Assembly (NCBI GenBank): GCA_026168455.1
Contig: CM047428.1
Span: 88,740,594-88,804,593, forward strand
Direction of reading: 5' to 3'
DNA length: 64,000 nt
DNA from: Theocolax elegans
Lineage: Eukaryota > Arthropoda > Insecta > Hymenoptera > Cerocephalidae
In this document: piece after piece, positions 1-64,000 of the stretch
Numbering within the stretch: position 1 is the stretch's first letter
Layout: each line of letters begins with the position of its first letter
Notes under the pieces: generated by a model
Told to the model about the DNA's origin: nothing
What the model saw: the letters and a program-made list of their open reading frames with translations, nothing else
Database searches by the model: none
Position numbers and translations under genes: made by a program

Positions 1-54
1 TACGACACATTTTTAAAATATTCTATGTAACTTCTGTGCAATCAATATATATAT

Positions 55-943
55 GCAGTATTCCACGTGAAGTGGTCCGATCAAAATTTGAAAATGCACC
101 AAATTTTGGGTACACATTGCAAATGTCTTTTAGAATACAGAAAAAAATTTTTAGGTACTGGAATCTATTTGCTCAAAAGTTATTCTAACCTCAAAAAGTG
201 AATTTTTCCAAGTTTTTTTCAACACCAGCTGGGTTCACCGCTATTTAACTCAAAATCTATCAACTTTTACTATAGAATATTATATGTAACATTCGTTGCT
301 AATTATGTCTAGAATTTATTCTTCTAAGTTCGAATTTCTAATCTCAAGGTCAATCTTACATAAACTACATGTCAATATTCAAACTTGAAAAAAGTTTAAG
401 TGCGCCAAAATTCATTTTTTTATCCCAGAGTGTAAAATAAAGCTTGAAGCAAAACCTTTCAAATGGTCTGTAGCATTTTTTTAAAAATTTAATTGGGAAT
501 TATCATGTTAATTTTTGTGAATTTGTTGTCTTTCTTTAAATTATCATAACTATTTACAGATTTAAAGGCCATAAAAATGCTACAGACCATTTGAAATGTA
601 TTGCTTCAAGCTTTCTTTTAGACTTTGGTTAAAAAAATCAATTGTGGCGCACTTGCACTTTTTTCAAGTTGAATATTGACATGTAGTTTATGTAACATTG
701 ACCTTGAGATTAGAAATTCTAACCCAGAAGGATTAATTCTAGACATAATTAGCAACGAATGTTACATATAATATTCTATAGTAAAAGTTGATAGATTTTG
801 AGTTAAATAGCGGTGAGCCCAGTTGGTATTGAAAAAAACATGGAAACAAATTTTTTTCTGTATTCTGAAAAACATTTGCAGTGTGAACCCAAAATTTGGT
901 GTATTTTAAAATTTTGATCGGACCAGTTCACGTGGAATACCCC
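55..943. mobile_element. Foldback (palindromic) element, copy 1
   Basis: The left end (attccacgtgaagtggtccg from 59) is the reverse complement of the right end (near 921-943), and the arms can be followed inward for about 400 bases each, through the paired segments ctcaaggtcaat and attgaccttgag. The loop is near 480-560. No ORF is seen. It belongs to the same family as the complete copy at 32439-33434, but its left terminus is degraded (GCAG in place of GGGG) and it is about 100 bp shorter. Confidence 0.85.
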
Positions 944-2593
944 ATATATATAGACTTGATATTGTGAAAGTATAATTTTCGAGTTGTCTCTGTGTATATA
1001 CATGCGCGTATATAAACTCACTTCAAACTGTTTAAACAAAATTCTTCGGGGTTGACAATTTTTTCGATGTTAATTAGATCATAATAATAAGAAATTAATT
1101 GATAATTCTTTTTGGTATCTATTATTCTTGGTGAACTGCGGCAATATATTATCGTGTTTCGAAAGAATTCGGAAACTTCATTTCGAGAAGTGAAAACTTG
1201 TGTGTATGCGGGTAAATTTTTTGTTTAAAACGAAGTTACCATCGTTATTATATAATATATATTAGTTATTTATATACTTTGGTATTTTACGACACGTTAA
1301 TGCAACCAGAGGAAAAATATCATTGTGAGTGTATAGTAGATGGGCCGCAGTCGCAAGCACAGTGAGCGTCCAAGACAGAACTAATCCATAGATATTTTTC
1401 CTCCAATTGCGATAACGCGTCGGATATCCCAGAGTGCGTAAAAGTGCGGGAAAAATATAAATATAATAGATAGTTTCAACGACAGATAGAAAAGATTACG
1501 TACGTGTAGAGAAGAAGTATTAGCCCGGGTGTACGCTCATGACACATCGAGTTTCGGCAATCCGATACCATGGTATTAGATGTACACTAAATTGAAGCTT
1601 GTGTTTACTTTCGTATAATTTCTTTCTGGTGAAGTTTGTATACTACGCGTTTCAAAGATGTTGGTCCCAATTTTCAAGTGGATGGACGGCGATATTGAGC
1701 ATTTGTATACATTCTCCTAGGATGTGTAGCATTTTTATAAGTTTTAGTAATCGATATAATTACGCGTATACAATCGGGGAAAATTTTGGTTGCACTATAA
1801 ATGTATTTACTTGCTTAGTGTGCTCCGCGCGTAAGAGTCGCCGTACGGGTTAGTAGGCTGTAAATAAACTTACGCATGAATAGCGCAGATAAACGCGACC
1901 CAATCCGAGCATAACGGAGTAGTTGCCGTGCATTGCATAAAATTATAAAGTCCATTGACGTTTTCATTTCGCGGCAGTCCAGCTTAATTGTGTAATATAA
2001 CTGTCTACGCGTGTTCCGTTTGCTATAACATTTCGGTTTTATCCTTTCTTATATATGAATTATTTCAAGCATCCTCTCATTTACGTTACGTACGTTACTC
2101 ATTGGTATTAATAATTAATTCTGATATCGATTGTCCAATAATATAAAATAAAATCTAATTATATGTCGGTTTCACAGTCCATTAGCCATAAAAAATACAA
2201 TAGGTGTTAATTATAACAAAATAAAAATAATATAAAATTATTGAATAGAATAAATTAAATAACGGGGATGATCATAAGTCAATGCAAGTGTTTTATTATT
2301 TTTACTTTGTTATAATTGTCACCTATTTTGTTGTTTATAGTTCATGGACTGTGAGACCCAAATAATTATGTTGTAATTCATTGGTAGTCTTATAATTAAC
2401 ATATCAAATTTTTTTTATTTTTTGCATTTTTCTAATTAATTATTACTTATTGGTATGTTTATGTATAAAAACATGTTATTTAAATAATTTATAATAGTTG
2501 GTAGTAATAAATAATAATATAGTAATAAAGTAATTTAGTACATGTGCTATTGTTACTCGCTAGATCAGTAATGAATGTTACTTTCATTTTCAG
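944..2593 (+). other. Upstream/5' region of chitin-binding gene (unit 1)
   Basis: This is AT-rich non-coding DNA between the foldback element and the first recognisable coding exon copy, repeated at 5224-6873. One ATG at 1300 (copy at 5580) opens a 25-nt coding stretch ending at a good donor (GTGAGT) in phase 1, exactly the phase the next exon needs. It is therefore a candidate start exon, but the implied leader is not strongly hydrophobic and I am not confident in it. No promoter motif could be assigned. Confidence 0.4.
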
Positions 2594-3264
2594 TTATACT
2601 ATCTATCCTCAACTTGAAATATGGCTTCAAATTATGCAGCGCGGGGGAACCTGGTGTAAGTGATTTTTTTTATTTGTCTCTTAATCAACTTTTCTCAAAT
2701 ATCAAAAAATAACCAAATTTTGTCTATCTTTTTAAACGCGTAGTACTTGGACTTCGATAATCTGCCGGAAACTAATTTTTCGTGTCAAGGAAAGGTAATC
2801 GGAGGTTATTACGCAGATGTCGAAGCGGGCTGCCAAATGTTTCACGTATGTACCATCGGACAAAAAGGTAAATATTTATTATACCTTAGCATTTAATACA
2901 AAAAAAACCTAACCTAAGGGTTTTTTAATAATAGGGAGTATGCCAGTTAATTCAACGTGGCGGTTTACCTCACAAAGATATAACTCTCATTCCAATCTAC
3001 TAAATCATCCGTCTAAGATTCATAGCGATCGATTCAATGATAATATTAATTGGAAAGTATTATAATTACTGGAACCTGCTGCTGCTTGGTTCTTTTCTCT
3101 ATATTTTTCTTCCGGTCGTGATATTGGATTACGCACACACACAATTTCCTCTATAGATGGCGGTAGATATAGATAGATGGATGGTTGGATGGATGGATAG
3201 AGAGAGAGACAGAGAGAGAGACAGAGAAAGAGACAGAGAGAGAGAGAGACAGAGAGAGAGATAC

Positions 3265-3304
<40 letters not shown>

Positions 3305-4123
3305 TGTGACAGAGACGGAGGGGGGAGGTCGTATTTCCAAAAAGGTTTGATCGCATTACGACAAAATAAGTAAATCAAATATTTAATAAATCGATTGCTT
3401 TGAAAATTATGTCGACTCACTGTCGATTATGGATACACTGTCAGTCACATATAATTTCATTGCCCTTCAAGCAAAATTATTTCAACTTTAAATAAAATCT
3501 AAATTAGAGATAGATCAATGTAGATAAATTAGTCAAAGAGCTTTTTAGACATCTAGGATTGTAACATAATATCAAGTTTTTGTAAATTTGAAATGATAAT
3601 AAACAAACTCAAAAAAGAGGATTATTATCTTTTTTTTCAATTGATTTTTGGCTTTCTTAATAATTTATTTTAATCAAAGCTTATAGCTTATAGCAAATCT
3701 CGTCCGAAAGTGGTTTTTCTTTCACACCAATTCTCAGCTTAATTATCAAAATTAGATCAGTGGAAAGTAATTTTATGTGTTAAACATTGTAAAAATTAAT
3801 TTTATTAATAATTGTTTTACTTAGGAAAATAAATATGTCTGATACAGCAGTGGATTTTCTTTACATATCACACATCTCCAATTTTCAATCCAAATTTCAA
3901 TACATGGAAATAAATGATTTTTTTTATCTAACACTCGAAAATAAGCTACATACAAATTATAAGAAATATTCTTGTCAGACTGGGAAAGGGGTAAATTGTC
4001 AAATTTTAACACATTAATCGATAGATCATGTAATGTAATACTTTAATAAAGCGTTGATTAATAAAAAAGTATTTCATTTCATCTTAATATAATATGGTTC
4101 GATTTCAGATGAAATTATGGAAA
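2594..4123 (+). pseudogene. Duplicated 5' exons of chitin-binding gene, truncated
   Basis: Exon copies lie at 2594-2655 and 2744-2867, both with intact splice signals (cag/TT...GGT/gtaag and gtag/TAC...AAG/gtaaat), plus the first about 15 bases of the next exon from 4109 before homology to the real gene ends. They encode the leader end and the first three cysteines of the chitin-binding domain, identical to the functional copy. The two complete exons form a cassette of 186 nt with phase 1 at both ends. If transcription began in unit 1, they could be spliced in frame onto unit 2, giving a repeated half-domain. More likely they are a broken partial copy. Confidence 0.75.
3195..3304. repeat. (GA)n microsatellite
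   Basis: An interrupted GA/CA-GA simple repeat lies in the intron of unit 1. It is repeated with a different length at 7482-7597. Low-complexity ORFs of Ser-Leu or Arg-Glu repeats across it are artefacts. Confidence 0.95.
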
Positions 4124-4335
4124 TACAAACGACAAATCGACAACGCAATTAAAATAAATAAAGATTAACCGCAAAGAAACGGATAAAAATATTTAAAGTA
4201 AAAGAATTATTAACTACCTTCAAACTTAAAATTCGCATTAAGGAAAAGGAATTTAATTTGCAAAACTAGTTTCCAGAGCTGTACGACACATTTTTAAAAT
4301 ATTCTATGTAACTTCTGTGCAATCAATATATATAT

Positions 4336-5223
4336 GCAGTATTCCACGTGAAGTGGTCCGATCAAAATTTGAAAATGCACCAAATTTTGGGTACACATTG
4401 CAAATGTCTTTTAGAATACAGAAAAAAATTTTTAGGTACTGGAATCTATTTGCTCAAAAGTTATTCTAACCTCAAAAAGTGAATTTTTCCAAGTTTTTTT
4501 CAACACCAGCTGGGTTCACCGCTATTTAACTCAAAATCTATCAACTTTTACTATAGAATATTATATGTAACATTCGTTGCTAATTATGTCTAGAATTTAT
4601 TCTTCTAAGTTCGAATTTCTAATCTCAAGGTCAATCTTACATAAACTACATGTCAATATTCAAACTTGAAAAAAGTTTAAGTGCGCCAAAATTCATTTTT
4701 TTATCCCAGAGTGTAAAATAAAGCTTGAAGCAAAACCTTTCAAATGGTCTGTAGCATTTTTTTAAAAATTTAATTGGGAATTATCATGTTAATTTTTGTA
4801 ATTTGTTGTCTTTCTTTAAATTATCATAACTATTTACAGATTTAAAGGCCATAAAAATGCTACAGACCATTTGAAATGTATTGCTTCAAGCTTTCTTTTA
4901 GACTTTGGTTAAAAAAATCAATTGTGGCGCACTTGCACTTTTTTCAAGTTGAATATTGACATGTAGTTTATGTAACATTGACCTTGAGATTAGAAATTCT
5001 AACCCAGAAGGATTAATTCTAGACATAATTAGCAACGAATGTTACATATAATATTCTATAGTAAAAGTTGATAGATTTTGAGTTAAATAGCGGTGAGCCC
5101 AGTTGGTATTGAAAAAACATTGGAAACAAATTTTTTTCTGTATTCTGAAAAACATTTGCAGTGTGAACCCAAAATTTGGTGTATTTTAAAATTTTGATCG
5201 GACCAGTTCACGTGGAATACCCC
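4336..5223. mobile_element. Foldback element, copy 2
   Basis: This is the copy of the element at 55-943 carried along in the 4.28-kb tandem duplication. It differs by a few bases, including a 1-nt deletion near 4798. It is not an independent insertion. Confidence 0.85.
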
Positions 5224-6873
5224 ATATATATAGACTTGATATTGTGAAAGTATAATTTTCGAGTTGTCTCTGTGTATATACATGCGCGTATATAAACTCA
5301 CTTCAAACTGTTTAAACAAAATTCTTCGGGGTTGACAATTTTTTCGATGTTAATTAGATCATAATAATAAGAAATTAATTGATAATTCTTTTTGGTATCT
5401 ATTATTCTTGGTGAACTGCGGCAATATATTATCGTGTTTCGAAAGAATTCGGAAACTTCATTTCGAGAAGTGAAAACTTGTGTGTATGCGGGTAAATTTT
5501 TTGTTTAAAACGAAGTTACCATCGTTATTATATAATATATATTAGTTATTTATATACTTTGGTATTTTACGACACGTTAATGCAACCAGAGGAAAAATAT
5601 CATTGTGAGTGTATAGTAGATGGGCCGCAGTCGCAAGCACAGTGAGCGTCCAAGACAGAACTAATCCATAGATATTTTTCCTCCAATTGCGATAACGCGT
5701 CGGATATCCCAGAGTGCGTAAAAGTGCGGGAAAAATATAAATATAATAGATAGTTTCAACGACAGATAGAAAAGATTACGTACGTGTAGAGAAGAAGTAT
5801 TAGCCCGGGTGTACGCTCATGACACATCGAGTTTCGGCAATCCGATACCATGGTATTAGATGTACACTAAATTGAAGCTTGTGTTTACTTTCGTATAATT
5901 TCTTTCTGGTGAAGTTTGTATACTACGCGTTTCAAAGATGTTGGTCCCAATTTTCAAGTGGATGGACGGCGATATTGAGCATTTGTATACATTCTCCTAG
6001 GATGTGTAGCATTTTTATAAGTTTTAGTAATCGATATAATTACGCGTATACAATCGGGGAAAATTTTGGTTGCACTATAAATGTATTTACTTGCTTAGTG
6101 TGCTCCGCGCGTAAGAGTCGCCGTACGGGTTAGTAGGCTGTAAATAAACTTACGCATGAATAGCGCAGATAAACGCGACCCAATCCGAGCATAACGGAGT
6201 AGTTGCCGTGCATTGCATAAAATTATAAAGTCCATTGACGTTTTCATTTCGCGGCAGTCCAGCTTAATTGTGTAATATAACTGTCTACGCGTGTTCCGTT
6301 TGCTATAACATTTCGGTTTTATCCTTTCTTATATATGAATTATTTCAAGCATCCTCTCATTTACGTTACGTACGTTACTCATTGGTATTAATAATTAATT
6401 CTGATATCGATTGTCCAATAATATAAAATAAAATCTAATTATATGTCGGTTTCACAGTCCATTAGCCATAAAAAATACAATAGGTGTTAATTATAACAAA
6501 ATAAAAATAATATAAAATTATTGAATAGAATAAATTAAATAACGGGGATGATCATAAGTCAATGCAAGTGTTTTATTATTTTTACTTTGTTATAATTGTC
6601 ACCTATTTTGTTGTTTATAGTTCATGGACTGTGAGACCCAAATAATTATGTTGTAATTCATTGGTAGTCTTATAATTAACATATCAAATTTTTTTTATTT
6701 TTTGCATTTTTCTAATTAATTATTACTTATTGGTATGTTTATGTATAAAAACATGTTATTTAAATAATTTATAATAGTTGGTAGTAATAAATAATAATAT
6801 AGTAATAAAGTAATTTAGTACATGTGCTATTGTTACTCGCTAGATCAGTAATGAATGTTACTTTCATTTTCAG

Positions 6874-6935
6874 TTATACTATCTATCCTCAACTTGAAAT
6901 ATGGCTTCAAATTATGCAGCGCGGGGGAACCTGGT
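6874..6935 (+). CDS. Exon: leader end (unit 2)
   Basis: A 62-nt exon starts after ttttcag and ends before gtaagt. It reads as a short moderately hydrophobic stretch ending in CSAGEPG, which then joins YLDFDNLP in the next exon. This resembles the end of a signal peptide plus mature N-terminus. It begins in the middle of a codon (two bases), so an upstream coding exon ending in phase 1 is required; the best candidate is 5580-5604. Confidence 0.7.
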
Positions 6936-7565
6936 GTAAGTGATTTTTTTTTATTTGTCTCTTAATCAACTTTTCTCAAATATCAAAAAATAACCAAATT
7001 TTGTCTATCTTTTTTAAACGCGTAGTACTTGGACTTCGATAATCTGCCGGAAACTAATTTTTCGTGTCAAGGAAAGGTAATCGGAGGTTATTACGCAGAT
7101 GTCGAAGCGGGCTGCCAAATGTTTCACGTATGTACCATCGGACAAAAAGGTAAATATTTATTATACCTTAGCATTTAATACAAAAAAACCTAACCTAAGG
7201 GTTTTTTTAATAATAGGGAGTATGCCAGTTAATTCAACGTGGCGGTTTACCTCACAAAGATATAACTCTCATTCCAATCTACTAAATCATCCGTCTAAGA
7301 TTCATAGCGATCGATTCAATGATAATATTAATTGGAAAGTATTATAATTACTGGAACCTGCTGCTGCTTGGTTCTTTTCTCTATATTTTTCTTCCGGTCG
7401 TGATATTGGATTACGCACACACACAATTTCCTCTATAGATGGCGGTAGATATAGATAGATGGATGGTTGGATGGATGGATAGAGAGAGAGACAGAGAGAG
7501 AGACAGAGAAAGAGACAGAGAGAGAGAGACAGAGAGAGAGAGAGACAGAGAGAGAGATACAGAGA

Positions 7566-7596
<31 letters not shown>

Positions 7597-10500
7597 TGTG
7601 ACAGAGACGGAGGGGGGAGGTCGTATTTCCAAAAAGGTTTGATCGCATTACGACAAAATAAGTAAATCAAATATTTAATAAATCGATTGCTTTGAAAATT
7701 ATGTCGACTCACTGCCGATTATGGATACACTGTCAGTCACATATAATTTCATTGCCCTTCAAGCAAAATTATTTCAACTTTAAATAAAATCTAAATTAGA
7801 GATAGATCAATGTAGATAAATTAGTCAAAGAGCTTTTTAGACCTTTTTAGACATCTAGGATTGTAACATAATATCAAGTTTTTGTAAATTTGAAATGATA
7901 ATAAACAAACTCAAAAAAGAGGATTATTATCTTTTTTTTCAATTGATTTTTGGCTTTCTTAATAATTTATTTTAATCAAAGCTTATAGCTTATAGCAAAT
8001 CTCGTCCGAAAGTGGTTTTTCTTTCACACCCATTCTCAGCTTAATTATCAAAATTAGATCAGTGGAAAGTAATTTTATGTGTTAAACATTGTAAAAATTA
8101 ATTTTATTAATAATTGTTTTACTTAGGAAAATAAATATGTCTGATACAGCAGTGGATTTTCTTTACATATTACACATCTCCAATTTTCAATCCAAATTTC
8201 AATACATGGAAATAAATGATTTTTTTTATCTAACACTCGAAAATAAGCTACATACAAATTATAAGAAATATTCTTGTCAGACTGGGAAAGGGGTAAATTG
8301 TCAAATTTTAACACATTAATCGACTAGATCATGTAATGTAATACTTTAATAAAGCGTTGATTAATAAAAAAGTATTTCATTTCATCTTAATATAATATGG
8401 TTCGATTTCAGATGAAATTATGGACATTAAATTTCTTTGTCTAAATGGGACAGTCTTCGACCAAGAAACGCGTGTTTGCGAAAGAGTTGACGAAGTTGAT
8501 TGCAGTAAGAGTGAACGATTCTACAACCTCAACCTCGAACTTTATGGAAACAGTGCCGTAACTCTCAGGTGATTATTTAATAACTAAATTTGAAGAACAA
8601 TATTTTTTATACTGTAGTATGTTAAGCTTGTGTCGTTCATATTGGTAACACTAACAGAATAGTTTTGAGACAAAAGATACCGTAATATACAGAAATAAAT
8701 GCTTTTCAGTTCAGTTGAAACTATTATATTGGCCATTATAATTTATTTACCACTTTTGATTAAATGATTAGTTTTTCATCTCAATGTTGAACAAATGAAA
8801 CAAATAAAAAACTTATAAATTAATATCTGATCTTCGATACTCCTTCCCCCAGTCTTCTCGAGGAAGAAGATGACGACTCGACGGAACCTCGGGAGGATCG
8901 TGAGCAACAACCTCAACTCCATATAACCTCTGCTCGGCCAAGTACGACTACATCGACGAGCACCACCACTTTGCGACCTAGTCAACTAACAACAAATTTA
9001 GCAAACAACGTTTACCAGCAGCAGCAGCAACAACAACAGTATCAACAGCAACAACAACAGCAGCAGCACTCAACTGGATATCCGCAACATTACCAACCTC
9101 AACCTGCTTTTCCTTCGATTCAAACCAGTCAGTCAAATAGTCACTACAACGACAAAAATGGCGGCTACCACCATCAATATATATTTCACAACGATCAGAG
9201 GAGCAACAATAACCAAGCAACGTCCTATCAGTTGTTTAGTAACCAGGGTGCAAGTTCAACAACGCCAACTTCCCAAGTTCATCAGCAGGTACATATCCTT
9301 ATTAAATAACGTTTGTGCTTAAATTTCACGTATGTTGTTGAAATTATGTGTTCGATCGGCAATAATTTCTTTTTAAAATACAATTCTCGATACGCTATAT
9401 CTAACTAAGCTTGTCGAGAGCAGCATAATACACAATTCTTGTAATATCTTAACGTTACGAATAACGATGATGTACACTATTAAAAGTATAAAAATATTTA
9501 TAATTTCTTACTCTCTAAATTATTGAAGTGAAAAATTACTCGTTCAGATGGAACAATTAAGTGCCTAGGTGAATCGAGTCAGAATTTAATTCTCATAGTT
9601 ATGTTATTGAGTCAGAATTTAATCATTCTAACCAAGTTAAACTTTAAATTTAATGTGTCAGATTTTTGCCTAAAGCGTAACTTCCATTTTCCTTGGAGGA
9701 GTGGAAAACGTTGAATTTTTCACTAAAAATTGCAGTGGTGTAGTTTTACCGGTGTAGCTTTGAATGAGCATCTTTACCCTAACGAATTTAGAGAGTAAAA
9801 TTTAACTATCAAATTTGACCAAGATTGCATATCTCAATAGGTCAAAGAAGAATATATCGAATAATTTAAAGAATTTGTCGGATTTAGGAGCTTGTGACAT
9901 TTACATAAAAAATGCAACGTCATACAAATATCCGGTTCATCGGTTGTGCATATACAGTTTGTTTGATGATGATCAGACTTTTTTTTACGGATAACTAATT
10001 TATCCAAGTACATTGTAATCTTTGTTGTCTTGGTCGTGGGTGTTTTACTTGTCATTGGATATTGACTCGACATCTTATTTACACGCATGTACACATGCCT
10101 GTGTCGAGACATTTGCCCACGTGTTCCGACATATTTACAACTTGACTATCGCATACCTTTACATGACCGACAGATTTAGCTGTGACAGAACGATGTAGTT
10201 TTTTTTTTCGTTTGAACGATTAATTTATACGTTTCGGAATTATTTTTTCTTAAAGACACTATAAAAGAAATTTGCACATTTGTAATAGGGAAAATATGAA
10301 ATTATCAGTGTATGTTAATTTTAATAACGATATTTAATAATATTTAATTTAATAATAAAGTAACTCATAAACCTTAAACAGGTTTAAAACCTATTTTTGT
10401 GCTGTGTGTATATCGATTAATTGAATCATATGAATAAAACAAATTAAATAAATCACTTAATAAGTGAAAGGAATCACTTTTAATTTATAAAAAATAATAA

Positions 10501-13500
10501 CTCGTATAGTACGACAAAAAAACATTTTATGAAACCGAACGCGGGCTACTTAATTACTAGAATGACGGTACTTCTCGAGATAGTCAATTCTTTACTATGG
10601 AATCTTTATATTAACTAAAGTAACTTTTTTCATTTTTTCCACGTTAACAGCTTCATGAAAAACTTAATATTCCAAAATTAATCATAAACAAGAGTGCGTT
10701 TTATATGGGAAAAATTTAATGCTACTGTGGACGAACACTCGTCTGCTCTTTGTTACTACAGAATAAACATTTCTGTATAAAATAGAAAAATTTAATTTCT
10801 TTTGCTCTAATTCTGATAATCAATTTAAAAATTGTATAAAAAAATTATTGTCAGACTCTAGTAGACGTTGACGTTGTGAGAAGCCCTTTTCATTTTTATA
10901 TTACGAAAATTAATTCTATTAACCCGTCAAGATAAGACGATTAAAGAATCGATAATTCAAAGATGTTCAATTAGAAGATATGCATTCTTGAAATCTCACG
11001 TAGCCTTCCGAAGATACTTATCATGACTCAGTATCCACATACATACATATTATTTTTTTATAGGAAAATCAAATATCGCATCGCAATGTTTGTTTAGATT
11101 TAATAAAATTCTTAAAATAATGGTAATTACACTGATTATAGGTGCGATACAGTTCAACGGCAAGCCCACAAGTAGTCCATAACGATCAGCCATCGACGGT
11201 GACACCACTCCAATTCCACGTACAATCGACGTCTACCACAATAGAAACTTTATTGAATAATAATATTAACACTCCGTCACTGATCAACCCCCCATTTCAT
11301 AATCATGGAATTGCTAGTACAACGGAGCAATTTGATCCTCATAATAATAATCCCCGGGAAATAACTAAGTACCAAGACAGTTTGAATGAGGAACGAGACA
11401 TCCAAACTGAACGACGACCACTCGAGCCAATACAATCAACTAGTAAAGGAAAGGTGTATACCAAAATACTGACCAAATTTTATAACTACGTATATTTGCA
11501 ATATTTTACGAGATTGATATTTTCTTGGTGAACTATAAAAAGTATACTCTTTGATTAATGTACATGTAGATTTGTTATCCGATTGCTGCTCTCGAAATAG
11601 CTTTTACACATCGAGCAATTCAGTACTCTTTGATATTGATTATGTGGCATATACGTGATTTTATACTTTATCAAAGTGCTTTTCTCATTGTTCATAATAT
11701 CAGAATTTACGAATTGCAGCAGAATAATTAATCAGTGTTAAAATTATTATATTATACTAATACGTATTTAACATGTAGTCTAATAAAATAGCTTCTATTG
11801 CATTAATTCTCGATTAATCAATGTTAACGTCAATGTTACAAAATGTTACAGATCTCAAAGTTAACAATATCTCCAGTGCCGCAACAGGATAACCGTCCAA
11901 CGATCATTCAGACGAAGAGTGGTTCAAATTCTCAAAGGATATCGGTCAATTATCTACCAACCCCAAGTTCAATCGATACAACGATTAGCTCGTTTTACCC
12001 AACACTGAGAACAGCAACTCAGAAATCATCGAATCAGCAGAATGTACAACCGATGCCACAACACATTCATGTTCCACCACCTCCATCGATACCTCAGTTG
12101 AAACCACACCAGATAACCATAAATTTACCACCACCGGACATACAACGCATAGTGCAAAATCCATCACCACTTTTACCATCGCAGTCTCGAGTAATCGTTA
12201 CGGCAAAAGCCAGTGTGAGCGATGAATCTGGACGACCGTTGAATGCCAGTCAGTTGATTACCCTACCACTCCCCACGATTCCATCGAATTACGATGATTA
12301 CAAGGAAGGTGACGAATCATTTGATCCATTTTACAGAGACGTCCCGAAAATTCGAAACGATCGTCGGATTATCGACCGAACGAGACTCGAATCTCACGAG
12401 AGATCGTTAAGAAAGAAGCGATCACTCGATTACGATGGAGAAACGTCCGATTACTCGTATCCCTCAGGCGAAGTTATATTCAACGCTGAGATAAAGGATT
12501 TGAAGGACCTAAAAGCTAATTTGCCAATAATAAAAGCAATTTTATTCGGGTTGAACACACCCGAAAGATCATCAGGAACCTCTGGAAATAAAGAAATTGA
12601 TAACATTGGAACACATAACGTCACGAATAACGTCAAGGATTTCCGCGTTGATGAGACTTATGATGATTCGAGTAGAGATACTCAAAAGACTTCGAAAAAT
12701 GCAAAAATTTCCGTTGCAACTGAAATTAAAAATACTCACGCCAAACCTCAGCAAACGAGTAGTTATTTCTCAAATGTCAATAAGCAACAATCGCCATCTG
12801 GTTTTAAGAATCAAATGGCAGTAGATCCCATAATCGTGGAGCAGATTAACGTAGCCAAAAATGATACAGTGTACTTGTTTCTACACCCTAATACATCGCA
12901 AAATGTCTCCGTAAGCACTGGAAATACATCAAAGCAAACGGAATTTGTTAATCGTTTGACCGACGCGCGCGATGCAAACAGAACAGACAAATTAAAACAG
13001 GAAATGTTACAACCTCATTCGTCACCGAATTCCAACAAATCTAACCGGAGAAGATATCAAAATAACGAATCGACAGAAGAGTATGATGAATACAGGCCAC
13101 GTAGAAATGAGAAAATTAACAAGCCAAATCCATTGAGGTACATCGATGATTACAACGCAGATGAAAGGGTCGAATTGGGATCAAGACAAAGGTCAAGTAG
13201 AGTAAGGCAAAGATTAAAACATAGACGTATCCCGGGTCGACGGGATTATTACGTAAACGATGAGATTCAGGACGACCGAGAATATAATGAAGATGAGAAT
13301 AATAAAAAACCATTATCAAGAAACGATTCCCAAGGTCATAGAAATACGCATCGAAATCGTAACCGCTATTATCATTACGAAGATAGTTTTGAGGATGAAT
13401 CTTCAAGAGAGAGAAAAGCTCCTGGTACAACAAGTAACAAATCTAGATTAAGACCTCACTCTAACGACTACACCGAAACCAGACAATCCAAGTTAGACTC

Positions 13501-15742
13501 GTTGAGAAGGAAAACCAATGTGCGACAGCCCGTTACAATTATGGGTAAAGTTTCCTTACAAAGCTGGAAAAAGAATGCAAATCGAAATGGATCCGAAACA
13601 CAAAATTTAAGAGCACTGAAAGACGTTAATTTACGCATGGAAGATGATACTAGAAAGAACGTAAAATATTCATTAAACAACGAGGAAAATGTACAACATC
13701 CTGTCTCGACGAAAAAACGTTTTAACAGTTTAGAAAGAGACGAAGATTCGATCGAAGATCGTATCGGTCATAACGAAGAAGATTATCTAGAGAACGAGAA
13801 ACCATTTATAAACGAGTACAACGAATCTGATGAAATTGACGATTCTTACGATTACACCGAGTACCCGTACCGACCACAGGAAAAAATCAAAAGCGAAGTT
13901 AGTGCAAACAGAAAAAATAAAAATAGGTTCGACGTGGATACCAATTTACCATCTCAACAAAAATTTCATCGTCGAGAGAAGAGTCAAAAATTTGAAGAGA
14001 AATCGAAAAACCAACGTGATTTGATTACAGAAAACGTTGAGTACGAGGATGTTGAAGCAACCTATGCCTCTGACGGTCTAGATTCTAGTACGATGATTCC
14101 GACAATAGAAAGTACAATTCTCGATGGAATAGTTGTATCATACGAACAGGACAATTCAAGAGTTCCTGTAACTGGTGACTCGGATATAACCGATTTACCG
14201 GACATTACCGAAACAGCCGTTGAAAATATTAGTACAGAAGGAATTTTTAAATTTACGGATGAATTGCCGGAAGCAAGGAAGAAAGAACAAAGCGTTCAGG
14301 AGAATAAGAATGAGGAAGATAAATTATCAGTGTACGATGAAGATTACGTCGACGACAATTACGAACCAGTTAGTTATACGGATTCAAATATAAAAGACAT
14401 CTCGTTATCGACTGAAAGTAATAACGATTCAAGCACCAACAAACCGATCTTGATAATTTCTGAAACCGAAGGACCGACAACACCAACGGTAACGATTGAC
14501 GCTGAATCTACGAAGTCCAGTGACTTAGTAACGGTAAACAAAGAAGAATACGATGACATTTACGAAGATAAGTCGGAGAGTACACCGACATCCTCAATTT
14601 CTCCAGAAGTGTACGACGAAATGGAAACTACGACAAACATAGTTTTAGTCAGTACTACCTCAACTCCAATTTCAACCTCAACCGTAGTTTCCGCTTCGAG
14701 TTCGACGATCAAAACGACTTCGACGGAGATACCAGCGTCACCTAAACTAATCAGTAGGACAACAACTACTATGAATGCAACTGTAGCGACGAGTAGCCCG
14801 ATATTAACGACAACGATGAACTCCAGAATGAAAACGACATCCAAATTGTTTAAGCCAATCGTGTTCCGAAAAACTTACGCGTACATACCGCCATCGACAA
14901 CACCGAATACGGTGGTTATAAGACGTGGTCAACCATTAACTGGTCCGAAACCAACAAAACCACCACCATCTTACAATGAATTAGCACCCAAACCGGTAAT
15001 ACGAAGGTTACCTCTACTCTCCCGAACGACGACGACCACCTCGGAAGCTTCGATCGTCGAAGTAGAATTACCTTTAGACCCGTCCAACAATCCGTCAAAG
15101 GTGAACGAAGAAGAAAGCATTGTTCAATCCTCAACCGAAACGAACACCGAGTATCCATTACTGTATCTAACCAAACTACAAATCGACAACACGACCACTG
15201 ACAAATCAAGTTGGACGAATGACACAAAGATGGTGGCAACCCAATCTACAAACCTGGAGGAATCAAATGACGTGCCGGAAAGTTTGAGAGAATCGAACGC
15301 GGTTGGAAAAACTAAAGATACGGAAACCGAATCAACGACGATCAATCGGAACCAATCGAGAAACAAGCTTGACGAATCCATTAAAGAATTGGTTAGTGAT
15401 GATCGTACGTTAACTGTAACGACCTCAACGACAACGACGCAGGGAACGACGAAAGGTTCGGAACGTCGGAAACTCGAGTTAATGTCCGTGAAAACTCAAT
15501 CCCAGAAAACAAATGTCAGCCTGAAGAAAACTGCGGGATTCAACTGTTTAGAGAAAGAGATGTACCGATTTTATGGTGACGTTAGGGATTGCCGTTTGTT
15601 TCATTACTGCTCCCCAGGATTTACAACGAGGCAGGTCCTCGATTTCCGGTTTGTTTGCGAGGAGGGTACAGTTTTCGACGAGGATAGCCAAAGCTGCAAA
15701 CACGACGTACCGAATCTCAAGTGCATCATCAAAACTTGGTGA
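6874..15742 (+). CDS. Large CPAP-like protein with two chitin-binding type-2 domains (spliced gene)
   Basis: I assembled this gene from phase-compatible exons: 6874-6935, 7026-7149, 8412-8568, 8853-9288, 11142-11453 and 11852-15742, all with GT/AG borders. With the candidate start exon 5580-5604 the total is 5,007 nt, about 1,668 residues. The N-terminal part has a six-cysteine CBM14/peritrophin-A domain (FSC, AGC, MFHVC, FLC, RVC and VDC in order, with the typical GGYYADVE and GTVFDQET segments). A second complete domain closes the protein. Proteins of this class are secreted and bind cuticular chitin. The linker of about 1,450 residues is rich in Q, T, S, N and charged residues and has a furin-like LRKKR site near 12410. 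Two terminal domains with such a linker are unusual, since CPAP1 proteins normally have one domain. The start codon is uncertain; the rest is firm. Confidence 0.85.
7026..8568 (+). CDS. Exons encoding N-terminal chitin-binding domain
   Basis: Two exons (7026-7149 and 8412-8568) split by a 1,262-bp intron encode the first CBM14 domain. The first carries cysteines 1-3 (FSCQGK, AGCQ, FHVC) and the second cysteines 4-6 (KFLC, RVC, EVDC), with the aromatic residues expected for chitin binding (YY, F, H). The split codon across the intron (G/AT) gives Asp. The second exon is unique in the window because unit 1 is truncated inside it. Confidence 0.9.
7482..7597. repeat. (GA)n microsatellite (unit 2)
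   Basis: This is the counterpart of 3195-3304 inside the intron 7150-8411. It differs in repeat number, as expected of slippage after duplication. Confidence 0.95.
8853..9288 (+). CDS. Exon: acidic, then poly-Gln linker
   Basis: The exon starts after tccttcccccag and ends before gtacat; its length (436 nt) restores phase 0. It encodes a short acidic patch (LLEEEDDD), a Thr-rich segment and two poly-Gln runs from about 9016 to 9066 coded by mixed CAG/CAA, then a Q/N/S/H-rich low-complexity stretch. The composition suggests an extracellular disordered linker. Confidence 0.8.
9289..11141 (+). other. Intron of chitin-binding gene
   Basis: A 1,853-bp AT-rich intron bounded by CAG/gtacat and attatag/GTG. 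I see no second gene or clear transposon in it. Confidence 0.8.
11142..11453 (+). CDS. Exon: Thr/Asn/Pro-rich linker
   Basis: A 312-nt exon (104 codons, phase 0 to phase 0) with acceptor attatag and donor AAG/gtgtat. It is rich in Ser, Thr, Asn and Pro and has no recognisable domain. The reading frame matches the exons on both sides. It is followed by a 398-bp intron (11454-11851) in which I see nothing. Confidence 0.8.
11852..15742 (+). CDS. Terminal 3.9-kb exon: linker and C-terminal chitin-binding domain
   Basis: The exon starts after tgttacag and reads without interruption for 1,296 codons to TGA. Most of it is disordered: Pro/Gln-rich at the start, then strongly charged segments with many RR, EDE and DYDY-like clusters, then a long Thr/Ser-rich mucin-like region (about 14600-15480) that could be O-glycosylated. 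From about 15534 it forms a compact domain with six cysteines (FNC, RDC, FHYC, FVC, QSC, LKC) and GTVFDED, a complete CBM14 fold; the chain ends seven residues after the last cysteine. An in-frame ATG at 11843 lies before the acceptor and is not needed as a start. Confidence 0.92.
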   Translation: MSKLTISPVPQQDNRPTIIQTKSGSNSQRISVNYLPTPSSIDTTISSFYPTLRTATQKSSNQQNVQPMPQHIHVPPPPSIPQLKPHQITINLPPPDIQRIVQNPSPLLPSQSRVIVTAKASVSDESGRPLNASQLITLPLPTIPSNYDDYKEGDESFDPFYRDVPKIRNDRRIIDRTRLESHERSLRKKRSLDYDGETSDYSYPSGEVIFNAEIKDLKDLKANLPIIKAILFGLNTPERSSGTSGNKEIDNIGTHNVTNNVKDFRVDETYDDSSRDTQKTSKNAKISVATEIKNTHAKPQQTSSYFSNVNKQQSPSGFKNQMAVDPIIVEQINVAKNDTVYLFLHPNTSQNVSVSTGNTSKQTEFVNRLTDARDANRTDKLKQEMLQPHSSPNSNKSNRRRYQNNESTEEYDEYRPRRNEKINKPNPLRYIDDYNADERVELGSRQRSSRVRQRLKHRRIPGRRDYYVNDEIQDDREYNEDENNKKPLSRNDSQGHRNTHRNRNRYYHYEDSFEDESSRERKAPGTTSNKSRLRPHSNDYTETRQSKLDSLRRKTNVRQPVTIMGKVSLQSWKKNANRNGSETQNLRALKDVNLRMEDDTRKNVKYSLNNEENVQHPVSTKKRFNSLERDEDSIEDRIGHNEEDYLENEKPFINEYNESDEIDDSYDYTEYPYRPQEKIKSEVSANRKNKNRFDVDTNLPSQQKFHRREKSQKFEEKSKNQRDLITENVEYEDVEATYASDGLDSSTMIPTIESTILDGIVVSYEQDNSRVPVTGDSDITDLPDITETAVENISTEGIFKFTDELPEARKKEQSVQENKNEEDKLSVYDEDYVDDNYEPVSYTDSNIKDISLSTESNNDSSTNKPILIISETEGPTTPTVTIDAESTKSSDLVTVNKEEYDDIYEDKSESTPTSSISPEVYDEMETTTNIVLVSTTSTPISTSTVVSASSSTIKTTSTEIPASPKLISRTTTTMNATVATSSPILTTTMNSRMKTTSKLFKPIVFRKTYAYIPPSTTPNTVVIRRGQPLTGPKPTKPPPSYNELAPKPVIRRLPLLSRTTTTTSEASIVEVELPLDPSNNPSKVNEEESIVQSSTETNTEYPLLYLTKLQIDNTTTDKSSWTNDTKMVATQSTNLEESNDVPESLRESNAVGKTKDTETESTTINRNQSRNKLDESIKELVSDDRTLTVTTSTTTTQGTTKGSERRKLELMSVKTQSQKTNVSLKKTAGFNCLEKEMYRFYGDVRDCRLFHYCSPGFTTRQVLDFRFVCEEGTVFDEDSQSCKHDVPNLKCIIKTW

Positions 15743-15864
15743 ATACGCGTTTATTAGGAAGCTATATTGCGTGTACCCTATACTATTATATTTATGTCTA
15801 GATTTTGTTTTCTTTTTCTTTTTTTCTTCTGCGAATCGATATTTATATGTATTGCTATAAGTGT

Positions 15865-15870
15865 AATAAA
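15865..15870 (+). promoter_or_regulatory. Poly(A) signal AATAAA
   Basis: A canonical AATAAA lies 122 bases after the stop codon of the chitin-binding gene. It is the first strong candidate for 3' end formation. The use of this site is not shown by the sequence alone. Confidence 0.5.
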
Positions 15871-16854
15871 CATACCACAACATGAAACTATGAAATTGTA
15901 TTATGCGAGTGATGGAGGACGTGAGTTGCCGGTATTGCCTCGTATTGTAAGAATATACGATAACGAAAGGACAATGAGAGACACAGAGGACTTTTTTAGC
16001 ATTCTTAATCGATGTGAAACATTAATATTTGTATAATATAGGTATAGTACTTTTTATCAGTTGGTAAGTGACTCTCGGATGGTAATGTAACGAATTGGAC
16101 GTCCTCTTGACTATACCGTGGAAAATATTTCATTGAAAAAGATTCACTCGGTAAATATTGATGAAATGTTTATAACAAATAAAACAAAAATTGTTATTAT
16201 TCGTTGGGAAATAATAGTAATTATATAGTGAACTTTACGTATAATATAATTTACTGAAGAGTAATTGCACGACATTTACGTTGTGTAGAGTCTATATACA
16301 CATACCACATTGGTCCCAACGTATCTTACCAACTTTATATATCTATATTAAAATAATGTTTATTGGTTATATATGAAAACTAAATTGTCGGAAGATACAG
16401 TAGAAAAATTAAATAGTTTGAGGTTATGTAAAACCATTATTTGTTCAGTAATTAACAACATTTATTGGCTAACTTTTAGCTTAAAGAAAACGTTTCATAA
16501 ATCTTTCAATTTCTACTAGGAATATAATTATTAATCTTATAAAATTATATGAAATTTCGGAACAAAAATGTTTACGTTGATTTCTCGCTATTTTATTTTG
16601 TATTAATCTGACGATTGTTTGCTACAATTTTCCCGAGTAAAAATCCCGTGAAATGTTTTCCACTTCAGGTTAAGAAATCGTGAATCGATTATTATTGTAA
16701 AAAGGAAAACTTCAACTTGAAAGATTTTCCTTGCCCTCGTATCCATTGATTTTGATAATTCGTGAATCCTCGATTAATAGCTGTTAGTATACGTATTTAT
16801 GCATCGTAAAATTAGAAAACATTTCTTATTACATTTTAAGCAATGCCATAAACT

Positions 16855-16900
<46 letters not shown>

Positions 16901-17840
16901 TATATATATATAATATATGTTTCTATGATCAGTGGATTCACTCTTATTAAAATTAATGCGACGATTCTTCCATAGCGATAAGGAAGCTATAGTTTATGAT
17001 TTAGTAAAAGAAATATATATTTTTAAACAATTAAAATTTATCGGTTTCTGAAGGAATCCAAGTAGTCAGAAACTAAACAATATTGATTTTGATTTATTGA
17101 ACAAAAAATGTATGCTTCTTATTGTCGTTGAAGAAAAATCGGTAGTATTCAATTTTTTATACTTAAGGGGATGCCGCACATTCATTTAATCTACAGATTT
17201 ACTTATATTAACTGACTTTTCAAATATAACTTTCAATTCGCATACTTTTTTTAATGCATGAGATAAGGCGCATTTTATGTTGTGCAACAATTGTGCATGT
17301 GCTAAAACAATTTAGAAAAAATGAATATTAAAAACAATATTTGAAATATCAAATACAAAAATCAATGATCCGTATAGACGCCCCTTAACGATAAAGTACG
17401 TTATTTTTCATTATGGTACCTATAGTAGAAATTTTACGACAATATGGCCAATTGATGGGGAAGAAATGTCACTTTTAACAATTTGTTGGTTAATAAGTGG
17501 TAAGATTTCTACCAGGGATTGTGACACATTACATATTATTTTTATTTTTTTACATACCGTATGTTAATAGTTTCTTCTCTGTTTCTTCTTAATTTTCAAT
17601 TATTTAATGACTTTCCATATAGAACGTTTATTGTTTTTTTCAGTTTTCGATAGAATTGAGAAAATTTACGTACATAAATTTGATTGCTGATAGATTCGTT
17701 GACAAGTCTACGTTCCTGAATCTTGCCTTAGAAAGTACGCTTATTTAAATGTAATTGCAAATACCCTAGCAGTAATAAAATCATTAAGAATTAGATATTT
17801 TGTAGTTCGTAATTAGCCATTCGTTATTTACCAATATTTA
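15871..17840. other. AT-rich intergenic DNA with (TA)n tract
   Basis: No gene is supported here. A (TA)n microsatellite lies at about 16864-16899. The rest is unremarkable AT-rich sequence; further 3' UTR of the chitin-binding gene could extend into it. Confidence 0.6.
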
Positions 17841-18138
17841 AAAACTGGGTATTTCCTACCTGAATATCGTTTATATTTCTACTAGAGTATCTATATATAT
17901 ATCGTGTAATTGTGTACGTTTGCTTTTTTTCAAAAAACCTATTTGTTGCTGATGTATTATGATGAAAAATTTGTAATGTAATTACAACTTTTTCAAAACT
18001 GGGTATTTCCTACCTGAATATCGTTTATATTTCTACTAGAGTATCTATATATATATCGTGTAATTGTGTACGTTTGCTTTTTTTCAAAAAACATATTTGT
18101 TGCTGATGTATTATGATGAAAAATTTGTAATGTAATTA
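17841..18138. repeat. Two-copy tandem repeat, 154-bp period
   Basis: 17841-17984 and 17995-18138 are the same 144-base sequence, starting aaaactgggtatttcc and ending atgtaatta. They differ by one base (acctattt versus acatattt) and are separated by 10 bases. This is a recent local duplication with no coding content. Confidence 0.95.
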
Positions 18139-18894
18139 TTGTTTACATTGAATTTGCTAATTGAATGTGTTTTGAAATGAACAATAACTCGTTTACAGGC
18201 AAACAGTTAGGATTTTATTATGTAATAAATTTTTTAATTATCAAAGAGTCAACATCAAACATAACCATACTTTTTTTCAATCTGAAAAATTTCTTAATTC
18301 GAGTAAAAAATTAGTTACTAGCGAAAATAGTAATCAACAAAATGTAACAACAGTCAGTTTTGGTATAGTAGTTTTGAGTAACATTTTCTCTTAACAAATT
18401 TTCAGATTCTTCAGTAAATGATGATTTTAGGTTTCATATAATGTACATATAATGAGAAGATGAATAATCGTGTGTGGATCGAGCACTTTTTATACATAAT
18501 ACAAATATTGAACGATACAACACAAAATTTGCCTGATTCCGTCTAACTATTGTGCCAAGCTTTGCATATAGAGAAAGTTTGAAATTTTCGACAAAGTTAG
18601 ATTACATTTGACTGATTTGAGATAAATAATACGGTAATTTTAGGGTGTAATTAGATAATATAATTACTGGAAAATGATTGGGAAAAGTTGGGTATTAAGC
18701 ACATGACAACTCGCCAAATTCAAATTTCCCGCATTTTTAATTTTTGGGATCATAATTATTATAAAAAAATATGCTCCTTAATAATCCATCTATAGACATA
18801 ATCTGTGAAGATTTTAAATTTGACTTAATTATGTTTTATAAAATAATTGTTGTAAAATACATTCTAACATATAAAATAATATACATCACCTCTT
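18139..18894. other. AT-rich intergenic DNA
   Basis: I see no gene, transposon end or structured repeat in this stretch. Confidence 0.5.
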
Positions 18895-19560
18895 ACGAGG
18901 GGGGTACTTGACCTCCGGGAAACGGATCTTATTCTAACTTTGGTATTTCTTTTATAATACAAAAATATGAAGAAAGCTAAGTTATCTCTTGCCAATGGCC
19001 ACTTATTCGACATTTAATCATAATATCAGTAAGAGTTACTTCCAATTTGATTGCTTATAACTCGGAAACAAATAAAGATAGACACTCAGTCCAAAAATCA
19101 GAAGAAACTTGTGTTTAAGTAGATATCGTTTGAAAAAAATAAAGTTTAAATTGCTTAATTTGTAGCAAAGTTACGAAGAAAATAAGAAATTGAAGAAACT
19201 TTGACCAAAATTAAATATGAAAAATTGATTGTTTCTTTTGGCCTAATAATCTTCAATTTCTTGTTTTCTTCGTAACTTTGCTCCAAATTAAGCAATTTGA
19301 GCTTGTTTTTTTCAAACCATATCTACTTGAACTTAAGTTTCTTCTCGTTTTTGGTTTGAGTGCCTATCTTTATTTGTTTTGGAGTTATAAGTGATCAAAT
19401 TGGAAGTAATTCTTACTGATATTATTATTAAATGTCGAATAACTTTCGTAAAAGTGGCCATTGGCAAGAGGTAACTTGACTTCTTTATATTTTTATATTA
19501 TGTAAGACATACCAAATTTAGGGTAAGATTCGTTTCCCGGATGTCAAGTACTCCCCTTGT
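18895..19560. mobile_element. 666-bp foldback palindrome, second family
   Basis: The left end (gaggggggtacttgacctcc) and right end (gatgtcaagtactccccttg) are inverted repeats, and complementarity continues inward almost to the centre: aacggatcttattc pairs with gggtaagattcgtt, and ttgccaatggcca with tggccattggcaa. The loop is near 19190-19260. The arms differ by about 10-15 percent and there is no ORF. It is not related in sequence to the GGGGTATTCC foldback family. A target duplication could not be defined. Confidence 0.85.
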
Positions 19561-20794
19561 TGGTAAAAATTCTAATATATATATATATATGCGGTGAAAT
19601 TGTAAAATTTTTTAAGAGTGAAAAGATTGCTACATTATAGAGAAAGTATATTTTTTAACATCAACACTTATGAATTGCTTGTAGGGGTGTAATTAATGTT
19701 AAGATTGAGTTAACACGATTCATTTGGTATTGAAATGATGAATACAGATCGTGTATATACAAGTTTGGTCATTTTCGCAAGAATTTACACCTGATTTTAA
19801 AAATCTATGATTCAAAATCTATGATTCGATCAGGTTTTTAAAATCCTTTATTTAAATCATCGAAAATTTAAACTTTACTTGGTTTAAAAAGAGAAAATTT
19901 ATTAAAGTTTGATAAAAGCGCATGCAATTTAAATTTTGCTTTTATTTTATATATCTGAAAATTTCTTTCATTGCCCTGTTCATTATTTCCACAGTGTCGC
20001 CGACATCCAAACTAATTTATAATTCGTCAATATTTTTTCATGGAAATAAACTAGCTCCATAGGATAAAACAGATATTTATAAAAAAATAAGTATAAACTA
20101 ATTATTATAGGTACATTGTTAACGATTTAAGCAGTTACATGTAATAGTTAAAATGCGTTGAAACAATAACGTTGCATATAGCCGAATTAATGTTAAAAAT
20201 ACGTACGATCAAATCGGTACGTAGAGAGAATGAGAGAAAGAGAAAGAGAAAGAAAGAATGAATGACAAAATGAAATGTATGGAAACCACTAATGATATAA
20301 CATTTTTTCTGAAAGAAAACGAGCGGCGGCCAAATTATTGCTGCTACACAACTATCGTTATAACGTTAGGAGTTATTATAAGCAAATTAAATAATAGTAA
20401 TTTTCATAGTCCTCTTTCACATGGCACTTTTGAGTGTGTAACGGTATATATACGCGTCTACACATCACGTACAAAAAAGTTCGTTCGCAAGGATCAACGT
20501 TTCAAAGTAATTTGGGATTTTCTGTGGAAAAAACGTATGTAGATATGTATTTTTAAAAATTGTATTATATAAAGTAATAAAAATACTGTTGTATATTCAT
20601 GACGCATGAAACTATGTTTTATTTTGTTACCTTATTAGTAAATCACAGGGATCTATGATTATCATCACCGTGATAGTGAGTTAAGGCTAGTGGGTACTGA
20701 AATTTTGACCAAAAATGACTATCGATTTTATTGAACAGCATTTTTTACACGGAGAAAATTCGTGTATATCAACATATTTTTTCATTTCAAATCA
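19561..20794. other. Intergenic DNA
   Basis: AT-rich sequence with a short GA-rich tract at about 20226-20260. A 94-codon + strand ORF at 20258-20542 begins in that tract and has no features of a real protein. No gene is supported. Confidence 0.5.
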
Positions 20795-22744
20795 CATTAT
20801 TGTTATTATTATTATTATTTTTTTTATTTTTATTTTATTATTTTTTTTTCGTGGGAAACTGGAGAAATCTTACATAAGACGACGACGAGGGTCCGCACTC
20901 GTCGCCAGTGCCGGATTCTTACCGGCTAAAACTCCAAACCCAACGCTTTCACGTACCCAGCCCGGAACTATTTTTCACATTACTTCAAGCTGGGAGACGT
21001 GTCTGTGACATGCTTCATTCGTTCCTTATTCTATCCTCCCACGTTGAGACTGCCACTTATCGTGAAACGGCCTTCCTTGCGGTTTCGAGCGCGCGCCGAA
21101 AGATGGCACAGGCTCCGGATCCCGCCATGTGAGATACTCCCTGAGCACCTTTTGAAGGACAAAAGAAACATTGGGGAGCACTCTTGCAATTCTTAAGGTT
21201 GTGTCCAGGCTCGCCGCACTTGTAGCATGACGAGGACCTGTCCACTCCCTTACAATTCTGTCTTGTGCGGCCGAAGTCTAGGCACCGATAGCACCTCTCG
21301 ACCAAAACTCGACCAAAAATCCTGAACGCGACAGCTTACAAAGCCGACGCAAAGATGTCGCATCGACTTTAGCTTATCAGCGGTCTCGTGATTTAGCTTC
21401 ACGATGGCTGTCTTTTGTTGATTGCGGTTGGGACCCAAAAGCTTCACCTCTCGGCTCTCAGGCGGAGACGCGAGAACTTTATCTAGGGCCGCCAACACTT
21501 CGTCCCTCGTTATGAGAGCGTCCAGGTCTCTGATCTCCAGGGTCACCCTTCGATCTCGGATCCTAACTTTTCCCATACCTTTAGTAGCCGTGCGGACTTT
21601 CTCCGCGAATGCTGCTGCGTCCGTCTTTTTGTCCAGCCGGAGTAGGACATCTCCTCGTCCTGTCGGCCGTGCGCTCAGAACCTGTGCGCCGCTGTCGTCC
21701 GGGTTGACTTCCTTTCGGAGCTTCTCCAAGACTTCAGCAAACGTACGGTCCCTCACGACAGTGACCACCAGGTGAATATCGGCGCCATCTGGCGCTTTCT
21801 CCTATCAAGAGGCGCCTGTCCCGACTTGACTGTCGGCTTTTTTCCCGCCACTGACACGGACTTGGATTGCTCCTTGTCCATGCCACGCGGTGGTACCTCC
21901 TTTTGAGACTTCTTCTTCTCGCGGCTCTTAGAGACCTCCGGGGGGGGGGGGCTTTGGGGGCTCTCCCTACTTCTCTTTTGAGCCTGCATTCTAGCTGTAG
22001 CCGTAAAGACGGCTTTAGCTATTATGCCCCTTCTCTTAGGCCGCCGACGATTCTCGTGACCAACTCGATAATCCTCGACTTGGCACTTGTAATCGTCGAC
22101 TGCCGAAAACATCTTCTTGGTTTACCCGTAGAACTCTTGTACAAGAGTGTCTACGGTCTTCAGTCCTGTCTTCACGACCATGGAGATGTTAGGCTGCTTT
22201 GCACAAGCAGCCAACATAGCCTGCAGTACGCTCTTTAGGTGGTCGTAGGTGGAGTCGATCTCCTTTTGCGCCTTCTCTACCTTCTCGTATTCCTTGCGGA
22301 ATATTTCGATCTCCTCTTGAGATACTTTACTATAGGCAGAGATGCCACAGATGGCACTACCAAGGCTGGTAACGCTGCCGCTTCGTAACCTGCTTGCGGA
22401 TGCAATACTCAACATCTGTAACGACGGCTGCTGTTTGGGGTTTTCTTTCGAGGGCACCACCTCTGACGTGTTCGTAGAACGAAGCGCTTGGTGGCCTCCC
22501 CCAAAATCCGTGAGGCCAGCGCCGGCCACCGGGGCTTTCACCCGATAGGAACCGACGGCGGGATTGACTCCTAGTTTGGAGCTGCCCGCTTGGGGTAGTA
22601 GGTATTCCATTCGCTTGCTCATCATCCTTCTTCAACTGTTTGATCCACGGAGGCTATTTTGTTTCACCTCGACCCTTTACGCAAGCGTGACGAGCTTTCC
22701 CCCATCCGCCACCTGGGGGACGCGCCGCATACGGGAACAGGAAA
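20795..22744 (-). mobile_element. Non-LTR retrotransposon, R1-like, gag part only (element 1)
   Basis: The element reads on the - strand. Its 3' end is an (AAT)n-type tail at 20795-20850, preceded by a 3' UTR that matches the one of element 2 (shared cccggaact...cttcaagctgggag block at 20960-21000 and 22965-22998). The 5' end abuts the tail of element 2 at about 22744. ORF1 remains while the endonuclease and reverse transcriptase are missing, so ORF1 is joined directly to the 3' UTR by an internal deletion. Confidence 0.8.
21057..22625 (-). pseudogene. Gag-like ORF1 with CCHC zinc knuckles (broken)
   Basis: Four overlapping frames read in order on the - strand: 22625-22122 (N-terminal, with a coiled-coil-like EEIEIFRKEYEKVEKAQ segment), 22112-21753 (basic), 21768-21250 (an RRM-like segment with DVLLRLDKKTDAAAF and TAIVKLNHETA), and 21305-21057 (zinc knuckles CYRCLDFGRTRQNC and CYKCGEPGHNLKNC plus a third C-x2-C). 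This order is typical of ORF1 of R1-clade elements and binds element RNA. At least three frame changes separate the pieces, so no intact protein is made. Confidence 0.85.
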
Positions 22745-22817
22745 CCCCGCGCGGATTATTATTTTTATTATTATTTTTATTATTATTATTATTGTTATTA
22801 TTATTATTATTTTTTTG
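22743..22817. repeat. (ATT/AAT)n tract: tail of element 2
   Basis: A near-pure ATT repeat. On the - strand it is the (AAT)n 3' tail of the element occupying 22818-25816, and it marks the junction with element 1. Confidence 0.85.
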
Positions 22818-23893
22818 TGTCTGTGGTAATGACATTTTACGCACAACCGGTACACTATCCACCCCCTCGCAAGAGCATATAGTTTACCGAGTGTGGGACT
22901 CAGTAGGAGCAAACTAGTAATACCCACTAAACCCACATATCTCTGTTCGCACCGACAAAAACCCGGAACTGTTACTCACATTACTTCAGACTGGGAGGCA
23001 GTCTTTGCGTGTCCAAAAACACATTCATTCTTCTAACGTTCATTCATGCTCGAAACACATGCACTCAGTCTCTCAGACATCAATTAGCTTTTTTGCTCCG
23101 CAAAACATTCGTAACGTAATTAGCGATCAGGCGCCAGTTGTCCGCGTTCGTCATCATAAGTCTCGTCATGTTTTCCGGCGTGATTGCTTCCATGTCCGTT
23201 TCAAGTTGTTGACATTGATCTGCCCATCGCCCGCAGGCGAAGAACGTATGATCAGCGTCATCATAGACTCATCCGCAGTTCCTGCAAATAGCCAAGAAAG
23301 TATCCATGTCTAGAGAGAAATTGGGTGAAATAGAAATCTACCTCACCGTGGTTTCTCCCCTTTCACGGAGCAACCGCAGGGATGATGCTTCGCGTCCATT
23401 GCGTTTGTGGGATATTCGTCCATTGCGTCTGCCACAGTTCCACAGTTTTCGTACGTTCCTCTGTCTCAGTGTCGCCCCTCCCTGTATCCACGCTTCGGTC
23501 ATATATGCGTTTCTTTTTCATCGCGAACAGGTCGATCGGAATCACGCCCGCAAAAACAAGAACGGCGTGTGCGGAAACCGTCCTGTACGTGCATGCGATT
23601 CGTAACGCGCTCACCAGCTGTACGTCCGTTATCGGGTAACGCTCATCAGTAGTCGTCCTATACTCGGTCTCGGTTCGTTAGAGCTGGCCATGAGTCTGCT
23701 CAATCATGTGTCCAGAGTCACCCCCAGATACATGACTTCGTCTTGGCCACCACTTGTTCGCCACTCACCGTCATCGGTATCCCGGTATCGATTCTTCAGC
23801 TAGTTAGTAGCAGAAGTTCCGTCTTTTGTAACGCGATGTTCAGTCCATGGTCTTTCATCCACCCGTTTACCCGATGCACAACCTGATTCAGTT

Positions 23894-24748
23894 TTAGCTA
23901 AACCAGTGTGTGTCACGGGCCACGATGATGGCCGCGATATCGTCAGCGTAGGCAATAAGGGATGTGTCCATCATCACCTCCAACCGGAGGAGGCTGTCGT
24001 ACAGTATATTCCAGAAGTCAGGCCCTAGATTAGAACCCTGGGCGACTCTTGCAGTTATTCGTCTGTCTTTCCGTCCGGCAGTGGTCTCGTAACTAAGGCG
24101 TTGGTGCAACTCTTGCGAGCTCTTCTCTCGTAAAAAGAGGTCACTCTTCGTTTGTTCGTTCGACGTCCTCCTCCCTCCTCTCTGGGTGAGCCGGGAAAAG
24201 ACCATCGATTCTATCTATCATCTGTGCATCACTAGTTATTGGTGGAACCCGTGTCCCGAGCACCCCAGGGTCCGAGTTCACCTCGGCCGTCAGTCTTTGC
24301 CAGCACTCTTTTTTGCTGTTATTTATGGCATACCGCAAACGTCTTCTAGCCTGTTTATAGTCTTTGGAGAGAGCCATTGCGGTTTGTTGGGCCCTTCGTC
24401 TGGGAGCTAGGCAAATACGTCTTATATCCGCGATTTCACTAGTCTACCAGTAAGTCTCTTGTTTGTTCCCTGAATAACGTTCCCGCCACATAGAGGCTTT
24501 GCACAATTGCTGAAGAAATTGGGTTGGTTCCCCAGCGAGAGTGGATCCCCGCGTATCAGAAACCTGTCAAGTTTGTCTAAGTCTAGACGTTTTACGTCCC
24601 AACGAGGGGGACGCACTATGCGATTGCCGTCGGACCGCGATTTGTCTGCAAGGCCGAAGGCGATATACTGATGGTCGCTGGCTGTATAGTTGTCGATCAC
24701 CCTGCATGCCCTCAGCCTTGAGGTCATGTTGACCGAGACAAGAGTCAC
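23894..24748 (-). pseudogene. Endonuclease C-terminus and RT fragments
   Basis: Three frames in order: 24748-24422 with the catalytic SDH of the endonuclease (TASDHQY), 24377-24141 with linker sequence, and 24205-23894 with RT motifs (QGSNLGPDFWNILYD and the AYADDI active-site motif, in which two aspartates are kept). A large part of the fingers domain is absent. The RT tail continues, badly broken, to about 23000. Confidence 0.75.
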
Positions 24749-24928
24749 GTCTTCTGTACGTCGGCGTATTTCCCTCGTTAACTACTGTCAGTTCTAACCT
24801 TGCGACCATTTCCAACAGCAGTCATCAACGTCTGTTCGTCTCGGGCATTCTCCACTCGATCGCGCGCGCGTTAAAGTCACCCGCCACGATCGTCTCTTAC
24901 AGCGTCTTCGAGAGCATCACAGTTTGGG

Positions 24929-25495
24929 CTAAGGTAGACGCTGACAAAAGTGACAGAGCCAGCCGACTGCTGTTGCCGAAACATAATGTTCGCTGATGAC
25001 GAGGATGTTTGCGTGTAACTCCGTTACAATCTGACGGAGCAGCGCGTGTTTTAACCTACTCCGATTCATATTGTATTCAAGAACTGTTACCGACATTTTG
25101 TCGTCTTCGTCTTCGTCGTCGTCAATGCTGCCTTGAATGTTGCGCGCATGTTTCATCCGTTGCAATTCGTACGTCGCGACTTCAATCGATACATTTATTT
25201 CGATCATTTCGTTTGTGACTACGCAGCTTAAAATCTTTTGGACGTTTGTTCTCCCGGTCATCTTAGCCAGGTTTCTGCGTATGTTGAGCAGCTGTTTGTA
25301 CAGCTTACTCTCCGCAGGCTCCCAGGTAGTTGGCAATCCTCCGATATATCGTGCGAGATTTCCTGTAGCAGTTTCCGCCACGCCAGCCAGGTTACCTACC
25401 GGCGTAATGGGGGAGCTAGGAAGCTCTCTTGACTCTCCTGAGTCGGATGGCGCAGGTAGCACTTTAGAACCTGCTTTTCTGTAAGAACTTGTCAT
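24929..25495 (-). pseudogene. Fused gag N-terminus and endonuclease start
   Basis: This 188-codon ORF begins with a gag-like N-terminus, runs through an acidic stretch (DDDEDEDD) and joins, without zinc knuckles, an APE endonuclease start with the Asn-containing NMNRSR motif and the Glu of ISEHY. The direct fusion shows an internal deletion that removed the C-terminal half of ORF1. The endonuclease would have cut target DNA to prime reverse transcription; here it lacks its C-terminal catalytic part in the same frame. Confidence 0.75.
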
Positions 25496-25816
25496 TTTTA
25501 TTTTAAGTTTTTCCTCCTTAACCCAATTGTGTGTGAAAATGTTTGTAGTGGTCAGAAAAATTACCAGGCAGTAGCGTCGATGTTCCGCCCTGAGTTCTCC
25601 CGGTAACCGAGCTCACTTTCAGTCCGGTGGTATCGACCGTTCCTCCCCCGCGACCCGCGGCAAGGTCCCACCCGATCGCCAGTCGACAGTACTACGGGAA
25701 GCGAAATTTCACTGTATCTCTACCTCCACTAATCTGTCTGGTCGTTCCACGATCCGCAATCTGCGGACGCGCCCGGTAGAATGGAAAAGTGCTCTAATGT
25801 CCTAAGGCAGATTTTC

Positions 25817-27830
25817 GGAATTATTATTATTATTATTATTCATTTGTTTAGGAGAATGTATTCTCATTACAAATGGTTGGATGAACCAACACTTACAACA
25901 TTTTTTATTTTTACTATTGTGAAGTGAGATATGTTAAACTTATACTAATAAAATACGTTTATGCATGCACATAACAATACATAAATGTCGTTTGGTATGT
26001 TTAATAGTATAAATAGCTATATATTTACATGTTTCCTTCGTTAAGAAAGTACACTCTAGCATTTAACATACCAACAATAAAGCTAAAAAGCATTTTCATT
26101 TGTATTATACTACAAATGGCTAGTACACTTATAATGTCAGATATAGCGAGTTTAATTGTGTCCGAATCTTTTTGAGTTGTAAGATCCCCGTGATTTGCTT
26201 TTTTCAGTATTAAAGTAAGTTGTGTGTACTGTTTTAATTTATTGGCTATGAGTTCGCGATTATGAATGTTTTTTAGACGGTTATACGTTATTTTAGGGTA
26301 TCGATGATCTTGCATTTCTAGGACTTTTGACCAGTAATTAATTGCTGTTGAAGCGATTTCTTTCTCAAGTTTAACTTTTCTATCTCGAGATGAATACAGT
26401 AACTGACGTTGAGCGTGGGAGTTGTAATAATCTTTTATAGAATACGAATTATATCTACTCTATTTCTTCAGCAGCACTTAGTCCCAGATGCCGGATCTAT
26501 ATAATACAGTTGAGGTTATGATGGTGTCAAACAATTTTGCTGCGGTTTTCAAGTTAGTAATGTTACCTTTGGTTAAAACTTGCCAATCTAGACTTAAAGC
26601 AGTTTTTCCTTTTGCTATAGAATATTCGGCAGAAGCTTTTATTTTATTGGTAGATAAGAAATTTATACCTAAGTAGACGTAATTTTTAGAACCTCGAGAA
26701 GCGTATCGATATATCTAATCGTTTTGTTGTTTTTTTGGCCGACTTTGTGTTTTAAATATAACAATTTTACATTTATCTGTATAAAGAGGACGCCATACCG
26801 ACATGCTTATCAACGTTTACTGATTCAAACTTTACCACCAATGTCGGTAAGCATGTTGGTTCGGCGTCCTCTTAACTGTGATATTTTTGGTTTTGCAATA
26901 TTTCGCTAAAGAGTTTAGTTTATCCTGAAAATCAACAGCATTTTTTGTTATCAAAGTGAAATCATCGGCGAATAGCAAAATGTTTACATTACTTTTAATT
27001 AATATGTGTCCCTCATTTTGGAAAAATTCACATTTGTCGCTTAGGACTATGGTAAAAAGTAACGGACTCAACAAATCACCTTGGAGGACACCTTCAGTGA
27101 TATTAATAGGACTAGATTTTGTTAATTTGATTTTGTAAAAATTAATAATTTTGGAGCTTACTCTAGCTGTGTAGATAAATTGCCACATAATTGAGGACGT
27201 TACTGAATCGAATGCTCTTTTAAAGTCTATAAATGTTATATATATTTTTCTTTTAGGTTAGGAGAGTTTTAACACTATTTTTGCTTGTAGTGAGAAAATG
27301 TTAATCACAAGAACGATCTTCTCTAAAACCTGATTTGCATATATTTAGTATATTATATTTTTACACCATGTGGATAATTTTTATTAATGAGCGCTATAAA
27401 CAATTTACATAGACAATCCATTAGTGTAATACTTATATAATTATTTGGATGGAGGGGATCTGCTTTTTAATAAAGTAGAGAAATAACAGAATTATTCCAA
27501 ACGGACGGTACTGCTCCCGACTCAAAGAGTTTGTTTGAATAAAAGAGATATTAGTTTAATCCAGGTTTTTGTTAGCCATTTGTAAAAAGAGGTAGTGATT
27601 TCATTAGGGTCTGGTGATTTATTAGTTTTTAAATTATGTAGACCAGTATGTAATTGTTCAAAAGTAAAATCCTTGTCCAGGTCTGGATGTCTATAGTCGT
27701 AAAATGTGGCAATAATGATATCTCCATATGGATAGATATTTTGATAGAATTCTTCTAAAATATTGATTGTAATGGGACAGTCTGGCATTTTGTTGACTTT
27801 TAGTTTGCGGACAGTGGATCAGAATGTCCT
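25817..27830 (-). mobile_element. Non-LTR retrotransposon of a second clade (element 3), broken
   Basis: On the - strand, 27788-27522 carries a pre-RT/RT start (NKSPDPNEITTSFYKW) and 27188-26832 the RT core with LQGDLLSPLLF and the LLFADDF active-site motif. 26315-26025 is a C-terminal segment (NRLKNIHNRE) typical of the end of such polyproteins, followed by a 3' UTR and an (AAT)n tail at 25820-25843 abutting element 2. The sequence is AT-rich and clearly different from elements 1 and 2. Endonuclease sequence was not seen; the 5' side is truncated near 27830. Clade assignment (CR1, RTE or Jockey-like) is open. Confidence 0.75.
26784..26873. mobile_element. 90-bp inverted-repeat (MITE-like) insertion in element 3
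   Basis: 26784-26809 and 26848-26873 are inverted repeats of 26 bases with about four mismatches (outer part aagaggacgcc / ggcgtcctctt). They sit inside the RT coding sequence just after the active site and interrupt it. The short length and terminal inverted repeats suggest a tiny MITE or a remnant; no target duplication is certain. Confidence 0.55.
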
Positions 27831-27875
27831 TGGATTTCATCTTATGTTAGAGAGATTTGACTGTATATTACTTAC

Positions 27876-28566
27876 CATAATATTTTTCTGCAATTGAAAG
27901 TATTCAATTCGAAAACACCTTCCAAGAAGGTGTCAAAACCCGCAAGTATTGTGCTATTCTAATCAAACTTTGAAAATTGTTATCTGATAAATAAATTCTG
28001 CAATTCAATCTGACATTGTTATCTGATAAATAAATAATTTATATATAATTAAATATTACGAAAATTTCGTATAAAAAATTTCTACAATTGAAAGAATTGA
28101 AATCAAACTGAAATCGACAAGTATTTTGAATCGTACCATAAATTTATATTTTATATAAACATTATTATATATATTACTTAAACTTCGTAAAAAGTTTCTG
28201 CAATTGAAAGCACTGAAATTAAACTGTAATCGACAAGTATTTTGAACCATGCAAAAATTTCTACCAAACTGAATACAGATTTTTTTATATGAAAAGTATC
28301 TTACACTATTATTTTTCATTTCTGGCCCTCACATGTTTTACAGTAATAAATAAATAATATTCTAATAATATTAATTTGTGCAAAATTAATTTCTGCAATA
28401 CTAATAAAATGGACATTTCTTTTTTATTCTTTTAAATAATAAAATAATACTTGCACCATCGTTGGTTAAACGCTTCATATATGTGTTAATTCTGACTATA
28501 TTAACTGATGTTACATTTTATAAATAATTACATACATCTTAGCTTTTATCTTATTAATTAATTAAT
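27876..28566 (+). repeat. Arm of inverted-arm repeat family (copy a)
   Basis: This block matches 29257-29935 (direct) and 58.9-59.7 kb. It begins with a ctgcaattgaaag stretch, has the hairpin acaccttccaagaaggtgt at about 27915, and contains degenerate internal subrepeats of the form ctgcaattgaaag...gaaatcaaact...cgacaagtatt. It ends at the tail segment with cgttggttaaacgcttc. It is non-coding. Confidence 0.8.
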
Positions 28567-28952
28567 TGACCTCTGAAAATTTTTTTCATGTGCATTTTTC
28601 GAACACCGCGACTCAGTGGCTCGGCGTGTCACTATAATGTGACGCCAGTTTAGGTGCACGTGCGTTTCGTGCATTTTTCAGTGCATAAGAGGCACGGGCA
28701 TCTGAACTATAGGGAACGTTAGGGACGCGAAGATGTAAAGAGGATCGCGGTGGTTCCATCGGGAGGACAGGAAACTGTAATTATTAGACTAATTACAGTG
28801 ACCGATGATATCTTCCGATGGACACAAGCACCACTGTTTCAACTACATGTGCTTTGTTTACAGACACACCGTTCACCTCCGTCGCTGATTAGCCCTGGCA
28901 GCATAAATAGAGCGACGTTAAATAACATAAAAAAAAAAAAAAAAATTGGTAA
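28567..28952 (+). other. Unique segment with SINE 3' end
   Basis: This segment is present between the two halves of the first duplicated copy and absent from the second (29936). Its right part, 28875-28945, is the 3' end of the SINE family seen elsewhere (cctccgtcgctgattagc...gagcgacgtta plus an A tail). The left part is not recognised. Confidence 0.6.
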
Positions 28953-29021
28953 AATCATGTAGATTGTATATCCTTAGTTAAGTGAAATAATAATTATTTT
29001 ACATATCTACTAAGAAAAACT

Positions 29022-29182
29022 TGCTAATCAGCGACGGAGGTCATACGATGTCTTGGTGAAGAAAGCACTTGTTGAAAATACAGTCGCTAGTGGTGCTTCT
29101 ATCAATCGGCCGGGGCCGGGAATCAAATCTGGGACCTCCAGATTACGAGCCCGTCGCCCTACCGACCAAGCCATCGCAGGCC
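29022..29182 (-). mobile_element. tRNA-derived SINE, 3'-truncated
   Basis: On the - strand the sequence starts with a tRNA-like head: gcgatggcttggtcggtagg (A box), an anticodon-loop-like ctcgtaat, and a B box (tttgattcccggccc). It is followed by the family body with the segment gtgctttcttcaccaagaca. It lacks the 3' part after ctgattagc and the A tail. The acceptor stem does not pair, so it is not a tRNA gene. Confidence 0.8.
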
Positions 29183-30003
29183 TCTTTTGGGAACTTTATT
29201 AGATACAAAGAATGATGTCTATTTTATCATTGGTGATGTAGGATATTAAAATTGCCAGATAGTATTGCAATATTTATATATCAAAAACACCTTCCAAGAA
29301 GGTGTCAAAACCGGCAAGTATTGTGTTATTCTAATCAAACTTTGAAAATTGTTATATGATCAATAAATTCTGCAATTCAATCTGACATTGTTATCTGATA
29401 AATAAATAATTTATATATAATTAAATATTACGAAAATTTCGTATAAAAAATTTCTACAATTGAAAGAATTGAAATCAAACTGAAATCGACAAGTATTTTG
29501 AATCGTACCATAAATTTATATTTTATATAAACATTATTATATATATTACTTAAACTTCGTAAAAAGTTTCTGCAATTGAAAGCACTGAAATTAAACTGTA
29601 ATCGACAAGTATTTTGAACCATGCAAAATTTCTACCAAACTGAATACAGATTTTTTTATATGAAAAGTATCTTACACTATTATTTTTCATTTCTGGCCCT
29701 CACATGTTTTACAGTAATAAATAAATAATATTCTAATATATTAATTGTGCAAAATTAATTTCTGCAATACTAATAAAATGGACATTTCTTTTTTATTCTT
29801 TTAAATAATAAAATAATACTTGCACCATCGTTGGTTAAACGCTTCATATATGTGTTAATTCTGACTATATTAACTGATGTTACATTTTATAAATAATTAC
29901 ATACATCTTAGCTTTATCTTATTAATTAATTATATAAATCATGTAGATTGTATATCCTTAGTTAAGTGAAATAATAATTATTTTACATATCTACTAAGAA
30001 AAA

Positions 30004-30164
30004 CTTGCTAATCAGCGACGGAGGTCATACGATGTCTTGGTGAAGAAAGCACTTGTTGAAAATACAGTCGCTAGTGGTGCTTCTATCAATCGGCCGTGGC
30101 CGGGAATCAAATCTGGGACCTCCAGATTACGAGCCCGTCGCCCTACCGACCAAGCCATCGCAGG
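30004..30164 (-). mobile_element. tRNA-derived SINE, duplicated copy
   Basis: This is the duplicate of the SINE at 29022-29182, carried by the local segmental duplication (one visible change, ggccgtggcc for ggccggggcc). It is not an independent insertion. Confidence 0.8.
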
Positions 30165-30346
30165 CCTCTTTTGGGAACTTTATTAGATACAAAGAATGAT
30201 GTCTATTTTATCATTGGTGATGTAGGATATTAAAATTGCCAGATAGTATTGCAATATTTATATATCAAAAACACCTTCCAAGAAGGTGTCAAAACCGGCA
30301 AGTATTGTGTTATTCTAATCAAACTTTGAAAATTGTTATATGATCA

Positions 30347-30420
30347 AAAGGCGCGATAGCGCCTGCACGCAAGTATGCAGGCGCGTAAGCCCTTATTATA
30401 CAGCTAACTAACCCCTCAGA
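30347..30420 (-). repeat. GC-rich double-hairpin terminus
   Basis: aaggcgcgatagcgcctgc begins a segment with two short stems, GGCGC-GATA-GCGCC and CCTGCA-CGCAAGTA-TGCAGG, and ends in ctaactaacccc. The inverted counterpart is at 58797-58864, also directly at the edge of an inverted-arm block. It therefore looks like the terminal inverted repeat of that element family (GGGGTTAGTTAGCTGTATA on the outside). Confidence 0.65.
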
Positions 30421-30647
30421 TTTTTTATATTTTCATAAATATAGAATTATACTATGTATTTATGCATCGACAAATCTCATATCTATTTTTTAATTAATTC
30501 TTCACTTTACAATAAATCCGGTTCGGATTCATAAATGAGAGAACGCCCATGAGAGAACGCCTGCAGAGGTAAAAACTGTTAGCAAGTTGTTTGAGAAGTG
30601 GCCGCAAAGAGGGAGCTTCGGCGCTACTCTCAGCTATTACACACATA

Positions 30648-30648
<1 letters not shown>

Positions 30649-30693
<45 letters not shown>
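30649..30693. repeat. (TA)n microsatellite
   Basis: Pure TA repeat; another shorter run lies at about 31099-31134 between the two copies of the following duplication. Confidence 0.9.
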
Positions 30694-30697
<4 letters not shown>

Positions 30698-30701
30698 ATA
30701 A

Positions 30702-31102
30702 TATATAAATATTTCGCCGCCGCCGTGTCTAAGAATTCAGCATTCAACATATATATAAATATGTTTTATATATATATATGTTATATATATATGTCACATA
30801 TATATGTTATATTTAATTCTATTATAAACAGTAATGGCAAAAAAAATTCAAATTTTAACCGTGGCAATATAAAATACGAATTACATTTCAAAAGTTTTTC
30901 GAAAATTATTATTTTAGTAGTATTTAATTTAAATATTATTCAAATCAAATTTAAAAATTGTATGGATATATAAGTAAGTAGATTACGTATATTTATATAA
31001 AACAATATCTTAAGTAAACAAGTATGTATTTATTAGAAACAAAAGGTTATTAAGGAATGCCTTTGTTTATAATAATTAAAATAAATATATGGGGTCTTAT
31101 AT

Positions 31103-31135
<33 letters not shown>

Positions 31136-31534
31136 TAAATATATAAATATTTCGCCGCCGCCGTGTCTAAGAATTCAGCATTCAACATATAATAAATTGT
31201 TTTATATATATATGTTATATATATATGTCACATATATATGTTATATTTAATTCTATTATAAACAGTAATGGCAAAACAAAATTCAAATTTTAACCGTGGC
31301 AATATAAAATACGAATTACATTTCAAAAGTTTTTCGAAAATTATTATTTTAGTAGTATTTAATTTAAATATTATTCAAATCAAAATTTAAAAATTGTATG
31401 GATATATAAGTAAGTAGATTACGTATATTTATATAAAACAATATCTTAAGTAAACAAGTATGTATTTATTAGAAACAAAAGGTTATTAAAGGAATGCCTT
31501 TGTTTATAATAATTAAAATAAATATATGGGGTCT
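30702..31534. repeat. Two-copy direct repeat, about 437-bp period
   Basis: 30702-31097 and 31139-31534 share almost all bases (ataaatatttcgccgccgcc at the start, aaatatatggggtct at the end). They differ in TA-repeat length and single A insertions. They are separated by a TA tract, so slippage or unequal exchange through the TA tracts is a likely origin. No coding content; ORFs over the tracts are artefacts. Confidence 0.9.
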
Positions 31535-32219
31535 GTAACTAAAGGAAAAAATAATTGGATATAATTATGGATTAAAACGCAAATTTTGAAAGAGGGTGCA
31601 AATTACGAATTACGGGAGAAATGGAAGAAACAAGTTTTTATTTATATACCACTAAAATGTTATAAATAATTCTTTAAAACTAATACAAAAATTAATTTAA
31701 TTAAGTAGAAAATTTTATTACTCTAAAAGTACAAAATATTAATGACATATAGAACTCTTGGCGATGACTTAAATAAATTAATCTTAGGAGGTATAGTTCT
31801 ATTAAGATCCGTTTAAAATAATCTAAAATTTTAATAGGTTTTTACTAAATACTATAATTAAGTTTATGCACTTTACTATTTTTGGTAAGTAAATTGTTCA
31901 TTACCACATATATATATATATATATTACACCTTTGGTGTAAGTTATGTCCTAAAATACGTGAAAATTAGTGATTTTATGAGGTTTATGAGGCTTAACTTA
32001 CAACAGCGGTCTTGGCCAATAAGCTAACCCAAGCCATTCGAAAGCTCGCTAAAAATGTGAACTTTTGAGAGGTGTTAGATTAAAATCGATTATGGTGTGG
32101 TAGTAGGGTGTTCTATCTCTTCGAGATTTTAAAATTAAGAAATGTAACCAGGGTAGATAAGTTCTAAAGATTAATTTAAACAAAAGTTGTTTGTAATGTT
32201 TTTTCAAAAAAATCAACTG
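31535..32219. other. AT-rich DNA, no gene seen
   Basis: No ORF or repeat that I can support, apart from a short TA tract near 31906-31925. Confidence 0.5.
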
Positions 32220-32417
32220 ATTTTGAGATAAATGCTTTAAAAATAGAAATTTTTCTAAAAAATTGAAAAATTTCCACTTTTCATGATTAAATAACTCTTA
32301 AGCAAATTATTTTTAACACTTACATTTTTTTTGTATGTTCTGGAAGATGTTTCCAGCCTGTTCTCAAATTTTGGAGTGATTTAAAATTTTCATCGTACCA
32401 CTTGACGTGAAATAGCC
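32220..32417. repeat. Diverged relative of the foldback family
   Basis: The right end (taccacttgacgtgaaatagccc) matches the terminus of the 32439-33434 element with several changes, and the preceding aaattttggagtgatttaaaattttcat also aligns. This is an old fragment lying directly beside the complete element, separated by a short TA-rich stretch. Confidence 0.5.
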
Positions 32418-32438
32418 CATATATATATGTATATATAT

Positions 32439-33434
32439 GGGGTATTCCACGTGAAGTGGTCCGATCAAAATTTTAAAATGCACCAAATTTTGGGTACACT
32501 TTGCAAATGTTTTTCAGAATACAGAAAAAAATTTTTAGGTACTGGAATCTATTTGCTCAAAAGTTATTCTAACCTCAAAAAGTGAATTTTTCCATATTTT
32601 TTTCAACACCAGCTGGGTTTACCGCTATATAACTCAAAATCTATCAACTTTTACTATAGAACATTATATGTAACATTCGTTGCTAATTATATCTAGAATT
32701 TATTCTTCTGGGTTAGAATTTCTAATCTCAAGGTCAATGTTACATAAACTACATGTCAATATTCAACTTGAAAAAAGTGCAAGTGCGCCACCTTTGATTT
32801 TTTCATCCAAAAGTCTAAAAGAAAGCTTGGAGCAATACCTTTCAAATAGTCCGTAGCATTTTTATGCCCTCCAATTCTGTAAAAAGTTATGACAATTTAA
32901 AGAAACACGAAATTTTTTTAAAAATTTAAATGGGAATTACCATGTTAATATTTGTGAATTTTTTGTCTTTCTTTAAATTGTCATAACTTTTTACAGAATT
33001 GGAGGCCATAAAAATGCTACGGACCATTTGAAAGGTATTGCTCCAAGCTTTCTTTTAGACTTTTGGATGAAAAAATCAAAGGTGGCGCACTTGCACTTTT
33101 ATCAAGTTGAATATTGACATGTAGTTTATGTAACATTGACCTTGAGATTAGAAATTCTAACCCAGAAGAATAAATTCTAGATATAATTAGCAACGAATGT
33201 TACATATAATGTTCTATAGTAAAAGTTGATAGATTTTGAGTTATATAGCGGTAAACCCAGCTGGTGTTGAAAAAAATATGGAAAAATTCACTTTTTGAGG
33301 TTAGAATAACTTTTGAGCAAATAGATTCCAGTACCTAAAAATTTTTTTCTGTATTCTGAAAAACATTTGCAAAGTATACCCAAAATTTGGTGCATTTTAA
33401 AATTTTGATCGGACCACTTCACGTGGAATACCCC
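32439..33434. mobile_element. Complete 996-bp foldback element
   Basis: The element begins GGGGTATTCCACGTGAAGTG and ends with the exact inverse (cacttcacgtggaatacccc). The arms are complementary over nearly their whole length of about 470 bases with very few mismatches, leaving a loop near 32910-32960. It inserted in a TA-rich sequence, so the target duplication cannot be read. There is no coding capacity, so it must be non-autonomous. The high arm-to-arm identity implies recent activity or gene conversion between arms. Confidence 0.92.
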
Positions 33435-33739
33435 ATATGTATGTATGTATGTGGGTGTGTGTGCGTGCGGCGGAATATTTATATAATATATATATATTTT
33501 AAAATTGTTTTTTCAAGAATACATAATATATGTATTTTTTCCGTGCGCAAAAAAAAAGTTGTGAACATAACATGAAAGAATGTGCATTTGTTTACTCATT
33601 CTTGATAAAACTCATAAAATTTTTAAACGTATACTCAACTTTGATTCTAACTCCCACATTTTTTCTACTTATTCATATTTTAATTACAACTTTTTATAAG
33701 TAATTTATACTCCATAATAGTTTTCTGCAATTGAAAAAA

Positions 33740-34663
33740 CTGAAATCAAAAACACCTTTTAAAAAGGTGTCAAAACCCGCAAGTATTGTGTTATTTTGCT
33801 AAACTTCATAAGTAGTTTATGCTATTGAAAGTACTGAAATCAAAGCGGAATAATCAACAAGTAGTTTTTACCATACCATAAATTTGTGTATTACTTAAAC
33901 ACTTATACATAGTTGCTTCAAATTTTATACCAATTTCTGCAATTGAAAGAACTGAAATCAAAATGGGATCGACAAGTATTGTGTACCAAATCAACACAAA
34001 CGTTTAATTTATTTATTATTATTTTAGGTATTCACTTTAAATAACTGGTTTATTCGTTATTTATGTCTCTAGAAAGTACTTTATAAAACACCTTCGACGA
34101 AGGTGTCAAACTTCGCAAGTATGGTTTCCAATCACACTTTCAAAAACGATGTCTGATAAAAAATTATTAATTTTTACTCCCATCTTTTTTCTACTTGTTT
34201 TTCTTTTTTATAATTAGACATTTTATATATTTTGCTTAAACTTCATAAGTAGTTTCTGCTATTGAAAGTACTGAAATCAAAGCGGAATAATCGACAAGTA
34301 TTTTTTACCATACCATAAATTGTATTTTAATTAAACGTTTATATATTCTTCTTAAACTCCATAAAAAGTTTCTGCAATAGAAAGTACTGAAATCAAAATA
34401 GAATCAACAAGTATTTATTTTAAAAAATACAAATATCTTTTAAATTGAAAACAAACATTTTTTCAAAAAAGTATCTTACAAGTTTACATTTCAATACTAG
34501 TTCTGTCAAGTCCTACAAGCAATAGATAAATAATTTTTTAATAATTTTATTAATTTCTGCAAAACTGATAAAAAATAAATTTCTCACTTTTTTATTCTCT
34601 TTAAATACACAATGTATATCCTTCCCGTGTCTTGCAGCAATAGATAAACAATTTTATATAATA
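33740..34663 (+). repeat. Left arm of inverted-arm element (central copy)
   Basis: This block is inverted at about 36930-38050. It contains the hairpins acacctttt...aaaggtgt (33751) and aacaccttcgacgaaggtgt (34087) and several subrepeats (gaaagtactgaaatcaaa...cgacaagtatt). It is interrupted at 34664 by an LTR-like insertion and continues after 36137. Confidence 0.8.
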
Positions 34664-36136
34664 TGTAACGCTGCACTGGGGATCAGGGTGCAGGTTATTT
34701 AGGGTCAACTACTTACTATAAATAAAATAAGTATTTATTAATATAAACAAATAATTAGAGATATGGGAGCCAGCCGCGTTAACACGCGACGAATATCGGT
34801 AACACGCGGGTTATCTTAGCCTGATACAATGTAAAGAGCAGTACTCTCGCCGCACCGGTTTATGCTGTAAGGAAGGAAAGGGGAAGGAGGGGACCAGGGT
34901 CTCGCACACACTAGTACGGATACTCGGCGGTACCGTACGCAGCTAGAGTGAATTATTCACCAACCTTATCGGAGTAATCGGCACTCGTCCCTAATTGGCG
35001 ATGTCACTCTCTCTTTCTCTGTCGCTTCGCTCACTCGTACTCGATGTCCTAGACTTCGAGGCACCAGACACTATCGGGCTATCGAATAGATTTCCGTTCA
35101 GGACGGCGGACCGTAGAGCTCTGACTCTCGGCGTGCTCGAGAGCCCCGTGTTCGTACCGCGCGCCTGCGCAGTACGTACTCGTGCGCGGCACCTCGATCT
35201 CGCGTCGTGCGAGCGTGTCGAGTGCCGCAGTGTTCAGGCTGTATCGGTACGAATCGGCTGTATGGTGCTGTATGCCGTGATGACAACCTAGTACGACCTC
35301 TTCCCAGGTAACTAATAGTTCATTAGCTATTTACTGCGTTCTTCAACGGGTACGGCATGAGTTTCAGGTACGAAGCTCACCCGCCGTCGCTTGCTGCTCG
35401 AGGCCGAGTTACCCCTCTCTCTCTTCGACGACGTTGACCTCGCTGATGACTAGCCTCTTCGTCTACAGCTCTAGGTGGGTATTTAGTCGTGAGGTTTACA
35501 CACATGTGAATGTTTGTACGCGTTATTGTCCGAGATATCGGCTGTACACGTTGTTTGTGTACATTAACCTAACCTCAATTTACCCTATTATGTTCCTTGT
35601 ACAGCTGTAGTAATTATACACAGCTGTACATATCTTTCCTTGTCTTGTGTCTTCTTGGCTATGGCTATTTATCCTCTTCCTTGCTCCTTACCTTATTGCT
35701 GTGTTTTTGTTCTCATTAACATCTGTCTTACAGCTGTATCTTGCTTGGCGTTGGAGGTTCTTCGGCTTCCTGCCTGGGTACCACCTCATCGCCTTGGCTG
35801 CTATGCTGTGAGGCTTCGGAGGGTCCTGGAGGCTTCCTAGTGATCGCCTCCCTTGACTATCCTGTTGGCTGTGCCAGACTCGGAGGAGCCCACCTGATAA
35901 TCTGAGCTCGCCCAAGATCCTCAACGCCAGAACCACTTCAGTGTTGTGTGCTGTGCTTGGGAAAGGGTTATTAGATTGTGAGGGTAGGCAGGACGTAGTT
36001 AATGTGCGGGTAGGTAGCTAGGGAATAGTATATGGGTAGGTAGTGTAGCTAGGACTCGTCTAGCTTATCCGGGTAGGTAGGTGTTCGTCAGGGGTTCTGT
36101 CGCTCGCTCTTGACATGTGCAAAGCACATTGTCACA
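34664..36136. mobile_element. Solo-LTR-like insertion, 1.47 kb
   Basis: It begins TGTAACGC and ends TTGTCACA. It interrupts the left arm of the inverted-arm element, and the inverted right arm shows the uninterrupted sequence, which fixes both borders. Flanks are AATA on the left and ACTA on the right, a 4-bp target duplication with one mismatch. It is GC-richer than its surroundings and has no credible ORF. TG...CA ends, a 4-bp target duplication and no internal genes point to a solo LTR, probably Ty3-type. Confidence 0.7.
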
Positions 36137-36298
36137 ACTAATAACAATATTCATTTGTGCAAAATTAATTTCTGCAAAACTAATAAAAAAGTAATTTCTC
36201 TTTTTTTTATTCTCTTTAAATAAAATAATACTTGCACCACCGTTGGTTAAGTGTTTCAAAAGTTTTTTATGATTTACTAATATCCTCTTGTATACTGA

Positions 36299-36508
36299 GG
36301 CCTTGCGATGGCTCGGTCGGTAGGGCATCGGGCTCGTAATCTGGAAGTTCAATGTTCGATTCCCGTCCCCGGCCGATTGATACAAGCACTACTGAAGAAT
36401 GTATTTTCACCAAGTGCTTTCTTCGCCAAGATATCGTATGACTTTCGTCGCTGATTAGCATCGAATCGGGAGCACAAAAAGAACGACGTTAAAATATAAA
36501 AAAAAAAT
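36299..36508 (+). mobile_element. tRNA-derived SINE, near full length
   Basis: The head has an A box (tggctcggtcggtagggc), ctcgtaat in the anticodon position and a B box (gttcgattcccgtccc). The body contains the caagtgctttcttcgccaag segment and the 3' end a cgctgattagc...gaacgacgtta stretch followed by an A-rich tail. It lies in the loop between the two inverted arms, as at 59844. Confidence 0.85.
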
Positions 36509-36821
36509 TCACTTTTATACTGAAAATAGTTTTAAAAAAGTGGACATAAAGCAATCTAATGTTTAAAACGTAATATTTCTAATTTGGAATTGAACGTATC
36601 TATTCGTTTTCTAATCATAAATAGTTGTCAAGTACTGGTACTTTGTTCAACTGCAGAAGTCAAATAAAAATTAATCGCTGTTACGATATATACAGGTCTC
36701 ATGAGTTAACATTAAGTCTTATACTTAATTTTACCTTAAAATATTTATAAGCCCTTGATATAAACATGCATAAGCAGTGTGTTATGCAGTTCGAATTAGA
36801 ACAAGAGTAAGATGGCAATTC

Positions 36822-38055
36822 AACGAGTGGTGCAAGTATTATTTTATTTAAAGAGAATAAAAAAGAGAGAAATTACTTTTTTAATAGTTTTGCAGAAATT
36901 AATTTTGCACAAATGAATATTATTATTATTATATAAAATTGTTTATCTATTGCTGCAAGACACGGGAAGGATATACATTGTGTATTTAAAGAGAATAAAA
37001 AAGTGAGAAATTTATTTTTTATCAGTTTTGCAGAAATTAATAAAATTATTAAAAAATTATTTATCTATTGCTTGTAGGACTTGACAGAACTAGTATTGAA
37101 ATGTAAACTTGTAAGATACTTTTTTGAAAAAATGTTTGTTTTTAATTTAAAAGATATTTGTATTTTTTAAAATAAATACTTGTTGATTCTACTTTGATTT
37201 CAGTACTTTCTATTGCAGAAACTTTTTATGGAGTTTAAGAAGAATATATAAACGTTTAATTAAAATACAATTTATGGTATGGTAAAAAATATTTGTCGAT
37301 TATTCCGCTTTGATTTCAGTACTTTCAATAGCAGAAACTACTTATGAAGTTTAAGCAAAATATATAAAATGTCTAATTATAAAAAAGAAAAACAAGTAGA
37401 AAAAAGATGGGAGTAAAAATTAATAATTTTTTATCAGGCATCGTTTTTGAAAGTGTGATTGGAAACCATACTTGCGAAGTTTGACACCTTCGACGAAGGT
37501 GTTTTATAAAGTACTTTCTAGAGACATAAATAACGAATAAACGAGTTATTTAAAGTGTATACCTAAAATATTAATAAATAAATTAAAATTTTGTGTTGAT
37601 TTGGTACACAATACTTGTCGATCCCATTTTGATTTCAGTTCTTTCAATTGCAGAAATTGGTATAAAATTTTAAGCAACTATGTATAAGTGTTTAAGTAAT
37701 ACACAAATTTATGGCGTTGTAAAAAATACTTGTTGATTATTCCGCTTTGATTTCCGTATTTTCAATAGCAGAAACTTCTTATAAAGTTTAAGCGAAATAT
37801 ATAAAATGTTTACTTATAAAAACAAAAATAAGTAGAAAAAGTTGGGAGTAAGAATTAAAAATTTTTTTATCAACATCGTTTTTGAAAGTGTGATTGGAAA
37901 CCATATTGGCGAAGTTTGACACCTTCGTCGAAGCTGTTTTATAAAGTACTTTCTAGAGACACAAATAACGATAATTATTAGACAACAAATTTTAAAATGT
38001 TTAATACACCGAGACTTGCGAACTTTTATACATCTCGTTGAAGGTGTTTTAATAA
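36822..38055 (-). repeat. Right arm of inverted-arm element, next to the Helitron
   Basis: This is the inverse of 33740-34663 plus 36137-36240, with a further partly duplicated outer section (hairpins at about 37484 and, degenerate, 37920 and 38035). It stops nine bases before the stop codon of the Helitron helicase, so in the Helitron's orientation this repeat family is its immediate 3' flank. Confidence 0.8.
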
Positions 38056-38063
38056 AATATAAT

Positions 38064-40736
38064 TTAAACACTTTCTAAAAATAATACGTATATATTTTTA
38101 GCTCTTTTTGGCCATTGTTTCCTCTGGATTATTAAATCATTAATTTTAAACCATTGCTTATTTTGACGTACCATATTCGTATAGTGACCGGTTTCTATAG
38201 AATCACCGTGATGAAATATTCCACTCATTACTTTATATTTCTTTTTTCCAATAGTCACAATTGATTTTGGAATTTCATTAATACCATAATTATTTAATTT
38301 AGAAACTTTGTTGTTTTCAACGGTAAATATAACTAACTGAAGTATTAGTAAAGTACTTTTTAATGTTAGTTCCATGTTTTGAAGTTTGTTACATCTGCAA
38401 CCATTTTTACAATTTCCTTTAACTTGTAACCAGTTTTCTATGTTGTAATCTAAGACGTGTTGTAAGGTACAAAAGCTATTTGTAATGTCAGGTAAATTAA
38501 GAATTAAGATATAATTTGAGGTAGTACTTTCAGTTCTGTCATCACAGCCAGGACATCGTGTAACATATTTTAAATCAAATTGTAATGTTTTTTGTAAAAA
38601 CGCAGATTTATTACACAGGTGTAATAAAAATTCTGATGCATCTTGCTGCTCTGATAAACTATATTTTGGATCAAGATACTTTCTTAAAGCTGATATGTTC
38701 ATTGTATTTTTTGAAACGTATTGATCGAAAATAGTTTTTAACGGATCAATAGCTTTAAGTTGCGTTAAAGCCCTTCTTACTGTTACCGAGTGAAATAAAC
38801 TTTGGATGCAAGAATTGGCATAGCAGGAAACGTAATCAAAATTAGGTATTCCAAAGATATTCCAACAGTTATCCTTCAAATAATTTAAGTAAGCGTTTTC
38901 GTCATTAATAGATAAGTTTGTAGTAAGAGTCCATCGAACATCTTTAACCAAATTATTTTTAAGTAAACGAGCGGGTTTTCCGTCGGGAATTGCAAATTCT
39001 TCGAGATCAGATCGAAAACATTGCCTTAATCTATTATATTCAAGGACAGCTGATAAATCAGCCATAATTCGCGATGGATCGAAATTAATAAAATGTAAAC
39101 CCTTTATTGTTGTAGCGCGCGAGCAAGCAACGTAAGTTTGACCGAAAGTAAATATATTGTTACCAGCATCTACAACTACATTGTCTAAGCTGAGACCCTG
39201 ACTCTTATGAATAGTAATTCCATAACTATTACATATCGGAAATTGTTTGCGAATTATGCAAATTCTATCCATCACAACAAATTTAAATTCCAGCCGATCA
39301 AGTGAATATTCTTGACCGCTTTCTAATTTAATATGTATTTTTGTACATTCATTATCTTTATCTTTTAACACTGCGATAACTGTTGCTATAGTACCATTAA
39401 CTAATCCAATAGTTACATCAATATTTCTCCTGATCATAATTTTTGAATTTAATTTAATTGTTATTACGCGATCGATACCACAAATATTGTTGTCTTCTTC
39501 ATTTATCAACTTTTGAACTTTTTTTTCTAAATTTTTAGGACATTTAAAACAATCATGAGCAACAAGTTTTATTTCTTCTGAATCTATTCTTTGCAACATA
39601 GCTGTATTTAAGACATTACACATTTTTTTAGTTGGTAATAAACAAATAGTATTTAAAGGTAATTTATTCAAATAATTGCAGAGCTCTTTAACAATTTCAG
39701 CGGAATTATGCGTGGTAAATGCAGTATTTTGTTTTTGTAACATATCAATATCCGTTTTTGTCACGAATCCGAGTCTCATTCTAGATAAAATATCGTTAAA
39801 TTGTTTATCTTTCAATTGTCTCATATTAATATTCAATTCGTCGTAAGAAAATAAATTCCATAAGTTGTATGAATTTATACCTCCAATGTACTTATTAATT
39901 TGTTGCTTCGATAATTCTTTAAATGCAAATTCTTCATTAACCGGAGGGAGTTGCAACAGGTCTCCGAAAACAACAATATGTTTTTTTCCAAACCAACCAT
40001 CGTCGGTATCAGAAGTATCAAATATTTCTCCTAGCCGTAAGTGAATGTACATCAGCATAATATTTGATACCATAGAAATTTCATCAAGTATAATTAAATC
40101 AACATCTTTTAAACTTAATCTTATCTGCTTCAATGCTGCTGAGGATAGTTCTTTATATTTTGCGGTACCTCCTTGTTCTACTGGTAAATGTAACAGTCTA
40201 TGAACAGTAAGACCGTCAATGTTATATGCTGCTATACCAGTAGGTGCAGTGACAGCAGTTTCTTTGTTTCGAATTATCTTGTTCCACGCTACGAGCAGTT
40301 TGATAATGTAGCTCTTTCCCGTACCTCCAGAACCACTAACAAAAAATCTTAAAATTGTATTTTTTGACGATAGTACAGATGTAATACTTTCAAAAACTCT
40401 TGCTTGATCTTCATTCAGTTTTGTAATAGATTCTTGAAGGACTGTGGGCGTCATTGAAAAATTCTGCGCAATATCCTGAAAGTCTTTCATAGCATTTTCC
40501 ACATCAATAGGGATACAACCTACAGGTAAATTACTTGAGTTTGATTGACTGTTTGAGTCATTTTTTTCTAACTGTTTGTGAATCTTTTCATTCATTTTAT
40601 CTCTAGCTTCGCGAATCTCATTAAATTTATCGTGATATTTCATTGCTTCGATTAGTTCATTTCCTTTTTTAAGAAATGCGTTTTTGTATGTGCTTTCGTT
40701 CCCTTTTAATTCATTGTAACCGAGGGATTTTGCCAA
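38064..40736 (-). CDS. Helitron PIF1-family helicase with C-terminal USP domain (copy A)
   Basis: 890 codons, open. Residues about 130-560 form a PIF1-like SF1B helicase: Walker A (GSGGTGKS), Walker B (DLIILDEISM), motif III (GDLLQLPPV) and the late motifs GITIHKSQGLSLDNV and VACSRA, all intact. It unwinds DNA ahead of the displaced strand during Helitron replication. Residues about 635-890 form a ubiquitin-specific-protease-like domain: the Cys box VSCYANSCIQSL, QQDASEF, zinc-type pairs CPGC and CKNGC, and the His box HHGDSIETGHYTN followed by WFKINDL. The catalytic Cys, His and Asn/Asp are all present. The first codon is not ATG; in the original element this is an internal segment continuous with Rep, and upstream codons belong to the insert. 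Confidence 0.88.
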   Translation of the reverse strand: MAKSLGYNELKGNESTYKNAFLKKGNELIEAMKYHDKFNEIREARDKMNEKIHKQLEKNDSNSQSNSSNLPVGCIPIDVENAMKDFQDIAQNFSMTPTVLQESITKLNEDQARVFESITSVLSSKNTILRFFVSGSGGTGKSYIIKLLVAWNKIIRNKETAVTAPTGIAAYNIDGLTVHRLLHLPVEQGGTAKYKELSSAALKQIRLSLKDVDLIILDEISMVSNIMLMYIHLRLGEIFDTSDTDDGWFGKKHIVVFGDLLQLPPVNEEFAFKELSKQQINKYIGGINSYNLWNLFSYDELNINMRQLKDKQFNDILSRMRLGFVTKTDIDMLQKQNTAFTTHNSAEIVKELCNYLNKLPLNTICLLPTKKMCNVLNTAMLQRIDSEEIKLVAHDCFKCPKNLEKKVQKLINEEDNNICGIDRVITIKLNSKIMIRRNIDVTIGLVNGTIATVIAVLKDKDNECTKIHIKLESGQEYSLDRLEFKFVVMDRICIIRKQFPICNSYGITIHKSQGLSLDNVVVDAGNNIFTFGQTYVACSRATTIKGLHFINFDPSRIMADLSAVLEYNRLRQCFRSDLEEFAIPDGKPARLLKNNLVKDVRWTLTTNLSINDENAYLNYLKDNCWNIFGIPNFDYVSCYANSCIQSLFHSVTVRRALTQLKAIDPLKTIFDQYVSKNTMNISALRKYLDPKYSLSEQQDASEFLLHLCNKSAFLQKTLQFDLKYVTRCPGCDDRTESTTSNYILILNLPDITNSFCTLQHVLDYNIENWLQVKGNCKNGCRCNKLQNMELTLKSTLLILQLVIFTVENNKVSKLNNYGINEIPKSIVTIGKKKYKVMSGIFHHGDSIETGHYTNMVRQNKQWFKINDLIIQRKQWPKRAKNIYVLFLESV

Positions 40737-41480
40737 GTAAGGAAACCAGGGTGGGGTTGAGTAAAGACCAACACTTTTTATTTCTAAATGAGTATTTATT
40801 ATTCGCTTAACTAAATTATAACCCGCTCGTCCTTATGTCTCTGCAACAAATGAATACAAGAAGAGTCTCGTTAGTCACATAAATCTATTCGCATGCGTGT
40901 TATGACTGTGTATATACAATATATGTGTGATATGCTAGCCAGGCAATATAATTACTAATACGGAATACAAGGTTACAATATACTAATGACGCGGTTACCC
41001 CTCGACGAGAGCGACTCGATCGTCGATAGGGCAGAAAATCTCGGTGGTGTCGATAATCCTCTGGAGAACCAAGAGGGTTATCGACCCAAACGCTAAAACG
41101 AAACTGGCTAGGTGTGTACGACGGTGTCGACTTGCCTCCCTCCACTATGGTGCGCCGATAGCCAAAGGAGCAAGTTTCGCAGACGACTATCCTGGTGAAC
41201 CGAGGAGAGTCGTCTATTGCTTTCGCGGTTACGGTGTCGCGGGGGCACGTACGCGGTCGCGGGGCCAAGCACCTTCCTCGTTTCGCCCACGGTGAACCAG
41301 TGGGAGAACCGAGTCGGGTTATTACTGACGTACTCTGGAGAACCGAGGGTACGGTCAGGACTCGAGCTTGTCTCAGCCCCCGAGAGGATCGCGCTCTCAA
41401 CCTGGTGAACCGAGGTAGAGAGGGAGTGCTCCTGCTCGGGCCACTGCGCCAAACCGACTGCCCGTTCTGGTATGCGCGCC
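40737..41480 (-). mobile_element. Partial copy of inserted LTR-like sequence
   Basis: This matches 44087-44833 nearly base for base and lies at the junction between the two helicase copies. It stops at gcgcgccgg, where it joins the 3' end of helicase copy B. Its presence shows that the insertion came first and the tandem duplication of helicase plus insert second. Confidence 0.8.
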
Positions 41481-44086
41481 GGTTATTAAATCATTAATTT
41501 TAAACCATTGCTTATTTTGACGTACCATATTCGTATAGTGACCGGTTTCTATAGAATCACCGTGATGAAATATTCCACTCATTACTTTATATTTCTTTTT
41601 TCCAATAGTCACAATTGATTTTGGAATTTCATTAATACCATAATTATTTAATTTAGAAACTTTGTTGTTTTCAACGGTAAATATAACTAACTGAAGTATT
41701 AGTAAAGTACTTTTTAATGTTAGTTCCATGTTTTGAAGTTTGTTACATCTGCAACCATTTTTACAATTTCCTTTAACTTGTAACCAGTTTTCTATGTTGT
41801 AATCTAAGACGTGTTGTAAGGTACAAAAGCTATTTGTAATTTCAGGTAAATTAAGAATTAAGATATAATTTGAGGTAGTACTTTCAGTTCTGTCATCACA
41901 GCCAGGACATCGTGTAACATATTTTAAATCAATTGTAATGTTTTTTTGTAAAAACGCAGATTTATTACACAGGTGCAATAAAAATTCTGATGCATCTTGC
42001 TGCTCTGATAAACTATATTTTGGATCAACATACTTTCTTAAAGCTGATATGTTCATTGTATTTTTTGAAACGTATTGATCGAAAATAGTTTTTAACGGAT
42101 CAATAGCTTTAAGTTGCGTTAAAGCCCTTCTTACTGTTACCGAGTGAAATAAACTTTGGATGCAAGAATTGGCATAGCAGGAAACGTAATCAAAATTAGG
42201 TATTCCAAAGATATTCCAACAGTTATCCTTCAAATAATTTAAGTAAGCGTTTTCGTCATTAATAGATAAGTTTGTAGTAAGAGTCCATCGAACATCTTTA
42301 ACCAAATTATTTTTAAGTAAACGAGCGGGTTTTCCGTCGGGAATTGCAAATTCTTCGAGATCAGATCGAAAACATTGCCTTAATCTATTATATTCAAGGA
42401 CAGCTGATAAATCAGCCATAATTCGCGATGGATCGAAATTAATAAAATGTAAACCCTTTATTGTTGTAGCGCGCGAGCAAGCAACGTAAGTTTGACCGAA
42501 AGTAAATATATTGTTACCAGCATCTACAACTACATTGTCTAAGCTGAGACCTGACTCTTATGAATAGTAATTCCATAACTATTACATATCGGAAATTGTT
42601 TGCGAATTATGCAAATTCTATCCATCACAACAAATTTAAATTCCAGCCGATCAAGTGAATATTCTTGACCGCTTTCTAATTTAATATGTATTTTTGTACA
42701 TTCATTATCTTTATCTTTTAACACTGCGATAACTGTTGCTATAGTACCATTAACTAATCCAATAGTTACATCAATATTTCTCCTGATCATAATTTTGAAT
42801 TTAATTTAATTGTTATTACGCGATCGATACCACAAATATTGTTGTCTTCTTCATTTATCAACTTTTGAACTTTTTTTTCTAAATTTTTAGGACATTTAAA
42901 ACAATCATGAGCAACAAGTTTTATTTCTTCTGAATCTATTCTTTGCAACATAGCTGTATTTAAGACATTACACATTTTTTTAGTGGTAATAAACAAATAG
43001 TATTTAAAGGTAATTTATTCAAATAATTGCAGAGCTCTTTAACAATTTCAGCGGAATTATGCGTGGTAAATGCAGTATTTTGTTTTTGTAACATATCAAT
43101 ATCCGTTTTTGTCACGAATCCGAGTCTCATTCTAGATAAAATATCGTTAAATTGTTTATCTTTCAATTGTCTCATATTAATATTCAATTCGTCGTAAGAA
43201 AATAAATTCCATAAGTTGTATGAATTTATACCTCCAATGTACTTATTAATTTGTTGCTTCGATAATTCTTTAAATGCAAATTCTTCATTAACCGGAGGGA
43301 GTTGCAACAGGTCTCCGAAAACAACAATATGTTTTTTTCCAAACCAACCATCGTCGGTATCAGAAGTATCAAATATTTCTCCTAGCCGTAAGTGAATGTA
43401 CATCAGCATAATATTTGATACCATAGAAATTTCATCAAGTATAATTAAATCAACATCTTTTAAACTTAATCTTATCTGCTTCAATGCTGCTGAGGATAGT
43501 TCTTTATATTTTGCGGTACCTCCTTGTTCTACTGGTAAATGTAACAGTCTATGAACAGTAAGACCGTCAATGTTATATGCTGCTATACCAGTAGGTGCAG
43601 TGACAGCAGTTTCTTGTTTCGAATTATCTTGTTCCACGCTACGAGCAGTTTGATAATGTAGCTCTTTCCCGTACCTCCAGAACCACTAACAAAAAATCTT
43701 AAAATTGTATTTTTTGACGATAGTACAGATGTAATACTTTCAAAAACTCTTGCTTGATCTTCATTCAGTTTTGTAATAGATTCTTGAAGGACTGTGGGCG
43801 TCATTGAAAAATTCTGCGCAATATCCTGAAAGTCTTTCATAGCATTTTCCACATCAATAGGGATACAACCTACAGGTAAATTACTTGAGTTTGATTGACT
43901 GTTTGAGTCATTTTTTTCTAACTGTTTGTGAATCTTTTCATTCATTTTATCTCTAGCTTCGCGAATCTCATTAAATTTATCGTGATATTTCATTGCTTCG
44001 ATTAGTTCATTTCCTTTTTTAAGAAATGCGTTTTTGTATGTGCTTTCGTTCCCTTTTAATTCATTGTAACCGAGGGATTTTGCCAA
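41481..44086 (-). pseudogene. Helicase-USP copy B with 1-nt lesions
   Basis: This is the tandem copy of 38125-40736. It has single-base deletions relative to copy A near 42551, 42794, 42984 and 43614, plus compensating indels near 41933-41947, which split it into frames 44086-43583, 43637-42960, 42996-42787, 42790-42539 and 42419-41397. The C-terminus is cut at the duplication junction (41481) and runs on into the insert. Apart from these indels it is almost identical to copy A, so it is either a very young pseudogene or an assembly-error version of an intact gene. Confidence 0.88.
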
Positions 44087-44966
44087 GTAAGGAAACCAGG
44101 GTGGGGTTGAGTAAAGACCAACACTTTTTATTTCTAAATGAGTATTTATTATTCGCTTAACTAAATTAGAACCCGCTCGTCCTTATGTCTCTGCAACAAA
44201 TGAATACAAGAAGAGTCTCGTTAGTCACATAAATCTATTCGCATGCGTGTTATGACTGTGTATATACAATATATGTGTGATATGCTAGCCAGGCAATATA
44301 ATTACTAATACGGAATACAAGGTTACAATATACTAATGACGCGGTTACCCCTCGACGAGAGCGACTCGATCGTCGATAGGGCAGAAAATCTCGGTGGTGT
44401 CGATAATCCTCTGGAGAACCAAGAGGGTTATCGACCCAAACGCTAAAACGAAACTGGCTAGGTACGACGGTGTCGACTTGCCTCCCTCCACTATGGTGCG
44501 CCGATAGCCAAAGGAGCAAGTTTCGCAGACGACTATCCTGGTGAACCGAGGAGAGTCGTCTATTGCTTTCGCGGTTACGGTGTCGCGGGGGCACGTACGC
44601 GGTCGCGGGGCCAAGCACCTTCCTCGTTTCGCCCACGGTGAACCAGTGGGAGAACCGAGTCGGGTTATTACTGACGTACTCTGGAGAACCGAGGGTACGG
44701 TCAGGACTCGAGCTTGTCTCAGCCCCCGAGAGGATCGCGCTCTCAACCTGGTGAACCGAGGTAGAGAGGGAGTGCTCCTGCTCGGGCCACTGCGCCAAAC
44801 CGACTGCCCGTTCTGGTATGCGCGCCGGTATATATACCCGTTGACGGCCGCTAGGTGTCTCTCGTTCGTCGGTATAGGAGTGGGGAGCAGTCCCTTAATC
44901 CTGCTTGCTCCGCGAGATGTTAAGCGCGAGAGCACGGCGTATTGCTTATAGCAAGGGCTCTCGTCG
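44087..44966 (-). mobile_element. LTR-like sequence inserted between Rep and helicase
   Basis: GC-rich sequence unlike the Helitron's AT-rich genes. It holds five copies of a ctggWgaaccgagg-like motif at 44410-44760, a TATA-type sequence (gccggtatatataccc) at about 44825, and an AATAAA on the - strand near the end next to the helicase (about 44145). Promoter-like and poly(A)-like signals without an ORF suggest a solo LTR. I could not find TG...CA ends with a clear target duplication, so this is a tentative label. It stops the Rep frame at 44920. Confidence 0.5.
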
Positions 44967-47925
44967 CATCATCAGTGTCTCTCCAAGGTTGAAATAATAA
45001 AAGCAAAGCATAAAAGTATTCTTCAGGCTTAGAATCGGGGTTATTTTTATAATGATTTATTAAATAGGGATTTTTTCTCTTTCTGTAAAACAGATTTGGA
45101 GGTAACTCATAATATTCTACCTTTCGAACAGGTTTTTTCTTAATAACATCGTACCATTTAGCAAAATCATATAAACATAGCGATTCTAACTCTTTAGGTC
45201 GTAGTGGATAATGGGTATCTACTAGTGAAGCATAATAAATATCTGTAGAATCATCAGGAAGCTTAGCCACTTCCGAACGTTTCTTAAGTTTTCTATTTCT
45301 TACTTCTCTTATATCTAGCCACCTAATAACTGTATTGCGATCAGTACCGTGAAGAGGATGGCCTAAAAGAGCATCAGCAGCTTCAATAGCCCCTATTTCT
45401 CTGTGATTTAAAGCTCTTATAGAGAAAGACCACAGTCGGCTACATAATGATTCATTGGTTTTTATTTCTTCAAAATCTATCATGCTTTTTTCACCTTTAG
45501 TCCCATAACTGCATACATAACTTGTTAACGTATAAGATGACTCACAAATGAATTGTGCGTCATTGTTGCCTTCCCAAATTACTAAAAGGGCAGGCATATA
45601 ATCATTTATATTTTGCTCTTCTTGACTGCGTGGTAAATCGTAAAATCTACCCTTGTTTTTCAATTTTTTACGGTTAGCTATTGAAACGGATACAGGTCTA
45701 AATACTAACTGATCTGTTACTGGACGAGCAAATCCAAAACGACAGGCACTTTTGAAACCAGTTTTAGTTTCTGTCTTTCTTATACAATAATCATTATGAC
45801 GATGCTCTTGATAAGTGGTTACGCGTCTGTACAGCTCTGGAGATATATTCTTGTCAGGTATGCGACAAGTGATATTTTGCAAAATGAACTTTTCAACTTC
45901 TTCATTAGATGCTTTTCCATAAACCGGTGCATTTTTTATCCAAAATAAGCAATGGTAATGAGGCATCCCTCTTCCTTGATATTCGACCGTGTAATAATAA
46001 TGTAATATTTCACCAATTGGTCGAGCTGGAGAAAGCAAATATGCAAAAATTGCAGTCATCTTATTGTGAAAATATCTTGCAGCCGATACTGGATCTGCTG
46101 CAATTAATGCGCTAGTATCTCTACTATCATTTTCCCAGTCATTAACTTCACGAATATATTTAGCCATCTCTGGCCACATCCATTCACTGAGACTTAGGGT
46201 AACAAAAAAAGTTACAGGCCCTCTTTCGGTCATCATACAATCTAAATCATTTCTTACTTTTTTCCAATAAGTTTCAGTACCTCGCAGCCGCGAGAAAACT
46301 GTTTGAATATTCAAATTTTCTTCATCATTTCTCACATTTTGTAATAAATCTTTGGCCGTATATTTATAGCGCGGATTGTGAACATTCAGTACATGAAAAA
46401 TTTCGGCATTAATTTGTCGTATCGTATTATTAAACAGCAAGTAAAACAAGTATTGATTACTTAACCTAAACGGATTGTGTTTAGAAGTCAGTCTAGACTT
46501 AATAAAATCAAATTCTCTCAAAGGCACAATTCGATTTTCTTGCTGTCCATCAATACCAAAAGGGTAAAGATCGGGGAAACATTTTAAATCCAATTCTTTT
46601 TCCCTCGAGTTCAAAGGGTTAGCGGAAACTGGTAACATTTGGTACAGCTTAGTATCAAGTTCATTCATTTTCTTCTGATGTAAGGGATATATTGAATACT
46701 GTTCGTAATAAGAATCTGATAAAGATTTTTGCGTCAATAAAGCATCTTTTTTGTGAATATCATTTTCATTTCTATTTACACCAGAGGCATTATGAATGAT
46801 TTTACCAGCCGAATCAATTTTTTCCAACGATTCAAAAGTACGAAGTGATTTCATAAGTTCTTCAGGAGAATGAGGAATATTGATTTCTGCATAAAGGTGA
46901 TTCCATTCCTTAAAAAATTTTAAAGCCTCCCACACTTTTTTAATATCAACATAGTCTTCCCAAATAATTTTACTCTTTGTAGGATTACTTCTTACTAAAA
47001 CGAATATTTCATGGTTACTATTCAGAGGATCTGTATTCGGACAAAGTTTCTTCAATGTCTGTTCTATCGGTAAAGGTAAATGAAAAGTTCTACCTTTTAC
47101 TTTATCTAGTTTACAATGATACGGAACATTCGCTTTCATAACTGTTCCTGCTTTTATTACTGTTTGAAACGCCTTAGCGCGTTGAATTAACATTTTTTCA
47201 AAGTCGTTTAAAATTTTAACCTCTTCAGGCGTTTTTTTAACAGAAAGATTATTCAAAAAACAAGTAGCTGGTAAAGTATATTTTTTAAATTTACTAATAC
47301 AGTATTTACATATGTAAGAGCTATTAAATTCTTCTGCATCATACTGGCGCTTTAGTTTTTCCCAGCAGTTGTTATCAATATCAAGACCAAGTAAATCTGT
47401 TATTAAATTCATTTTGTCTGCATATTTCGATACAGGATCAAGATTACGGTCACACCACAGTCTTTCGCAAGAAACGCATGCTGTTGTTGGTGGATCCATA
47501 ACAATTTTGTTAAACTGTTTAATTCCTGTTTTATATTTTTTTATTAATTCGTTTTCGTCTAAACATATTTCACTTTTTGTTTTTTTAAGAGAAATATTAC
47601 ATTTAGCAGCAATTGCTATACTCTTTAGTGTATCTGTGTCTGTGTTATTTAAAGCATCGTCAATATTTTCAATACATTTATAAAGTCGTTTCAACGAATA
47701 TATTTGTCCCTTTATTGTTCGGAGTTTAGGATAATGTACAGCTAACATGCTTAGTTTTAAAAATTTAGATTTACAAAGTAATGGTTGAGCATAGCAAATA
47801 AGAGGATGACCAATTTTGTCTGGAACTAATTCTGAAGTACAAAAGTCAATTGTTTCTAAGAAACTAAAACCAGTTACGTAAGTTAAATCAAGTATTTTTT
47901 CAAATAAACATTTAAGTTCTTTCAA
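44920..47925 (-). CDS. Helitron Rep (HUH, two-tyrosine) endonuclease
   Basis: 1,001 codons, of which about the last 15 are read-through into the insert. The N-terminal third has Cys pairs resembling zinc-binding sites (ACVSC near 47475; YICKYC near 47305). The Rep core has the HUH motif RGMPHYHCLFW near residue 655 and the paired tyrosines SYVCSYGTK near residue 800, spaced four apart as in Helitrons. The protein nicks DNA and becomes covalently attached through Tyr to start rolling-circle transposition. The C-terminal ALLLLFQPWRDTDD is the usual lead-in to the helicase, now 880 bp or more away. The first codon is TTG and there is no nearby ATG. It overlaps the ORF1 stop by four bases in the -1 frame. 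Confidence 0.88.
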   Translation of the reverse strand: MKELKCLFEKILDLTYVTGFSFLETIDFCTSELVPDKIGHPLICYAQPLLCKSKFLKLSMLAVHYPKLRTIKGQIYSLKRLYKCIENIDDALNNTDTDTLKSIAIAAKCNISLKKTKSEICLDENELIKKYKTGIKQFNKIVMDPPTTACVSCERLWCDRNLDPVSKYADKMNLITDLLGLDIDNNCWEKLKRQYDAEEFNSSYICKYCISKFKKYTLPATCFLNNLSVKKTPEEVKILNDFEKMLIQRAKAFQTVIKAGTVMKANVPYHCKLDKVKGRTFHLPLPIEQTLKKLCPNTDPLNSNHEIFVLVRSNPTKSKIIWEDYVDIKKVWEALKFFKEWNHLYAEINIPHSPEELMKSLRTFESLEKIDSAGKIIHNASGVNRNENDIHKKDALLTQKSLSDSYYEQYSIYPLHQKKMNELDTKLYQMLPVSANPLNSREKELDLKCFPDLYPFGIDGQQENRIVPLREFDFIKSRLTSKHNPFRLSNQYLFYLLFNNTIRQINAEIFHVLNVHNPRYKYTAKDLLQNVRNDEENLNIQTVFSRLRGTETYWKKVRNDLDCMMTERGPVTFFVTLSLSEWMWPEMAKYIREVNDWENDSRDTSALIAADPVSAARYFHNKMTAIFAYLLSPARPIGEILHYYYTVEYQGRGMPHYHCLFWIKNAPVYGKASNEEVEKFILQNITCRIPDKNISPELYRRVTTYQEHRHNDYCIRKTETKTGFKSACRFGFARPVTDQLVFRPVSVSIANRKKLKNKGRFYDLPRSQEEQNINDYMPALLVIWEGNNDAQFICESSYTLTSYVCSYGTKGEKSMIDFEEIKTNESLCSRLWSFSIRALNHREIGAIEAADALLGHPLHGTDRNTVIRWLDIREVRNRKLKKRSEVAKLPDDSTDIYYASLVDTHYPLRPKELESLCLYDFAKWYDVIKKKPVRKVEYYELPPNLFYRKRKNPYLINHYKNNPDSKPEEYFYALLLLFQPWRDTDDATRALAISNTPCSRA

Positions 47926-50897
47926 AATGTCTGGATCAAGTGTTTAAAAAAAACATTGCACTCCCAAATTTTATGTTTACCTTTTGACTCCATTAATGGT
48001 AATATATTAGTAGACTGACCATTTTCATTTAAAATAATAGTTCCCAAATCTTTTATATCAAAATTATAAGTTGCAAAAAAAGCTTCTGTGCAAGAAGTAT
48101 GTTTAGGCATACCGCACAAGGCCGTTAGAGCATACTCTAGATTTTCTTCGATGTTTATGTCTCCTAATCGAATCTTCGAGATTTCTATCGTATTCTTACA
48201 GTTCCTCAATTCTTTTTTTATTTTTGAAATGTAGTCATCCCTAATATATATAACTTTTTTTACTAAACACTCTGCTTCGATTCTACGATCTGTCAAAGAT
48301 GAGGTATCTGATAATTTTTCCATAACATCTTCTATCAATTTTTCTTTTGATCGAAGTAGATATTTTGTATTATTTTTCACGGTTATAGCTTTATATTTTT
48401 TCTTTATTTTTGCAGCTAGTGCATTTTTCGAGTTAATCATTTTTACTTCACGTTCTAAAGGAGTGACTTCGTATTTTATAGTAGCTACATTTGATTTTGT
48501 TTTTAAGTTATACTTTTTTTTTTGTATCGATATTCCTTCTTTATGACTCTCGTAATGTAACTTTCCGTAATGTAATGTACCTTTTTGCAAAATTTCATGA
48601 GGTACAAAGTCAATATTTAATTGATTAGAATTGTTTTCGGATATCTGTGATAGATGCTGTTTTGTAGTCTCATCCGCAAATGCTTGATTAACATTGTTTT
48701 CAATTGTATTTGATGTTTGTTTCAGCAAATCACATAATGAAATTTTTCTTATTTTTTTAATTTTTTCTGTCTTTTCATTATATTTTCGTTTTCTTTGGCA
48801 AATCATAACTTTACTTTCCTGACGATCATGAGTACATTTACTTTTTAAATGATTCCCATTTATTACCGACTGACTTTCTTCCATATATTTTGTACACTTA
48901 TCTAATTTCTCATTTTTATCATTTTCTTCATCTTGTAATGAATTTAAAGATATTACATTATGCTTTTGAACCTTTTTAGTAACTGACAAATTCCTTGAAA
49001 TGGGTGAATCTTGATTTTTATTTAAACCGATTACTTTTGACTGTTTTACAGTTTCTTGTGTGTCTAGAAATAACATTTTTGTCTTGTTTACTTTTTCTTG
49101 TAGATTTACATTAATACAAGTTAAATTATTATCACATTTAGTTTTATCAACTCTTTCAAGAGATTTGTGATCATCTTTTAATAATTGATAGTCCATACCA
49201 TGATTTACTACAGTTTTCACTTTAGATTCATTTTTTACAGAAGTGAAATGTTTGCGTTTAGTTACAACTTCTAAAGAGCATTCAGTAGATAAGTCTTTCA
49301 TTAAACTTTCATTTCCATTTTTGATTACATCTTTTAAATAATTTGTTTTTGCTGTAAAAGAAACTTTTTTCATTTGCGGAATTTCTTCTAAAAAAATCAT
49401 ATATACTTCTGCAGCATTTTTTGGCCAAGTAGTTTCAGTAACATTTAAGTCATTGATGCGTAACCATTTATTATGTTTTCGAATAATACTTGTATAATGG
49501 TCATACGAAATACTAGTTCCATGATGAAATATCGCACTTATTACCCTGTACTGTTTTTTATCAAGAACTATTTTTTCATTTTGCACATTACGAATTTGTA
49601 AATTAGTAATTTTCGAAGTTGTTCCCATATTGAAATTTACAGAAAATAATTGTAATTGTAATATTATACACGAATTAAGTGTTGTAAGTTCTAACTTTTC
49701 TTGTAATGTAACATTGCACCCATTTTTGCAGTGCATATCAAGAGGATTCCATCGTCCTAGGTTGTAATTAACAAGATCTTGTAAAGTAATACTTTGATGA
49801 TTAACTTCTGGAATAGAAAGTGGCAATATGTAACCAGTCATGGAATTTAAATATTTTTCTTCTTTACAATTAAAGCATTTTGAAAAAGTTGTTAATTCAT
49901 GCTTAAAAACAGATTGTAGATTATTTGAACGATGGAAAAGATAAGTAAGAAATTCTGATACATCTTGTTGTTGCGCACAACTAAACTCTTGATGAGCAAA
50001 CTCTCTTACTTCATTAATATCAACCGTACCTTTCAAAATGTAATGTTTAAACGCATAATTCAATGCATTATCTTCAGGATTTTGGAAAACACTTAGCAAT
50101 ACATTTTTACAATTCAATAAACTTTGTATTGAAGAATTTGCATAACATGATACTTTATCAATATTGGGTAATCCGATAACATGTACAACATCTTCTGAAT
50201 TGTTTTTTATCTTCTCAAGTAAACGATTTATGATTGAATTATCATAACAATCAGATTTGTTAATCAAAGATTTACTTAATTGCTTGTCGGCTTTTTGCTG
50301 ATTGTGATTAACATTTGTATAATTCACCACAGGAAAATGTATAAGTTTGTTGCATTCAAACATTTGAATAAGATGACTACGTAAATTACTTTGGTTGTTT
50401 ACTATTAAAGATGGATTTTTTTTAAAGGCCAATGATGTAGCAAAGGCCATAGCAAACAGTGCACAGTCAGTAGCATTACCCTGGTATTGCACGTTTGGAT
50501 AATGTACACTAATTTGATTAAAGTACGGAAACAAATGTTTTAAGAACACTTCGTGGCATTTATGCAATTGTTTTTTATTCAACGAATCATAAATAAAAAT
50601 AGCCTTGGTATCGTAATAGCAGCAAATCCAATGTCCATTTATACATGCATTACATAAGTCATCACAACTGTGTAGTAGCTGTACGTGTTCAACGTTTCGA
50701 GGGACCGGAAGTATACGATTAGATTGCGCATTTTTCATAACACGTTGAAGAAGTAATGTGGATCGAGGGTGAATAGAAGTATAAGTACTGAATATATTAT
50801 GAAATTTATCAACGTGCGTATCTTTTAATTCAGATCCATTAATAATCAATTGCTTGTCTTGATGAGTAAGCATATATTTGTCTACTTTATTGTTCAT
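47922..50897 (-). CDS. Helitron ORF1: ULP1-like protease and USP-like domain
   Basis: 991 codons from a true ATG. Residues about 70-185 resemble a C48/ULP1 cysteine protease: HWICCYYD with the catalytic His, an acidic residue in IYDSLN, then Gln and Cys in VQYQGNATDCALFA. Residues about 240-505 are a USP-like domain: Cys box VSCYANSSIQSL, QQDVSEF, zinc pairs CFNC and CKNGC, and His box HHGTSISYDHYT with WLRINDL. It is clearly homologous to the USP domain at the end of the helicase ORF. The last 480 residues are Lys/Asn-rich and probably disordered, ending in a Cys-containing segment. Such domains cleave SUMO or ubiquitin conjugates; what they do for a Helitron is unknown. It ends in a T run one base out of frame with Rep. 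Confidence 0.8.
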   Translation of the reverse strand: MNNKVDKYMLTHQDKQLIINGSELKDTHVDKFHNIFSTYTSIHPRSTLLLQRVMKNAQSNRILPVPRNVEHVQLLHSCDDLCNACINGHWICCYYDTKAIFIYDSLNKKQLHKCHEVFLKHLFPYFNQISVHYPNVQYQGNATDCALFAMAFATSLAFKKNPSLIVNNQSNLRSHLIQMFECNKLIHFPVVNYTNVNHNQQKADKQLSKSLINKSDCYDNSIINRLLEKIKNNSEDVVHVIGLPNIDKVSCYANSSIQSLLNCKNVLLSVFQNPEDNALNYAFKHYILKGTVDINEVREFAHQEFSCAQQQDVSEFLTYLFHRSNNLQSVFKHELTTFSKCFNCKEEKYLNSMTGYILPLSIPEVNHQSITLQDLVNYNLGRWNPLDMHCKNGCNVTLQEKLELTTLNSCIILQLQLFSVNFNMGTTSKITNLQIRNVQNEKIVLDKKQYRVISAIFHHGTSISYDHYTSIIRKHNKWLRINDLNVTETTWPKNAAEVYMIFLEEIPQMKKVSFTAKTNYLKDVIKNGNESLMKDLSTECSLEVVTKRKHFTSVKNESKVKTVVNHGMDYQLLKDDHKSLERVDKTKCDNNLTCINVNLQEKVNKTKMLFLDTQETVKQSKVIGLNKNQDSPISRNLSVTKKVQKHNVISLNSLQDEENDKNEKLDKCTKYMEESQSVINGNHLKSKCTHDRQESKVMICQRKRKYNEKTEKIKKIRKISLCDLLKQTSNTIENNVNQAFADETTKQHLSQISENNSNQLNIDFVPHEILQKGTLHYGKLHYESHKEGISIQKKKYNLKTKSNVATIKYEVTPLEREVKMINSKNALAAKIKKKYKAITVKNNTKYLLRSKEKLIEDVMEKLSDTSSLTDRRIEAECLVKKVIYIRDDYISKIKKELRNCKNTIEISKIRLGDINIEENLEYALTALCGMPKHTSCTEAFFATYNFDIKDLGTIILNENGQSTNILPLMESKGKHKIWECNVFFKHLIQTF

Positions 50898-51065
50898 AAT
50901 GAAAATTTAAATATCACATTTCAATGAGGTAAAAATTATTTATTGTGGTAAAATATAATGCAGCTATCAGATAAAGAATTTTCTAGTAAACTTTTTTATT
51001 TTAAAGCAGCTAGTTGCCTTAAATATATAATATAATATATAATAATTGCAGTTAAATAGCCTTTT
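50898..51065. other. Helitron 5' flank
   Basis: AT-rich leader upstream of the ORF1 ATG. No TATA box or Helitron 5' end could be assigned. Confidence 0.4.
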
Positions 51066-51203
51066 GCCAGCGCTTAGAGCAACCGTGCGTCAGCGCTTAC
51101 AGCAGCCGTATGCCAGCGCTTGAAGCAGCCGTGCGTCAGCGCTTAGAGCAGCCGTATGCCAGCGCTTAGAGCAGCCGTGCACCAGCGCTTGGAGCAGCCG
51201 TTT
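51066..51203. repeat. 23-bp minisatellite, exactly six units
   Basis: Six units of 23 bp built on gccagcgcttagagcagccg, with the last bases of successive units mainly alternating gc and at. It is GC-rich in AT-rich surroundings, 169 bases upstream of the Helitron ORF1 start. Each unit holds an agcgct palindrome. Confidence 0.95.
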
Positions 51204-52481
51204 ATTACAAAAAATATTATAATTTTATACTTACCTGATGTCCCTTGCTTTATCGTAATCAGCTGAAAACAAAAAGTATTATCAACCATGATATCTTAAA
51301 AAACTACACAAAAAAGACATTTTATATTCAAGGTTGATCAGCAAATACAGAAAACTGAACCAATTTTTGAAGTAGGAACTGCCTACTTTAAACAAAAATG
51401 GCCGAAAAATGTTATGTATTTTTGTCCTAATAATGAAACGTTTTTTCTTACCTATTGAACCCACTATTGATGGTAAAATTGGGCGACTCTATCAATGTTA
51501 TCATCTAACTAGCTATTTATGGAGTTGCAAAAATGCTTTGCCTGATTTTGTTAAAAAAAATAAGAAAAATGGCTTCTTTGATGCCAAGAAAGTGGTATTA
51601 AAACTATACGTTCGACCAATTTCGTGACAAAATCCATATTAGTCAATATATCTTTAGAATATGCTGATATTCTGACGTAAATAATTAACTAATCCAATGT
51701 GTATATGAAAGCAACCTAATTTTGCAGGACTCATCGAGTTTTTTGTATGAACTTACCAAAAAATCAATTCGATAATGCTTTGACGTTATGTCCAATCCAG
51801 CGAATGGCAGAAAATCCGTTTCATTAATAGTCAGAAACTAACCATTTATCGTCCTTACTTTACTTTTTTCCTAGACATTTTTAATGCTTCAATTTCCATT
51901 AATTGCAAAGAAATATATAATAATAGAATTCCTCAATAAATGTTATTTTAAAGCCAAACGAATTGAAGAATATAATAATAATTAAAGTCGTAATAACAAT
52001 AAAAAGTTATAGGGGAAGGTGGGGTGTTTTTGTACATTTTTGAGATGACATATAAAGAACATTTCAAATTGTACAAAGTGGCGCTCTGTGCAATTCCTTC
52101 TAAATAAACAGCCTATGTGGTACTGTTCCGTTCCATTCCTGCTTTTAAAAAATACGAACTAATGAACTTGTTATTTTTTTCTTAATAATAATCGTTCTAT
52201 TAGTAATCGTGGTTGAAGCTGTTTTTATTTTATTACTAATCTTTTAATTTATGACTAAAACTAAACACTCTTTAACAATTCATGCGTTTTTATAACTTCA
52301 CTTTGTTAATGCAACGGAACGATCGTGGAACAGAACGAATTGAGAGAGAACGAATGAAAAGGAACGAGCGGAATAATGCTAAAGATGTAGAAACACCCTT
52401 ACATGCACGTCTGCAAACTACGTGCCTTTACCTATTCCTGCCTCTATTCGGTTCTTCTTTTTCGCGGGTACACTGAACACA
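51204..52481. other. AT-rich DNA and upstream region of small gene
   Basis: No gene is supported. A 72-codon + ORF at 51409-51627 has no recognisable feature. From about 52390 the sequence is alignable with the regions before 55003 and 58354 (actacgtgccttt, ggttcttctttttcgcg), so this is probably the promoter and 5' UTR of the following gene. Confidence 0.5.
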
Positions 52482-53391
52482 ATGGCTCATGAAATACAAT
52501 TTGGCGACGTGGAGATGGCTGATTTCGAGATTAATGAAGAAATGCAGCTCCTTGAAATAGGTAGATACATATTTTGTTAAAATTATAATTAAAAATTGTT
52601 AAAACTTATTTTTTATATATATTGCCATATTTGCTACATATTTATATTTATCGAAAATCTCCACGTGCACCGGCTAGACACCATCTTTTAGTTTTAGTTT
52701 ACATTTTGATTTATTAACATGAGTGCTTAACAAAAATTTTAATATTATTTCTTGATTCTTGATTCTTAATTTTTTAAATGTATTTTTCAGATTTAAATTT
52801 CAAAATTTTGAAACAAAATTGTCAATTCTTTAAATTCTAGCTGTTGGTCGTCCTGAAGGTGTCGAAGAAGCTGCAGGTAATGCTGTACGGGTTCATGCAG
52901 ATGCAGCTGTGAACGTAGCTGCTCGACCAAACGCAGCTCTTGCACCCAATGCAGCTGCTGCTCAACCCAACAGAGCTCCTGCACCAAATGTAGCTGCTGC
53001 TCAACCGAACAGAGCTCCTGCACCGAACGTAATGCTGCTCAACCGAACAGAGCTCATAGACCCAATGCAGCTCCTGGTTTGCAGAATACTGAACAGCCTC
53101 GCAGAAGTAACTATTAGTTGACAATTTTTTTAAACAGCAGGTATATACTTCTAAGTATACGAAAACAACAACAAATATTAATTAATTTTCTTATTGCTTC
53201 TTTCAGCGTACAGGGGCACCCGGGCCGGTCATAGACACCGACGCCCCAACCCATATGAACGGGGAATACGAAACGTGGCCTTGCTCCTAGCGACTCTAGC
53301 ATCTGCCAGCACAACCGAAGTTTTTAATCAAATTCATCAGAATAGATATGAAGAAAACGAAAGACAACCAAGAGATGGAGAACAACAATAA
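52482..53391 (+). CDS. Small three-exon gene of unknown function, Ala/Pro/Asn repeats
   Basis: Exons 52482-52560, 52841-53106 and 53207-53391 have good splice sites (ATAG/gtagat, attctag/CTG, CAGAA/gtaact, tttcag/CGT). Exon 1 encodes an acidic N-terminus (MAHEIQFGDVEMADFEINEE) that is conserved in two further copies nearby. Exon 2 encodes degenerate repeats around AQPNRAPAPN. Exon 3 is Arg-rich (GHRHRRPNPYERG) and ends after GEQQ. Exon 2 has a 1-nt frame change near 53029: the repeat pattern and the phase needed by exon 3 both move to the next frame there. Without an extra base the protein stops soon after exon 2. I do not recognise the family. There is no signal peptide or membrane segment. 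Confidence 0.6.
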
Positions 53392-53922
53392 TTTTAAATT
53401 TTAATTACATTTTATAGCTTTTTAATAATATTTTTTATGTTTTATTACATAATTTTTTTAATTATTTTAAATTAAATTATTTGTATCAGTAAGTAAATAA
53501 TTTGAATAAATTAATAAAAAATAAAAATAAAATAAAAATATTTAATTATTATTTCCTAGAACATTTAAACATTTTCTAGTTGCATTGTATTTATTGTATT
53601 TATTATATTAATTACAGGTTAAGATTATTTAATTCTAAAAAGCAAAAGTATTCTATGAAATAAATATACGTAAAATTAACTTGTTCATGTTAACTAAGAA
53701 TGTATAGTATTATTTTATTTATATCCACTGTACTGGATTCATCAGGAAGTCTATTGAGATTATACCCAAGCTATCTTATATATGTAAAGTTTCTTTTTTA
53801 ATACATGACGATATGCTCTCAAGAGACTTTGTGGCAAATAAATAAATGTAAAACAAATCATGGACAAGATAACAAAAAAAGAAAAAGGAAGAAAACTCAA
53901 TGTCTTGCATGTAACAAGTCTT
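53392..53922. other. AT-rich 3' region
   Basis: Likely 3' UTR and intergenic DNA of the small gene, with several AATAAA-like motifs (for example about 53515). Nothing else seen. Confidence 0.4.
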
Positions 53923-55187
53923 ATGAACTTGAATCAATATTCTTCTGTTTGTTTTAATTCAATAATTATTATTATTATATTTTTTTGTAAATAAGGTAAA
54001 TAAAGATTGAACATTAATTAATCAAATAAATACGTTTACAATCATAATAAATTAATAAAAAATGTGAAAGAAAAACTTCCTATTTAGAAATTTTATACCC
54101 ACTATATAAAATTCAGCCTGATATAAAAAACGTTAAGAGGTTATATTGATATTAAATAATATATCCCCAGATGACGTTAAAAATGATTTTTGCGTTCAAA
54201 TTCAAATAAAAACAAGAGTGATGGCCGGGGGTAACTCCGCAACGAAACGGATATAGAGAGATTGTACGTAAAGGTACATTTACATAGTCTGAAAATTTCC
54301 GTGCGGAAATTTTACGGAATTCGGGATCGGTTCTGGAACAATTAAGCATTAATGGTATAGTGGGAATACGTATTCCTATTATACCTTTTTTCGTACCATT
54401 TGTGATGATTTTAAAGTTGTTTTTATAGTTTTTATAACAAACTGTCAATATTTTGTTTAATGATTCTTTCATGTTCAAACTAAGATAATATGTAAAGGTC
54501 GTATTTCGTAATGCGTGCTGCGCAGTGCGCGCGGGTTTATATAAAAAAATGTTTTTGGAACGTTCCAAAATTAAAAACTTTTGTTATCAAATTGACAATA
54601 TAGTCTACTAATTCGAAATCAATTTTTTGATTCAATTTTTAATTAAAATAAGTACTGTGCATCGAAAACACGTTTTAAATTTAACTGCAGGTTAGATCTA
54701 TATAAGCGCATGAATTGCTGCTACTCGAAAAACAATTTAATATCGGAAAGTTCCATTATTTTTTTTAAATTATATATGTTTCGGAACACACGTTTGTATG
54801 CGCGCACGCATTACGGAATATGACCAAAAACTACTAAAAAAACTAATATTATAAGCGATCGCGGAACGGGCGAACGTCGCGAATTGTGAAATGTGAAGTG
54901 AATCTTAAATGCAATTCTACAAACTGTATGCTTTTACTTGTTCGTACCTCTTTCGTGTTCTTCTTTTCCGCGCGTAAACACCGACGAGAAGATTTTTAAA
55001 TAATGACGCAAGAATTTAAGTTTGGTGATATCGAGATGAAAGATTTTGATATCGACGATGCAATACGACTACTTGATTTAGGTGAGTTTTTTTTAATCAA
55101 ATTATAATTAATTTAAGAATTGTATATGTATGTACATAATTGTACATCAATGTCTGCACGTACACCGGCGCACGTGGCAGCGTATCT
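53923..55187. repeat. 1.26-kb segmental duplication, copy 1
   Basis: Nearly identical to 56191-58538 once the 1,082-bp solo LTR in that copy is removed. The copy contains a - strand 138-codon ORF, a promoter-like region and the first exon of a small gene (55003-55081), and ends at gcgtatct. Confidence 0.92.
54152..54568 (-). CDS. Hypothetical 138-codon ORF (doubtful)
   Basis: It has an ATG start and is open, located divergently to the small gene at 55003. No domain is recognised. The identical ORF at 57505-57921 is part of a recent duplication and so gives no evidence of selection. It may simply be a chance ORF in the 5' flank. Confidence 0.2.
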   Translation of the reverse strand: MERSKNIFLYKPARTAQHALRNTTFTYYLSLNMKESLNKILTVCYKNYKNNFKIITNGTKKGIIGIRIPTIPLMLNCSRTDPEFRKISARKFSDYVNVPLRTISLYPFRCGVTPGHHSCFYLNLNAKIIFNVIWGYII

Positions 55188-56177
55188 TTTTTTTTAATTT
55201 ATATAAAAATATACAAAAAAATTTTGACTTGTGTAATGTTGTAACGGTTTTGCTATTTTTAATAACAATAAATAAAATAATAACAATTCAGAACCGTTAA
55301 AATAATAGTCTCATTTACACGATCGGCCGCTCAGTAATAATACGACTATGGTAAGCCGTATAGGCGGAGGCGGCGGTAATCTTTACTTAGCGAAACGCGA
55401 GAAAAAGGGGGTAAACAACTAAATAAACAACTATGCAGTATTTAATTAGCAAATAAAATAAATGTATTCGAAAAAGTAATACAGGCGCGTCGCAGCGCGC
55501 GAAACGCAGGTCGATGTATACGCGAAATAAATAAAGAGAGAAAGAGAGAGAGAGAGACTACAAGACTGGCACTTACAGTGCGTGAGCCGCGGTCGATGAT
55601 TAAACAACCAGGCGAAGTCTGCGTAGTCGCTACCCTTTAGTTTCCTGGGCTGCGTCGTCGCCAAACAAACTAATATAATTCCACTGGATCACCAGCACAG
55701 CACCAGGATCACAAGCACGGGGCGATCAAAATATGGAGAGAACAAATAACAAGGTTTCTCACGACGATTGAGATTAGTCACACGACGGTTGAATTTAATC
55801 TCTCGGCGGTTGAGATTAGTCTAAGTGCTCTCGCACTTACGAACCGAAAACTCTCTCTCTCTTTCCCTACTTTTACCTTTACGAAGGTCCGCGAAAATCG
55901 CCGAAAATCGTCGAACGTCGACCTGTAACATCTGTAAAGATTAATACACAGGCTAGATAGAGAGAGAGAGAATGTAACGAGCAATGTAATATAATCAAAT
56001 ATTACATTGATTCGTTACAATGTTAAATAAATATAAAATATAATGATTAAAAATTTTTTTAAATCCATAGCAGAAGGTGCAGGTGAAGGTATTTCCTTGG
56101 TGGTCTCTGTTATACAATTATTTTCACAACTTGTATTCAATACAAAATTAAACTCTAATGCTATATACATTAAATGA
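55003..56177 (+). CDS. Second member of the small-gene family, shortened
   Basis: Exon 1 (55003-55081; 79 nt, the same length and phase as in the first gene) encodes MTQEFKFGDIEMKDFDIDDA, clearly homologous to the 52482 gene. A plausible exon 2 is 56071-56177 (after atccatag), starting AEGAGEG like the AVGRPEG start of the other gene and then ending at TGA after a different, partly hydrophobic sequence. The intron (55082-56070) contains a solo LTR at 55240-56019. The predicted product is about 61 residues and lacks the Ala/Pro repeat and the Arg-rich end, so it may be a pseudogene. Confidence 0.45.
55240..56019. mobile_element. Solo LTR, 780 bp, with ATGT target duplication
   Basis: It begins TGTAACGG and ends TTCGTTACA (inverted TGTAACG), flanked by ATGT at 55236-55239 and again at 56020-56023. 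No internal genes are present, so it is a solo LTR left by LTR-LTR recombination. It lies in the intron of the small gene. AATAAA-like motifs near the left end suggest that the LTR's own orientation is - strand. Confidence 0.85.
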
Positions 56178-56407
56178 CACTTCTTTTTAAATGAACTTGA
56201 ATCAATATTCTTCTGTTTGTTTTAATTCAATAATTATTATTATTATATTTTTTTGTAAATAAGGTAAATAAAGATTGAACATTAATTAATCAAATAAATA
56301 CGTTTACAATCATAATAAATTAATAAAAAATGTGAAAGAAAAACTTCCTATTTAGAAATTTTATACCCACTATATAAATTCAGCCTGATATAAAAAACGT
56401 TAAGAGG

Positions 56408-57489
56408 TGTAACGGTGTGCTTGCCCGGGGAAAACTTACCGAGTCGTCCGTCTTACGTATCTTTAGTTCGTGGCGAACGAACTTGTACAATTTCGCCGAC
56501 TAGATATTGCACACTTAATGACTCGAACTAACGTATATATCTATATATATGTTATTTACAAAATATTCCCGCGCAGCGGCTGCGGTTACCTGTCCGCACA
56601 CTTGCCGTTAAAGTTGTATGGAAATCGAATTACGATTTCCAACAACAGCAGGTAAAAATAATGATATTCTTTCCTAAAATGGACCGCGGAAAGAAAATTA
56701 AAAGTGAGTCCGCGAAAATTCGTATCCTGTATTACGAATCGAAGGGAAACGGAGGAATAAAATTATAATACGCCGGTTAGATAAAATTATAAATCAACAC
56801 GGGTTGAGCTACATTAACAAATGATAGATTTATTTAATTAAAAACAGATGATTTAAAACAATAACATTTAACTGTATGGTCGAGGTCAACACGCACGGAG
56901 ATTGAGTCGAAAACACTGACTCAACGCGAGAGGGGAAAGGGGTACGCGAGCTAACTAACTTAAAATTAATCGTGCTATCGCATTCAACAAAACAGCTAAT
57001 AACTATTCGCGCAGAAGTGGTACCACTTACTTTTATTTATTCTCCTCGGGTTTCGAATAACGGAAAAGAACAACAAATTCCTTCCTCTCGCTGTCTCTTT
57101 ATCTTCACGAATGGAAAAGGTCGGTGGGAGAATTTCTCGACCACCGATCACTTTTATTCTCTATGTCCGTGTGTAGAAGCACTACACTATCTCACACAAT
57201 CATACGATTAACTTACGATACGAAATATATTAAGGGATAATTTCGATTCGATCAGCGGTCTATAAAAAAACTATCTTTCCCACCGAGTTATCCCGTCACA
57301 CGTGTAACCGTCGTCGCGATCTTCTCTGTCTCGAGTTGTCGTGCGCGCGCGACTCTCCCCCCAATTACCTCTCTCCTCGCGCGGGTATCAGTCGCTCGCG
57401 CCGTCGAATATGCCTATATCTATTTATAGCATTCGACTCTACCTACCTGATTCGTATAATGTTAAGTGAGTACATCACTTACCATTACA
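56408..57489. mobile_element. Solo LTR, 1,082 bp, with GAGG target duplication
   Basis: It begins TGTAACGG and ends CCATTACA (inverted TGTAATGG). GAGG occurs at 56404-56407 and again at 57490-57493. The unoccupied site is preserved in the duplicate copy (taagaggttatatt near 54132), which proves both borders. There is no coding capacity. Confidence 0.95.
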
Positions 57490-57504
57490 GAGGTTATATT
57501 GATA

Positions 57505-57921
57505 TTAAATAATATATCCCCAGATGACGTTAAAAATGATTTTTGCGTTCAAATTCAAATAAAAACAAGAGTGATGGCCGGGGGTAACTCCGCAACGAAA
57601 CGGATATAGAGAGATTGTACGTAAAGGTACATTTACATAGTCTGAAAATTTCCGTGCGGAAATTTTACGGAATTCGGGATCGGTTCTGGAACAATTAAGC
57701 ATTAATGGTATAGTGGGAATACGTATTCCTATTATACCTTTTTTCGTACCATTTGTGATGATTTTAAAGTTGTTTTTATAGTTTTTATAACAAACTGTCA
57801 ATATTTTGTTTAATGATTCTTTCATGTTCAAACTAAGATAATATGTAAAGGTCGTATTTCGTAATGCGTGCTGCGCAGTGCGCGCGGGTTTATATAAAAA
57901 AATGTTTTTGGAACGTTCCAA
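57505..57921 (-). CDS. Hypothetical 138-codon ORF, duplicate (doubtful)
   Basis: Identical at protein level to 54152-54568 because of the segmental duplication. See that entry for why it is doubtful. Confidence 0.2.
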   Translation of the reverse strand: MERSKNIFLYKPARTAQHALRNTTFTYYLSLNMKESLNKILTVCYKNYKNNFKIITNGTKKGIIGIRIPTIPLMLNCSRTDPEFRKISARKFSDYVNVPLRTISLYPFRCGVTPGHHSCFYLNLNAKIIFNVIWGYII

Positions 57922-58353
57922 AATTAAAAACTTTTGTTATCAAATTGACAATATAGTCTACTAATTCGAAATCAATTTTTTGATTCAATTTTTAATTAAA
58001 ATAAGTACTGTGCATCGAAAACACGTTTTAAATTTAACTGCAGGTTAGATCTATATAAGCGCATGAATTGCTGCTACTCGAAAAACAATTTAATATCGGA
58101 AAGTTCCATTATTTTTTTTAAATTATATATGTTTCGGAACACACGTTTGTATGCGCGCACGCATTACGGAATATGACCAAAAACTACTAAAAAAACTAAT
58201 ATTATAAGCGATCGCGGAACGGGCGAACGTCGCGAATTGTGAAATGTGAAGTGAATCTTAATGCAATTCTACAAACTGTATGCTTTTACTTGTTCGTACC
58301 TCTTTCGTGTTCTTCTTTTCCGCGCGTAAACACCGACGAGAAGATTTTAAATA

Positions 58354-58432
58354 ATGACGCAAGAATTTAAGTTTGGTGATATCGAGATGAAAGATTTTGA
58401 TATCGACGATGCAATACGACTACTTGATTTAG
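58354..58432 (+). pseudogene. Third copy of the small-gene first exon
   Basis: Identical in coding sequence to the exon at 55003-55081, with a donor (ggtgagt). It comes from the segmental duplication, which ends about 100 bases later, and I see no matching second exon downstream. It is probably an orphan exon. Confidence 0.6.
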
Positions 58433-58796
58433 GTGAGTTTTTTTTAATCAAATTATAATTAATTTAAGAATTGTATATGTATGTACATAATTGTACATCA
58501 TTGTCTGCACGTACACCGGCGCACGTGGCAGCGTATCTCATGCATTTCCTATACTATCTCTATCTCATTTTTTTTGAAGTTGACTATATATATCAAAAGG
58601 GAGAAGACGAAAAAAATTGAGGAAAGGAAATCAGCAAGCAATATCTTTGGCACTGATTTTCTTGATTGTGCGTAAATGAATTCGTGTAAAACTTGTTGTA
58701 CAATAAAGATTAATATAAGGAAGATAATATAATGCGTGGCCAATAGCAGAAATACATAATGTAATAATGCAGCGGTTAGAAAAGTAAAAATCTGGG

Positions 58797-58864
58797 GGGG
58801 TTAGTTAGCTGTATATAATGGCTCTCGCGCCTATACTTGCGTCAGGCGCTACCGCGCCTTTTGA
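58797..58864 (+). repeat. GC-rich double-hairpin terminus (left)
   Basis: ggggttagttagctgtat...gcgctaccgcgcctttt is the inverse of 30347-30420, with stems GGCGC/GCGCC and CCT...AGG conserved. It directly precedes the left arm of the next inverted-arm element. Confidence 0.65.
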
Positions 58865-58950
58865 TTCTAATCAAACTTTGAAAATTGTTATCTGATAAAT
58901 GAAATTGTTATCTGTCTGATAAATTTTAAAGTATAAGATAAAAATATCTT

Positions 58951-60993
58951 TGATTCTAATTCCCATATTTTCTCTACTTATTTATATTTTAATTACACCT
59001 TTTCTATATCTAACTTATATTCCATAATATTTTTCTGCAATTGAAAGTATTCAATTCGAAAACACCTTCCAAGAAGGTGTCAAAACCCTCAAGTATTGTG
59101 TTATTCTAATCAAACTTTGAAAATTATTATCTGATAAATAAATTCTGCAATTCAATCTGACATTGTTATCTAATAAATAAATAATTTTAATTCTAACTAC
59201 CTTATTTTATCTATTTCTTTGAATTTTAATTAAACATTTTTTTTAAATATTACGAAAATTTCGTATAAAAAATTTCTGCTATTGAAAGAATTGAAATCAA
59301 ACTGAAATCGACAAGTATTTTGAATCCTACCATAAATTTATATTTTAAATAAACATTTACTTAAACTTCGTGAAAAGTTTCTGCAATTGAAAGCACTGAA
59401 ATCAAACTGTAATCGACAAGTATTTTTAACCATGCAAAAATTTCTACCAATCTGAATACAGATTTTTTTTTATGAAAAGTATCTTTTCACTATTATTTTT
59501 CATTTCTGGCCCTTACATGTTTTACAGTAATAAATAAATAATATTCTAATGATATTAATTTGTGCAAAATTAATTTCTGCAATACTAATAAAATGGACAT
59601 TTCTTTTTTATTCTTTGAAATAATAAAATAATACTTGCACCACCGTTGGTTAAACGCTTCATATATGTGTTAATTCTAACCTACTAATGTATTCCTTTAC
59701 ATTTATGAAATTATAATACCGTGAAGAAACTGCAATGAGTAATAATAAATAAATATAGCAATACTTTCTGGCAATTTTATTATCCTACATCACCAATGAA
59801 AAAATAGACATCATTATTTTTATCTAATAAAGTTCTCAAAAGAGGCTTGCGATGGCTCGGTCGGTAGGGCGTCGGACTCGTAATCTGGAGGTCCCAGGTT
59901 TGATTCCCGGCCCCGGCCGATTGATACAAGCACCGCTGGCGACTGTATTTTCAACAAGTGCTTTCTTCACCAAGACATCCTATGACCTCCGTCGCAGATT
60001 AGCACCGGTTTGGGAGCATAAGAAGAGCGACATTAAATTAATAAAAAAAAAAAGAAAAAGTTTTCATATCAGTAAACTCAGTATAATGCCTTGCGGTTAT
60101 TTGTTTAAATACAAGTTTTGCTTAGTAGTTATGTAAAATAATTGTTATTTCACTTAACTAAGTATATATACAATCTATCTTATTTTACCAATTAATTAAT
60201 TAATTAATAAGATATAATAGCTAAGATGTATGTAATTATTTATAAAATGTAACATCAGTTAATATAGTCAGAATTAACACATATATTAAGCGTTTAACCA
60301 ACGGTGGTGCAAGTATTATTTTATTATTTAAAAGAATAAAAAAGAAATGTCCATTTTATTAGTATTGCAGAAATTAATTTTGCACAAATTAATATCATTA
60401 GAATAGTATTTATTTATTACTGTAAAACATGTGAGGGCCAGAAATGAAAAATAATAGTGAAAGATACTTTTCATAAAAAAAAATCTGTATTCAGATTGGT
60501 AGAAATTTTTGCATGGTTAAAAATACTTGTCGATTACAGTTTGATTTCAGTGCTTTCCGTTGCAGAAACTTTTCACGAAGTTTAAGTAAATGTTTATTTA
60601 AAATATGAATTTATGGTAGGATTCAAAATACTTGTCGATTTCAGTTTGATTTCAATTCTTTCAATAGCAGAAATTTTTTATACGAAATTTTCGTGATATT
60701 TAAAAAAAATGTTTTATTAAAATTCAAAGAAATAGATAAAATAAGGTAGTTAGAATTAAAATTATTTATTTATTAGATAACAATGTCAGATTGAATTGCA
60801 GAATTTATTTATCAGATAATAATTTTCAAAGTTTGATTAGAATAACACAATACTTGCGGGTTTTGACACCTTCTTGGAAGGTGTTTTCGAATTGAATACT
60901 TTCAATTGCAGAAAAATATTATGGAATATAAGTTAGATATAGAAAAGGTGTAATTAAAATATAAATAAGTAGAGAAAATATGGGAATTAGAAT
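58951..60993. mobile_element. Inverted-arm (foldback) element with SINE in the loop
   Basis: Left arm 58951-59678 and right arm 60268-60993 are inverted repeats of about 730 bases with high identity (gattctaattcccatatttt pairs with aaaatatgggaattagaatc). Both arms carry the hairpin acaccttccaagaaggtgt (about 59063 and 60867, the latter in inverted form) and the gaaatcaaactg...cgacaagtatt subrepeats. The loop holds a SINE. There is no coding capacity. Confidence 0.85.
59844..60060 (+). mobile_element. tRNA-derived SINE, full length
   Basis: Head: A box tggctcggtcggtagggc, anticodon position ctcgtaat, B box gtttgattcccggcccc. Body with caacaagtgctttcttcacc, 3' end cgcagattagcaccggttt...gagcgacatta and an A-rich tail. 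The loop resembles a Thr (CGT) tRNA but the acceptor stem does not pair, so it is a SINE and not a tRNA gene. Confidence 0.88.
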
Positions 60994-61121
60994 CATAGAA
61001 TATACTTTTATTTGTTACAATGTTAAAATCTTTTAATAGTAGTAATACTAATCTAGTTATAATTTACTTATAATAGGAGATATTTAGAATACTAGTACGC
61101 TCTTTGTAAGTGATAGAAATC

Positions 61122-61523
61122 TTAAGGATTTTTCCACAAGTTGTGTATCTTATTAGCTTCAGTCTCGTTAAGGTTAAACGAATATTTAATTTTCTTGCTC
61201 GGCAAGATTGTAATGCATTTGCATTTTTTCTGAACTGATCTAATTGATCGCTCATACCCGTTTCTTTTTAATAGAAGTGCTGCTTCTATCCACAATTTCT
61301 TAACTTTTTTTTGTCTTATTTCAATTGATCTTCGTAACATATATTGAACTAAGAGTTTTTCTTCTTCGAAAGTATAATTTTCGTTTGTCCATTTTGTTTT
61401 TTTGGCAATTGGACCTTCATACCTCTCGGAAGAATCGTTTGGCATCGTCGTTTTTTCCTGTCTATATTCTTTCAGAAACGGAGAAACCCTTGTTACAGGA
61501 CTTACATCTTCGATATCATCATT
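61122..61523 (-). CDS. Unrecognised gene, last exon (basic, Myb/MADF-like)
   Basis: The acceptor is ctctcatctcag, followed by 134 codons in phase 0 to the stop. The C-terminal part (WTNENYTFEEEKLLVQYMLR, KLWIEAALLLKRNG, RSIRSVQKKC) looks like a helical DNA-binding domain of the SANT/Myb or MADF kind: a Trp, an acidic helix, a second Trp, then a basic helix. That assignment rests on pattern only. It belongs to the gene whose main exon is 61743-63390. Confidence 0.6.
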   Translation of the reverse strand, partial: NDDIEDVSPVTRVSPFLKEYRQEKTTMPNDSSERYEGPIAKKTKWTNENYTFEEEKLLVQYMLRRSIEIRQKKVKKLWIEAALLLKRNGYERSIRSVQKKCKCITILPSKKIKYSFNLNETEANKIHNLWKNP

Positions 61524-61598
61524 CTGAGATGAGAGTAATGTTTAAAATTATTGTATATCTAAAACTCAATTGTACAATGAAGTAAGAGAAGTACTTAC

Positions 61599-61673
61599 CA
61601 CAGATGATGAAGGTTTTTTGTTTGGTTTCGTTTCAACCACTTTAGTGCATTTTGCATCGATCTTTACTGGGTG
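61599..61673 (-). CDS. Unrecognised gene, penultimate exon
   Basis: A 75-nt exon (25 codons, phase 0 on both sides) with acceptor cttacag and donor GTG/gtaagt. It is Lys-rich. Its splice signals and phase connect the large upstream exon with the final exon. Confidence 0.6.
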
Positions 61674-61742
61674 CTGTAAGTAATATTATGTTAGATAACT
61701 TGCTTGGATACCGTAGGATAATATAAAGTTGTTTTTATTTAC

Positions 61743-63390
61743 CTCACTGTGCGTAATACTTTTGTTTTTTTTGTTAATTTTCCAATTTAATGGTTTTATT
61801 TCATCATCCGGCTCTTTTGTGTCTTCTTTACTTAGATATAATTTTATTATTTCTTCCATTTCTTCATTTTTCTTATTATCTATCTCGGCAAGTTGTTTGG
61901 CCATATTTATTTTTTGCTCCTTCTTACTTTTATCGTCAGCGAATACTTTTCCCGGATCGCGATATTGTTTTAGGTTTAAAATTCTTTTGGCATTAATCGA
62001 TATAATTTCTGGCTTGTTAGAATTAGCCATTTTAACATATTCTTTCGTCGACATGTGCAGCGACCAATACTTTATATCAGTATTTCCGTCAAAAAATCGT
62101 GTAGGCCAGTATTTTACATAATGAGTAATGAATGATTTAATTTCACGCTGTAAATTCGCATCCTTATCTTCCTGCAGTATGTTTCCTAGAACATGCGCTA
62201 CTACAAACTGTGATTGTAAAATTTTTGGGTTGTATATTGATAAAAATATGTCCTGGGAGCATAAACTTATATGATGGACTTTTTCTGATCTTTCTATCTG
62301 AAAATATTTCGTAGGATTAACGTTGGATCTTTGTAAATATGTATTGTTAGATGCTGCTTCTAACATCAATGCAAACGTTTGAAACAGGTAATACGACATT
62401 AATTGAGGCTCGTTTGGTGATAGAAAAGGATCTTCATACAAAGGTTCAAATGGCAATCCTGTATTAATAAATGTTTTGTATCCAATCTCACGACTATTGC
62501 TATAAAGCAGGTATAAATAGTCGGAGCATTTTTGGTTAAATTGATTTAATTTGGGTTGTAATTTATCAAATGTCTCTTTTTGTAATGGTAGCGCATATCG
62601 GTCGATGGTAACAAGATCATCAGTTTTCTTTATTTTCGTCTTCATATAGTCATGATTATGACGTAATGACATACCCTCCAAAAATATGATCGTTCTTTGC
62701 TGCGCAAAGTATGTTGTTGAAAATAAATCTTTCATTGGAGCGCACCGTGGATGATGTACAACGTTGTCTAAGAATTGTAGTTCTGCACCTATGCAGTGTT
62801 CTACGTATACATTCCAATTTTGGAACATCACTATGCAGTTGTCATAAAAAAATTGCTTGATAGTGTTCACTAGTACGTTTTCGGAAGATGTTTCTTTTGA
62901 TAACTCACTTTGACATGATTTTGTGTCAATTCTTGTGACTTCCTTTGTACTTAAGTTAAGAACAACTTCAACGCGCAGATCTAAATTATTACTTGTCGCT
63001 TCTTTGTATGCATACCATTCGGATATCAAGTTTTTGATTTTTTCGCGGTAGATTTTGTATTGCAGCCATTTTCCGATAAAGCCATTTAATAGGGCAAATA
63101 CTAAAATTTCTGCATTGTACAGTTTATCGGATATTTTATGGCTGGCAGATTCATATGTCTGAATGTATTGGATTTTTCTATTCAACGGGCCGCCATAAAC
63201 GTAGCCGTAATTCGTTAAAAAATAACTAGGCTCGTAGTTCACTTTAGTAGAAAATATTTGTCTACACTTTTGTAGATCTAACAGATAAATAGTGCCCTTA
63301 GGGCAGGATATACTAACTCCGTAATGTAATTGAGTGTTGACGTGAAATTGGTGATACTGAGTGGTACTGAAACTCTTAAACCATGATTAC
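61743..63390 (-). CDS. Unrecognised gene, large exon
   Basis: Open for about 540 codons: the frame reads from about 63390 (segment YHQFHVNTQLHYGVSISCPKG, before the first possible GTG at 63242) to a donor GAG/gtaaat at 61743. The protein is rich in aromatic and polar residues, with no signal peptide and no motif I can name. Near its end a KQLAEIDNKKNEEMEEIIK stretch is likely a coiled coil. At about 63320-63390 it overlaps another open frame (63708-63278) on the same strand, whose sequence looks like its upstream continuation. A 1-nt frameshift or an unseen intron therefore probably separates them. Confidence 0.6.
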
Positions 63391-63687
63391 ACTTGTAGTA
63401 AAATATCAATACCACTTCGTTTTGTTGCAATAAGTACCGCGTGACATTTACATCAACATTTCTGCAGTAATCTTCATATTCGCTACGAAAAACTTTCGCA
63501 ACAACATTTGCAGAACCGATTTTGGAAGGTAAATTTGTCATTGACGTTGTTGTGTGCGTCCTTAATTGTCCTATAGCCGGTCGTACAATGCGATCGCTAA
63601 ATGTTGTTGCATAATCTGTTTTTCCAGCTAAGGGTTTATATATCCCAAAAAGAACATAAATCGTTTGGTCGTCGTAATTGTGTATGG
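63325..63687 (-). CDS. Unrecognised gene, upstream exon segment
   Basis: Starts after a possible acceptor (ttttttcgtcag) at 63687 and reads TIYVLFGIYKPLAGKTDYAT through an ATG at 63541 and on to CNHGLRVSVP. Beyond about 63340 the frame continues to a stop at 63278, but the neighbouring frame looks more like real protein there. This is part of the same gene as 61743-63390, probably interrupted by a frame error. Confidence 0.5.
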
Positions 63688-63751
63688 CTGACGAAAAAAC
63701 ATATTTAAAAATATTAAAAACATATTAAGTTGTGTAATCATAAAAAAAAAA

Positions 63752-64000
63752 TTAATCCAATTCAATAAGTATGGAATTTGCTGGTCTATGTGCGTCTTCA
63801 AATCTACTAATGTAGTATCGTAATGTATGTACTACTCTTTTAAATAAGGGATACATTTCATTATCTTTATCGATAAAAAAATCTTCCTCCCTGTTAGAAA
63901 CAATACGCCATAAATAGTTTTCTCGACACTTGCGCAATAGTTGTTGGGTGCGGCGCATTACTTCTGTAGGACTTCTATTCGTCAAAGTCTGAGCGACCAA
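63752..64000 (-). CDS. Partial ORF running off the right edge
   Basis: 82 codons on the - strand, cut by the window end, ending at TAA. It is rich in Arg and charged residues (RRTQQLLRKCRENYLWRIV). It could be the end of a separate gene. It could also be an earlier exon of the gene at 61122-63687: a weak donor (ATTA/gtagat) before its end is in the phase needed by the exon at 63687. I do not recognise the family. Confidence 0.4.
   Translation of the reverse strand: MVAQTLTNRSPTEVMRRTQQLLRKCRENYLWRIVSNREEDFFIDKDNEMYPLFKRVVHTLRYYISRFEDAHRPANSILIELD

Follow-up and report, generated by a model that had tools for sequence, protein, structure and literature searches.

Rolling-circle transposons of the Helitron type are already known to carry cysteine proteases. 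Helentrons encode an OTU cysteine protease together with an AP endonuclease (PMC4067079), and OTU domains in Helentrons are described also in PMC6431247, in agreement with what a sequence-only reading of the DNA studied here had stated of them. A second family, the papain-fold, viral-tegument-like deubiquitinases (VTDs) of Helitrons, includes active zebrafish copies; one VTD element has two VTDs, and another combines a VTD with an OTU domain (PMC9741609). To judge by the title of its description (Capriglione et al. 2014, PMID 25178533), the Helitron2 Helinoto from the icefish Chionodraco hamatus has a transcribed region that contains three deubiquitinase-like domains. Ginger1, Mutator and other transposases are fused to Ulp1 or OTU, Ginger1 having either one or the other and not both, and a Trichomonas protein joins transposase_11 to peptidase C19 (PMC2836005). 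We found no description of a Helitron with a USP or ULP1 domain in the openly licensed literature surveyed; the word protease occurs 0 times in the accessible text of two papers on insect Helitrons (PMC6544945, PMC5714489), and an account of one plant region mentions a Ulp1 gene and Helitrons without linking the two (PMC5240378).

The stretch analysed here, 64,000 nucleotides of the Theocolax elegans genome (the window), holds on its minus strand an element whose transcript order is a ULP1-like domain, a first USP (USP1), a basic linker, a conserved region unnamed in Pfam (the pre-Rep region), DUF6570, Rep, the Pif1 helicase and a second USP (USP2); all coordinates below are on this strand unless stated. 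ORF1 (991 aa, 47922-50897) comprises the ULP1-like (C48) protease domain (50313-50897, catalytic H89, D104, Q139 and C145), USP1 (C19; 49395-50174), the basic linker and the first part of the pre-Rep region. ORF2 (44920-47925), which overlaps ORF1 slightly in a different frame, carries the remainder of that region, DUF6570 (46867-47274, Pfam E 5.7e-13) and the HUH Rep, recognised by Pfam as Helitron_like_N (45946-46485, E 4e-27) with a PHYH (HUH) motif at the domain end. The Pif1 helicase domain (39753-40421, PIF1 E 2.6e-30) is followed in the same frame (38064-40832) by USP2 (C19; 38079-38831, UCH E 1.3e-12), fused to the helicase C end. Rep and PIF1 signatures on one strand had been noted from the letters alone, and the profiles bear this out. 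Upstream of the ATG lie 23-bp tandem repeats (51058-51201, unstranded); related tandem repeats, varying in copy number, are found 5′ of the ATG in other copies.

The element is probably an autonomous rolling-circle transposon of the Helitron type, and its window copy is broken: a solo LTR has inserted, 3.35 kb are duplicated in tandem, and the reading frame is interrupted. The LTR (44065-44968, 904 bp, TG...CA, with a 4-bp target duplication) lies between Rep and Pif1; we identified the insert as an LTR because its sequence, present elsewhere in the genome at 96-99% identity, often occurs there in pairs about 6244 bp apart (40/59 candidates scored). An RNA gene was rejected for this insert, the window giving no Rfam match at the gathering threshold. 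The tandem duplication takes in part of the LTR and the Pif1-USP2 segment, with most blocks at 98-100% identity and small length differences, and may be an assembly artefact. Its inner Pif1-USP2 segment (41483-44064) has broken frames and a USP2 that is short at the C end; a truncated second copy of the solo LTR follows (40715-41482), and then the Pif1-USP2 segment with an open frame (38064-40714, open from 40832, within LTR sequence). The ORF1 frame closes before ORF2 in the window and runs on in three other copies.

Six window frames were scanned with Pfam profiles. USP1 matched UCH (E 4e-19, over aa 242-501) when ORF1 aa 1-520 were scanned alone, and no UCH match was returned for the whole 991-aa ORF1. 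Both USPs have the N-C-H-D positions and all four ribbon cysteines filled, the Cys and His boxes of USP1 being present, and the catalytic positions of the ULP1-like domain are likewise as expected. The sequence-only reading, of one ULP1-like and two USP-like domains with intact boxes, therefore stands for the catalytic positions; positions 38064-50897 nonetheless contain three USP-like stretches, one cut short in the tandem duplicate, and the copy as a whole is not intact. Its expectation of Helitron_like_N, PIF1, UCH and C48 profiles held for the first three, the window ULP1 segment having no Peptidase_C48 match even at E 1. Among eight aligned relatives, five match Peptidase_C48 with E values no higher than 1, the best being 2.6e-6, so that the USP and ULP1 profile matches that the same reading had set as a test are found, UCH in the window and C48 in relatives. 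Scanned singly at E 0.01, L043 (copy C5; 4.5e-5) and the database protein P0002 (2.4e-5) exceed the Pfam cut-off for C48 and L042 (copy C1; 0.0041) falls below it, with no C48 match for L040 (copy C2), L045 (copy C246) or P0001. A ULP1 family profile ranked SENP1 first in the PDB, at an E of only 0.015, in an alignment that pairs the stretches containing His, Asp, Gln and Cys. We base the ULP1-like assignment on these relatives, with modest profile support, and the sequence would fit SUMO, ubiquitin or another substrate alike. ORF2 gave no match against the PDB by phmmer, and NCBIfam returned general helicase matches only, for the Pif1 frame alone.

Relatives elsewhere in the genome reveal the undamaged architecture. 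Three diverged copies have a single open frame from the first ATG to a stop after USP2 (C2, 2904 codons; C1, 2940; C5, 2928), and a fourth, C246, is open for 2093 codons up to the contig end; intact relatives encode one protein of about 2,900 aa comprising ULP1-like, USP1, basic linker, pre-Rep, DUF6570, Rep, Pif1 and USP2. Rep and Pif1 share a single frame in C2, C1 and C5, the pair being split by the LTR in the window. No Helentron-type C-terminal AP endonuclease profile was found in the six window frames, the intact frames ending with USP2, and no OTU or tegument (VTD) profile matched in the window frames scanned; this sets the element apart from Helentrons that bear AP endonuclease and OTU.

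Searching the 658-Mb genome with ORF1 and Pif1-USP2, with part of the candidates scored so that counts are lower bounds, we found dispersed copies of the element: at least 16 loci hold the ULP1 start. At 13 of these 16 a Pif1-USP2 piece follows on that strand, no more than about 16 kb downstream (Pif1 only at C4:54.6 Mb and C780), and 11 have a USP2 match; no such piece was found downstream at C505 or C1:56.25 Mb, and C246 stops at its contig end. Seven dispersed pieces start at USP2 aa 199-201 and run to the USP2 end at aa 278, and the four of these that were read share common sequence past the stop codon. L054-L057 are short dispersed elements with the USP2 end and the 3′ region only, as if non-autonomous derivatives; L054 has a 17-bp inverted repeat near the point where its likeness to L056 stops. 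A remoter relative (G000:C7:39575633-39577879) has 53% identity over Pif1 and a 2707-codon frame with one stop within the match.

We sought the ends of the element as a 5′ TC and a 3′ CTRR with a hairpin, with no target duplication. Dispersed repeats flank it on both sides. The edges in the 5′ comparisons were abrupt and non-canonical; at the 3′ side the sequence passes into a dispersed repeat, partly a long inverted repeat, whose copies reach past the compared stretch. This repeat starts some 90 bp past the USP2 stop (window 34003-37971); its inverted-repeat arms (34003-34663 and 36927-37587) are 99% complementary, and the C2, C1 and C5 copies are followed by related repeats, which occur also at many other genome sites. 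The window ends 3.2 kb short of the contig end, and the two ends of C2 have a full copy and a USP2 piece nearby; a subtelomeric element was rejected, there being no TTAGG arrays in the three contig-end stretches read. Elsewhere in the window, a predicted tRNA-Thr (CGT; 59844-59919) lies within a repeat, perhaps tRNA-derived, that recurs near 28.9, 29.1, 30.1 and 36.4 kb; a 1299-aa open frame (11843-15742, plus strand) closes with a chitin-binding domain of the peritrophin-A type (CBM_14 E 5.1e-5), and a 518-aa open frame near the contig end (61686-63242, minus strand) is without a convincing Pfam match.

To gauge constraint on the proteases, we estimated dN/dS by the Nei-Gojobori method for five pairs of copies. 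Between C2 and C1, at a dS of 0.33-0.69 (mostly near or above 1 in the other pairs), dN/dS was 0.17 for ULP1, 0.35 for USP1 and 0.15 for USP2, compared with 0.55 for the linker, 0.14 for the pre-Rep region, 0.20 for DUF6570, 0.06 for Rep HUH, 0.07 for Rep C and 0.10 for Pif1. The linker had the highest value and USP1 the second highest in all five pairs, by a small gap for C5-C246 (ULP1 0.37, USP1 0.41, linker 0.48); USP1 is the least constrained of the three proteases, and USP2 ranged from 0.14 to 0.17 (USP2 and Pif1 being comparable in three pairs). The ULP1 H-D-Q-C set is intact in all 16 distinct loci (17 rows, L027 repeating L016), and the USP1 N-C-H-D set in 15 of the 18 distinct loci in which all four positions are readable, a count that leaves out partial or overlapping rows; L023, L026 and L037 each have one USP1 catalytic position changed. 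Because the ULP1 residues are intact throughout and protease dN/dS is 0.15-0.35 against 0.55 for the linker, we regard the proteases, by these substitution measures, as constrained parts of the element and not passengers.

In a tree of 46 USP domains, the six N-terminal USP1 rows cluster together (99/98), as do the four USP2 rows (100/99), and within each of these clades the window and C2 pair first, joined by C1 and then C5; P0001, a database protein equal to none of the copies read, groups by its USP1 with USP1, and P0003-P0005 group with USP2 (93/94). Since the two clades are separate, share their branching order and include database proteins, both domains are older than these lineages. USP1 and USP2 come together in a larger clade at 86/90 only, from which their origin by duplication inside the element appears likely.

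The Pif1-USP fusion recurs in ants, wasps and a sponge. Among the best 120 of 134 proteins from a second protein search, UCH is annotated in proteins of Linepithema humile, Trachymyrmex cornetzi, Cyphomyrmex costatus and Prorops nasuta, and also of Cardiocondyla obscurior, Nylanderia fulva, the sponge Dysidea avara and others. When eight proteins were scanned, UCH followed PIF1 in five (P0007, P0009, P0012, P0015, P0019) and a Pif1 2B piece in P0024; P0005, from Trichogramma kaykai, showed PIF1 only, matching the USP profile without the catalytic Cys, and P0032 had PIF1 first and OTU last. Outside the T. elegans genome, P0001 and P0002 are the only proteins in which we saw the N-terminal ULP1-USP module. 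P0002 has two ULP1-like domains ahead of the USP start, the first with Ser for Cys and the second with Asn for Asp. A full ULP1-to-USP2 protein was not found among long database proteins (query, the N-terminal part of the C246 protein), and the viral contigs scanned held no relative.

These observations bear on whether the protease segments might be captured host fragments with no function for the element. Helitrons often capture gene fragments (PMC6431247), the best PDB matches of the USP profile include the host proteins USP46, USP12 and USP8, and the catalytic Cys is missing from 17 of the 46 USPs. Against this, the protease domains are under purifying selection, active sites are kept in diverged copies, USP1 and USP2 branch in the same order, and the helicase fusion is found in other animals; capture unique to this locus, on which the sequence-only reading would have fallen, is contradicted by the recurrence of the segments at the 16 ULP1-bearing loci and in database proteins. 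We regard host capture as very improbable and largely refuted.

Catalytic competence is less uniform than domain retention. The first three zinc-ribbon cysteines are present in 46/46 USP domains and the catalytic Cys in 29/46. Eleven retrieved proteins have a pair of protease domains following helicase sequence, which in several is fragmentary: six with USP-USP tails (P0009, P0010, P0012, P0018, P0024, P0025) and five with USP-OTU tails (P0030, P0031, P0032, P0034, P0037; OTU by Cys motif alone in P0031). In all eleven the inner USP is without the catalytic Cys, whereas the Cys motif is present in the outer domain, be it USP or OTU, that domain being incomplete in P0018, P0024, P0025 and P0031; P0036 and P0045 have a dead USP with no outer domain seen. 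In the C5 copy, USP2 has Ser for the catalytic Cys despite an intact frame, while USP1 is intact; given this and the 17/46 USPs lacking the Cys, USP2 catalysis is therefore not always needed. The USP fold probably doubles as a ubiquitin-binding module, because catalytically dead USPs retain the zinc-ribbon cysteines. It could be argued further that the USPs are mainly ubiquitin-binding or scaffolding modules, one active protease per element being enough, as the ribbon retention, the dead-inner, live-outer arrangement and the C5 copy would all suggest. However, both USPs are intact in the window, C2 and C1, with USP2 constrained between the last two as noted above; the only USP seen is dead in the single tails of P0004, P0005 and P0033; and a single clade of twelve rows takes in 10 of the 11 dead inner USPs (the exception being P0010), so that these eleven losses perhaps reflect just two independent events. 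A mainly scaffolding role for the USPs seems to us improbable.

The reading that we find best, and moderately probable, is of a Helitron Rep-helicase carrying its own ubiquitin/SUMO erasers, with proteases that act in trans on conjugates. Their fusion to the Rep-helicase, their constraint and their mostly complete catalytic sites suggest that they probably act during transposition, and that the element interferes with host ubiquitin/SUMO tagging while moving. The proteases would act in trans on ubiquitin or SUMO conjugates: tethered to the transposition protein, they might strip tags from that protein itself, shielding the Rep-helicase against degradation, or clear them off host chromatin and repair factors where copying takes place, or both. 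Such removal of ubiquitin or SUMO, whether the target is the Rep-helicase or a host factor at that site, is a plausible function and the simplest one. The nearest experiment to this proposal is the cleavage of ubiquitin chains by the VTD domains of zebrafish Helitrons (PMC9741609).

The sequence-only reading had also suggested that the element processes its own polyprotein. On this view the proteases would cut the giant product into ULP1-USP1, Rep-helicase and other parts in the manner of viral or Polinton cysteine proteases. The intact copies are indeed one frame of about 2,900 aa, and the fast-evolving basic linker lies between the protease and Rep parts, as expected of a cleavable spacer. 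Adenovirus polyproteins are processed by CE-clan proteases, which lends the idea a precedent; USP and ULP1 enzymes, however, recognise folded ubiquitin or SUMO. No Gly-Gly is conserved between domains in the C2, C1, C5 and C246 proteins: C2 has 3, C1 2 and C5 1, all inside the helicase, and C246 has 1, in the pre-Rep region, where composition predicts 2.4, 2.4, 2.1 and 1.3, respectively. Counts in keeping with composition and the lack of a conserved inter-domain pair make self-cleavage at ubiquitin/SUMO-like junctions unlikely; an adenain-like site was also absent with the single pattern tried, though cleavage specificity may be unusual. The suggestion is weakened, and we judge polyprotein processing unlikely.

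A broader proposal is more tentative, and we would claim a minor likelihood for it. Animal rolling-circle transposons might bear an exchangeable protease tail on Pif1, in which a conserved, often-dead USP fold would hold ubiquitin while marks would be erased by an active USP or OTU beside it, or by a USP together with a ULP1 at the opposite protein end; in the lineage described here, ubiquitin and SUMO erasers riding on the replisome could block, where copying takes place, host silencing or DNA-damage signalling that works through ubiquitin or SUMO. That distinct protease families occupy one and the same position after the helicase suggests that rolling-circle transposition generally has to overcome ubiquitin/SUMO signalling, an idea that the intact frames render testable.

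Deubiquitinase-like domains in Helitron-like elements are already known, and the USP/ULP1 set differs from the Helitron architectures in the literature surveyed. Helentrons resemble the T. elegans element as Rep-Pif1 rolling-circle elements with a putative deubiquitinase (PMC4067079), whereas the T. elegans element lacks AP endonuclease and OTU and has, in one frame, a USP on the helicase C end and ULP1-USP on the N end. VTD elements share Helitron-encoded deubiquitinases, those of T. elegans being putative by sequence, but as described they are Helentrons with a C-terminal endonuclease, and the T. elegans families are C19 and C48 instead of VTD. Helinoto, compared here through its title, has three deubiquitinase-like domains; the T. 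elegans element has one ULP1-like and two USP domains in one frame with Rep and Pif1. Ginger1 and Mutator are cut-and-paste elements, in contrast to ULP1 and two USPs on a rolling-circle Rep-helicase. Also close are the Pif1-USP proteins of Linepithema, Trachymyrmex, Prorops, Dysidea avara and others, which have the same fusion, are annotated as helicase or uncharacterized and in some cases have Helitron_like_N upstream, with the ULP1-USP N-terminal module seen only in P0001 and P0002 besides T. elegans. The T. elegans element adds USP and ULP1 to the OTU and VTD proteases known in Helitron-like elements, and places them under selection in one protein with Rep and Pif1.
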